DNA of 64,000 nucleotides from Ziziphus jujuba (Eukaryota > Streptophyta > Magnoliopsida > Rosales > Rhamnaceae): positions 12,455,001-12,519,000 of the forward strand of contig NC_083389.1 of assembly GCF_031755915.1 (NCBI RefSeq). Direction: 5' to 3'. A model generated the notes under the pieces. It searched no databases, was not told the origin of the DNA, and saw nothing but the letters and a program-made list of their open reading frames with translations. Below are positions 1 to 64,000 of this stretch, in pieces. Made by a program: the position numbers and the translations under genes. Position 1 is the stretch's first letter; every line of letters begins with the position of its first letter.

Positions 1-92
1 TTCTACACCTTTCTAGCGCAACCTCATATCATATTCCCATTCAAATTAAATTATCCTTCGATCTTAGTTCCAAAGCTCGACTTTTCCGTTTC

Positions 93-2537
93 TTGGAAAT
101 CTGGACAAGAGATATTACATGCAGAGATATGGTGGAGACGGCGTGGAGAAGTGCAGACACCAGAGACCGACCTGCATCCATTAGATACAAATTACACAGC
201 ACGGCTATAGCTCTGAGGCAGTGGAATAAAAATGTTTTCTGTTTTTGTCAAACTAGAATTGATGAATTAGAAGCCAAAATTCAATGGCTCCAAAGCCTGG
301 AACCTTCAAAGGACATTCTGGCAGAAGAGAGGAACACCCAATGGGAACTAAATGAATGGAGGAAAAGAACAGAAATTCTTTGGAGACAAAAATCGAGGGA
401 GTTGTGGCTTTCGGCAGGAGACAAAAACACCAAATTTTTCCACACGGCCACTATAGCAAATCGGAGGAAAATCGTTATCCCAGCTCTAAAGGATGGACAT
501 GGTATTTGGAGAGAATCTAGAGAAGAGATTGGAGATTTGTTAACCAAGGAATTCATAAAGCTTTTCTAAGCTGCTGATATTAGAAGAAGTGAACGCATGG
601 GGGAATTTATTTAGAATTGTGTCACAAGTGCATATAATCTTTTTTTGGAAGCAATCCCCGCCAGAAAGTGAGATTTGGAATGTGGTTCAGAAAATGAACC
701 CAACGAAAGCTCTAGGACCCGATGGAATGTCAGCAATCTTCTTCCAAAAGTATTGGAGCATCGTTGGACCAGATGTGGTCCACATGGTGCAAAACGTCTT
801 CCGCTTTGGTTTACTACCAAGGGACATCAATCGCACCTTTATGGTCCTTATTCTGAAAGTGACAGGAGTGTCGGAAGTTAAACATCTTCGACCCATAAGT
901 CTATGCAATACCACCTATAAGATCATCGTAAAAATTCTAGTGATAGACTGAAGCAGGTTATCAAGAAAATCATTTCTCCAAGCCAGTTGGCGTTCGTTCC
1001 GGGGAGATGGATTGGAGAGAATGCCATCATGGCCAATAAAGTGCTTCACTTTATGAATCGCAAGAAAGGGATGAAAGGAATGATGGGCATTAAGGTGGAC
1101 ATGCAGAAAACTTACAATAGGGTGGATTGGGTCGTTATTTTAAGAATTTTAATTCTTTTTGGCTTTTCCAAAAAAGTGGCTAAATTGGTCTTAAATTGTA
1201 TATCTTCTGTTTCCATGGAATTGCTTCTGAACGGAAGCATATTTAGTAAAATTCCGATGGAACGAGGGCTCCGGAAAGGAGATCTGCTGTCTCCTTTTCT
1301 CTTTATCCTAATGGCGGAATTACTCTCTCGAATGTTATTCAAATGGGAAATTGATAGAAAGATAACTAGCATGAAGTTTGGTTGTTCCTCTCCGTTGATG
1401 AGACACTTGTTATTCGCAGATGACGTTATCATCTTCTGTGGTGCCAATACTGAAGAAGCTCGCAACGTCCATCGCTGTCTACAACTGTACTGTAAGTGGA
1501 CCGGACAATCTTTCAATCGAGAAAAGTTCGGATGTTTCTTTTCTCGCAATGTTAGCAGCAAAGGAAAAATGGACATAAAAAAGATCTTAGGAATGAAAGA
1601 GCTCGAGAAAAACACCAAACACTTAGGTTTACCTTTATTTCTCCTTAAAAATAAATCTGAAACTTTCCAGCATCTCCAACGGGAAGTGGAAACTCGAATC
1701 CAAGGGTGGAAATCGAAACTTCTCTCCTTGGCAGTCCGAGCTACCCTTATCAAACACGTGGTTACCTCCATTCCGGTGTATACAATGTCAACTTTCTTAC
1801 TTCCTAAAAGTTGGTGCCAATGGATACAAAGCAAAGCCAGAGCTTTTCTATGGACAAACGATACTTCAAACATGAGAGGCTTCAATCCTATCGCTTGGAG
1901 AAAGATGTGTCAATCAAAATTCAATGGTGGCCTAGGCATTAAACACCTATGGAATTTCAACAAAGCCCTCATTGCCAAAATCGGATGGTGCTTAGCAACA
2001 GATGATCAAGCTCTCTGGGTGCAAGCCCTCAAGGCAAAATATTTCCCCCACTCTTCCATCATGAAGTGCAAGAAGAAAACCCATTGTTCCTGGTCTGGTG
2101 TCCTCAAGACCAGAAATCTTTTAGCCAAGGGCCTCTGCTATAAGATAGGACAGGGAAATTCAGTGAACTTCTGGGAACACCCATGGGTCCCCAACATTCC
2201 AAATTTCATTCCCCATCCGCGACAACTTCCTATCATTTCTTTTGGCATGGTCAACTCCCTCAAACAAAGTAATGGTGATTGGGATGATGTCAAATTGAAT
2301 CATCTGTTCGACCATGACTCGGCTCAGAAAATAAAGGAAATGTTTTTGGCTCAGAGTAACCAGGAAGACAAACTAATCTGGTAAAAAACGAAAAGTGGGA
2401 TATTCAGATTGAAAACTGCATATCAAGTCCAAGCAGAAGATCATTTCGAGGAACAAAAGTGGTGGAAAATCCTTTGGACAAGCAAAATCCATGAGAGAAC
2501 AACATTCTTTATGTGGAAATTAGCTAATTATGGTCTC
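93..2537 (+). pseudogene. LINE ORF2 remnant: linker and reverse transcriptase
   Basis: This is the 5' coding block of the LINE. The longest open piece, 987-2384, spans the palm domain from the SQLAFVPGR-type motif through KVDM, GLRKGDLLSP and FADD, then the thumb and connection region. Smaller pieces at 93-569 and 589-951 lie in other frames. The polymerase aspartates in KVDM and FADD are still present. The N of TYNR replaces a normally conserved D, and at least two frame breaks plus a TAA near 2,382 remove function. The minus-strand open frame inside 1,112-1,885 is a shadow. Family identity is seen directly in the motifs; loss of activity is inferred from the breaks. Confidence 0.88.
2533..2537. 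repeat. Left target-site duplication of the solo LTR
   Basis: GTCTC here matches GTCTC at 5,508-5,512, directly abutting the TGT and ACA ends of the nested element. Confidence 0.85.
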
Positions 2538-5507
2538 TGTCAGGACCCGTCAAGAATTTCTCCCCAGAACCCTAGACAAGCCCTGATCCCAGGGAAACCC
2601 TACCGGACCCTCCAATGGAAAATCCGGCAGAGCCTACCCTAAGGGATGGACTTACCACAAATTACCTGCACTGAAAACACACTTCTATACTCATCCCCTT
2701 ATTCCTCCCGCAAACTACAAATTATTCCACAAATTTCAGCACTTCTCAACAACAACAACAGTCCAGTGCATAAGTAAAACATAAGTATCCCAATAGTATA
2801 CAGAGCTTTAAGAAGTGCTAATCAACAGAAATACAACAAGGATGAAAGAAATAATACACTGAAATAAAAGAGTACAGAAGTACTTCTCGAAACACAACAG
2901 CAGCGGAAAACTTGGTTCGCTCCGCAAGAATGTCTACCACCACTTACACCTAAGGGAACAGAACTTAAAAACGTGAGATGCTAATCATCTCAATGAGTGA
3001 CCCTAACTACTGAACACTTTTAATAATAATAAAATAATAATAATAACAATTAAGGGAATTGAATAAATACCAACAATTAATAAATAAATAATAATAAATA
3101 ATAACTGTTGGAAATAATAATTTCCCTCAAAACTCTCACCAATCACTCCGTTTGAAATGTTCCCTTTTTAAAACAATTTCACAAAACCCGATGAACATAT
3201 TTCCCGAAAACCAAGGGATTAAACCATTTGATAAACAATAAATAAATAAATACATACCCCAATATATAATTAAAATATAATAAATTATAGTAATTAATTT
3301 TTTGAACACCTTTGGGGTTTAAACATTATTTGCAAATTACACCTGACGCACCACACCATATACCGGTGATGCCCTCCGATACCCAACGTCCCAAGCACCG
3401 ACTGGCGGGGGGGGGGGGGGGGGGGTTAAAGAGAGAAACCTGCAACGGCACTTCGGCGTCCCGACAGTACCGCTGCTGAAACCATCTCCCGGCCAAGGAG
3501 GGGGGCGGCTGTGGCCAATAACAAACTTGCCTGCCCACAATCCAATGGCAACAACGGGAGAAATAATAATCGCGCGCTAAACCACATAATACCTGCGCGC
3601 TACCACGTGTCCATACACCAGAACACCAATACTGTATGAGTGCGTCTAAAAATAAACATTAATAACCAACCATACCGTTTTCCAAAATTACCGTGGAAAA
3701 TATATTAAATTCTTACACTTACCATCCCACATATTTTTATTTAATAAACCGGTACGAAACAACGATAACAACAAACCACAATTTTCTCGAAATACAAGAT
3801 GAAACCATAAAAATACCGCTGGCATAATTTATAAAATTTAAACAAATATTTTCGTAAAATATTTAACCCAATTATGCCCGAAAAATTAATACTGAAAACC
3901 ACGTACAAATACTACCGAAATACACTCTGCTCATGCATAATAAATAAATTAAACCGCAATAAAATTCATAATTAAATCGCACCACATGAGCATAATTTAA
4001 ATATCAATTTAAATACCAATTAAACATAATTAATTGCCCAAAATAATTTTTGAAGGTGGGTCACTCACCTTGAGTGCGTAAATCAACTAAGATCCTCCTC
4101 GGGATCAACCCCACCACTCGTACGCGCACCTAAACAACCACAGTGTACCAATCAAAAATATTAATATTTTATTCGGGTAATTCCCAAATGTGTACCCGGG
4201 GAGCGAACACCAAACGATATCTAAAGGTTACGAGTTATATACCGAATCGAAGCTCGCGTGATGAGGATCACGGATTTGGTCTTACTTTCCGGTGATGGGA
4301 CCCGACGGGGTCGGAATCTCGCCGGAAAGTTTTTCGGGTTTCGGCTCCGCAATTCTCCCAAACCGTCACGAATTGGTGGAAACGGATGCCGGATTTGGGT
4401 TCAAGAGGTCGAACACAGTGGACTGGAGCCGACCAGGAAACTGGGTACTCGCCGGAACGGTAACTTCCGGCGAGCCGCGGCGGTCACCTGCAACTGTCAC
4501 CGCCGGCGGCGCGTGCGGTGGCCGTTGGCTGTGATTTTTTGCAGATTTGTAGATCATGGGGAGAGCAATCCAATGGAACCGGCGGTGAGGCAAATGGAGG
4601 CCGGACGGCGGAGAAATCACGGTTTGAAGATTTCCGACCCCTCGCCGGAAAACGCTCCGATCCCGGCGCGTCGGTGGTCCGGTGGCCGTGAAACTTGGTG
4701 GGTCGGCCGGACTTGAGGAGGGGATCAAGGGTGTCTGGCGCGTGTGGCTGGAAAATGGCCGGAAATGGGTCAATCGGCGGTGGCCGGCGGTGGAGGGAAA
4801 AAGTCGCTGCCGATGTTCAAACGTCCGATCCGGGCGCGTCCGGCGGCCGATCGCCGTGAAAATTTGAGGTTTTTCCGGAAATGGGGAGGGGAACCTTGCT
4901 GGCCGGCACGTGTACAGTAGATCGGCCGGAAAATTTGAAAAAGTCCGGCGGCTGGTCGGATTCTCTCTCTCTTTCTCTCTCCTCTCTCTATTTCTCTCTC
5001 TTCCCCGAGAATTTTATCAAATAAAAGCCACTGTGTGACACTGTTATGCCACGTGGAACAATCAGAAGCTGACACGTGGTATTTCACTGTTCATCGACTC
5101 AAAAACATTAAAATATTACGGTATCCGGCAAACTTCACACGTCCATAACTTTTTAACCGGATGTCCGTTTTAAGCGTGCCGCTAGTCTGTGAACTCGTAT
5201 CGACAAGCACTTCACAACCATGCACAAGTCAAAGCTCATTTCCCCATAAATAAAAAGTCAACTCTGGCACCCCTTGGACAGTTTGGACCTCAACTTGTTT
5301 TGTTCATAACTTTCAAACCGTAGTTCCGTTTTCGATGTGCTACTAGTCTACGAACTCGGGGCATCATGCACTTCGCCATGGTACCCTGGTCAACTGGAAA
5401 TTCCAACTGGAGCAAAAAGTCAACTTTTGACCCGCTCGGTCAACGGTCAACGGTCAACCTCGGTCAACGTGCACAGATTCCGGTGCGATTTGGGACGGGG
5501 TGTTACA
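2538..5507. mobile_element. Solo LTR-like element (2,970 bp) nested in the LINE
   Basis: The block starts TGTCAGGACC and ends GGGGTGTTACA, giving the TGT...ACA ends of an LTR. It is flanked on both sides by GTCTC (2,533-2,537 and 5,508-5,512), the 5-bp target duplication usual for LTR retrotransposons. Removing the block and one GTCTC makes the LINE zinc-finger frame continuous, so these are the true ends. I see no gag-pol coding sequence and no second LTR copy inside. It is therefore best read as a solo LTR left by unequal recombination; the length suggests a large Ty3-type LTR, which is inference. Inside are an AT-rich part (about 2,990-3,330), a 19-base G run (3,407-3,425), a GC-rich part (about 4,260-4,960) and a CT-rich stretch near 4,960-5,005. 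Orientation is not fixed by the sequence alone. Confidence 0.85.
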
Positions 5508-5512
5508 GTCTC
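5508..5512. repeat. Right target-site duplication of the solo LTR
   Basis: This is the second copy of GTCTC; LINE coding sequence resumes immediately after it. Confidence 0.85.
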
Positions 5513-6382
5513 CCTGTCGTTTCTAATTTATCAATTCTTGGAATGTCTATTGATCACAAGGAGTGTGTTCATGGCTGCAGTAGTATCGACGATGAAATTC
5601 ATATCTTCTTTCATTGCGAAGTAGCCCGAAGAATATGGTTTGCTAGCCCTTGGGGTTTAAGATGGGAATCCTTTCACTTCACCAACCTCACGTCCTTTCT
5701 ATACTGTTTGGCCAGCCCTTCAAAGTTCCTACCAATACCAGCGGAAGCAAATGAGATTTTCTTCATATACGGAGCTATCACATTGGAATACTTATGGCGA
5801 ATTAGAAACAAAGCTTATCATGAAGGTCAGGAAGGTATTGTCAATGCTGTACAACAAGCACTAGACTTAATCCATAGCAAGGTTAATGAACTGCTTATTG
5901 CAAACAACTGTGAGACTCGAATGAGACTAAACCAGGAGGATCTTAACTGCCCAACCCCCAACTCATGGAGACCTCCCCCGGAGGGTTTCATAAAACTAAA
6001 TTCTGATGCGACGTTGAAGGCGAATGGCAGTTTCCTAGCCATCATAGCTCGGAACGACAGAGGCACAGTGCTGGCTATCCACACCGTCTAGTCACGAGTC
6101 TCCATACCCGAAGTTGCTGAATTAGACACAATAGTCAAAGCCATGCAGGTAGCTCAATTTCGTGGTTGGCCAAAGGTGATCTTCGAAACAGATGCGCTGT
6201 CAGTGTTTAAGGCTCTCCAAAACAAGGACATAACTTATCTTCACTGGGCTTCAGAAAGCCTCTTCCTTGATATTTTGATTAAATTACAATTATTTCAGGT
6301 TGTTAAGTTTAGTTGGGTCCCTAGAATAGCTAACCGGTTGGCCCACAACGTTAGTAAATGGGTGGTAGCACAACACTTATAG
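5513..6382 (+). pseudogene. LINE ORF2 remnant: zinc-finger region and RNase H domain
   Basis: Coding resumes in the LINE frame after the nested element. It shows a reverse-transcriptase zinc-binding-like region (the ...HKECVHGC... and IFFHC stretch near 5,550-5,620), then a plant LINE RNase H domain. That domain opens with a KLNSDAT block near 5,995-6,015, continues with ELD near 6,120 and ETDAL near 6,185, and ends with the VPRIANRLAH block near 6,319-6,348. A TAG at 6,089-6,091 interrupts RNase H. The last open piece ends at 6,382, followed by a non-coding tail. Confidence 0.85.
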
Positions 6383-6515
6383 GTCCTATAATCACAGTTG
6401 GCTGCCTTGTGCATATACAGAGATAATGGTCCAGGAATGCATATTTAAGGAAGCATCCTGAATCCAGCATTGATGTTTTTTTATCCTTTTTGGTCTCAAT
6501 GAATTTCCAGTTTGA

Positions 6516-6552
<37 letters not shown>

Positions 6553-6636
6553 TATAGTTTAAAATTTTAATTTAATAATAGCTTATTTTGTTTAAAGTTG
6601 ATTTTAGATGTGAATGAAGTTTATTTATGTTTATAC

Positions 6637-6794
6637 GTCAAAGAAGGCAATTAGATTTGCATGGGAGCTCAATGGTCAGAGCACACCACTGCCTCGGCCA
6701 ACGGACGCTGGATCGAGGCTTGTGGGAGTCGAGGAAGCCTGGGGCCATAGCCCCAAAAAAAAAAAAAAAAAAACAAAAGTCAAAGAAGTCAATT
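6637..6794 (+). mobile_element. tRNA-derived SINE with 16-bp target duplication
   Basis: The body (about 6,653-6,760) contains an A-box-like GAGCTCAATGG and a B-box-like GGATCGAGGC about 40 bases later, the internal RNA polymerase III promoter layout of tRNA-derived SINEs. It ends in CCCC followed by an 18-base A run. The flanks repeat GTCAAAGAAGNCAATT (6,637-6,652 and 6,779-6,794, one mismatch), a typical LINE-mobilised target duplication. It is not a working tRNA gene: the cloverleaf is poor and the element has a poly-A tail. Confidence 0.8.
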
Positions 6795-7025
6795 TTGACA
6801 TTTAAGGTGCCACGTAGGAGAGAAAAAATGGTTAATGGATAGATTTCATCCGTAAAAAGGCTAAATATAATATTCAAAATTTAAGGTACTATATCTGAAT
6901 CATGTGACCCGTATCCTTCTTTTTTTTATTTTATTTTTATTTTTTTCTTTTTTTAATGTTTACTGAAAATCTGACACATATCTCTATAACCCATCTTTGT
7001 CGGATAATCTTGCACTTTCCTTTTC

Positions 7026-7056
<31 letters not shown>

Positions 7057-7060
7057 TATT
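6795..7060. other. Intergenic spacer
   Basis: AT-rich sequence with T-runs and an (AT)n tract near 7,026-7,049; nothing gene-like is seen. Confidence 0.6.
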
Positions 7061-7910
7061 TGTGGTGACAGCTGTCTGCGACCCTAATTATTTGGTGTAT
7101 TTTTATTAATAAATAATAATTTTGATGCAATCCAACTTTACCTCCAATCAGTCAATTCGGACAAATTCACTTCAATTTCCACTGATTTTCATTTCTATTA
7201 AACAAATTGGTTTTGTGGTACCATTGGTATACATACTTTTTTTATTTATTTATTTATTCCTGATAAATGCGTATTATTGTTACTTGTTAAGTCTAAATGA
7301 CACTAGTTTGCTACGTTTTAATTGGAAATGGAATTTCTGGTGATTAAATAAAAATTAAACTAAACAAGTCAGGAAATAATATGAAGCAAAATCCCAGTAT
7401 GACAAAGGAAATTGATAGTGCTGAAGTTGGTTCCCCTTCACACAAGAACCACTGGACCACCATAACCATCACCTTTCACCAACCTTTTTAATTAATATAT
7501 AACAGATATCCATCAACCTTTTTAATTAATTTATAACAAATATCCATCAAGACATTGTTAAGGATAATTCCATGGAGAGTTTTTGATGGTGTAGAAAATT
7601 CACAGGAAGTTGAATGTTGAGATGATGGTGTTGCTATAATTGTGAGGATTAATTTGAAATATAACTATATGATTAATATGTTGGAGTAGCATATATAACA
7701 TCAATACCTTGATTTTACCTGTTCCATTAATTTACATGCAAGGCTGATCAATTATAATTAATTTGCTACCAACTGTTCCAAATCTTTTTGATGAATGAAT
7801 TATAGATCGCTTGAAGATCTTTCAAAGGAAAAACTTGTTAACTCATTTGAAGCGTCTAGACGCTATTTAATCAATACTATTATCAACATCCAAAAAAAGT
7901 TTTAAGAGTA
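7061..7910. repeat. Duplicated MATE 3'-flank, copy 1 (paralogous to 11,411-12,855)
   Basis: A run of ordered matches links this segment to 11,411-12,855: the stretch ending GACCCTAATTATTT, the ATCCAACTTTACC block, the ATTCACAGGAAGTTG block, and the CCAACTGTTCCAAATCTTTTT block. It lies downstream of the degenerate MATE copy A, as the partner lies downstream of copy B, so it is part of the tandem duplication unit. It lacks the MITE found at 11,437-11,874 and so preserves the empty site near 7,085-7,095. Confidence 0.75.
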
Positions 7911-7967
7911 TGATGATATAATTGATCGATAAAGTGAATATGACACATAATATTTCATTCAAACCGA

Positions 7968-8030
7968 TTCTTTATCTCCAACTTGTTCACTGTGTTGTGA
8001 ACAAAACTGTTGGTCTTCTAATCCATAATG
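7968..8030 (-). pseudogene. Degenerate last-exon scrap of MATE copy A
   Basis: Read on the minus strand, this keeps pieces of the final MATE exon (the AACAGTTTTGTTC...AACACAGTGAACAA...GGAGATAAAGAA pattern), matching the last exons at 20,183-20,314 and near 13,260-13,372 with deletions. It is the only trace of copy A's 3' coding end. Confidence 0.5.
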
Positions 8031-8179
8031 GGACTTAGTTCTCTTTTACAAAAGCCTCATTTTTCTTTTTTCCCACATTACGCTTGTTTCAACACATACA
8101 CAGAACAATTACATATCCATGTCTTTTAAATCTCAACAAGAAAACACAAAGCATCTATATAATTTTAGATATTTGAATA

Positions 8180-8668
8180 ATGAACAAGCAGGTTAGTGGT
8201 GGTGATGGAGATGAAAGAAAGCAGAGGAGGAAGATGGTGGAGAAGAATGTTGGACATGGAATATAAGGAAAGAAAAAGGTGTTATTTGCTTTTGCCAATG
8301 ATACTACCAATGTTTTCTACCATGGCATCCCTCTGGTTTCCCTTATGTTTCACCGTCCAACTTGGGGGAGCTTGAGCGTGTTGGTGCTACACTCTTGCAA
8401 CGATTTGGTGCAAATCTATGCAAAATGTTGGGGATATGTCTGCAAGCATCTGGCATCATGTCTCCTTTCTCTTCTCTATCATTTATCTCTATCCTCTGGT
8501 TCAGTACAGAGTCCATAATGATTCTCTTTCAGCAAATCCACAAGATTTCTAAAACTGCTGCTGTCTAAACTAAAATTTTTCATTCCTGCTTGTTTGCATA
8601 TGGATTTCCTGCATAACATATTGATATATTTCCAGACACAATCAGTAGTCATGCCTCTAGTTTTTGTG
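8180..8668 (+). pseudogene. Inverted MATE pseudogene fragment, exons 1 and 2 fused
   Basis: Although its siblings are on the minus strand, this piece reads on the plus strand. It starts with an ATG at 8,180 and an exon-1-like region (WWRRMLDME... in a shifted frame, then an LPMI block). It passes directly into exon-2-like sequence (FGANLCKMLGICLQAS..., then [10 protein letters not shown]) without the intron that other copies have. The join falls at a shared CTCTTG, so intron 1 was probably lost by a microhomology deletion (inference). Stops and frame changes show it is dead. At 8,668/8,669 the homology flips to the minus strand, so an internal inversion or foldback produced this arrangement. 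Confidence 0.75.
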
Positions 8669-8875
8669 TAGAAAGCAGCAATTTCACAAATTTGTGGATC
8701 TTGCTGAAGGAGAATCGTAATGGACTCTGTATTGAACCAGAGGATGGGGATAATAATACAAAAAGATGAAGGATGTGATGCTTGGTGCTTGGTGCTTATT
8801 AGATAAATCCCCAACATTTTTGCATTGAATTTAATCCAATCTGAAACCAGTACAGACACTTACTTGAAAACAAAA
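8669..8875 (-). pseudogene. MATE copy A exon 2 remnant (minus arm of the foldback)
   Basis: On the minus strand this encodes MLGIYL..., ILWFNTESI..., LLQQDPQI...AAF, the start of MATE exon 2, preceded by a TTTCAG acceptor-like site. It pairs imperfectly (roughly three quarters identical by eye) with the plus-strand copy at about 8,395-8,565, with a spacer of about 100 bases. The sequence after AAF is missing, replaced by the inverted copy. Confidence 0.72.
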
Positions 8876-9267
8876 TACAGCCTAAGAAAAGGCTAATCAT
8901 GAACTTAAAATGATGCAGAGTGAAACGTATCAACAAGAACAATGAATAAGGATTATCTCCTAGAACAAAATAAAAGTGGTAAAAAACAGTAATAGAATCA
9001 AATATCTTGTCTTATGTACAATTAGGAAAGGAAATGACCGGTTTTGATCTTTTTATTTTTTAAACATAAAAAGTGATAGAATTTTGAACCAAGAAAAATG
9101 ATAAAAGGAGTGCTATTATAAAACCAAAACCTATTTATAATGTCCTAGGAATGCAATCAATTTGGGTCCAACAACTAAGAAAGAAATTCTAATTAACTAA
9201 CTTTACAAAACATTGAAGTATTATTAAATCAAGTTCCAGCTCCTGCTACATTTTGAATTATCATAAA

Positions 9268-9362
9268 ACCATGAAAGCAAAGCCGGTGACAGAAAGCCCA
9301 AGAATTGGCGAGGGTAGCACCAGCAAGATGAATCTCGGAAAGGTGGCAAGCCAACATTAATG
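9268..9362 (-). pseudogene. MATE copy A exon 1 remnant
   Basis: Minus-strand sequence encodes the end of exon 1 ([17 protein letters not shown], then TGFAFM in a shifted frame). An extra base near the ANSWA codons breaks the frame. The ATG|GT exon-1 donor context is retained as ATGGTT. With 8,669-8,875 it forms the original minus-strand copy A; the sequence between them is the old intron 1. Confidence 0.65.
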
Positions 9363-10940
9363 TTTTGGGTAAGCAAAAATATCTAAATTTGCATTGTTTC
9401 TTTTATTATTATAAATTTTTTTTTTTTTAAATTTTTCGGTGAACTTCATTATGACATGTATATAATACATATAGTACTATTTGTTGGGGAAAAAAGATGT
9501 GGCTTTTGATAAAAGGGAAGTGTATCTCTACCTGTATAAATGTGCATTTATTAAAATGTGGATTATTGAGAAACTTGTTGCAAAAAAGAAAAGCATGAAA
9601 CAACTTTTTGAACGTCACAGCTTCTGTCCTTTCACGACCTGTAATTGGGTAGACAGATATTTGATATTGACAATAGACTACCCAATAGTATCATGCCACA
9701 TTTATAATATTTTGCGAAATTCACAAATCTGGAATATATGTATGCCATGTCTGTATGTGTAGCCAAAGCCAAATCAGCATCGTCCAGATAAAGCATTTTT
9801 TCCAATTCCGACTTTTTTCTTTTTCCCTTTTTATTGGGTTTTAGTTTATGATCGTTGTTTCTACGACCCACGCTTTTCTTTTTTTATGCCTAAAGTCTCC
9901 ACCTTTATCTCAAAAATACCAATTGGAATCGTATATGATTACTTTGGCCTATCCATTCTTTTCCCACATCGAAATTTTGCTTCACTGCTTTTTTCTGTTT
10001 CTTATCTTCTTTATGTCTTTAAAAGAACTTTGTCACCTTTCACCAAAATAAACAATAAAAAAATGAAAAAAAATGTCACTAAATTCACAAAAATTCCCAG
10101 GTTCTTTAATGAAGAGATAAAACGTACAGAAAAATCCAATAATAAAATTGTTATTATTATTATTATTATCTTTTTTAAAGAACGGCTTTGAAATGTAATA
10201 TGCTATGAGGCTGAGTTGGGTTTTTAGCTACATATACTTGGTAACGGTTACGTAAGTAAGTTGCAACTTTCAAAAGAAACAAAACCAAAACTACAACGTA
10301 CATTGATGGTTTTTTGATACATTGATGGTTGATGTGTATAAATAGGTCAAAGAAGTGACCAATCAGAAGGTGTACCCTACTTCCATCAAACAACTTTGCT
10401 TTAGCATTAAATATTCTATTTTACATCACATTAAATTATGTTTTATATAACATCATGCACACTATTACCCTAGTTGTTTTTTTTTTTCTTTTCTTTTTTT
10501 CCCCTGAAAACATATTATTACACTAGCTGGTTAATAAATACTACATGGTGCCTATGAGAATAAATACTATGTGGAGTAGAGTAATAATGAAGGTGCTAAA
10601 GAAAGGCCGCTAAAAAGAACTTATTTTAAAATTCTAAGGTCCTTGTCTTTATGTAGGCTTATGATAATATAATATATGATACTGGGCATATCAAAATTAC
10701 AGTAGACAAATCCGATCAACTATATATAATTCATTAATAATATCTGCCGAATTATATTTACATGTAATTGATCAGTATGCCAACGTTAACCGGTGGGTTA
10801 CTGGCATAATTGTTTATAAATATTATGTGCATGTATACCTATCTGGTTATCACTCACCTTTTTTATATACAATCTTACACTTGTGGTTAGCTTTTCGTTT
10901 GGTGGAATTGCGTCGATGGGGCTCCTTTGATTTGCTCTAT
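9363..10940. other. Intergenic region upstream of MATE copy A
   Basis: AT-rich non-coding sequence with T-runs and short open frames of no recognisable family. I see no gene. Confidence 0.5.
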
Positions 10941-10943
10941 TTC

Positions 10944-11317
10944 GAGCATTCTCAATTATTCTTTAAATATGTTATTTTTTTTTTTTTACTTTAAAGAAAC
11001 AATATTTAAAAAAAATTAAATAAATTTTTATTTTGATTTTAATATGAAAAATTAATTTAACTTGTACAAAAACAAAATTATTTTTTATTTCAATATTATA
11101 TAAATTTAATATGTTTTTGTATATCACTATTATAATATTTAAAAAATAGATAACTCGTATAAAAAAAAATTACAAATAAAATAATAAATTTTTATAGAAA
11201 AAATAAAAATAAAAAATTTATTAAAAATTATTTTTAAATTTTATTAGTTATTTTAAAAAATATAATTTATTATAAAAAATATTTTATTTTATTTTAAAAA
11301 ACTTCTTAAAAATGCTC
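10944..11317. mobile_element. AT-rich MITE-like element (candidate)
   Basis: Starts GAGCATTCTCAATT and ends TTAAAAATGCTC, so the outer GAGCATT/AATGCTC are inverted, and the interior is almost pure A/T. GAGCATT-type ends are common in plant MITEs (general knowledge). I find no clear target duplication, so the exact ends are uncertain. Confidence 0.4.
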
Positions 11318-11410
11318 TTAGATTGGAAATACCATAAATCAGGTGACACATATATGTCGGATAATTATGCAGTCGCTTTTTTTTTTTTTTTTAAATAAAG
11401 AGTGTGTTGG

Positions 11411-12855
11411 TGGCAGTATGTGACCCTAATAATTTAGGGGATGTATTCAATTTAGAATTTGAAGGATTTTAAAAGTCTTTTAAAGTTTTGAGGTATTCGA
11501 TTTAGATTTTAAAAGAGTCCATACAAATCTAATGATATTCAATTCAGATTTTGATGGATTTTATAAAAGTATATTAAAATCTAAATGTATTCAATTAGGA
11601 CTTTATAGAATTTTTTTAAAATTTGGTGGTATTCAAAAAATCATTGATTTTAAAAGCCTTTAAAAAATGATGGATTTTAATGGATTTGAAAGGATTTTAA
11701 CAGAGAAATTGTGAAGAAAATTGTTAATATGTAATTCACCTTTAAATCCAAAGATTTCATTGGATTCTTACAAAATCTTTATGAAGTCTGTAGAATTCCA
11801 TAATAATCCATTAAATCCTTTAAAGTCTATAATTCATTTTAAATCCATCAAACTCTAAATTGAATACATCCCTCTTAGTATTTTTTTATTAATAAAAACT
11901 AATAATTGGTGGAATCCAACTTTACCCTCAATGAGTCAATTCAAAATTTTTTACTTTAATTTTCATTTTAATAATCAAATTGGTTTGGTTTCGTGGTAAC
12001 AAACTGGTACACATGTTTGCTCCACTTTAATTGGAATTGAAATTTTCTAGTGATTATATCCAAATTAAACTTATTAAGCCGGAAAATTATATCTGTGAAA
12101 GCGAACCCTAAGATGACAAAGGAAACAATAATGGTGAAGTTGTTTCCCTTCACATCACTTCTGGACCATTATGATCATAACCATAACCAACCATTTTTAA
12201 TATATAACGGGAATGACGAACTAGGACATAGAGATCCGATATCCAGCCATTGTTGCTGAAGATAAATCCATGAAGTAAATTTCTAATGGTGTTGAGAATT
12301 CACAGGAAGTTGGATCTTGAAATGCAAGGCGATGGTGTTTTTATAATTGAGAAGGTTCGAAATATAACGATGATTAATATGATATATATTAAACACTATT
12401 TTGTTTACGTGTATCTTATAATTTACTGTATTATCAAAGAATAATGATTACGAGTTCTATCATCAAAGAATAATGATTACGAGTTCTACTTCGAATATCG
12501 CCATTCAAAATGTTTATAATCAATTTATTTAATGATTATTCACCATTTTAATGTAAATTATTTGAAACAAATTAGTAATTTGAAGTTTCAAGAAATATAT
12601 ATATGTTTGGATTTCCATATATAAGACCAACAAGTTGATTGCGCCTTTTATAATTAGAAAGAATTACACAGAAGCTGATCAATGAACATTAATTTACTCC
12701 CAACTGTTCCAAATCTTTTTATTGAATGAATTAGATTCTTGAAATTTTTTTCAAATAGAAAATGTTGGATTTTTTTTTTTTTTTTCCCCAGAAACCTGTT
12801 AACTTATTTGAAGAGGAGAGACTAGTAATCATACTATTATTCCTATCATTATTAA
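11411..12855. repeat. Duplicated MATE 3'-flank, copy 2, carrying a MITE
   Basis: Collinear with 7,061-7,910 (see that entry), interrupted by the MITE at 11,437-11,874 and by a few hundred bases of extra sequence near 12,400-12,660. It lies downstream of MATE pseudogene B. Confidence 0.72.
11437..11874. mobile_element. Tourist-like MITE, 438 bp, TTA target duplication
   Basis: The ends are inverted repeats of about 25 bp: GGGGATGTATTCAATTTAGA at the left and the complement of GAGGGATGTATTCAATTT at the right, continuing into TTTGA. TTA flanks both sides (11,434-11,436 and 11,875-11,877), the PIF/Harbinger-type duplication. The interior is largely self-complementary repeats of GGATTTTAAA-type words and has no ORF. 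The paralogous segment at 7,061-7,910 lacks it, which proves insertion after the duplication. The superfamily call rests on the TTA duplication and is less certain than the element itself. Confidence 0.82.
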
Positions 12856-12998
12856 TAAAACAATGCTAGAGTTCCCAAGTTCACCAAATATTTTATTAAA
12901 TGATGTGGCAAAATGAAATGGCATTTTATTGGTTAGCAAAATGATATGGTAAATGGTTAAATAATGCAATCTGCAACAGTTGGGGAATCTTTCTAATA

Positions 12999-13418
12999 AA
13001 AAATAAAAGTTCCAACAAAACCAATCACAAAACAAACGTTTTGCTGAAACCAAAACTGGATTTTCTTTAAATCCAATTTGGTCCTTTTGTTGGCAGATTT
13101 ATGAACAAAAGTGTTGCAGCTTGATATGAAAGACCACAAGTTAATCCAATCCACAATCTATATAACAAAATGAAACACCAATAATTGGAAATTGAATTTT
13201 AATAATAAACAATAAAAAGTTCCAACAAAACCAATCACAAAACACAGACATTTTTGTTAAACTGGAACTGAGTTTTCTTTATCTCCCATTTGGTCCATTT
13301 TGTTCGCAGTGTTACAAACAAAAGTGTTGCGGCTTGACATGAAAGACCACAGATCAATCCAATCCACAATCCCTTTAACAAAATGAAACATCAAATCAAT
13401 GGAAATTGAATTTTAATG
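12999..13418 (-). repeat. Tandem duplication of the last MATE exon (two units of about 210 bp)
   Basis: 12,999-13,208 and 13,209-13,418 are near copies. Both start in an AGTTCCAACAAAACCAATCA block and both contain the minus-strand last-exon sequence (GGATTG...CTGTGGTCTTTCAT...). Pseudogene B therefore has two last exons in a row; the distal one has more changes. Confidence 0.75.
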
Positions 13419-16042
13419 CAGTAAAAAAAACCCCACAATCCTGTATAAACGAGCAACAAGCTATAATTTTCCAACACCTTGGAATGTAATTTTAACTTGA
13501 AGCCAAGAAGGATTGCAATAGCCATGCCAATAACATAGAATGTTGCCAAGTTTACACACATCGCTATTTTCTGCCATCCACATCCTCTAGCCACTCCTGT
13601 ATTTACCAAAACTCACATCCATAAATAAATATAAAGAAAAAAAAAAAAAAGTAAAAAGGGAAGCAAAATTTGGGGAATGCCAACCTGATAAAGCACCTTG
13701 AATGGAATCGACTAGTATTGAAAGTGCCAGCAGGGGTGCTATGGAAGCAAAATTTTCTTTCATTGCAAAACTGTCACTGAAGAAACCAGCCCATATATCA
13801 TGACCAATACAAGAGCCAATCCAACTGCCAAAGCAACAAGCATGGAGAGCTTGAGGGTCACAACCATTGCTTTCTTAGCTTGCTTAAGATTGCCTGCTCC
13901 TAACTCATTCGATGCCCTTGTGCTATTATAGTAAAGTTTGCTTTGTAAATTTCAATGTAAAAACCAGAAAAGGGAGAAAAGTAGATGGTATTTTATACCA
14001 ACCTAGCAACAGCGCTAAGACCGCATGTGAGCATGTAAGCAATTGTTTCTGTAGTCACACTGAAAATATGGACCAAATAAAAGGCTGGAGGAGTTAACTT
14101 GCAGAAAATAGAAGGTTAGAGCTGACAAAAAACCATGGTTTTGTGAAGCTTACCACATTGCAATTAGTGAAGTGGTTTCTTTTGAGTTCGGCATCAATCC
14201 AGACAAGAACACCAGAATCTCAAAAGCCCAGTACTCCGAACTGAAAAAAACAGCAAAAGAAAAAATGTGAATGTGATATTTATGTGCAATAATTTTTTTC
14301 TCATACTCTTAGAGCTTCTGAATGATCTTATGGAGATATGGTAGTTAATCAAGTCAAAGTAATAGATTTTATGCAGCATTTGATTCAATTCTTTAAGCAC
14401 CTAGTAGAGATGTCATGTGTCCTTGTGTTGAGCTGTTGGTATGCACTGCATTCTCCATCATGGATCCGTTTAGCCATTTCCAATGAGTTAAAGATGGAGA
14501 ACTTCATTAACTCACCTTGAAAAAACTAATGAAGTCCTTCAAATGGCAAATGCGTTTTTAGAACAAAAAAGTCCCATGTATTTTTTTTTCAGTTGTGACT
14601 GATAGCGTCCAATATTTTCTGAGTTTGAGATTGCATTGCACATTATGTGATAGATATTGTCTGCGTATGTTGTTTGAATGTCTTGGTAGCTTCTTGTTGT
14701 AGTCTTGTTTATACAGGTGAATAAAATTTCAATTTGTCTAGAGATTAAAAAACAAACAAGAACCGCGGACACTTAGCATACCATATCTGCAGAGGGCAGG
14801 GCAAGTCTCAAGTTGGTTAAAATGTAATGAAAGGATTCCAATGAAAATCCTGTCCATGTATGCTTGAACTCCTTTGCAAAAGCCACATACGCAGCCAATA
14901 CAAGGATTGATAACCACAATGAAACTGAAGCCGCTAGTGGAGCACCCTTGAAGCCAAGTGATGTCCAATGCACCAAACTATATGTGAGGCCAACATCAAA
15001 AAGCAAAGGGATCACTGAGAAGACAACAAGAGGCATGACTACTGATTGTGTCTGAAAAAACCTCAAGATGTTATGCAGGAAACCAAAGGCAAATAAGCCA
15101 GGAATCAGAAGTTCAGCATAGAGAGCAGCAGTTTTAGAAATTTGAGGCTCTGTATAAAACCAGAGGATGGAGATGATGATAGAGAAGAAGAAGGATATGA
15201 TACTAGATGCTTGCAGATAAATTCCTAACATTCTGTATAGCTTTGCACCAAATCCTGTCCACAAAGGGTCTCAAGAGCTCCACTTAAACCAATCTGAAAC
15301 AAGAACAGTAAGGTAACTAATACAGGATAAAACAATGAATTAGGATTAGCTCAAAGAAGCAGGAAAAGTATACTACTTCAGAGAGAAGTATTAAAAACAT
15401 AAGTAGATAATTGGTGTTTCATAAGCTATGCATGGTATGTACAGTTAGAAAAGCAAAGTATCTCAGTATCTTGAATGAAGTAAAAGGATGAAGGTACTGC
15501 CATAAAATTGGTCCATCAAGAAAAGAAAGATATCCTAATGCTCCCAAACATGTAGGCCAGGTAAGAAAAGTTCAATCCTCACTGTTGCTTTCCTGACACT
15601 ATTCACTATAATTAATTTGTCTCCAAGTTAAATGGATCAATACTTCATACACACCATTACTATCATCATCAATGTCTCCTTCAAAAAAAATTTTTTCCCT
15701 TTCTTTCAACAGCATCATCATTTTCCACAATTATGATGGCAGAAAAAGAGTGGATTCTTCAAATGGCAGAAAAAAGAGTGGGAGATAATCACCATGAAAC
15801 AAAAGCCAGTGACAGTAGCCCAAGAATTGGAAAGAGTAGCACCGGCAAGCTGAAGCTCACCTAGATAGATGGCCAGCAAACATGACACAAATCAGAGTTA
15901 TCAAGTAATAGAAAGCATTGGTAAGTATCATTGGCAGGGAGAAAACCAGCTGTTTCTTTGCTTCTTCCAAGTCCAACACTCTCTCACACCATCTTCCTTG
16001 GCTTCCTTGATCTTCTCCATCTCCACTAACCTGTCGGACCAT
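13230..16042 (-). pseudogene. MATE transporter pseudogene B (seven-exon structure, several disabling changes)
   Basis: Exons recognised by match to the intact copy: 16042-15793, 15293-14777, 14240-14154, 14059-14003, 13922-13685, 13596-13478, 13372-about 13230. The start is the ATG at 16,042. Disabling changes: exon 1 has a 4-bp insertion in the [13 protein letters not shown] region that creates an early TGA; exon 2 lacks a 27-bp in-frame block (the LVLLQQD region) plus one base at LCGQ.FGAK; the donor after exon 2 reads CT instead of GT; exon 5 lacks one base before the HDIWAGFF codons. Exons 3, 4 and 6 keep their lengths (87, 57, 119 bp). The family would be a 12-helix multidrug and toxin extrusion carrier. 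A functional product is very unlikely. Confidence 0.88.
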
Positions 16043-16048
16043 TTTCAA

Positions 16049-16463
16049 GATATCTAAAATGCATTATTGAATGGATAGACACACATACATTTATATGTAT
16101 ATATAATATTATTATATATAGATATAATGACTGGATAGATATTGTGTGTTGCAGTAGTCTGATTTGAAATGAAAAGTTGTCTTTTAAAAAAAGAAAAAAG
16201 TATAAAATCAGCGTACACGAAGGGTATATATAAACTAAGATGGGTGGATGTAAAAATAAATAAAAAATAAAAAACAACATAAAGCAAAAGATGAAATAAG
16301 CTAAAAAGAATGTAGCGTTAGTGAGGATGCATTGAAGAAGGCGCAAGAATCTTTCATTATGTATGACTTTCGTTTCTGTTCCCTACTTGCTTCATGAGAA
16401 ATTGTATTACCTATACTTCATCCCTAAAGACAATGTTACAATTATATTCCAATTTCTACACCC

Positions 16464-16509
<46 letters not shown>

Positions 16510-16740
16510 GGGTTAAAAAAAAAAAAAATGCTTAAGTATACTTTCATATTATATTTACAGCAGTATATATAATATAATTCTCATTTCCAGAATGTACTTT
16601 AAAGGAAGACCAATTTTTTACCCTCATCATGTGCATTCAGTATATGCATATGATCATTAGTGTTGAATTTCCAAGAGTCATTTCGCCTTTTTGTAGAAAT
16701 CTTCATCAATATAGAGTTAATATTCTTAGTTCTTAATTCA
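16049..16740. other. Upstream region of pseudogene B, low complexity
   Basis: AT-rich with an (AT)n tract near 16,468-16,496 and A-runs. Short open frames here look like chance. Confidence 0.5.
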
Positions 16741-17350
16741 CTGAGCACAAAAAAAAAAAAAAAGGGTAACTTGATTCTTTTTCTCTCATTCTTTCATATT
16801 ATTATTTTAATTTTCTTTTTTTGTGACTCCTATGAGTCCTTTATAATATGATATGAGTTTGTGTGACTAGGTCGGATGGAGAAGATATCAAGATTTATTT
16901 TTTATTTTTCCCCCAATGACGGACAATATAAATCTCATTATTATACTTCAATTCAGAAAAAAGAAACAGAAAACAAAATTGAAGTACTTTCATAAAATGA
17001 ATTCTTCAAATTGATTCAAAAAGCTGCATTTGTCCTTTCATATAGACAAACTGAGATTACTAACTCGACCCATTTAGAGCAAAAGCAAAAGATTTCTTTG
17101 CTTAATCTTCAAGAAACAGATGAACTACTTTAACTAGCCGAGACCAAGTCCGGTACTATGACCAAGTCAACTTCCATTCAGCCAATAAAGACTTGTTTGA
17201 AGTTCCACATACGTTTATTGCACCACTTATGTACATGTAACACGCACATCAACTTACACAACCACTTGCACACCGTTCGATCTACCTCAATAGTTATTGA
17301 GTTCAAGACTAAGAAAATTGAGATGAGATAAAAAGTGCAGAGGGAAAAAA
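16740..17350. repeat. Extra copy of the MATE 3' flank
   Basis: Matches 19,735-20,100 downstream of the intact MATE gene in the same order: an AAAAGGGTTAA/AAAAGGGTAAC start, the GAGTTTGTGTGA block, the TTTCTTTG...CAAGAAACAGA block, the ACCACTTGCACA block and the AATAGTTATTGAGTTC-type block. No MATE exons follow it directly, so the gene body that belonged here is gone. Confidence 0.65.
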
Positions 17351-17870
17351 AGTTGAGAATTCGCTGTTAGGGTTATTTTTTATGCAAACACCTGTTATCA
17401 AAAGCCTAAAATTTTCTAGCAAACTATAAATAGCTTTTTTGCATAATACCGTTAGAAAATAATTTATATTTAACTGTATATTTATGCCAATTAAATTTAA
17501 GCAATATAAATTTTTATGTCTCGTAGAAAATAATTTATATTCATCGAAGATGATCTAAGCAACAAATCCTTAATGGTGATCCATGGCATTTTGATGAAGC
17601 TCTTGTATTGTTTGGGAATGTACCACCAAGGGATTGATGTCTCTTTTAAGACATTATAGTTTTTTGCTTTGAATAAGTGCATTTGTGAATATAACAAAAC
17701 CTTTAGACAGAGGTAGGCTAATCATATTGATATTATATATAGTTGATGATGATCAACAATGAAGGAAATATCGCTTTTAGAGGCTTTTATGCGTTCATAT
17801 TCATGACAGCTTAATTCTTCCTCAAACATTGACATGTTTGTCCATTATGCAGTCTCAGATCATGCTGTTT

Positions 17871-17904
<34 letters not shown>

Positions 17905-17987
17905 CTTTATTATGGTGGATACCAAATATGTATGTTCCTCGACATTAAGTATGAAAGTTATGGTGCATATACGATATGCATCATAGT

Positions 17988-18022
<35 letters not shown>

Positions 18023-18103
18023 CTTTTATTGGAAAACAAAATTACAAGACAATTATATATAGAATGTGAGCCTTTAATTCAATATTGTCTTGGAACTAAT
18101 GAC

Positions 18104-18134
<31 letters not shown>

Positions 18135-18180
18135 TTTAAATCACGCTGTTCTAAATGAATTTAGGGGAAAAAAAAAAAAA
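17351..18180. other. Intergenic, microsatellite-rich
   Basis: AT-rich DNA with (AT)n tracts near 17,876-17,901, 17,994-18,019 and 18,113-18,134. Nothing gene-like is seen. Confidence 0.5.
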
Positions 18181-18289
18181 AAGCTAATTTTACTATTTTC
18201 TTTTTCTTTTTTTAAATGAAATTTGACTATATTTTCGAAACATCAATTCTACAATTGAATCGAAAGGCTCCTTTTATTCTTTTATTTAG

Positions 18290-18650
18290 AGGGGACAAAA
18301 AAACATTCAGAATCAGAGCAGAAAGGAAAAGATTTCTTTGTTTTTGTCCTCAAAAGACACAGAAACTTCAAAGAATATATACTTCAATAGTCCTTGAGAT
18401 GGGATAGCGGCAAACATTAATCAGCAGTACATTACTATATAGCAGTTCCACATTCTTAAATTACTTGGGTTAATTAAATCTTCCAAGATCATCCATCTCT
18501 CTCTCTCTCTCTGTGCATCTCTTGAAAACTGTATAAATATAACATGACGGAGAGAGATATAAAAATTTTAAAAAATAGAAAATTACCATGGAAGCAAATC
18601 CAGTGACAGTCCCTGGAATCGGCAAGGGTTGCACTGACTGAAGGTGTGCA
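18290..18650 (-). pseudogene. MATE copy D: 3' flank joined to intron 1 and exon 1 end (gene body deleted)
   Basis: 18,300-18,395 matches the MATE 3' flank (GGAAAAGATTTCTTTG... and a CTCAA.AGACACAGA-like block). 18,415-18,587 matches intron 1 of the intact gene (the CAGCAGTACATTA...AGCAGTTCCACATTC block, then the CT repeat and TCTTGAAAA). 18,588-18,648 is the end of exon 1 (minus strand, ATLAD.S..TVTG-like) followed by the ATG|GTAAT donor. Two bases are missing around the SWATV codons. Exons 2-7 are absent, so an internal deletion removed almost the whole gene. Confidence 0.6.
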
Positions 18651-18861
18651 AGGTGTGTAATAATGAACTAAAATAAATGAAGTAAAAGTGAATGAACTGT
18701 CATGGACCTGGATTTGACTCAATGGATGAAGTAGAAATTTTATAATAGTTAGACCGAGAACATTATACAGAAACTATCATTTAAATTTTTTTTCTTTAAC
18801 ATAGATGTTAAATCCTTTAATATAAAGTTCTTTTTTGTGTAGGTAGGTAGGTAGGATATGT

Positions 18862-19025
18862 GGGCATGTTTGGCACATGGGATTGGATTAAAATAATCCG
18901 CTATCCCACATTTGACAAGAATTACGGATAGAAATAACAAATCCAGAACTGCAAATGGGATAGAGATTGAAATTGAAATGAAATAATCTGAATCCCACGT
19001 TTGGGCCAATAGTTGACGGGATTAA
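18862..19025. mobile_element. Possible truncated Tourist-like MITE
   Basis: Begins GGGCATGTTTGG, a sequence typical of Tourist-type inverted ends, followed by GATTGGATT-type words and their complements near 18,895-19,020. A matching right end is not found. Weak call. Confidence 0.3.
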
Positions 19026-19433
19026 AAAATCTTGGATTCACCAAATAATTTAGGATAAAGAGATTATCTCATATTTTGTAATTCATATACATATATATAT
19101 ATATATATATATATGTGTATATATAAGTCCCAATAATAGGAAGCAACAGAAACCGTTCATCCAATCAGGTGCTAAATCAAAGTGGATTTTGCTGCAGAAA
19201 CCGTTCATACATTGAAATATGGAAATGTTTGAAAGGGATTTATGAAAAGTTTAAGCAGAATATCTAGAAGAGGAGGTGCATTGATATAAACAGCCTGAGC
19301 CATGAGGTGCTACAACGCTACTACAACTTAAACTATTTCATCCAATCAGGTACACCAACATACACAAGTGCTATAAAAAACTTTAACAAACTTTTGTATT
19401 TCTTAAATCCATCTTAACGAATTACCATTATTT

Positions 19434-19477
<44 letters not shown>

Positions 19478-20182
19478 GTTTTCAAGTAACTTTTACACCA
19501 TTGCTTTAGTTGCCAACCATTTCAGGAAAAGAAAGCTACTTTTGTTATAACACATGAATAATTTTTAGGGGAAAAATATACTATTAAACTTATAATTTTT
19601 TTTTTTTTTTAAAGAAGTACTATTAAGATATGGATAAATTGAGTAAACATCTTGCATAATTTATTCTTTTTTTGCATATACTGTCGTGTATTTTTTTTTT
19701 TTAACAAAATGCTATGATTAAAAAAAAAAAAAAAAGGGTTAACATTTTAATTCTTGTTCTCTCATTATTTTGTATTTTTTTTTCTTTTTAATTTTTTCCA
19801 ACACTTTTAATATGTGAGTTTGTGTGATTCGATTTGCACAAGAGGATATAAAGATTGTATTTAGAAAACAAGAAACAGAAAATATAGTCATGCAATTGAA
19901 TTCGGAAAGGAAAACATTTCTTTGTTTTATCCTCAAGAAACAGAGGAATTACTACAACTAGCAAAGTGTATAACAGGAGGTCCACTCCACACCACTTGCA
20001 CATCTACTTCAAATTCAATAGTCATTCAGTTTGGAGACTAATTGCTTCTCAGGAAGAGAGACAAGATGAGTTGAGAAAGACTAAGGGAAAAAAATAAAAT
20101 AAAATAAAATTGCTAGAATTCACTGTCAATATGAGGGTTAATTTTCAAGGAAACCACAATTATCTAATCTAAAAAGCCTGAA

Positions 20183-23109
20183 TTAAACCAGAAGTGGGTT
20201 TTCTTTATCTCCATTTTCAGACAGATTCAGTTTGGTCCATTTTGTGCGCAATGTTATGACCAAAAGTGTGGCAGTTTGACATGACAGACCACAGATCAAT
20301 CCAATCCACAACCCCTGTAGCAAAATGAAACACCAAAAATTAATGGAAATCGAAACTAATGAACACACAAATCAACCAGCTGATCCATTAGGAATGTCAA
20401 GCTTTTACAATTAGTATGTCAAAATTAAATGTCTGTTATGAAAAACAGGAAGCAAGATATTTCTTCTTCACCTTGACATATAGATTTAACTTGAATCCGA
20501 GAAGGACTGCAATAGTCATGCCGACGACATAGAATGTAACCAAGTTGACATATACAACTATTTGCTGCCAACCACATCCTCTGGCCACACCTGCATTGTC
20601 AAACTCATTTTCATGAACAGTAACAAGGAAATATAAAAGGAAAAAAAAAAAAATAAAAAAATAAAAATTGAAAATTGGGGGATCCCTACCTGATAAGACA
20701 CCTTGAATAGAATCAGTTATTATTGAAATTGAAAGCAGGGGTGTCATGGATGCAAATTCTGTTATTATTGCAGAACTGTCACTGAAGAAACCAGCCCATA
20801 TATTATGACCAAAAGCTAGAGCCAATACCATAGCCAGAGCAAGAAGCAGGGAGAGTTTCAGGGTTACTGCCATAGCTTTCTTAGCTTGCTCAGGATTTCC
20901 TGCTCCTAACTCATTTGACACCCTTGTGCTGTCACACCAAGATGTGTTAATGTACAATACAGAATGCAAAAAATGGAGGAACTTGAAATCACATAGTTAG
21001 TTTATTATACCAACCTAGCAGCAGCACTTAGACCGTATGTGATCATATAAGCAATTGTTTCTGTACTCACACTGAAAATATAGACCACAGAGCCTTTTAG
21101 GAGTAGTGAACTGGCAAAAATACAAGGTTAAAACTGATCAAATCCATGACTTTGTGAAGCTTACCAAATTGCAATTAGTGAAGTGGTTTCTGTTGAATTT
21201 GGCATCAATCCGGCCAAGAACACCAGAATCTCAAACGCCCAGTACTCCAAACTGGACAAAATCATAAACGTGAGATTCATGTGATATAATTTCTATCCCA
21301 AACTAAAAATCTTATGTTGATTAATATCATATGTCCTTTTGTTCAACTAATACTGATGATCAGGTTACATTAATAACTGCATTAGAATTTGGTTACATAG
21401 TCTTTCGGTTCAATAATAGTTATCCATTGGTACTTGCAGGCCTAGTTCCCTAAAGGGTAAATATGTTTCCAATTCATCTAAACTGTAAACGAAAACAAGA
21501 ATCGAGTTCACTGACTTACCACACCATAGCAGCAGAGGGCAGGGCAAGTTTCAAGATTGTAAAAATGTAGTGGAAGGATTCCATTGAAAATCCAGTCCAT
21601 GTATGTTTGAACTCCTTTGCAAAAGCCACATACATGGCTAACGCAAGGAGTGAAATCCACAATGAAATTGAAGCTGCCAGTGGAGCTCCCTTGAATCCAA
21701 GTGCTGTCCAATTTACCAAACTATATGCAATGCCAATATGAAAGAGCATAGGAAGCATTGAAAGGAAAACCAAAGGCAAAACAACAGATTGTGTCTGAAG
21801 AAACCTCAAGATGTTTTGCATAAACCCAAATGCAAATATTCCTGGAATCAGAAACCTCGTATAGAGCGCGGCTGTTTTAGAAATTTGAGGGTCTTGTTGA
21901 AGTAAAACCAGTATTGGTTCTGTATAGAACCAGAAGATGGAGATGATGACAGAGAAGATGAAGGATATGATGCTAGATGCTTGGAGATAAATCCCCAGCA
22001 TTCTGTATAGCTTTGCACCAAATCCTTGCCCACAAAGCGTCTCAAGAGCTCCACTTAACCCAACCTGAAACAAGAACAGAAATGAACTTGAAAACAATAT
22101 AAAGCTCTTGAAATACGTGAATTACGTTTAGCTCAAAGGAGCAGAAAAAGTAGTTTCAGAAAAGTTTTCAATGATTAAAGTACTAGAAATCAGAATTGTC
22201 GGTCTTATGCATGGCATGTACAATTAGGATGACAAGTGATTGTATCTTGATTGACGTAAAATGATGATAGTACCGCCATAAAATGAAAATTGTCTGCAAT
22301 ATTCAAGGAATAATAACACACGAAACAACTGAGGAAGAAATTCTTGGTCTCACCATCATGAAGAATTAGCAAATTAAACTCGATCCTCATGTACCATTAA
22401 TTGTAATTGTCATCATTGTCACCACCATCAACTATTTTTATTTTAAAAAAATTAAACAATTAATTTTGTTGAAAAAAATTTCGCAAGCGAACAATTATAT
22501 ATACGCACACATGGAACATGCACCGCTTCTCCTTTCAAAAAAACAAGTGTGATCATTTATATTTGCTCCATTACATTCAGCAAGGTTTGCCCAATTCCAA
22601 TCATACATGTTAAACATTAGTCAGCAGCACATTAATAGCAGTTCCACATTCATAAACCACTTGAATTAGATTCCAAATCACCCATTTCTCTCTCTCTCTC
22701 TCTCTCTCAATTTCTTGAAAAGGGCACATCATGAAAATGTAAATATATATAAAAAGAAAAAGTTAGAAAGAGAAATGGATACATATATATATATACATAA
22801 AAAAGGTATTACCATGAAAGCAAAGCCAGTGACAGTAGCCCAAGAATTGGCAAGGGTTGCACCGGCGAGCTGAAGGTTTCCGAGGTGACCGGCGAACATA
22901 ACCGAGACGAGAGTTATCAAGTAATAGAAAAGATTGGTTATTATCATCGGCATCGAGAACCAAACTTGTTTCTTAGCTTCCTTCATATCCAATACTCTGT
23001 TCCACCACCTAATTCCTCTGTTTTCTTCTTCTTCTTCCCCTCCATCTTCCTCTAACAACGGATCAGAATTACTAGTATTTGTAGTAACTATGCTCGTGTT
23101 TGCCATCAT
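20183..23109 (-). CDS. MATE efflux transporter (DETOXIFICATION family), intact, 7 exons, 491 aa
   Basis: Proton- or sodium-coupled carrier of the MATE/DTX family, which exports toxins or secondary metabolites, usually at the plasma membrane or tonoplast. Substrate and membrane cannot be read from the sequence. Exons (minus): 23109-22813, 22064-21520, 21251-21165, 21071-21015, 20928-20690, 20590-20472, 20314-20183. All have GT-AG borders and together give 1,476 nt in one frame. The N-terminus is a short acidic cytosolic tail ([13 protein letters not shown]). Family blocks visible include [43 protein letters not shown], a [20 protein letters not shown] helix across the exon 2/3 join, [13 protein letters not shown] and VARGCGWQ. 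Many hydrophobic helices fit a 12-TM carrier, and the length is normal. The start is an ATG-ATG pair; either may serve. It is most like the DTX14-18 group, from family memory. It is the only intact member of the local array. Confidence 0.93.
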
Positions 23110-23840
23110 ATCGCTGAATTTTTATTTTTGCTTCCCTGTTTTCTTCTACAATTATAATTAATTTCTTCCTAGGAATATTAATTCTAATTCTTCACATATG
23201 ACTTTCTTTTTTCCTTTTTTTCTTTTTTTTTTTCCGGGAAAAGAAGTGTTTTATGAACCATAAGAGGCAGGCGCTGGAAAATATTACTGTTTCTTCAATG
23301 GTCTCCGTACGAATAACATTTATTTTTGGTCCAACAGCTTCTGAGTCCGACGTGGACACATCACACAGGATGCAGATAGTCGTATTTCTTGTCGTTCTCA
23401 AATATTTAAGTAGTACTTTATTTATTTATTTATTAAAATAAATATAATCTCTTTTCTTTTTTCTTTTTTCTTTTTTGGGATAAATATGGTATGATATTTT
23501 TTTATTATGTTTTATTTTGTTGTACTTTTTTGGTGTTACAAGTGTAGAAAAACAGACAAAAAAAATTTTTTAATTAAATTAATTGTGAGAATGGCCATCG
23601 TTTCAATATGTTATTTATGTCATGTAGGACAGATAAATGTAAATTAACAATTTGTTAGTTGACTTCAAATTTTAATATAAAAAAGGGAATATCTATTATT
23701 ATTATATATTGTTATTATTTTCCTAGAACAAAAACAAAAACTATTAATGCATTATATAATAAATCGGGCCTTGATTGTTTTGAATCAACTATATTATTAT
23801 TGTCGGTGGATTTTTAACCCATCTCATTTAAATAGACTTT
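23110..23840. promoter_or_regulatory. Upstream region of the intact MATE gene
   Basis: Non-coding. T/C-rich near the start codon, then a more complex block about 23,230-23,400 and AT-rich sequence beyond. No confident TATA box or other motif is assigned. Confidence 0.35.
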
Positions 23841-23849
23841 AAAACCATC

Positions 23850-24310
23850 CAAGGGGAACGATCAGGATGGAAACCAAATACGGCAATGGTCACATCCCAG
23901 AGAAGGCTTCTCCTGGCAGGTGTGGAGCATGTGAAATCCCCAACTTAAGGGGCAAAAAAAATAAATAGCAATGCCACCCCGACATAGATTGCTAAGGTAA
24001 GATATCCAGGGCAGACAAAGCTCGTCATAAATTTCAGCTGAGCAAATATTACAGGCTAAGAACAAAACCACCTGGCAAAGAAGATTTAAGAAGTCGAAGG
24101 AAGGTCCAGTTGACTATCATCCAAGATCTCCTAACCCACGTAGCATCCACCTGTAAACCCTTTAAGGCAAATAAAAGGTTTTGGATCGAGCTCCTCCTTA
24201 AGGTAACTTCTTCCTCTCTAAGAAACATATCTCTATAGCTCCTCTGCAACTCAAGCATAGGGAGATTTCTAATCGGGTTCTGACCTAACTTAGCGTCCAA
24301 GGGTTTGTAC
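23850..24310 (-). other. Unrecognised coding-like remnant
   Basis: A block of higher complexity and GC than its surroundings. On the minus strand 24,300-24,049 stays open (about 83 codons, with a basic/acidic stretch including LELQRSYRDMFLREEEVTL), followed by further open sequence in another frame to 23,862. The charged stretch faintly resembles the LINE linker region, but not enough to name. It could be an old transposon or pseudogene scrap. Confidence 0.3.
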
Positions 24311-27300
24311 CTGTTGGAGAAAAATATATATTAAATGAAAAGCTCATTTTCCATTAAGTTCGTTTTGAGCTATCAAAGGAGTTGTGAAGGCTTTATTCAT
24401 TTTCTCTATCAACCTAACGAAGGAAGTATTGTTTGAACAGATCCAAATAGCAAACCAAATTCCAATGACAACAATTATAATCACCAAAAAACAACTAATA
24501 TTGCATTGAAAGCTTAACGTGTACTCTACTTTGTTTACTTTACCCATCATGTGCAGTTTAAACTAATTTGCCTTATCTCAGCAATTCAAATGCAGAAGAT
24601 GTGTTTCACAAAAAATTAAAAAAAAAATAAAAAATTAAGGGGCAAAAGATGTGCCTTTAAAAATTGAGGACTACAAAAATGCACAATTTATGAAGTTCAA
24701 TAAATTTTGTGGAAATATATATATATATATATATATATATAGCAGACTAAAGTGCATAAAAAAAAGTATAAAATAATAATAATTATAATAACACTTAGGA
24801 GACAACGGTGAAAAAAAAAAAAAACACTTTTTTGTATATGCGTAGTGTCAAATTTCCATATCTTGTCACCTTTATATGCATCATAATTTTTTTTTTTTTC
24901 CGTGAATATCATAATCTCCATCTATGTACATTTAATACTTTTTATTCTTGGTGGTAGTTAGAAATACTCTTACTACGATATCAAATCTAAATGTATATTT
25001 AATATTAAAATTAGACAACATATCGGTTGCATCAAATAGTTAGATCCTGGTGGGACCACTTGAATGTTATCCTACTGGGTGTTGGATTTTCATTATGTAC
25101 TAATTTGCAAAAGTTCTCTCACATCACATGTTCCAAATATTGAATACCGTTTAAATTTAAAGATAATTATTGACAAAATACAAACACACAAAAAATAAGA
25201 GAGCCTTATTCAAATGTATCGTGATCTATGTGTGCCAATTCTTATCGACTTCACAAGTTTTTGTTTTTCTTGTACATTATCTGTTTACTATATTCCAAAC
25301 GAATTCTAAAACTTTTTGCTTTATGGGTGCACGAACCTGACACGCCCAGTTGATCATATCCATGCTCCTCATAGACTAAAGCCCAATTCGAATATGACTA
25401 AACTTAAAAATCCTACTCTCCCTATTCATCTCTTCAAATTTAAAATAAAATATCTACTTAATCTATTCAAATATTATATATATTTTTTTAATAATGTAAA
25501 TCAATTTTGAGAAAATAAACAAAATAAAAAAAAAAAAATAGGAGACAGAGACATAGAGAATAGAAATTACAATGGTCTTTCTTTTCCCTTTAAAAAATTG
25601 AATAATGGTACAAGTACCAAATTCGTTTACTAATTAATATAAAAAATAATATTGTACCAACATATTATTGGTTGAAAATGGTTTTTCAAAAAAAATTATA
25701 AATATTGTTGGTTTAAAAAAATGATATAAACTAAATATAAATAAGTAAAATTTTAAATAGAAAGCAAAATATAATATAAAACAATTAAATATTAACACAT
25801 ATCATTTATCAATAAGTTTTATTGGTAAATAAAATTAACAAACAAATTTGTGCCCAATTAAATATGAACATATCAGTCATCAAATTAGTTTATGGTAAAA
25901 AAATTAATAAACAAGTTTGTGCTTTTAATATTATTGTTAAAACTCTGGCTTCCCCAATTCTATTGCTATCACCGCGGATAAAAATTCTACATTTCTTGAA
26001 ATATTCAAATACCAATTAACAACTTCATTTCTATTATTATTACAAAAGAATTTTTGTTTTAGGGTGAGTTTAATTTAAACCCTTTTTAATTTTATCATAA
26101 TTATACGTAAATCCACTTTTTTGAAAAAGTTATTATTAAAAATCATTATTATATGATTAAAAGTAAAAATACAATTGTAATATTTAACTGTCAAAATTAA
26201 TATCTTTCATTAAAAAAACAAAAAAAAAAACTATAGTTATGGTAAAATCGAAAAAGGGTGTAAATGAAAAAATTTCTTCTTTATTATTCAAAAAATACAT
26301 AAAATTTGTCCGGACGTATCAAATTTCGCAGTGCATAGTGAGTGGAGGCACATCTACATATAGTTACTTGAATATATATCATCGTTTTGAGGAAGGCAAA
26401 CCGAAAGAAAAGAAGTTTTCTGACTTGTGTTGCGTGGGTGTGAACGTGACACAACGTTTGTTGGCTGGATTTGTCAGTTTGCGGGAGTGAGACTGATCTA
26501 CACGGAACCAAACTTTGGAAACATTACCATTACCACTGCAATTTTCTGACCTTCGTGGCCATTCTGTACTAGGAAGAGAGGTGCATAATGAGTGTCGTAC
26601 TGATGATATGGTTGAACAAGTTACTCAATATTTAATAATTTATGCTTAAATGTTTTATTTGGATGTTTCATTTTAATTTGGTTTATATTGCTTATGATTA
26701 TATCAATTGTTATTCATTATGATATAGTATATAATTTTTTTTCTTTTATTTTGTGCTTTGTCCTATTAAATTAATTCTACAGTTCAAATTCAAATTATAT
26801 TGATGAAGTTTCAATAGTTGAATATCTTTATTTTGAATATCTTTATTTGTATCTGTAAGAATTTAAATTCAATCTCATAAAATATGGAAGATTTTTGAGT
26901 AATTTATAAATAGGTAATTTATATTAAAAAAAAAATTTCAATTGTATTGTTAAGCATCTCTATTTGTGCCCATAAGAGTTCAAGTTCGAATTACATGAAA
27001 TATTTGTGTCCATAAGAGTTCAAGTTCGAATTACATGAAATACGTAAGATTTTGAAAATTTTGAGTAATTTGTATAAAAAAAAAAATTCAAACCATATTT
27101 GTTGTTGATTAAAGATTAATAATAAAATTCTAGTAGCATCTCAATGGATTCGATCTATTTTATGTTAATTAATCTCTTTTTTTTTCCCTATTATATTTAG
27201 TATGTTTGTTTAGTTATACATACATATATGAAAGAAATTTTATGATATTTTTAAAAAAGGGTAAATAATTTAGTTTACTTCTAATTGCTGGAGTCGGTTA

Positions 27301-27925
27301 GATTGTTTTTGTATTCAGACGACTTACAACCTAGAATAAGAGGTTGGCAGCCACGAAGGAAAGAAATCCAATATCTGCTTTATTGCTTTACTAAATTTTC
27401 AAGCTTGCTTTTTGGACTTGATTTTCTAAGAGAGATTTTGCCTGAAGTTGAAGTAATTGTGTGTACGTGAGAGAGAGAGAGAGAGAGATTATTTGCATTG
27501 CTAAATAAAGTTTTATTTTGGATTAAGCAGGTAATTTCCAAAATTTTGCTCTCTAGCTCCCTCCCTTTCATCATACAATACAAGCACTTGGACTTAAACC
27601 AAATGAAAAAGAATAAATTTAATGAATGACTATATTTATTAAGTTTTCCAATTTCATTCATATGTATAGCAGCATTTGAAATGGTGCAAATCGGCCATTT
27701 TTATTAGAATATGAAGCTTGGCATTGTTTTTTTCATGTGAATTAACTTGACCTTGGACCAAGATATATATGCTAAACACAATTTCTTGTGCGCACTTGAA
27801 AAGGGCAATATAGCAACAATATCAAAAACAAAAGAAATTCAAGAGGAAAGAAAAATTAATATCAGCAAATTCAAGTACATTTTTACATGCATTCATTGTC
27901 TACTGGTGGTTCTTCATATTCCTCT
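24311..27925. other. Gene-poor AT-rich region
   Basis: Mostly A/T-rich, with an (AT)n at 24,715-24,740, a 40-bp perfect-looking tandem duplication at 26,961-27,040, and a (GA)n near 27,470-27,489. A higher-complexity stretch at 26,310-26,590 contains an open frame of about 83 codons (plus) that I do not recognise. No gene is supported. Confidence 0.5.
26961..27040. repeat. 40-bp tandem duplication
   Basis: Two adjacent 40-base units, each TATTTGTG.CCATAAGAG... to ...TTACATGAAA, differing at one base. Confidence 0.85.
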
Positions 27926-28078
27926 TCACTCTTTCTTCTCTTCCTTAGCTTCTTCTTTCTTCTCTACTTTGGCTTCTTTCTTCTCTTCCTTGGCAGCTTC
28001 CTTCACCTTTGCTCGTCCAGCTCTTGGCTTCATGAAGCAAAAACAAGAGCAACACGGACACTGAAATAAGAATTTCAT
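27926..28078 (-). CDS. Small Cys-rich N-terminus / Lys-Glu tail protein, 50 aa
   Basis: ATG at 28,078, TGA at 27,926-27,928. The protein has two parts. Residues 1-16 are short and hydrophobic with five cysteines in a CPCCSCFC-type cluster. Residues 17-50 are highly charged, with repeated KEEKKEA-like units. The bias is not random for this AT-rich region: the coding strand has a clean Lys/Glu/Ala codon pattern and GC is raised over just this stretch. A cysteine cluster of this kind could be palmitoylated or bind metal (inference). I believe similar short proteins occur in other eudicots but cannot name a function. A possible TATA box (CTATATAG) lies near 28,363-28,372, about 290 bp upstream. 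An intron or longer form cannot be excluded. Confidence 0.62.
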   Translation of the reverse strand: MKFLFQCPCCSCFCFMKPRAGRAKVKEAAKEEKKEAKVEKKEEAKEEKKE

Positions 28079-29679
28079 TTTCTTTTGCTCTCACTTCCTC
28101 TCTACTCTCACAATGTTCCCAAAAATTTAACCTTATGTATGGAAAAAAAAAAAAAAAAAAAACAAAAGAAGTGTTGGATTTCGCATTCCCTTTTATCTTC
28201 TTTTCTATCCAATAATTGATGTACCTATGCTTTTTCCATTTTTTTCAATTTACCCATTGGATTCCACTACAATCACAATCAATGAAGAACATGCCAGCCT
28301 AACCATGCCAATCCTTAGGTGGGGCTGTGGGGCAGACCATGATCAAGAAGATGGTTCATGGTCTATATAGGCTCACCTTTTGTGGGTCATGAAGGGGAAA
28401 AAAGTGCCTTTTACATTTCCTTGTCTAGCGCAAAAGATTCCAAAGCTGGCATGCAGTAGTCAAAAAAAGGCCCTTTTTTTACGTTAACACGGTTAAAAAT
28501 GTCACCCTTTGTTTATTAGATTAGTGGGGAACTTTTAGGAATTTTTAAGAGGACTAAGAAAGAGTGTACATATTCTCAGCCATCCGATGAATGGAAGAAA
28601 TACTTGATTGGATAAGCTTAAGCTATCAATGAATTTTCTTGGTGGAGTTATAATAAATTATAATATCATCATATCAATTGTTATGAAAACCTTTACTCTT
28701 TTGCTGTACCTCATGATCTTTTGTATCAACTATAACCTATAAAACAATAAAACAATAAATAGGGTTTGACAATTTGGTATCCAATTGCTCTACTCTTTTT
28801 ACAAAAGGCTAAGCAAGCCCATGTGACTGTCATTACACTCCCTATGGGTGTGTTTCTTGGCTGCTCTTGCATCACCCACCACCTACATGGAATAATGTAT
28901 CTGTTCAAGCTGAGAAACTTATCAATTTTTTAGGCAATATTTATCATAACCTTCCCCTAAGGTTTTTCTCAAATACCTTGAACTGAGCTAAGTTTATATA
29001 TCATAAACATACCCTCTGATACATATAATAGACTGATAATAACAAGTATCATTTTTCAGAAGACTATTCCTTTTAACTTATTTTTTCTAGGTGTACTGAG
29101 AGTGACACAACCATGTGGGTGGAAGACAGCAAAATCCTAGCCAAAATCATAAAAATTATTTAAAAATCGTTCCGTCATTTTAGCCAAAAAAAGTAATTAA
29201 AACTAGGGAAAAGACAGAAAACTGAGAGTGAAGAAATGGTTTTAGCTCGGGAAGGTGGCACAGAAGTGGTACAGTAGGATAACTAGTGCATCCTTTCTCA
29301 TGGGTACGATTTCCAAGTTGCAGAATTCGATGTGGAAATTTACATGTTCCATCAGGGTCGTGTGTAATAGACAATCAAACAATAAGCGAGTGATCGTTAA
29401 AGCTAATATCAGCCTGAATCCCTGATCAATGACTTTGCAGCTGAAAGGAAATAAAAATGAAAAGAATCTAAGACCTAAATTTTAAAGCATTGACTCTTTG
29501 TAGAGCAGGATTGAAGTCTAACAGTCTCACGAGTTCAAAGTGCACAGAACTGAAAACCATTTTAGGATACACTGCATATTTGTCTAAGAATCATCTTGAC
29601 CAACAGAAAAGCCACGAACAATCTTCAGAGACACAATCTATATTGAGAGGTTAATTTTATTGCCAGATGATGAAGACTT
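28079..29679. other. Intergenic region between the mini-gene and the dehydrogenase
   Basis: Holds the presumed leader and promoter of the minus-strand mini-gene at its left, the presumed 3' UTR of the dehydrogenase at its right (about 29,450-29,679), and unremarkable AT-rich sequence between. No other gene is seen. Confidence 0.5.
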
Positions 29680-30915
29680 TCAGAGACGTGGTGATGGTTT
29701 TTTCACAGTTTCAGGTACTTTACTGTAGTTGTATACCCCAATACCTCGTTTCCTGCCAAGGCGACCTGCATCAACATACTGTACAAGAAGAGGACAGGGG
29801 GCGTATTTACCGTCTCCCAGACCAGCATGAAGAACTTTCATGATTGACAAGCAAACATCCAATCCAATGAAATCTGCAAGCTGTAATGGACCCATTGGAT
29901 GATTTGTTCCTAGCTTCATTCCCGTATCAATGTCTTCTTTTGTTGCAACACCGGTGTATAGCGTAAAGAATGCTTCATTTATCATTGGCATCAAAATTCT
30001 GTTTACAATGAAGCCCGCATAATCCTGAGAGCATATGACTATCTTGCCAAGCCTGAAATTCAGCAGGCTAGAAGTTAAAATGATGGTAGATCAAGATATT
30101 ATGATATTATTGCCAAATTGCATGCTTGAATGGAAATGTGCTTACTACTTATCTGTGGACCTTAAAAACAAATTCTGTTTGTAAAACAAAAATGCTTTTA
30201 TTCATTTTGTGTAGCAGCAAGAGATATTCAAACCAATCACCTCTCTGCCAAGGCTTTTGTTTCGTTATAGGTCTCATCTGATGTGTCCGCACCTCGTATA
30301 ATCTCAACTAGCTTCATAATAGGGGGAGGATTCATAAAATGCATGCCAATCACCTAACATGGCATGTTAAATTCACATTGTTAGATACCTATTAATGTAA
30401 TGGACATGATTAGATTGTCAACAACAAGAAAACCAACAGAAAATAAAGCAATTGTGAAATCAACCTGGAGTGGTCTGCTAACTGCTGATGCTAGACGTGT
30501 AATGGATATGGAACTTGTATTTGATGCCAAAATGGCAGAACGTTTTGTGATCTTATCTAATTGAACAAATAACTTTTTCTTCACGTCTTCAGATTCTACG
30601 ATAGCTTCAATAACAAAATCCGCAGTCGAAAGCTCTTCCAGATTTGAGGTACACTTCAGACGTCCCAAAGCATCAGTACCAGCAGCCTGTTGAGTTTTGA
30701 AACAAAAATATCTCACATTGTTGTCAGTTAAGCAGTATAAGTTGCATGAATAGACAAGAACCGTATATACTTGTCATAAAAATAAAAATACAAATACAAA
30801 TAAGAAGAATCTCTAAGAGCCAAGGTTTTTTTATTTTTGTCGACAACATCAAAATAACTAGTTATGCTTCTATTCAACCATGAGAAAAACACGTGTTTTT
30901 CATTCCACATATATG

Positions 30916-30953
<38 letters not shown>

Positions 30954-31587
30954 CATATTTTTCTCATTTCAAGTTTCGGTTTCTTACAGTTTAAAAAGGA
31001 AAAGAGTGTGACACCACTTCAGCAGGACACATAGCTTTGCTCACATTATCATCATATTGCACAGCAAAGATAACTAGTAATACTTCATTTCCTTCGTTTG
31101 GGTCTATATAGGGTTTAAAAAGGTACAACTAAACGTTGACCAAAATAAATAAAAAACCTAAAATTCTCGAAGAGCCAGGTACAATTAAACCTTGAGATTG
31201 AGAAATCCAGTTAAGCCACAAAAATCAGTAAAAAGCTAGTACAGTAGTACTCGACAAAAAAGCTGAACCATATTCGGCCAGAGTCAGAATCTATACAACT
31301 TCCTAATTCAGATTTCAGAGGTTGTCAAAAAAATAAATAAATAAATACAAATACACCAGACAATTCATATAGATAAAATAAGTCAAGAGGTTGGTGACCT
31401 GGGAGAGATGGCCTTTAGAAACCATGCGGTGGATGGAGGCAGATATGGATTTGGTGGCTCTGGAGAGAGCTCCGGGATCGGTATCGAGGAGCCAAACATC
31501 GAGACCATGAACGGCACCCAGTTGAGCTATTCCTGACCCCATTTGGCCGCTGCCCACCACTCCGATTGTTTTGATTTCCCCCATCAT
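29680..31587 (-). CDS. 3-hydroxyacyl-CoA (3-hydroxybutyryl-CoA) dehydrogenase, peroxisomal, 4 exons, 298 aa
   Basis: NAD-dependent oxidation of (S)-3-hydroxyacyl-CoA to 3-oxoacyl-CoA. Exons (minus): 31587-31399, 30686-30465, 30353-30241, 30052-29680, all GT-AG, total 897 nt. The N-terminal Rossmann fold has the GSGQMG dinucleotide loop at residues 12-17. Catalytic candidates are His142 (in GMHFMNP) and Glu154, twelve residues apart as in the family's His-Glu pair. The C-terminal helical domain includes [11 protein letters not shown] and the [16 protein letters not shown] block. The last three residues are PRL, a functional type of plant PTS1 peroxisome signal. Single-domain length and features fit the plant homologue of bacterial 3-hydroxybutyryl-CoA dehydrogenase rather than the large multifunctional protein. 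The start is the first of two adjacent ATGs; the upstream in-frame GTG was not used. Confidence 0.93.
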
Positions 31588-32536
31588 CAAATCTAATCTA
31601 ATCTTGATCACTGCTGCTGGGTCTTATTAGATTGAAATGAATGGGTCCTCTTCTTCTTCTTCTTATTCTTATTCTACACTAATTTTATTTTTTATTTTTG
31701 CTAAAATTGGAAACTGGGTCTTTGGGAAATGTGTCTGAAGCTTATCCAAGATAGGATATGCCATGTCAGCATTGCAGGCGTGGTATTGACATCCAATCGC
31801 TTCCTTTTCAACAAGTGTAACAGAGTTTAGACTTGGAATCGCTTGCTTTTCAACAAGAAGTGTAAAAAAGTTTTAGACTTCCAAAACTTTTAATAAATTT
31901 TTCCAGACCACCATCTTCAATCTTCCCTCCTCTTGATCTTCTTCTAAGAAGTGAGACTAAGTTTTAGAAAATCATGTCAAAAAAAGGCCTCAAAAACTCA
32001 TTTTTAAAGAACATCAAAGATAATAAACTAGTGCCAATATTCGATTTTGAGCCATCTATATATATATATATATATATATATATTCTTCCGGGTTCAAAAT
32101 ATTCGATGAGTTTGGGCTATTCTTTAAGATGAGCAGGAGAATTTCTGGATTCAATGTTTGTGGTGTTGATGAACCTTTGACTAAGCGGAGAAGGAGGTTT
32201 CTTTTCAGTTTTGGTTGACTTCAAAGTCAAATAGTCAAAAACAACTGAGAGAATCTATACTCCGCGTCATCAGATGACTTAGCAATATGATTTCTTGATG
32301 GCCCAAGAACTTGACCAACTCCACTATGGGCTGTAGGAATGCTGGGCCTCAAGGGCAAAAACAATGACAAATGCTAGGCTGAATAGGAGGTGACCATGAC
32401 TTTGTGGTGAGGCCTTGGCAGCTTTTATATATATATATTTGTATAACTCTTTATATGTGAAATAATTTAGTGCAACTTGACTGAGCCTTTCTGTCTGGCT
32501 TTCTAGTTGTTGAACCAATTTTTTAGTTTCTACCAT
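31588..32536. promoter_or_regulatory. Upstream region of the dehydrogenase and spacer
   Basis: Non-coding. Contains a CTT repeat near 31,650-31,670 just upstream of the start codon (probable 5' UTR), a degenerate tandem duplication of about 45 bp at 31,794-31,885, and an (AT)n near 32,057-32,083. No TATA box is assigned. Confidence 0.4.
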
Positions 32537-33188
32537 TAGGGTGTTCATCGAAATCGATTTAATTAATAAATAACCAATATAATTAATCAATTTGATATTT
32601 TTCAATTCAAATCGAATCAATTTATATATGAAATTCAATTTCAACCAATCCAATTAATAATCAATTTAGATGATCGATTTTGAACTTAAGTTTTTTTTCC
32701 CTAATTTTTGGGGTTTTTGAATTTTAAAATTTAGACAACAACTTTTGATTTTAGAGTTTTTCATTATGCAAAATACTTATTTTTTTTTTTAAATGTATAG
32801 ATTGTCTAAATGAAAAAAAAAATTAAAAAAAATAAAACATAAATATTGGAAGAAAAAGAAAAAGAACCATAACTTGAAGCTTAATACTAAGTTAAAGCTT
32901 TATATATCATGTTATAATCATATAACTGATAAATAAAACTAACATAAAATTTAAATATATATATATATATATATATAATTTTATCAATTATATTGTTAAT
33001 CAGTTTGGTTTATATCAATTTTATTAGATTTTCATTTTGATAAATGAAAATCTAACCAAACTAACTGATAGTTTATTTTTAAATTTCAAAACCGATTTAA
33101 TCTGATTACACTACAATAAAAAAAAAAAATCGATACACTCAAATTGGATTGAATTGAATTAATTGGTAGGTTTTTTTACACACCCCTA
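32537..33188. mobile_element. hAT-like MITE candidate, about 650 bp
   Basis: Left end TAGGGTGTTCATCG, right end ...ACACACCCCTA, so the outermost bases are inverted (TAGGG.TGT). The interior is AT-rich with many AATCGATTT/AATCCAATT-type words in both orientations and has no ORF. TAGGGGTGTTCA-type ends are common in plant non-autonomous hAT elements (general knowledge). No 8-bp duplication is visible, so the ends may be eroded. Confidence 0.5.
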
Positions 33189-33410
33189 TTTATTGCTTTC
33201 ACCAAAAAAAAAAAAATACAACAACAACAATAATTTTCTACTGTGGAAATAAAGAGGGACATAAGCATAAAGCCCTATAATTGCAGTATTACTTGGGAAG
33301 GTCACACTGCATGCAATGCAATCATGAAGAGCGTGACACACTCGCAACAATAACATTGCTTCGCACATCTCATGCATGTTTGAGCACTCCAATTTAATCA
33401 TGCCATATCA

Positions 33411-36290
<2,880 letters not shown>

Positions 36291-36336
36291 TGGGTGTTGT
36301 TTTCCACTGTTTATTTGATTTGAAATATCTGCCTCC

Positions 36337-36377
<41 letters not shown>

Positions 36378-36863
36378 AAGTCCTCTAGATTCTGTCATCT
36401 TTGTCATTGTGTTTGAAAAATTAGAGTGGAAAAAAGAAAAGTAAGCCAGGCCTCTGGCTTTGAAAATTAAAGAAGAAGAAGAACAAAGTAGACCCATCTG
36501 TGGAAACATTGGCCATTTGATCCTGTAGGGGTTCATAGGGGGGAAGTGTTGCTTAACTTGCAAGTGATTGGAGTGCCTGTGATAGCTTAAAAAGCTTTTC
36601 TTTTGCATTGTGGGGTTTTGGCTTATGAGTGTGGTGGTGGGCTAGCAAATAAAAAAACCAAAAAAAACAAAAAAGTTCTCACCCTCCTTTCTTATGCTTC
36701 TCTCCTCTGGTTTCTCCTTGTGGAGCATGAGTTTGATCTGGGATTAAGCTAATTGCTCTTCTTGGCTTGTAAATTTTGTTGTTTGTTCTTTTTTTTTGGG
36801 CTCTGTTTTGTGGTTTTGAGATTCGAGTTTTCAAGTTTCTACGCTTAGGTTTTTTTTTTTTTT

Positions 36864-36900
<37 letters not shown>

Positions 36901-37490
36901 TATTAGGGTTTTTTGTGGTTCCTTAATTTTTTGGTCATGGGTTTTTCATTTTTCATGGGTGGGGACTAAGGGGCTTTCATTGGTTTCTACTAGTGTTGAT
37001 TACAGTTTTCGCTTTTTTAATAAATTGTCAGTGTGAATTGCTTAGCTTGCAAGTTGTTGTTAGTTTGTCCCTTTTTTGTGGTTTCTGAGGCGTTTTTTTT
37101 GGGATAGGGGTAATTTAGAAGTTTCCTCCTTTTGTGCGTCTTTCTCTTTTTCTTCTATAAGGGAGGGGGGGTTACTGTTTGCCTAAACATTTTTCATATT
37201 GAATTTGGATTCTTGGGCCTTCCTAAATTTTTTGTTCTGGGGATCTGATTTCTAAGTCGGGATTGGTGAAACTCATTGGTTTTGGTAGTAGTCTGTTGCT
37301 TAATTTGCAAGTTTGAAACTTAGTAGAGGTCTTTTGGGAAGTGGGAGTGTGAAGGTTACTTTCATTTGGCTTTTTCTTTTCTTACTCCTGAAAGTGCCAG
37401 TGCATGCCAATGATCTCTCAGATACATCTGAGTTTATGGAAGTGCAGTAAGCCTTGAGTTGAGTTGGTGAAATCTCCTTGTGTTCCAGTA
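36291..37490 (+). promoter_or_regulatory. Probable promoter and 5' leader of the PSKR2-like gene
   Basis: Contains two long pyrimidine repeats, (CT)n near 36,341-36,372 and 36,868-36,896, typical of plant core promoters and leaders, within T-rich sequence lacking long frames. A leader intron is possible but not assigned. Several upstream ATGs with short frames are present. Confidence 0.4.
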
Positions 37491-40400
37491 ATGGTGGTGC
37501 TTAGCTTTATCCCAGTCACATTTCTCAAATGGTTATTCTTGGCCTGCTTTCTCTCTTCATCTTTGGGTCTCAATACCCGAACCCAATCCTGTCATCCAAA
37601 TGATTCCAAGGCATTGAAAGAGTTTGCTACAAACCTCACGAATGGGTCTATTATCACAGCTTGGTCTCAGGAATCCCTTTGTTGTCACTGGATTGGTGTT
37701 TTCTGTGAGAATGTAAATAATGGGTCTTTCTCTAGCAGAGTGACCAAGTTGATTCTGCCAAATATGGGTCTCAGAGGAACGATTTCAAGTTCTTTGGGTC
37801 AATTACATGAACTGAAATTGCTTGATCTTTCATGCAATTATCTTGAAGGTGGATTGCCTGCTGAGCTCTCAAACTTGAAGCAGCTGGAAGTTGTTGATTT
37901 AAGCCATAACAGGCTGACAGGAGCAGCTTCCGTGGCACTTGCTGGTTTGAAGTCCATTAAAGTTCTGAACGTTTCAAGCAATTTATTCAATGGCAGTTTG
38001 TCAGAGCTCGAAGGAGGGTTTCCACATCTTGCTGCATTCAACATAAGCAACAATTCATTCACTGGTCAGTTTGTTTCTCAAATTTGCAGCTCTTCTAGTG
38101 TGATTCGGGTTCTTGATGTATCCTGGAACCGTCTGGTGGGAAATCTTGAAGGCTTAGACAATTGCAGCTCAACTCTCCAACAATTTCATGCTGATAACAA
38201 TAAGTTTTCAGGGCATCTGCCTGAATCCTTGTATTTGATGCCGGCATTGCAGCGACTCTCTGTTTCTGGGAACAATTTCTCCGGCAAGATAAGCCAGAAT
38301 TTGAGTAAGCTCTCTAGCCTTAAGGCCTTTGTTGTTTTTGGAAATCAGCTTTTTGGCGAAATTCCAAATGTGTTTGGTAATCTTACACAACTAGAATTGT
38401 TAGTCGCACATTCAAATTTCTTATCTGGGCCATTGCCTTCAACCTTGGCACTTTGCTCAAAGCTTAGAGTGCTTGATCTCCGGAACAATTCACTAAGTGG
38501 TCCTATTGATCTAAATTTCACTGGACTCCCTAATCTCTGCACACTTGATCTTGCTACTAATCATTTTTCCGGGCCCCTTCCGACTTCACTGTCTTATTCC
38601 AGTGAGTTGAAAATCTTAAGCCTTGCCAGGAATGAATTAAGTGGTCCAATCCCTGAGGACTTTGCAAACCTCAGGTCCCTTTTGTTTCTCTCATTGTCAA
38701 ACAACAGTTTTGTGGATTTATCTGGTGCGCTTTCCGTGCTTCAGCAATGCAAAAACTTGACCACTCTTATCCTGACAAAGAATTTCATTGGTGAGGAAAT
38801 TCCAAACAATGTGAGTGGGTTTGAGAGCTTGATGGTTCTGGCAATTGGGAATTGTGCTCTTAAAGGAAAAATTCCAATGTGGTTGTTGAGCTGCAGGAAG
38901 TTGGAAGTCCTTGATTTGTCGTGGAACCATTTAGATGGCATGATACCTTCTTGGATTGGTGAGATGGAGAACTTGTTTTATTTGGATTTCTCGAACAACT
39001 CTCTCACCGGAGACATTCCAAGAAGTTTGACGGAGCTAAAGACCCTCATTTCTGCAAACTGTACTTCGTCGAATATTCCTGCTTCTACCGGCATTCCACT
39101 ATATGTAAAGCGAAATAAGAGTGCTAGTGGTCTGCAATACAACCAGGCCTCAAATTTTCCGCCATCAATCTACTTGAGCAATAATAGAATAAGTGGAGAA
39201 ATTTGGCCTGAAATTGGGCGATTGAAACAGCTGCATGTTTTAGATTTGAGCAGGAACAACATAACTGGAACCATACCGAGATCCATTTCAGAGATGGAGA
39301 ACTTGGAAACATTAGATTTATCGTACAATAATCTATATGGTTTTATCCCTCCATCATTCAGCAAGCTCACATTCCTGTCAAAGTTTAGTGTGGCATATAA
39401 TCACTTGCAAGGAGACATTCCAAAGGAAGGACAATTCTTAAGCTTTCCCAGCTCGAGCTTTGAGGGTAACCCAGGACTTTGTTGGCAAATTGATACTCCA
39501 TGTGGCATAAATGGGAGTAGAGGTCTAAAGCCTTTAATCCACGCCGGCTCATCAAACAGTAGATTAGGTCGAGGCAGCATTCTTTGCATAACAGTCAGTA
39601 TAGGAGTTGGGATTGCCTTGCTTCTTGCAATTGGTCTACTCAAAATGTCGAGGAGGGAGGCGGAGGATCCAGCTGATCCTTTTGATGAGGAAATCAGCCG
39701 CCCACGCAGGTTATCTGAAGCACTTGCCTCTTCGAAGTTGGTGCTTTTCCAGAATTCAGATTGCAAGGATCTCACAGTTGCAGACTTGTTAAAATCTACG
39801 AACAATTTCAACCAAGCCAACATAATTGGTTGCGGAGGTTTTGGTTTGGTTTACAAGGCCAATCTTCCCAGTGGCACAAAAGCTGCAATCAAGAGACTTT
39901 CTGGGGACTGCGGTCAGATGGAACGTGAATTTCAAGCTGAAGTTGAAGCCCTCTCAAGAGCTCAGCACAAAAACCTCGTTTCTCTTCAGGGTTATTGCCG
40001 GCATGGCAGTGACAGGTTGTTGATCTACTCTTACATGGAGAATGGAAGCTTGGATTACTGGCTGCATGAGAGTGTTGATGGAGGTTCACTTCTGAAATGG
40101 GATGTAAGACTCAAGATAGCTCAAGGTGCTGCTCGTGGATTAGCTTACTTGCACAGGGGTTGCCAGCCGAACATAGTTCATCGGGACATAAAATCTAGCA
40201 ACATACTTTTAGATGAAAGATTTGAAGCTCATTTGGCCGATTTTGGTCTGTCAAGGCTACTTCGGCCTTATGATACTCATGTCACAACAGATTTGGTTGG
40301 GACTTTGGGCTACATTCCTCCCGAGTATAGTCAAACATTAACTGCAACTTTCAGGGGTGACGTATACAGTTTCGGTGTTGTTCTCCTGGAGCTTCTTACC

Positions 40401-40652
40401 CGTAGGAGGCCAGTTGAAGTTTGCAAAGGGAAAAACTGCAGGGACTTGGTGTCTTGGGTCTTTCAGATGAAATCTCAAAGGAAAGAGGAAGAGATCATAG
40501 ATCCATCAATTTGGAATAAGGATCTTGAGAAGCAGCTTCTAGAGGTTCTTGGTATTGCTTGTAAATGCATACACCAGGATCCAAGGCAGAGACCCTCTAT
40601 TGAAGAAGTTGTTTCATGGCTACATGCTGTTGGATATGAGAGTTGTCAATGA
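37491..40652 (+). CDS. PSKR2: Leucine-rich repeat receptor kinase, phytosulfokine receptor 2-like, 1,053 aa, intronless
   Basis: Plasma-membrane receptor kinase that, in its family, perceives the sulfated pentapeptide phytosulfokine and promotes growth. The true start is the ATG at 37,491; an open TTG nine codons upstream is not a start. A hydrophobic signal peptide (about 1-28) is followed by the CHPNDSKAL block, a Cys pair (CCHW) and about 20 LRRs. A non-LRR island (about 518-556, including the GIPLYVKRNKSASGL block) interrupts the late repeats, the ligand-binding feature of PSKR proteins. A C-terminal Cys cap lies near 662-670 and a transmembrane helix near 695-719. The kinase is complete: GCGGFG at 780-785, Lys801, HRD at 897-899 (RD type), DFG at 917-919, then GTLGYIPPEY. 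The CKGKNCRDLVSWVFQMK block and the intronless frame match Arabidopsis PSKR2 better than PSKR1, from family memory. Confidence 0.94.
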   Translation: MVVLSFIPVTFLKWLFLACFLSSSLGLNTRTQSCHPNDSKALKEFATNLTNGSIITAWSQESLCCHWIGVFCENVNNGSFSSRVTKLILPNMGLRGTISSSLGQLHELKLLDLSCNYLEGGLPAELSNLKQLEVVDLSHNRLTGAASVALAGLKSIKVLNVSSNLFNGSLSELEGGFPHLAAFNISNNSFTGQFVSQICSSSSVIRVLDVSWNRLVGNLEGLDNCSSTLQQFHADNNKFSGHLPESLYLMPALQRLSVSGNNFSGKISQNLSKLSSLKAFVVFGNQLFGEIPNVFGNLTQLELLVAHSNFLSGPLPSTLALCSKLRVLDLRNNSLSGPIDLNFTGLPNLCTLDLATNHFSGPLPTSLSYSSELKILSLARNELSGPIPEDFANLRSLLFLSLSNNSFVDLSGALSVLQQCKNLTTLILTKNFIGEEIPNNVSGFESLMVLAIGNCALKGKIPMWLLSCRKLEVLDLSWNHLDGMIPSWIGEMENLFYLDFSNNSLTGDIPRSLTELKTLISANCTSSNIPASTGIPLYVKRNKSASGLQYNQASNFPPSIYLSNNRISGEIWPEIGRLKQLHVLDLSRNNITGTIPRSISEMENLETLDLSYNNLYGFIPPSFSKLTFLSKFSVAYNHLQGDIPKEGQFLSFPSSSFEGNPGLCWQIDTPCGINGSRGLKPLIHAGSSNSRLGRGSILCITVSIGVGIALLLAIGLLKMSRREAEDPADPFDEEISRPRRLSEALASSKLVLFQNSDCKDLTVADLLKSTNNFNQANIIGCGGFGLVYKANLPSGTKAAIKRLSGDCGQMEREFQAEVEALSRAQHKNLVSLQGYCRHGSDRLLIYSYMENGSLDYWLHESVDGGSLLKWDVRLKIAQGAARGLAYLHRGCQPNIVHRDIKSSNILLDERFEAHLADFGLSRLLRPYDTHVTTDLVGTLGYIPPEYSQTLTATFRGDVYSFGVVLLELLTRRRPVEVCKGKNCRDLVSWVFQMKSQRKEEEIIDPSIWNKDLEKQLLEVLGIACKCIHQDPRQRPSIEEVVSWLHAVGYESCQ

Positions 40653-42780
40653 TAAATTTCTTGCATTTCTCTTGTTTATGTAACTGATGAGGTTCTTTTA
40701 GGATCTCTCAAAAATGGAAGGGGTATACTTGTAAAGCAACGGTATTGCAAGTCTAAGGTTGGAGTAGTATTGATTAAAAGTGACTTTGGTTTTTCTTATA
40801 GAAGAGCAATTCTCTTGGTGCTTCATACTGACAGATTTAAATTTTGTATACAGAGGCTATTTTATGGCCACTTGTTTTTACCTATATAAAGGAAGAGCTC
40901 TATAGAATGTGTACATTTTGGTAATAATTTATTTTCAGAATTATGGGCATTTATGGTCTTCTACACTAATGAAATGTTAATTTGTGCATGACAAACATGA
41001 TACATGGCAGTTTAAGAGGTATACTAAATGCATCTTTGGAAATGATTTCCAATACTTGGTCATCATCTTTACATATACTGATGAAAACTTTCTGGGTTTG
41101 CTCTGCATCCCCTACATTCTGATCATCGAGTCGTTTGGCCGCTCTGTATCGACCAAGTCCTATCAATTTCTTTTTCCTGTGTTTGTGTATGCAATGCTTG
41201 AAACATAAGCAAAGTTTGTTCTGCTCCTTAAGTGGTTCCATACACCGCATACAGGCTATTCGATACCGGGTGTGTCCTGAAATTTAAAATGCCTGTACAA
41301 AATTTAAAAAGGTGCTTTTTTTTTTTTTTTCAATATATATATATATATATATATATACGTGTATGTATAAATACAAGTTTCTTCCAAAAAGCTATTTTTA
41401 TATATTTTCATCTATTTTTGGTGTTAAATTAGTTTAATCTGACTAAAATATCTATTTTTTTCTTCACTTAATAATTTTCTATATTTGCTATACATTATTA
41501 TATAGTTGGGTTGTCTTAATCATATTTAATTGTGATACAGGCAATTAAATATAGATTTTAAAAATAATAAAAAAATCTTGTTAATTAATATGTTCTAATC
41601 TTTTCAAATATATATATATATATATATATATATTGATTCGTCTACTATTTATATATTTTTTGAATCCTTTTATTCCAAATTTTGTATCATTTGATTTTTG
41701 TAAAAATAAATTCAGATTACTCTTTAAATAAAAAAGATACAGATATAGTGTATTATATATTTATAATTATAATGTTCCATAATTGTGATGCCATGTAGAA
41801 TCGCACATCTTATACAGTTTAATACAGGCCGTGATTTTATTAAGTAGATATTGGAATTTGACCCTCCCAGCCGAAAGATGATTAAACTTTTTCTGGGTTG
41901 AATGGGGACTTAAAGAAGTTTTGAAAGAAAATGCTTATTTTTATGGGGAAGTGGGCCAAAAGAGGAAGAGTTGCTTAGCTGCCAAGCTCTTAAGAGGGTT
42001 TTTATACAAGGAGATTCTATCTTTTTGACCTCCTTCACATTGGCTGAGCTCCTCATGAAAACTTATCAGGTAGGAAAAATGGAAGAAATATCCTGATGTG
42101 AAATCCCACCACCATGGGCATGCATTCACGTTCTATATAAATTTTGACAAACTATATTATTGCATATTTCTGCATTGAATTAGAAAACCCAAAAGAGACT
42201 TTGTTAAAAGGCATGGGACTCTTTTGGTTGAAAACTAAATCCGTGAATGGCTGAAATAAAACGTTTTAGTAAATTTTCAACAAAATTTGTCAATCTTTCA
42301 TGTGTTAAGTTGCTAAATTCCAAGAACAATGCGTTAAATCAATAACAAAAGAGGTTCTTTTTTGATTATGTCCATATATATTTCATTTCACACTGCTTTT
42401 TCCAAAGAATAATCACTTGAATTTCTATTCGTTGTATATGATTTATTTTAATGTTTCCAAAAGGCCAAACTAGGGTGACACATTGTCATTATAAACTTAA
42501 GATCATGTCCAAACTAAAAAATGATTTGCAAGGAAAAAAAAAATCCAATAAGCATGCATTTTGTTTATAATTATTCAGATATGGTGGGTCTTCAAAACTC
42601 TGATAGGTAGAATATATTTATTATATATTTATCCTGTTCTTAATAATATAATCATGGAAAACATTGCAACAATCAAATCAATATGTCTTGGCCATATTCT
42701 CATTAAAATTTACCAAAAAAAGGAAAACTAGTTTGGCTGCTCAATCACCAAACTGGGTATTCTTCCTTTTGTCCTGAGCC
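40653..42780. other. 3' UTR of the receptor kinase and spacer
   Basis: The 3' UTR probably ends near 40,930-40,980. The rest is AT-rich, with (AT)n tracts near 41,333-41,356 and 41,608-41,633. Nothing gene-like is seen. Confidence 0.5.
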
Positions 42781-42784
42781 TAAA

Positions 42785-42857
42785 ACGTGTCCCAATGTCC
42801 CTCCATGTGTCCCTCACCTTGATGAGCCACCTTGCCATATTTGACACCTATATAATA
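42785..42857 (+). promoter_or_regulatory. ABRE-like element and TATA box of LEA-like gene 1
   Basis: ACGTGTC at 42,785-42,791 is an ABRE-type core. A TATA box (CTATATAATA) lies at 42,848-42,857, about 110 bp before the ATG. Together they suggest abscisic-acid or desiccation control (inference). Confidence 0.55.
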
Positions 42858-42964
42858 CCATATATAATATGTATATATAACCACCATTAGCAATCTAAGA
42901 GGAAGACATAGTAATTAGACAGTGACAGACAAAAATACAGTGATCAGCAAGTGGAATTGAAACA

Positions 42965-43555
42965 ATGAAAGCTATCAAAAAGACTTTGCCTCACTACTAT
43001 TCCCCACCTCCCATCAAATTCTCCAGGATTTGCTTCTCTTCAGCCTATGAACGTGCAGAGGTAATTAATTATTAATTTAATTTGATTATAACATAAAAGC
43101 TGATCAAATGCTGATTGATTTGATCAAATTTGGGAATCAAATTTTTTTTTTTTTTTTTTTGGTTTTTTTTTTTGGGGTTTCAGGGAAGCAATGCAGTAGG
43201 AGTAGCAAGAGAGGGTAAGAATGGAGGTGGCACATCGGGGTTGTCTTACACACCCAAGGAGACCGTGAAAGAAGGCCTATACGAAGCCAAACAACAAGGA
43301 TTAGACATGACAAACGATGCAGCAGCAAGAGATGGACCAACCAAACCAGCAGAGATGGCAGACAATGTGAAAGAAACCGCTAAGAAGACCATGGATGGTG
43401 CTTGGAAAGCAGCCAGAGATACCACCAAAAACATCAAAGAAGCAATTATTGGAGAAAGTGATGAGAATGAAGGCCCTAACAAAGGGAATGTACAAGATTC
43501 TGGTGTTGAGGATTTGAGAAGGCGTGCTGGAGGATATGATCTTGGTGATCATTGA
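42965..43555 (+). CDS. LEA-like protein 1, probable mitochondrial presequence, 2 exons, 155 aa
   Basis: Exons 42965-43060 and 43184-43555, phase-0 GT-AG intron of 123 bp with a T-rich 3' end. Exon 1 encodes a 32-residue basic leader with no acidic residue until near its end and an SRICFSSAYE segment, resembling a mitochondrial presequence with an Arg near the cleavage site. Exon 2 encodes a hydrophilic, Cys-free, Ala/Lys/Glu/Asp-rich protein with amphipathic helix-like units (ETAKKTMDGAWKAARDTTKNIKEA), typical of LEA_4-type or related dehydration-protection proteins. The open frame beginning inside the intron at 43,130 is not the start. The partner gene at 51,645 has the same plan. The family label is by composition and motif. 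Confidence 0.82.
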
Positions 43556-43745
43556 ATTCAGGGACTTTGATCATATGCTAATTCTTTAGCCTTGCTTATT
43601 AGTTTATGTGTTTTGTTTGTTTTTAATTTCAAGTTATCCGTTTGCCGGTTTCTTCTTTTTTGTGTACTAATTTAGCTCATGAATTTATAATGTATACTTT
43701 GGAAAACTCTTTTAATTTGGACAATGTTTTATATTTAATCATTTA

Positions 43746-43777
<32 letters not shown>

Positions 43778-43886
43778 TAAAAAAACCCTACCTGAAAGAT
43801 GGGCTATCCAAATGAGGCCCACTTAAATATGGCTTCCATGGAAGAGGCCAACCCATTCATGATCTTAAATTTATGTACTTTTAAGC

Positions 43887-43895
43887 ATTTATACA
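43887..43895. repeat. Left 9-bp target duplication of the Pack-MULE
   Basis: ATTTATACA, identical to 49,826-49,834. Confidence 0.88.
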
Positions 43896-43990
43896 GGGGG
43901 AATTTGGCCCAATATCCTCATAAGACCGAGGTGAATGATTTTTGCCCTCTCATTTATATCTTTTTTGTTCTACCCCTTCAATTTTTTATA
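43896..43990 (+). repeat. Left terminal inverted repeat of the Pack-MULE
   Basis: Pairs with the complement of about 49,731-49,825; both include GAATTTGGCCCAATA, ACCGAGGT.AATGATTTTTGCC and ATATCTTTTTTGTTCTACCC blocks. Confidence 0.85.
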
Positions 43991-44399
43991 ATCCCAAAAT
44001 ACCCTTATGTTTTTTTTTATATGTTTTTTTTCTTTCCTTTTTCATCCGACTTTTCTCCTCCATCTCTTTATCCATAACCAGACCATTAGGAGCCCTCTGT
44101 CTCCTTTCGCATCGGCCGGATTGTAAGCGTGGAGACTGTACGTTTTGAAGGAGATGGTGAAGAGGCGACTCAGAGAGAAAACTGCAGGGTTTTAGAGAGC
44201 CCTAGGAGCAAAAGCAGAAGCAACAGGTAGGCAACAGTGAAGTAGGAAAGCATGAGGCTCATTCTATCAATCACTAGTAATCTTCTCCTCTCCATTTTCA
44301 AATTCTTAAGCTTTTCTCCAAACATTTTCTTACTTGTTCGCTAATAATGAAATTGTTTTTTTTTTTTAAAAATAAATAATATATTTTAGATTGTTACAA

Positions 44400-44705
44400 T
44401 TCAGGGTAGCGTCATTCAGTGCTGCGAGAGGTGGAACGGCAATACTTCAGTGCGATTTCAACAGAGGAATACGCAAGGAGGAACTACGCAAGCAATGTCT
44501 CTGAGTATAACACTGTTATCGGTTCTCTCACCGCGCAGAGAAGGTAGATTCTAATTTTGATTTTCTTTTTGTGGTTTTGGGATTTTTTTTTTTTATGGGG
44601 AAAAATTGTGAAAGTTGTGTTCTTTTTTTTTTTTTTTTTTAATAACGATGGTGGTAGGCATTTCTTGCTGAGAGATGTGTATGATGATATGATGCTGGAT
44701 GGAGT
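44400..44705 (+). pseudogene. Captured PPR-gene fragment (inside Pack-MULE)
   Basis: Two exon pieces. The first ends at 44,543 with codons for YFSAISTEEYARRNYASN then VSEYNTVIGSLTAQRR, followed by a GT donor. The second starts after an AG near 44,659 with HFLLRDVYDDMMLDGVP. This closely recalls a conserved mitochondrial-type pentatricopeptide-repeat protein of the At4g35850 type (from memory). An apparent one-base slip lies just before the YFSAI codons. The fragment stops abruptly at about 44,705, where CTF18 sequence begins, so it is a capture junction rather than a gene end. Confidence 0.78.
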
Positions 44706-46991
44706 ACCCCAAATGATGTTCTATCTGCTTTAAGATGACATTCTTCAATTTCTCAACATCGAAAATCTCTGGATTCTAATTTTCCAAGGAAGAACAGAGG
44801 ATCAAGATGGAATAAGGAAGATTTTAGTCATTCTAATGCTTTGGACCATAAAGATATTGGTGCGAAAGGTGTTCAAGACTTGTGGAACAAAAAATCAAGG
44901 TCTACAGGTCCACCAGAACAGAAGGTGAGATTTTTTTCATCATATTTTTGTCCTGTTTAATATGCATCTTATCGATCTGTGCATTCTTCAAAACATAAGA
45001 TGAAATTATTATGTTATTAGTAATGATTTTCTTCTGTATCGGTACTAGATGCTGTAAAATCAAACATGTAAAAAGATGTTTCTGATAGGTGCTTGCCACA
45101 TGCCAGTCACATTTACTATGAGGAAGCATTGACCACGTTCCAAATATTTGATATTTTCAATTGCTTAGGAAGTGCTTTTTGGGTAGCATCCCAGAAGTCC
45201 TGGTGGCATTTTTCTCCTTTGTGTAATTTTTTGCTGAATAACCTTTCTTTTGTCTTGTGGAATTTTTTGCTGAATAATCTTTTTTTGGTTTTGGTTTAGT
45301 TGATTTACTGATATTTTGTTTTCAATCTTTTGATAATTTTATTCTATCATTAGCTCTCATGTTCACCATTCTCAAGGCTTCCTGTATAATATCAAGGACA
45401 CATACTATTTGCACAATAAAAATTGCCTTGATTAGGTTTGCCAGTTTGCAAATATACTATGAAATACCCTAGCCATTTGGATTTGTTGATTCTATACTCT
45501 CATATATATTTCTCTTTCATCTCTCTCATATAATGTTGATGATCACCTCAATGTTATATATAAAAAACTAGCAAAGGAGAGTTCATCAAGAAGAAAACCA
45601 ACTGGTCCTTTATTTATTTGGGATAGTTGTTAAGTAGCCTGTATTAATGGACGAATGAATGGTTTTCTCAAAACGGTTTCTTAAAGTGAAGATGTTGAGG
45701 ATGTTGTGTCTCCAATAAGCAAGCCGCAGATTGTTGCTAAGTCACAGTAGCTAACAATGAATGTGGAAATCTTAGCTTAAGTACTTGGAAAAGAAAGTAA
45801 CTGCTTTGAAGATTGATCTGTATAAAAATTAAGGGAAAAGGAGCTCTGATTTGCAATAATTGGTGAAATTTTTTTTTCTTCTTTTGCTCACCGTTAAATC
45901 CCCAAGTTTAATTGAAATATCCTTTGTATAACAAGGAACTGGAAAACAAGATTTCCACTATAGTGGAATCCTATTTACATTTCCCATGTTTCTTTGACTT
46001 GTATATGACTGATTGATGTATGCAGTAATTGTTTCTCTTGATTTTATATTTGTGTGTGTCTATGTTATTAACTTATGTTAGTAGAGTCCATAAACATGAG
46101 CCCATACATTATTTTTGCCCTACATTTTGTTTTTCATTTTTTTTTTCTTTTTAACACTTTACTTTTTAGTTTCATTGTTATCTCTTCTAGTCTGTTATTT
46201 CTATTTCCTTTATCTTTCCCTCAAGTGTTTTTTACTCTGTAGGTTAATGCTAGTGATGATCGGTCATCATCAACAATTGAAGCAAAAATTCTTGATGTAG
46301 TGCAGATGAACTCTGTCACTGTTGACTCGAGGCCAAAGTGCTTGGTTGGTATTATTTTTTATGGTTACCCTTCTTATTCTAGAATGTATGCAGAAGAAAC
46401 AAGTTACTACTTTTTCTCTAGGTGATTGATGAAATAGATGGAGCTCTTGGTGATGGCAAATGTGCTGTGGAGGTTATTCTAAAGATGGTAATTGTGTGTT
46501 TTATATTATTATTATTCCTATGAGAGTCTTGTGTGTTTTCCATTATTGAATGCTGCTTATTTATTAAATTTAATTGTCTGCACGCTTATTTGTGTTTCAA
46601 TATAATTGTAGTTATAGTTATTTTATTACTATAATTGTTGTTGGTGATTAAATATAACTGCTTTCGTTGTTATCAGTTATTGTTGTCATGTATAATTCTT
46701 GTTTTCCTTAATGTTTAATGTAAACTGTCAGTTATTGCATTTACTTCATTATCAACATGAGAATCATAAGGGAAATTTACTGTTTAAACTCCATGGTTGC
46801 ACATTATATACGTTAACAGAAACCTCCATTTCTACCGAGGGTAATATATTCAGCTATGGTGGTTTTTATTTCCCAGTGCTCATTATATTTTTCACTTTTA
46901 TTTTATGTTGTTCATATAGGTTTCTGCAGATAAGAAGTCTGATACAGGGAAGGAGAATTTTCCAAATGAAGAAAATCATGAAAGTACATAG
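44706..46991 (+). pseudogene. CTF18: Captured CTF18 (RFC-like clamp-loader) fragment (inside Pack-MULE)
   Basis: Recognisable exons: about 44,706-44,924 (DVLSAL..., ...NRGSRWN..., VQDLWNKKSR.TGPPEQK), 46,243-46,344 (VNASDDRSSSTIEAKILDVV...RPKCL), 46,422-46,487 (VIDEIDGALGDGK.AVEVILKM) and 46,920-46,991 (VSADKKSDTGKEN..., then TAG). The DEID Walker-B box identifies the AAA+ ATPase of the alternative clamp loader that loads PCNA for sister-chromatid cohesion. Splice borders are kept. The exon that should carry the Walker-A P-loop (GPPGLGKT) is absent between 44,925 and 46,242. Exon 1 has a TGA in place of a sense codon after VLSALR. It is non-functional. Confidence 0.85.
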
Positions 46992-47514
46992 AAAGTTTAT
47001 CATTCATATGGAGTTTCCTTTTCATGATTCCCTGGAAAATGGTACACCCGAACGCCCATCAATCGCATGATGCTATATTCAGACAATGAGGCCATGTTAT
47101 GTGGTATGCGTGTGTATGAAATGTAGTCAGGAATGCAATTAGTTGGTCAACCGCGTAACATGTGTTTTGGCGTAAGAGACGTTGGCTTTATGTGTTCTTT
47201 TATTGTCAAATTCATCTGTCGTATTGTTTTGATAACACATCATTCCGTCTTCAGTTTTTGGTTCAGTTGTTTGTATGTTTCTTACTATTGCATGGATGAT
47301 ATTACTGCCCAATGGTAATGACCAATGCATCATCGGTAATTGACATTTGTACACCTTCGTAAAAGACTCACAACAATTCCATCCGGCAACTTCAATCATG
47401 TGCGTTCCAACCAATAACATGCTAAATGTAGCATTATTAATGATAAATTCTGGCAAAGTAAGTGATCAAACGGCATTAAAAAATGAAAACGTTCAATTTG
47501 TTTTTGATTCAAAA
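46992..47514. other. Pack-MULE interior of unknown origin
   Basis: Moderately complex sequence with no recognised family. It may be a further captured piece or the element's own subterminal DNA. Confidence 0.4.
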
Positions 47515-49345
47515 ATTACCGAAGGTTTCGTCGGTAATTACCGAAATCCTATGGCAATTACATTTTACCAATTTTTTGGGCCCCATAAGGTGTGTTGAAT
47601 GCAAAAAAATGAAAAATATGGATTCTAAAATTATCCTAAGGAGAGAAAATCCCAAAATTGTTTAAAAAGTTCTCAAATTTTCTAAAAAAATACGATGACT
47701 GTACACGATCGGTAATTCCCGAGGAAACCGTCGGTAACCAACAAATACCCTCTGGAAAAATTACCGACGGTTTCGTCGGTAATTACCGAGGGTGTACAGT
47801 CTATCACATTTTACCAATTTTTTGGGCTCCACAAGTCCCATAACGTGTGTTGAATGCAAAAACATGAAAAATAGGGATTCTAAAATTATACTAAGGAGAG
47901 AAAATCCCAAAATTTCATAAAAGTATCCCAAATTTTGCAAAAAAATTGGATGACTGTTCACCCTCGGTAATTCCCGAGAAAATCGTCGGTAACCAACACA
48001 TACCCTTTGGAAAAATTACCGACGGTTTCGTCGGTAATTACCAAGGGTGTACAGTCCATCACATTTTACCAATTTTTTGACCCCCACAAGTCCCATAACG
48101 TGTGTTGAATGCAAAAACATGCAAAATAGGGATTGTAAAATTATACTAAGGAGAGAAAATCCCAAAATTTCATAAACGTGTCTCAAATTTTGCAAAAAAA
48201 TTGGATGACTGTACCCCCTCGGTAATTCCTGAGGAAACCGTCAGTAACCAACCACATACCCTCTGGAAAAATTACCGACGGTTTCGTCGGTAATTACCGA
48301 GGATGTACAGTCTATCACATTTTACCAATTTTTTGGGCCCCACAAGTCCCATAACGTGTGTTGAATGCAAAAACATGAAAAATAGGGATTCTAAAATTAT
48401 ACTAAGGAGAGAAAATTCCAAAATTTCATAAAAGTGTCCCAAATTTTGCAAAAAAATTGGATGACTGTTCACCCTCGGTAATTCCCGAGGAAATCGTCGG
48501 TAACCAACACATACCCTTTGGAAAAATTACCGACGATTTCGTCGGTAATTACCGAGGGTGTACAGTCCATCACATTTTACCAATTTTTTGGGCCCCACAA
48601 GTCCCATAACGTGTGTTGAATGCAAAAACATGCAAAATAGGGATTGTAAAATTATACTAAGGAGAGAAAATCCCAAAATTTCATAAACGTGTCTCAAATT
48701 TTGCAAAAAAATTGGATAACTGTACCCCCTCGGTAATTCCTGAGGAAACTGTCGGTAACCAACCACATACCCTCTGGAAAAATTACCGACGGTTTCATCG
48801 GTAATTACTGAAGATGTACAGTCTATCACATTTTACCAATTTTTTGGGCCCCACAAGTCCCATAACGTGTGTTGAATGCAAAAACATGAAAAATAGGGAT
48901 TCTAAAATTATACTAAGGAGAGAAAATCCCAAAATTTCATAAAAGTGTCCCAAATTTTGCAAAAAAATTGGATGACTGTTCACCCTCGGTAATTCCCGAG
49001 GAAATTGTCGATAACCAACACATACCCTTTGGAAAAATTACCGACGGTTTCGTCGGTAATTACCGAGGGCGTACAGTCCATCACATTTTACCAATTTTTT
49101 GGGCCCCACAAGTCCCATAACGTGTGTTGAATGCAAAAACATGCAAAATAGGGATTGTAAAATTATACTAAGGAGAGAAAATCCCAAAATTTCATAAACG
49201 TGTCTCAAATTTTGCAAAAAAATTGGATGACTGTACCCCCTCGGTAATTCCCGAGGAAACCGTCGGTAACCAACCACATACCCTCTGGAAAAATTACGGA
49301 CAGTTTCGTCGGTAATTACCGAGGGTGTACAGTCATCCAATTTTT
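47515..49345. repeat. Tandem array, units of about 255 bp (seven full units), arranged as 511-bp dimers
   Basis: A block starting ATTACCGACGGTTTCGTCGG recurs at 47,515, 47,760, 48,015, 48,271, 48,526, 48,782, 49,037 and 49,293. Successive spacings are 245, 255, 256, 255, 256, 255 and 256. Two unit types alternate: one with TGTTCACCCTCGG and CATACCCTTTGG, the other with TGTACCCCCTCGG and CATACCCTCTGG. Each unit contains ATTACCGACG-GTTT-CGTCGGTAAT, a 10-bp perfect hairpin. Minus-strand open frames through the array are by-products of the repeat. Confidence 0.92.
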
Positions 49346-49377
49346 TTGCAAAATTTGAGATACGTTTATGAAATTTG
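49328..49377. repeat. Inverted end of the tandem array
   Basis: Reading TGTACAGTCATCC...GAGATACGTTTATGAAATTT, this is the reverse complement of the unit stretch AAATTTCATAAACGTGTCTC...GGATGACTGTAC. The array thus flips orientation right where the RbcX fragment starts. Confidence 0.8.
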
Positions 49378-49388
49378 TATCTCACAGT

Positions 49389-49684
49389 TTTCACATCGTC
49401 AAAGCTGTCTTCATACTGCCCAGCAAATTCATTGACAATCTTAAGCCTCCGATTCTTTCTCTGCTTCCTCAAACTCCGACTGGCAATACGAGGAAGAGCT
49501 TTGACTGAGAGCCGCCTATCATGTCCAGAATCAATGAAGGAACTGCTCAACTCCAAAGACCCAGTAGGCTTCACGGTATGCTTCTTCCCCATTGAACTGT
49601 TATAATTCGTCTGCAAAACCAGATCTCCACCACTTTTCAGATTCATATTGGTTGTAGGAAGTGCATCCAAACACAGACATGGTT
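49389..49684 (-). pseudogene. RBCX: Captured RbcX fragment (inside Pack-MULE)
   Basis: On the minus strand, codons read CLCLDALPTTNMNLKSGGDLVL, then GSLELSSSF, then RRLKIVNEFAGQYEDSFDDVKT. This is the first exon of plant RbcX, the chloroplast chaperone for Rubisco large-subunit assembly, up to the point where the next exon would begin in the host gene. The start region and later exons (the INYFTYKAVRTVL helix) are missing. A 287-codon open frame runs through it only because the fragment is fused in frame to the tandem array and to the terminal repeat. Confidence 0.82.
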
Positions 49685-49730
49685 TAAAATATAATAGGAT
49701 ATGTAAGTAATTTTTTTTTGTTTGAAGGTT

Positions 49731-49825
49731 ACAATGGATATTGAAGGGTAGAACAAAAAAGATATCAAGTGAGGGGGCAAAAATCATTAACCTCGGTCCT
49801 ATGAGGGTATTGGGCCAAATTCTCC
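49731..49825 (-). repeat. Right terminal inverted repeat of the Pack-MULE
   Basis: Complement of 43,896-43,990 (see there). Confidence 0.85.
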
Positions 49826-49834
49826 ATTTATACA
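49826..49834. repeat. Right 9-bp target duplication of the Pack-MULE
   Basis: ATTTATACA, identical to 43,887-43,895. Confidence 0.88.
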
Positions 49835-51400
49835 GAGATAAAGGATATATATCCATAATTTGGGCTTTTGCTAAAACAAAGTGACACCTCCCTATACTCA
49901 ACCTAGAATGGAATTGGATGTATCCAAATAAAAAATCAAAATAATAATTAATTCAAAAAGAAATTTTAGTGTATTATATACAAAAACAAGTAGTATTTCT
50001 AACAAATTACAAACCACATTGAGAATACAGAACTTGGAATAAAATGTGGCCTATATAAACAATGTTTTATCGATCAAACCTGGATCGGACTTAATGGAGA
50101 ATCTGTTGGCCTCGGTTTATTGATGTGATTGAGATAAATTAACTAATCACCATGCTACATTTTCGAAATGGGATTGATTTTATGTATTAACATATTTGAT
50201 AAATATTTTTGACACATAGTTTTGGTAACTCTTGTATAATATATTCAATTGTATATAAATTTCTTATTAAAGAAAAAAAAGACTATATAAATTTCCATTG
50301 TTTGATAAAACTTTTTATTGTTTATATGCACCCTTAAATGTGCCTAGTGGGCCAATATAATTTAAGAAAAACTCTTGGTCAAAATATCTTAGTTTATATA
50401 ACACACAGCTTTATATAAACTTGCTATGCCTACAAGTAAAATTTCTTATTTATATAACAAAATTATGGAGATTTGATATGGTAAAGATGTATAAACCGAT
50501 ATCATCTAAATAAATACATGCCATTTAAATATCGATATGGTATGACATGTTTCTCACTATAAATTGTTCAAGGTCATGGTCGTGATCATAATAACCAAAA
50601 TTTATATATGAATGTAGAATTATAATTTCGAAATAGAAATTTTTCCAAGTAATAATTTTAATAAATTGGTTATATTGCAATCTAATTAAACAGTGGGATT
50701 TGGTACATTTGGGGTTGAGTTTTTGTTTTATATATATATATATATATATATGGTGAAATTTTACGATATGGATGATCTCTATCATGTTATAATGCGAACC
50801 ATTTAAAAAACAATAATTTTAAAAAAAATCATTAGTGATATTCATCTTTATATGATAAAATTGATGATAATTTTTTTAAAAATCATTGTTAATACTGTAT
50901 ATATATATAATCGTTTTTTGGTGAGAGGGGATTTGGATAGGGATGCATCATCCAATCCAAAAGAAAAAGAGATTCCCAGTGCTCGTGGGTCGCAAAAGAA
51001 GTACAGTTGTATGTACGTGTTGAGACTTTCTGAGGCCGATGAGGCAGTGGACTGCGGGGTCAAAACAAAAGTCAGTCGGTCATCGATCGGTGCATGTTCA
51101 CCTCAACCTTGCTCCATCCAGTCTGTACGATACTAGATAAGGTTTATTGGTCCAAAACTCCAACCACACACTTCTTTTTCATTTATTCTCTTTGAATATT
51201 TTACTTTATATATACACATATATATATATATATATATACATATGAAAAAAAAAGGCTTTAAATTGTACTACGTACATTACACGTACAATATCATGACCAA
51301 ATATTATATCTATAATATATAACAATGTTAGAGAAAGATTTAAAAAACACATATCTATGTGTCAAGCAGTGATATCATTTTGATAATGTGGGAATGTGGG
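49835..51400. other. Intergenic spacer before LEA-like gene 2
   Basis: AT-rich, with an (AT)n near 50,729-50,752. A higher-GC block at about 50,920-51,140 has no recognisable coding content. No gene is seen. Confidence 0.5.
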
Positions 51401-51421
51401 AACATGCCCAACTAGCTCAAA

Positions 51422-51448
51422 ACGTGTCCAAAATCTCTATTACGTGTC
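51422..51448 (+). promoter_or_regulatory. Two ABRE-like elements of LEA-like gene 2
   Basis: ACGTGTC occurs at 51,422-51,428 and again at 51,442-51,448, about 200 bp before the ATG. Paired ABREs are a usual arrangement in abscisic-acid-responsive genes (established); control of this gene is inferred. Confidence 0.6.
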
Positions 51449-51505
51449 AGAACAATCTTGAGACCTGCCCATTTTATGTTTGTCCTAATTAATTTTATGT
51501 ATCAC

Positions 51506-51548
<43 letters not shown>

Positions 51549-51644
51549 TGAGTTCAATATTGATCAAAACCATATTCCACACAAGTTCCATCATTAAAGC
51601 CGAACAAATTTCAATCATCAACATCATCAGTTGAATATTGGACA

Positions 51645-52357
51645 ATGTCAATTTTGACAAAGAGAGCTGTTTTCTTTGGTACTGCCTTGAAAGCTATGCC
51701 TAATGCTTGTATTCAATCTGTCACTACTTTCTCCACCATTGCTAATCGCTTTTCCACTGCTTATAAACCTGCACCCCAGGTATATATATCTATCGATCTA
51801 TTGATATTGGATCTTCTATAGATATATATATATATATATATATATTAATGTCAATTGCCTTTTATTGATACGTGTTTGTTTTTTTTTTTTTTTTTTTTGG
51901 TTAGTTGTTAATGGCTATAAACTAAAAAGGGTGTCAAGAAATTGAAAGGAAAATGAAAAAGATGGATAATTAAGATATTAATTCAAACTGTTGGAAATTT
52001 AATTGTGATACATATTTGAATTGGTGGGTTTTGAATTTTCAGGGTAGCCAAACAGATGGAGAAGGCAAATATATAGAATATATGAGTGGGGTGAGAGGCT
52101 TCGTTACAGATACAGCAATATTACAAGGAACGGTAAAAGCAACGGAGATGGAAGAGAAGCTTAGTGAAATGGCTAAGGAAGCCATGGATACTGCATGGGA
52201 CTCTGCCAAAAACACCACCCAAAAGGTTGAAGACACATTGGTCGCTGAGGCTGATGAGAATGTTGTTGATACATCAGAGTACAGAGCCATTGAAGACATA
52301 ACCCATCGTGCAGATGATGGTCATGATCATCCAAGGGATGATAGGATCAAACTATAA
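51645..52357 (+). CDS. LEA-like protein 2, probable mitochondrial presequence, 2 exons, 149 aa
   Basis: Exons 51645-51779 and 52043-52357, phase-0 GT-AG intron of 263 bp. Exon 1 encodes a 45-residue leader free of acidic residues, rich in Ser/Thr/Ala with Lys and Arg and an ANRFSTAYKP segment, a good match to a mitochondrial presequence. Exon 2 encodes a soluble, acidic, helix-prone chain (MAKEAMDTAWDSAKNTTQKVEDTL) with the same (K)xAMDxAWxxAKxTTxxxxx unit as LEA-like protein 1, and a histidine/aspartate-rich tail (DDGHDHPRDD). The same gene plan, same intron position and shared motif mark the two as paralogues. Likely role: protection of mitochondrial matrix proteins or membranes during drying (inference). 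Confidence 0.8.
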
Positions 52358-52453
52358 CGACTACTTTTACTAATATTGCTTTTGTTGTTTGGATTATCTA
52401 CACTTAGTACCTTTTAATTTTGCTCAACAAAAAAGTTCCATAAGTCCAATTTC

Positions 52454-55378
<2,925 letters not shown>

Positions 55379-56405
55379 ATGGAGGCTGGAGCTAAGAAAT
55401 TATTATATGAAGGTGCTGGCAGGCAAGGTTGGAAAGAAAGAGCAGCAAGCAACAGAGATCATGAAGATCAGGTACTCGAAGATGATCTGTCTGATCAGGA
55501 AGAAGATCAAACATTTGGTTTTGGTGGTGATGGTGGTGATCAGTCGAGCTTTGCAGTGAACGATCAGAAAAAGAAGAAACCAGCAACTGGAGTGGCAGCT
55601 ACGAGGAGAGGGTGTGGTGGTGGTGGTGGTGGTGTTGGTTGTCAAGCAGAGAGGTGTGGTGCTGATCTGAGTGATGCCAAACGCTACCATCGCCGCCACA
55701 AGGTCTGTGAGTTTCACTTCAAGGCACCTGCTGTCATCGTCGCGGGCCTTCCACAGCGCTTTTGTCAGCAATGCAGCAGGTCCAATTCTATTCTTTCTTT
55801 CCTTCTTTTGTTTCGTTTTACCAGCATTGTTCGTTGCTCTCGAATTATATAAACATGCTTTAAACAACTGTCGTAATTCTTGGTTCCGCTTGCAACAAAA
55901 TAGATATACTAAACCATTCACAGTTAAGTTTGAATGATGGAGATCAATCTTCATTTTTCTATTCGATCAGTAATAGAATTCCACTTCAATTTAAAAGGAA
56001 AAAAAAAAGCTTTTTTGTTTTTTTTTTTTTTTTTTTTTTACTCAATTTTTTTATTCCTTTGCTAATGTTTTAAAATGATTTTATACTATATCAACGATGA
56101 ACATAAAAATGGAGACAAAAGATCTCCATCCAAGTTTGAATATATGCCTCTAATGCCACCTTCATGCAATTCACTCATTAATTGCCTTGTTTATTATTTG
56201 CATGATTCTTTATGAAAAGGTAAAAATTGATGAGGATTTTGAATTTTTCACATTCTAATTGGTGGTTTCCCAGTTAATAATTTGTCATACTAACCTTACT
56301 GTTGATGAGTTCATGTCATTGATTCGACCAATAAGCAGAATTTTTACTTCCTATACAATTTTCTTTGCTGGCAAGTCTTGGCAGATACACACTTAATTAA
56401 CTGTT

Positions 56406-56449
<44 letters not shown>

Positions 56450-57004
56450 TTTGTTACAACGGGCGCATAATATTAGGCAACATATTTTTGGAAGTCTCTG
56501 TCAAATAATATGTTGTCTAACATAAACGTCCAGATTATAGCATTAAACAGGTATTTATTGTAGCAAAATTTTATATATATTCAACAATTTTCCCGTCAGA
56601 ATGGATTAACGTGCAAACTTAAATATATCTTTTAAAGTTATGCAGTTATTTTTAAATACAAGCATGTCATTTAAGGATATGAGAGAGAGAGAGAGAGATA
56701 CATTTAATTACTGATCATAATATGGTTTAAGATCCAACAATTGTGCCCTCTTCATATCCACAGGTTCCATGAACTGTCAGAGTTTGATGAAGCAAAAAGA
56801 AGTTGTCGCCGGCGTTTGGCGGGACACAACGAGAGGCGCCGGAGAACCCCTGCTGAATGTTTTGGAGACGGCTCATCAAACCGGAAGGCAGCCTCAAAAG
56901 AAAGAGAAATCCAGACTACACAGACTGAAGATCATCGAGCCAGAATGCAGATGACACCTCCCCATGGGAATTCAACTGGTTATAAGCAGTTCTACATTAG
57001 ATGA
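55379..57004 (+). CDS. SQUAMOSA promoter-binding-like (SPL) transcription factor, SPL3/4/5 type, 2 exons, 213 aa
   Basis: Nuclear zinc-binding transcription factor recognising GTAC-core DNA. In this clade it promotes phase change and flowering downstream of miR156. Exons 55379-55779 and 56764-57004 (GT-AG). The intron splits the SBP domain after the CQQCSR codons, the conserved intron site of the family. The N-terminus has an acidic segment ([11 protein letters not shown]) and a Gly-run (about residues 80-86). The SBP domain (about 88-162) begins [10 protein letters not shown] and contains [24 protein letters not shown] and the basic nuclear signal [17 protein letters not shown]; all eight metal ligands appear present. 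The short protein with little after the SBP domain, plus a 3'-UTR miR156 site, place it in the SPL3/4/5 group. Its N-terminus and tail are longer than Arabidopsis SPL3. Confidence 0.93.
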
Positions 57005-57070
57005 ATGAAGACCATACATATATAAAATATATAAGTATGATAACCATATCTATATCCATACATATGCATC

Positions 57071-57090
57071 ATGCTCTCTCTCTTCTGTCA
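57071..57090 (+). promoter_or_regulatory. miR156/157-type target site in the SPL 3' UTR
   Basis: ATGCTCTCTCTCTTCTGTCA differs from the usual SPL target only in its first base (G in most). It lies 66 bp after the stop codon, where SPL3/4/5 genes carry the site. Pairing with the miR156 5' end is intact. Confidence 0.88.
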
Positions 57091-57099
57091 TCCTCATCT

Positions 57100-57983
57100 T
57101 GTGCCTTCTTATATTCCTATATATATGTTATATTTGCATGAAATATCAACGTCATAATCATTTACAGAGAATTACCATGTAAATGCCTAAATAACTACCA
57201 TGTGTGAGCAGATTATTACTTCTCTGTTATGCTCTAAAGACTTTGACCTGTCTATCCAAATGCACCTCTACAGGGGCATCAGAAAGTACTCTTTTGTTAT
57301 CCAAAGCCTTTTAATATAAGGGTCGCTAAAATATACATTAACCATTTATCCGAATTGCCTGCTATGCTTGTAGTAACAGTATTGACTTTTTTAACTTTTT
57401 CCTTTTTGTTTGGTAGAACAGTATCGACTTTTAACTTGTTTATATGTCCATGGTGATTCTTCTTAGTTCGGTAAAACATGAATTTTGCAAGTTATTTTAT
57501 GTCGACTGTTACTTCCGGCTAACGTTCATTGCAGATTCAATCTCTTGGTTAATAACCCTTTAGCTCAATTTTCTCCTTCAATTTTCGCTGTTAGTTCACT
57601 TTTAATGATTTTCTTAATTCATTTTCTTCAGAAGCTCCACTCCATGGGGTGGAATAAGGACATCAAGAGCAATAAAAACGTAGACGGCTTATAATTTTCA
57701 ATTTGTCAACCAAATTCAGCATCAATATCCAACTTGAAAAGAAAATACCATCCACGATCCGTTATCCACATACAAAAACTTCAGATTTCCCAGTACAATA
57801 CGTATTCTTGGCATTGTTACAGTATGTTTACATCTACGATGCAACAGTGAAAGAGTACATACAATATATATAACAGATTCAGAGGCTTACAAAAGCACAC
57901 TAAGCATGAGTTTTATGCTTTTAGTTTTGCTTAAAACCTTGATTTACATCATCAAACGAAGCTATAAAGACAAGAGTTATCCA
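57100..57983. other. Spacer between SPL and PP2C (tail-to-tail)
   Basis: Contains the rest of the SPL 3' UTR on the left and the PP2C 3' UTR (minus strand) on the right. No gene is seen between. Confidence 0.5.
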
Positions 57984-60448
57984 TCACTGAAATCTTACAA
58001 CTATACATGAAATATCATCTGTGCTCTTCCTATTAAGTGCCTCTTCAGTAAGGTGCTTTGCTGCTGAACGAGCATCCTTTATATGCTTGATAGAATCTAC
58101 TGCTTCTTGGTTTGACATTACCTGAAATCACATTAAATTTCCCATTAGCATTTCCATGACATTGCACAATAATATTGTGAAAATGGTCAAGGTTTCTAGC
58201 AGAGCCTACCTTCCATAATCCATCACTTGCCAAGATGACAAACTCTGTGTCATCATCTATCATGTCCACCTCTACATGAGGCTCTGAGCTAAGATGCATC
58301 TTCAAACTCTTGTCACCAAACGCCCTTGCCACAGCCAACTGCCCATCAACACGCGGAACATCCCCTGATTTATATAGCACGGTTAAACTTAGTACTTCAG
58401 CGGTCATAAAGAAAACAGTGTTTAGAGAACTTGAAAGAGAAAAGTTATAAGGATCTGTTTTTACAATGACTGAACGCTAATTGTGCTTCGAGCATGCATC
58501 TGATTACCTGGAAAGTTCGAAACAAAACCACCTTTATTCTCAATCATCTCTCTTTCCATGCTTGGCTCATGATCAACTGATAGTTGTTTGGCTACACCGT
58601 TCTTGCAGATCACAGCCCGAGAATCCCCAACATTGGCTACTACTAACTTTCGGCAATTAATTAATATGGCTGTTACTGCGGTTGATCCCCCTTTCCCCAT
58701 ATCAATTGCTTCCTCCAGAATATTAGTATCCGTTATTCGATATGCTCTCCTAATTGCCTTCTCTGGTTCTTTCCAGAAGTCGGGCTACATAGACCACAAA
58801 CCAAAGACGAAAACAAAAATAATGATCTCTCCATATCATTTCACTACTAGTGTTCATAAAAAAACTACAAAATTGGTGATGAAAATATTAATGCTCAGAA
58901 ACATTGAAATAAACAACAAGAAAATTGAAACAAGGCTTCTGAATGCAAGTATTACCTCCTTCAAAATATTCTCAAAGAGATGAGACCGTAAATAATCAGG
59001 GACCTCATGACTCAAGTGACCATCAAATATTGCAAATAATCCCAATTCATTGTCATCAACTTGCTTAAACTGTGCAACAATATAATCTTCCATGGCATGA
59101 TTTGATTTTCCCTTCACCAAGTGGAACCCGTGTGTCACATGTTTCATCATCTTGCTCTTTCCTTTCCCAGAGTCAGGATCTGATGAACCTAAACCAACCT
59201 TTTCCTATAGTAAATATACTCAGTTAATTTCCAAAGCAGAATACTTATCTTGTAGAAATCATTCTAAGCAACTCAATGTGAATTAACAAACTAAAAGCAT
59301 TGCTCTTTAACGTTTGGAAACCCTAGCCCTTGCTATAAGTCTATGCATTTTTCTGAGAACCATAATTCAAAGATATTAAAATACAACAGTATTATACCTC
59401 ATGGGATGGTTGAATGGACTAGAAAGTTAAAATCACTGACTTGTCAAATAAACACAGTCATTACAGACTGACTAGAAACAAAACTTCCCTGCTTAAAATT
59501 TATAACCTTTCAACTCGGAATCTCCCTGTTAGTGGGCATGAATGTCATCCGGTTAAAAGGACAAAGATAGATAATCTTATTTTGAACCCCACAGTTTTAA
59601 TGTAAACACCACATAAATACAAAAGAGGAATAATCTAACCATGAAACACCCTGAATTCATATCACCAAAACTAGTCATAGAAAAATGGCTGAAAGAAGCA
59701 TGTGGCATAATAGTTACTTTTCCTAAATATTTTCTTGTAGAGCATAAAGCATTAAAGATGCTGCAAGAAAACAGAGAGGGAGGGGTCTATGATAGGCTAA
59801 ACATGATGGTGAAGAATATCAATTATGTCTTGGTATAACTGAGTTGGTTATCAGAGTCCCAAAGGCACATGAATCAAGGAACAAATGGGTTCAAGAAATG
59901 GAATATAACAAGTAGCAACCCAAGAGATTGTTCTACATTTACAGAACAAACAATTTTAAAGGATATAAAAGGCTGGCAAATAAGTCTAAGAGAAGAAGGT
60001 TATGTATCAAATTTATTCCTGAAAATTGTGGCTCACAATTATGAGAGAATGGCATCAAGGTTACATATTCTATGACTCCCAAATCAGCAAAACCAAAAAT
60101 GGGGGAATCAGATCTAAAAGTGGGAATACTAGAAATGATATATAAAAAATAAAATAAAATAGAAGAAGAAGAAGAAGAAAAGTCTGAGCACAGATAAACC
60201 CACCTGCCAATTTGGAAAAATGGGTCAACTTTACTTTTGCATATATGAAACCCAAACAATTTAAGGATCCCCAAAAATTGACCCATGATTGATGGGATCA
60301 AAATAACCAATCAAAAATTTTCAATAAAAAGAACGAACCAGTAGTAGTAAGACAGCATAATTTATTTGCTATGGAAGGAGATAGAACAAGGAGTGTGAAA
60401 AAAGCAAAGTACCTTCATCTTGCTGAGAATTTTTTCTTTGCCGGTCAT
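57984..60448 (-). CDS. Protein phosphatase 2C, 5 exons, 284 aa
   Basis: Mg/Mn-dependent Ser/Thr phosphatase. Exons (minus): 60448-60413, 59204-58956, 58784-58508, 58364-58210, 58121-57984, all GT-AG, total 855 nt. The first exon holds only 12 codons (MTGKEKILSKMK) and was identified by frame closure and by resemblance to short plant PP2Cs. Metal and phosphate site residues are seen in order: ED at 51-52 (in HAMEDY), FAIFDGH with Asp73, GDSRAV near 148-153, ASDGLWK with Asp235, and the DD pair at 274-275 (KSTDDISC). The catalytic core spans nearly the whole chain with no regulatory extension or transmembrane segment, like the At1g34750/At2g20630 group of about 280 residues. It is not an ABI1-type co-receptor. 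Substrate is not predictable. Confidence 0.92.
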
Positions 60449-62975
60449 GGTTTTCCAAAGTAATGAAAAACAAAAAAACACAAAAAAAAACAGTATTTAT
60501 AATGATATTATTAATTATGTTATAAATTATATAAATTTGGTAGGAGATACGTAGAAGAATATTGAAGCTCAGTGGCCGAGAGAAAGAGAGAGAGAGAGAA
60601 CCAAAAAAAAAAAAAAAATAGAAACACAGAGAAGCAGAGAGAGAGAGAGAGAGAGACAAGTGTGAAGTGCTAAGGATGAGGATGGTGCTACTGTTGACAC
60701 GCCCACAGTGCATACCGCGTCCTTTGCATATCTCGTCAACCACGCCACGGTCCCGCGCCACGACCTTCTTTTTTTTTTTTTTTTTTTTTTTTCTCTCTCT
60801 CTCTCTCTTTATTATTATTATTATTGTTTTTTATCTTTTACTTAACTTTTTTTAACTGGTCAGTGTTTAGAAATATTTTCATTGTTTCACACCCAAAAAA
60901 AAAATAAAAAGAAAGAAACTAAAGCGCAAGTACATGTCTACTTTGTTTTAAAAAAATAAAAAAATAATAATAACTTTTTATACTGTTATATTAAACTTTT
61001 TTTAATTTGTGACATTTTTAATTTGGTTTTTGGTTATTTAGTTAAATTCTAAAAGTTTTTCTATTGTATAAGAAATCAATTTTTAAAACATACTTGAATT
61101 TTTGAATGAGAATTGTTATTAACTAGACACCAACTTTTCTATAATAAGTACAATTCACATTATTATCTATTTATTTTTATTAAATTATTACAGTGCATGG
61201 CCTAATACAATAATCTTCCATAATTACAAGGGTGGATATGAGGAAGCTTGTGAAATTGCTGCAATTATGGATATGATGAAGGTTATGTGAATAAGGGTTT
61301 TGACAATCAAAGTAAATCCTAATTTTCCTAAGCTTAAATTTAGAATGTTCAACCAATGAATTTTTTTTTTTTAAAAAAAAATCTATATTTAATAGTAACT
61401 ATTCTTGAAGAAACAAAAGAGGAAAAAGAAGTTTAAAGCAACTAAAAAAAAAAAAGCAAAGTAAGCCTGCCAAGGCCCACTTTATATCATACCGTTGAAG
61501 ACGAAAGTAAAATCTTATAAGCTAGGCCCAAATCTAAATTGACATTGACCCAAAACGAGTTCTACCGGCTTGGCCGAATTACGTCAAGTGTTTTTGAGTA
61601 AATTGGCACTGGTTAAATTAAATTTCCGACAAAGCAGTTGTTAGTTGTTTGAATGTTGATCATTTTTATTTGTACTATAATAATACAAGTTTTAAATGAT
61701 GTGGAAGATAAAAAATTTAGATAGTTTGTAATTTAAATAATTTATTCCAAAAAAAAAATTAAATTTCCATTTTTCCAAAATGCTTTATTGAAAAACATAC
61801 AAGAATGAATAAAGGCAGGAAAGCAACACCTCAGACAAAGACTCAAGGAGATAATTTGAAAAAGGACTCGGATTTCGTTATCCCATTGGAGTTAAAAAGC
61901 ATATGAACAAAAAAATGTAAAACCAATTCTTTAAACCCCAATTTGCATCCCTTTTAATAAAGGACTCCTCTTCTTCACAAATACAATTTTTTCTTTTCTC
62001 CAATGTGAGAGAGAGAGAGAGAGAGAGACAGAGACAGAGAGAGCAAACTGGCCGTTTTATGTGGAAATCTTGGATGGGGCATTTTTTGACGTCTTAGAAG
62101 ACCCACCACCACGTTGCCTTATATTTAGAGTAGAAACCAAGGAAAATTAACGAAGAGAAACTAAATCTGGCTGACCGGTGGTCCCTATGGCATAACGAGG
62201 TAAAAATGGGTCGAATTGGTCCTCAACAGAAGCCTCAATGGGAGACCAAGGATTTTTCTAAGAGCTGCTTTGTCTCCATGTTTGGGACTAATCAAAAAGT
62301 GTTTTTTATCAAAATTATATCAAACTTAAACTACATTCATTAATTCCCATGAGTCGTCCCTATGGAGCCTTGTAGCCTTTGCTTTCACCATATAAAGAAA
62401 AACTACACATATATTATATGAAAACTTTTATCCATAATAGGATAAATCCATAAATTTTTGTCCAAGATTCATTTTATTATCAATATTATAGACAGAAAAA
62501 GAAAATTATATTGAAAATAATTCTATTATATATATTATTTAATTTTAGTTTAGTAGATGTTGTCATCCAAATTATTTTGAATATCAATACTTTATCATGA
62601 TAATAGGATATGGACATCTACAAATTATTTAGAATGCAAACACCTAGTAAAATTTGAGTGATCAGCTTTGAAGATTTAAATTGATATTAATTGTTTAATG
62701 TAAATTTAATGAAATAATGAAAACAAATTTGGGTAAATCAAATCTTATGTGGATTTATTGTTAAATTTCATCAAAAAGAAAATAATATATTGTTAAATAT
62801 TGATACTTATGTGCATATAGAGGAGAAAATTTATTGAGTGGCATCAAACAGTTTATGTATCCGATTATCACTTGATTACAAATAATTTAGAATAAAATAT
62901 TTTATTAGTTATACATAACCAGGCTTTTTAATGGGACAACATAAAAGCTTGTTATCGCCAATAAGAAAACAACTA

Positions 62976-63011
<36 letters not shown>

Positions 63012-63890
63012 TATATGCTTGAACACATCATTCTTGGTTTTGTAAAAACCCAAACAGCCTAAATATGATACTATTTATGAATTCCCTGACCCACCTCTCT
63101 TTCTATGTCGAAAGCTCTTCCCTCCTTCCTCAGCTTTATACATGTTGAAAGAAGTATTTTTGGGAAGCTGTGTCCTTCAAAAACAAAACAAAAGCAAGTG
63201 GACTAAGATTAAAGAGAAATTCACTGAACTTGGAATAAACAAAGGATTGTATATAATATATATTTATTAATTATATTTATTAATTATCTCTATTAAATAT
63301 CTTCTAAACCTTTCTTAAATCTCTGCCAGGAAGACAAGGTGATGAATGCAGATCACTATAACTTATAAAGGACAATCATTTTTTTTTTTCTCTCTTATAT
63401 TAATTGCAATCCCAAGGAGATTATTAAACGAAGCCCCCACTTATTAAAGAATTAAAGTTTGGAACATGTATTTAATATCTAAGAAGGAGCTTATAAAATT
63501 AATCAACGGTTGGGATAGAACTAGATGTGGGTGTGGCCATTTGCGCAACATTGTGGGAATAAAGTTTGACTAAAAGTAGTGATAGCTAGAGAAACTCATG
63601 AGCAACATATATCATTCAACACACAAACTTCTTTTAGAATATCCCAAAGAAACACTTGACTATTATTATTACAAACACCACCTACTTGTGTGTGTTAAAA
63701 TTAAGGTTGAGTTGGCCAAGTATAGGGATTCAATCATTTACATCACCAAACTTAAGCAAATTCAAATAGTGATTTTTTTAATTTATTTTTTATATTTTTT
63801 AGCATTCCATGTGTCTCATGCCAAATCAACATATATGAAAGAAAAAGAAAAAAAAAAAAAATGCTAATTTGCTAAACCACTCAAAGTCCT
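60449..63890. other. PP2C upstream region and AT-rich spacer
   Basis: (GA)n and (CT)n repeats near 60,584-60,598, 60,637-60,655 and 60,793-60,808 flank the PP2C leader. A GC-rich patch at 60,690-60,765 is probably its promoter. Beyond 60,850 the sequence is AT-rich, with a (GA)n near 62,008-62,042 and an (AT)n near 62,977-63,008. Open frames such as 63,598-63,867 have no recognisable family. Confidence 0.5.
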
Positions 63891-63895
63891 TTTAC

Positions 63896-63903
63896 TATAA
63901 ATA
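63896..63903 (+). promoter_or_regulatory. TATA box of the gene at the right edge
   Basis: CTATAAATA context about 48 bp before the ATG at 63,945, consistent with a short leader. Confidence 0.5.
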
Positions 63904-63944
63904 CAATTTATCCCATGCAACCAAATCCTCCAACATTAACCTCC

Positions 63945-64000
63945 ATGGAAAACACTCGTCGGAGAAAAAGCTCCTCCGGCGAAGCATTCTCATTTCCTAG
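63945..64000 (+). CDS. Start of an unidentified gene, cut by the window edge
   Basis: ATG at 63,945 opens a frame starting MENTRRRKSSSGEAFSFP, basic and serine-rich, running off the window. GC content jumps relative to the preceding AT-rich DNA, and a TATA box lies just upstream. An in-frame ATG at 63,915 would add ten residues but sits closer to the TATA box than a usual transcription start, so 63,945 is preferred. The product is not recognised from 18 codons. Confidence 0.5.
   Translation, partial: MENTRRRKSSSGEAFSFP

What the first reader, a model, noticed from the sequence alone, without database searches (positions are those of the whole stretch)
43887..49834. A Pack-MULE carrying pieces of three unrelated host genes (PPR, CTF18, RbcX)
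Between 95-bp inverted ends and a perfect 9-bp target duplication lie exon-intron fragments of a mitochondrial-type PPR gene, the CTF18 clamp-loader ATPase and the Rubisco chaperone RbcX. The first two abut at about 44,705 in the same orientation; RbcX is opposite. A three-donor chimera with introns kept is a strong example of transposon-driven exon shuffling, and any transcript could act as antisense or small-RNA source against the parents.
Basis: partly seen in the sequence, partly recalled or inferred. Interest (0 to 1): 0.85.

Follow-up and report, generated by a model that had tools for sequence, protein, structure and literature searches.

The report
Transposon carrying three captured gene pieces
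In what is probably the jujube tree genome, a 5.9-kb crippled jumping gene carries pieces copied at different times from three ordinary plant genes; most of its sampled relatives are larger and carry two of the same pieces, so it is a clear but not unprecedented case of transposons picking up and spreading gene fragments.

Summary
A 5,930-bp element (43896-49825) has ~87-bp inverted ends (79 of 87 columns alike) and a perfect 9-bp target duplication. It carries fragments of a mitochondrial-type PPR gene (At4g35850 ortholog), CTF18 and RbcX2. The genome is Ziziphus jujuba or very near it. The likely donor of each was located there: PPR on C4, CTF18 on C3, RbcX2 on C10.

The interpretation needs changing. 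The element is not a one-off. The PPR-CTF18 pair is in 19 of the 20 other copies read over 10 kb; 17 of these 20 also hold MULE transposase sequence (full-length open frame in one, L011). The window copy is a non-autonomous internal-deletion derivative. Five other loci share its PPR|CTF18 junction; a sister on C7 has all three fragments and its own 9-bp duplication.

Capture was stepwise: PPR is old (K 0.11-0.14), CTF18 (0.013-0.02) and RbcX2 (0.023) young. The chimera cannot encode a fusion protein: premature stops, an out-of-frame junction, Walker A exon missing. The RbcX2 piece is almost only exon 1. The antisense/siRNA role is untested. A well-resolved new member of a known kind.

The parts
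43887..43895 (.). left copy of 9-bp target site duplication ATTTATACA
   Evidence: exact; two + strand occurrences in window
43896..43982 (+). left terminal inverted repeat
   Evidence: 79 of 87 columns alike with the right end; 41 genome matches, best 40 of 423 first-look candidates scored
44126..44707 (+). PPR (At4g35850-type) fragment: 5'UTR, ATG at 44252, exon 1, intron 1, exon 2 (from 44389, with an in-frame TAG), intron 2, start of exon 3 (from about 44658)
   Evidence: likely donor on C4, ATG at 32116791
44701..44707 (+). PPR|CTF18 junction at 7-bp microhomology GGAGTAC, out of frame
44701..46025 (+). CTF18 fragment, 5' part: exon reading DVLSALR*HSSISQHRKS...PPEQK and the following intron
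   Evidence: 96% to donor over 1,343 columns; K2P 0.013
46025..46989 (+). CTF18 fragment, 3' part: exons NASDDRS.., VIDEIDG.., VSADKK.. with introns; 491 donor bases with the Walker A exon are missing at its left edge
   Evidence: 97.8% to donor over 965 columns; Walker A exon position
47045..47050 (.). scar of internal deletion (4 bases of unmatched filler); in L011 about 5.2 kb including the transposase frame lies between these points
47511..49334 (.). 255-bp tandem array, 7.2 copies, CpG-rich
49187..49376 (.). fold-back (83-bp arms, 24 nt between) ending the array
49374..49682 (-). RbcX2 exon-1 fragment (309-bp alignment; its first six bases may be overextended) ending about six bases into intron 1
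   Evidence: 7 of 309 differences from donor C10; shared by 5 other copies
49740..49825 (-). right terminal inverted repeat
49826..49834 (.). right copy of target site duplication

Best explanation
A non-autonomous, internally deleted copy of a jujube TIR-MULE family whose larger members carry MULE transposase sequence, a 255-bp tandem array and, in some, a reverse-strand DUF1985/Ulp1 (KIU-type) gene. The lineage picked up host DNA in layers. First the whole PPR gene. Then a multi-exon stretch of CTF18, most simply placed in a late PPR intron as the C8 locus shows. Nested deletions then gave type A (PPR exon 4 | CTF18) and type B (PPR exon 3 | CTF18, at a 7-bp microhomology). Separately, RbcX2 exon 1 was placed next to the right TIR. 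The window copy is a type B left half, a deleted middle and an RbcX2-bearing right end, mobilised in trans by relatives' transposase. It cannot code for a fusion protein; its host fragments are passengers that could at most feed small RNAs. Shown: ends, duplications, likely donors, shared junctions, divergences, transposase sequence in relatives. Inferred: donor status, order of the nested deletions, trans mobilisation, silence.
For: Ends and TSD. Family: 7 of 7 other TIR loci share TIR+PPR and 6 of 7 share CTF18 within the 3 kb read. In 20 ten-kb stretches, 19 have PPR, 19 CTF18, 17 transposase matches; none of transposase, ULP or DUF1985 matches anywhere in the window. MULE domain E 8.6e-19 in an 895-aa open frame of L011; DUF1985 and Peptidase_C48 on the other strand in L010. 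Type B junction at 5 further loci, 94-97% over about 2.5 kb. The 5 type A copies compared end CTF18 at donor position 4315 (4 of 5) or 4310, as the window does (4315): one capture. C7 sister with all three fragments and exact TSD TTTTTTATT. Donors: PPR C4 without TIR in the 171 bp read upstream and without stops in the exons read; CTF18 C3; RbcX2 C10, exon 1 100% to P0001. Divergence layers. PPR copies with C-terminal exons and a TIR upstream.
Against: No single element was read end to end with TIR, PPR-CTF18, transposase, array, KIU gene and TIR; of the 20 stretches only L010 showed both ends, and it lacks transposase sequence and has one mismatch in its 9-bp duplication. Only L011 of 20 has a full-length open transposase frame; 16 others are broken or cut by the end of the stretch. 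L026 has TIR and array but no PPR or CTF18 match. C8 and type B share 1 derived gap-free site while C8 has 10 of its own, so a common CTF18 capture for the two is not proved. One search lists stops in rows of the C4 PPR donor; the two stretches read show none inside exons, but not all exons were read. The four RbcX2 copies besides the window and C7 were not read leftwards. Only top-scoring candidates were examined.
Confidence: 0.87

Rival explanations
1. A classical Pack-MULE: a small non-autonomous MULE that captured three host genes by itself, unconnected with transposase-bearing relatives.
For: The window copy has no transposase match and three fragments between TIRs.
Against: Family members with the same TIR, PPR and CTF18 in the same order carry transposase sequence, and window DNA on both sides of the scar flanks the transposase in them.
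Confidence: 0.07
2. Type B arose from type A: a type A element recombined with the CTF18 donor gene through shared homology, copied more CTF18 upstream and re-joined PPR at GGAGTAC, so that already captured fragments act as landing pads for further capture.
For: Type B CTF18 continues type A's upstream without a seam and both end at the same donor position. The 5' part is slightly closer to the donor (17 of 1310) than the 3' part (19 of 963).
Against: The 5'/3' difference is small and its significance was not tested. A deletion model from a C8-like PPR-CTF18 element explains the order as well.
Confidence: 0.2
3. The PPR-CTF18 unit is a functional chimeric gene or serves as leader/promoter of the transposase and is kept by selection.
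For: Present in 19 of 20 sampled copies between left TIR and transposase, same orientation. Predicted jujube proteins P0230, P0231, P0176 are PPR-CTF18 chimeras. PPR exon 3 pN/pS 0.50 in 21 copies.
Against: 5 of those 21 have stops; the CTF18 exon has pN/pS 2.45 in 22 copies; the window copy has stops and a frame break. Predicted proteins are annotation, not expression. The 20 stretches were chosen by likeness to the window's left end.
Confidence: 0.1

Closest known systems
Pack-MULE / Pack-TYPE elements (PMC8903248, passages read; review PMC13317346, passages read)
   Same: TIRs and TSD around host-gene fragments; no transposase in the window copy
   Different: Most sampled relatives bear both the fragments and transposase sequence; packFinder's rule, as read, would class those as autonomous or derived from autonomous elements, not Pack-TYPE
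KI-MULE / KIU-carrying MULEs (PMC2528002 and PMC13317346, passages)
   Same: DUF1985 and Ulp1 C48 frames on the strand opposite the transposase; the passages mention ULP-bearing MULEs in melon, grapevine and rice, with TIRs in melon
   Different: Additional PPR, CTF18 and RbcX2 cargo; the window copy lacks both transposase and KIU gene
VANDAL/VANC anti-silencing system (PMC5735166, passages)
   Same: DUF1985 protein, and non-coding tandem repeats that vary between copies, as VANC targets do
   Different: No VANC motif or hypomethylation tested; likeness is architectural only
Grapevine class II transduplications (PMC2528002, passages)
   Same: Exon-intron host fragments inside DNA transposons, in some cases shared by several copies; a PPR fragment in a CACTA family
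   Different: Different superfamily for the PPR case; no three-donor layering in the passages read
Tgm-Express CACTA of soybean (PMC1947982, listing and start of abstract only)
   Same: Gene fragments carried by a DNA transposon
   Different: CACTA superfamily; its title reports novel exon combinations by alternative splicing, none shown here

Membership tests
Mutator-like element (MULE) | long TIRs and 8-11 bp (usually 9-bp) TSD (recalled definition) | tested here: met
   about 87-bp TIR, exact 9-bp TSD in window and in the C7 sister; L010 9-bp with one mismatch
Mutator-like element (MULE) | MULE/MuDR transposase in the family | tested here: met
   Pfam MULE 8.6e-19, DBD_Tnp_Mut, SWIM in L011; matches in 17 of 20 stretches, full-length open frame in 1 of 20
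Pack-MULE | host-gene fragments between the TIRs | tested here: met
   three likely donors located in the genome
Pack-MULE | non-autonomous, no transposase | tested here: met
   met for the window copy: no match to the family's transposase in the window; not true of most sampled relatives
KI-MULE / KIU MULE | ULP (C48) gene opposite to mudrA | tested here: inconclusive
   absent from the window; found in L010, L016 (DUF1985 only), L023 (ULP end only) and L026, 4 of 20 stretches; most stretches end before the right TIR
VANC-type anti-silencing target | sequence motif bound by the cognate DUF1985 protein, with loss of methylation | not testable with these tools
   only tandem structure and CpG o/e of 1.07 against 0.48-0.54 seen
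Chimeric coding gene (exon shuffling) | open reading frame across the fused exons | tested here: not met
   TAG in PPR exon 2, TGA in CTF18, junction out of frame

The most novel reading that the evidence does not exclude
A KIU-type MULE lineage has adopted a captured host gene head (PPR 5'UTR, start codon, first exons and introns, then CTF18 exons) as a fixed part of its left end, upstream of and in line with its transposase. The host-derived leader would give the transposase a gene-like, poorly silenced start, and the CpG-rich 255-bp array would be the docking platform of the element's own DUF1985 anti-silencing protein. Captured fragments then serve as homology landing pads for more capture from the same donors, so the element grows by ratchet.
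Probability: 0.1. Interest if true: 0.8.

Novelty: new member of a known kind. Interest (0 to 1): 0.45.

Why it matters
Likely donors of all three fragments, several siblings and transposase-bearing relatives lie in one assembled genome, so the order and relative age of each capture can be read: PPR 11-14% diverged from the donor, CTF18 and RbcX2 1-2%. One junction shows 7-bp microhomology. This bears on an open question, whether capture happens in small non-autonomous elements or in larger transposase-bearing ones that later shed the transposase; here the evidence points to the second. It also warns annotators that jujube proteins named PPR At4g35850-like (P0176, P0230, P0231) are probably transposon-borne chimeras.

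Tried and rejected
Pfam on the three typed fragments gave nothing above cut-off. PDB search with the RbcX2 piece gave nothing convincing (best E 0.43, an integrase). CACTA origin of the array, considered because its CCGACG palindromes recall CACTA subterminal repeats (recall): not pursued, as the array follows the transposase in the MULE copies. Selection on PPR exon 3: pN/pS 0.50, but 5 of 21 copies have stops and the CTF18 exon gives 2.45, so no claim is made. Identity of a further host-like insert in L013: Pfam and PDB without a hit. A loss of the functional PPR gene in jujube was briefly considered after and dropped. Published account of this family: none recognised in searches 'Ziziphus jujuba'+'MULE' (4 papers), 'jujube'+'Mutator'+'transposable elements'+'genome assembly' (1 paper) and 'jujube'+'Pack-MULE' (2 papers); only titles and abstract starts were seen. 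Genome-wide transposase copy number could not be obtained (genome search did not answer that query).
Full report
WHAT IS THERE. The element occupies 43896-49825. Its ends align over 87 columns, 79 alike, 6 mismatches, 2 gaps; the score of 130 compares with at most 54 for 253 random pairs of window pieces. The flanking 9-mer ATTTATACA is exact on both sides and occurs on the + strand only there in the window.

SPECIES AND DONORS. The RbcX2 piece is 97% identical (72% of the query) to RbcX2 of Ziziphus jujuba. The assembly holding the window has 393.8 Mb in 14 contigs, with the window at C11:12455001-12519000. RbcX2 donor: C10:27474332-27476314, exon 1 100% to P0001. CTF18 donor: C3 minus strand, read from 16867500 to 16872776. 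PPR donor: C4, ATG at 32116791, exons to 32120482. It has the highest exon-3 identity to the walnut protein (85%) and no TIR in the 171 bp read at the place where other copies have it. Searches list stop codons in rows of this locus; in the two stretches read (walnut residues 203-282 and 331-443) the stops lie outside the exons. Exon 3 and several middle exons were not read, so donor status is a strong inference.

WHAT WAS TAKEN. PPR: from 117 nt upstream of the donor's start codon, through exon 1, intron 1, exon 2, intron 2 and part of exon 3. CTF18: donor bases 1535-2862 and 3353-4315 of the stretch read; the missing 491 bases hold the Walker A exon at 3020-3097. RbcX2: a 309-bp alignment of exon 1 with about six bases of intron 1, on the minus strand next to the right TIR. 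PPR and CTF18 keep introns; the RbcX2 piece holds no whole intron.

THE FAMILY. The left TIR has 41 matches in the genome, with only the best 40 of 423 first-look candidates scored. All 7 other loci first read share TIR and PPR, and 6 of 7 share CTF18 within the 3 kb read (L006 does not). I then read 10 kb at the 20 best-scoring of the 40 other matches. PPR matches in 19 of 20, CTF18 in 19 of 20, transposase in 17 of 20, DUF1985 or ULP in 4 of 20. L026 lacks PPR, CTF18 and transposase; L010 and L024 lack transposase. L011 has an 895-aa open transposase frame (MULE domain 8.6e-19); it is the only one of 20, the next longest frame being 529 aa and cut by the end of its stretch. In L011 the transposase lies within the 5.2 kb between the two sequences that meet at 47045-47050 in the window, and the window has no match to transposase, ULP or DUF1985. 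So the window copy is a deletion derivative. A walnut-PPR search lists, by my count, 56 places with PPR exon 3, one of them the donor; 95 of 1,116 candidates were scored.

SIBLINGS. The window's PPR|CTF18 joint is found at five more loci (L031, L032, L033, L035, L036), contiguous over about 2.5 kb at 94-97%. L031 on C7 also has RbcX2 and exact 9-bp duplications, TTTTTTATT, so the three-piece assembly has moved as a unit. RbcX2 together with the right TIR is in four further copies (L052-L055); their left ends were not read.

AGES. K2P to donor: PPR 5'UTR plus intron 1 0.136 for the window and 0.110-0.130 for four other copies; CTF18 0.013 (5' part) and 0.020 (3' part); RbcX2 0.023. The window differs from its C7 sister by 0.005 in the CTF18 5' part and 0.024 in the PPR part. 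At a recalled plant rate of 0.65-1.3e-8 per site and year, CTF18 and RbcX2 were captured roughly 0.5-2 million years ago and PPR several times earlier. The rate is from memory and methylated copies mutate faster, so only the order is firm.

ORDER OF EVENTS (partly inferred). One search finds PPR C-terminal exons at 17 loci by my count, one of them the donor. Of 11 upstream windows checked (10 at loci with such exons, one, C1, chosen from exon hits alone), 9 show the TIR (8 at 81-87%, one weak at 74%); the two without are the donor and C4:5848410. At C8 a 1.74-kb CTF18 piece (donor 1500-3225) lies in a late intron of a PPR copy that has the TIR. The five type A copies compared join PPR (exon 4, inferred from P0176) to CTF18 at donor 3617; type B joins PPR exon 3 to CTF18 at 1535; both end CTF18 at 4310-4315. 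One CTF18 capture followed by nested deletions explains all of these. Type B by recombination of type A with the donor is not excluded. Type B and C8 share 1 derived gap-free site against 10 private to C8 and 3 private to type B, which does not decide it.

FUNCTION. The window copy cannot make a fusion protein: TAG in PPR exon 2, TGA early in CTF18, joint out of frame. Jujube predictions P0176, P0230 and P0231 are PPR-CTF18 chimeras, and the P0176-like C8 locus has the TIR, so these are probably transposon-borne; the C8 locus is not identical to P0176. PPR exon 3 pN/pS is 0.50 over 21 copies, but 5 have stops, and the CTF18 exon gives 2.45 over 22; I read this as no demonstrated selection.

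THE ARRAY. 7.2 copies of 255 bp with CpG o/e of 1.07 against 0.48 in the rest of the element and 0.54 in the rest of the window; copy number and orientation vary between relatives. VANC proteins, which contain DUF1985, have targets that often form tandem repeats in VANDAL elements (PMC5735166, passages). A similar role here is a hypothesis.

COMPARISON. The window copy meets the Pack-MULE definition; its family is KIU-like. Transduplicated fragments shared by several copies of DNA transposons, and ULP-bearing MULEs, are in print (PMC2528002, passages). Microhomology at capture joints is reported for animal Pack-TIRs (PMC8277862, passages). Hence: new member of a known kind, unusually well resolved.

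Noticed in passing
L013:900-1720 and L023 (similar extra spacing at the same place): Another host-like exon-intron insert inside PPR exon 3 of a family member, reading VDKQNAHFFGVTINAQQ...; a possible further donor, unnamed by Pfam and PDB.
   Followed up: partly
window 47511-49334: CpG o/e of the 255-bp array is about twice that of the surroundings; relatives have arrays in direct and inverted orientation and of different length.
   Followed up: partly
window 43124-43552: Open frame resembling an LEA-type protein (recalled likeness; Pfam gave no hit) ends about 330 bp before the element, so the insertion may lie just downstream of a gene.
   Followed up: partly
window 559-2381: Open frames resembling a LINE reverse transcriptase (recalled likeness).
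   Followed up: no
window 14776-23121 (-): Repeated frames resembling MATE efflux transporters, perhaps a tandem pair (recalled likeness).
   Followed up: no
window 37458-40649 (+): 1064-aa open frame resembling a leucine-rich-repeat receptor-like protein (recalled likeness).
   Followed up: no
proteins P0002 and P0006: Jujube predicted proteins that are RbcX2 exon 1 joined to unrelated tails right after ..DNVKT or ..DDVKT; probably annotated from RbcX2-bearing MULE copies.
   Followed up: no
CTF18 donor C3 (L030): The donor lacks a 15-bp tract present in all 7 captured copies compared; perhaps lost from the donor after capture.
   Followed up: partly
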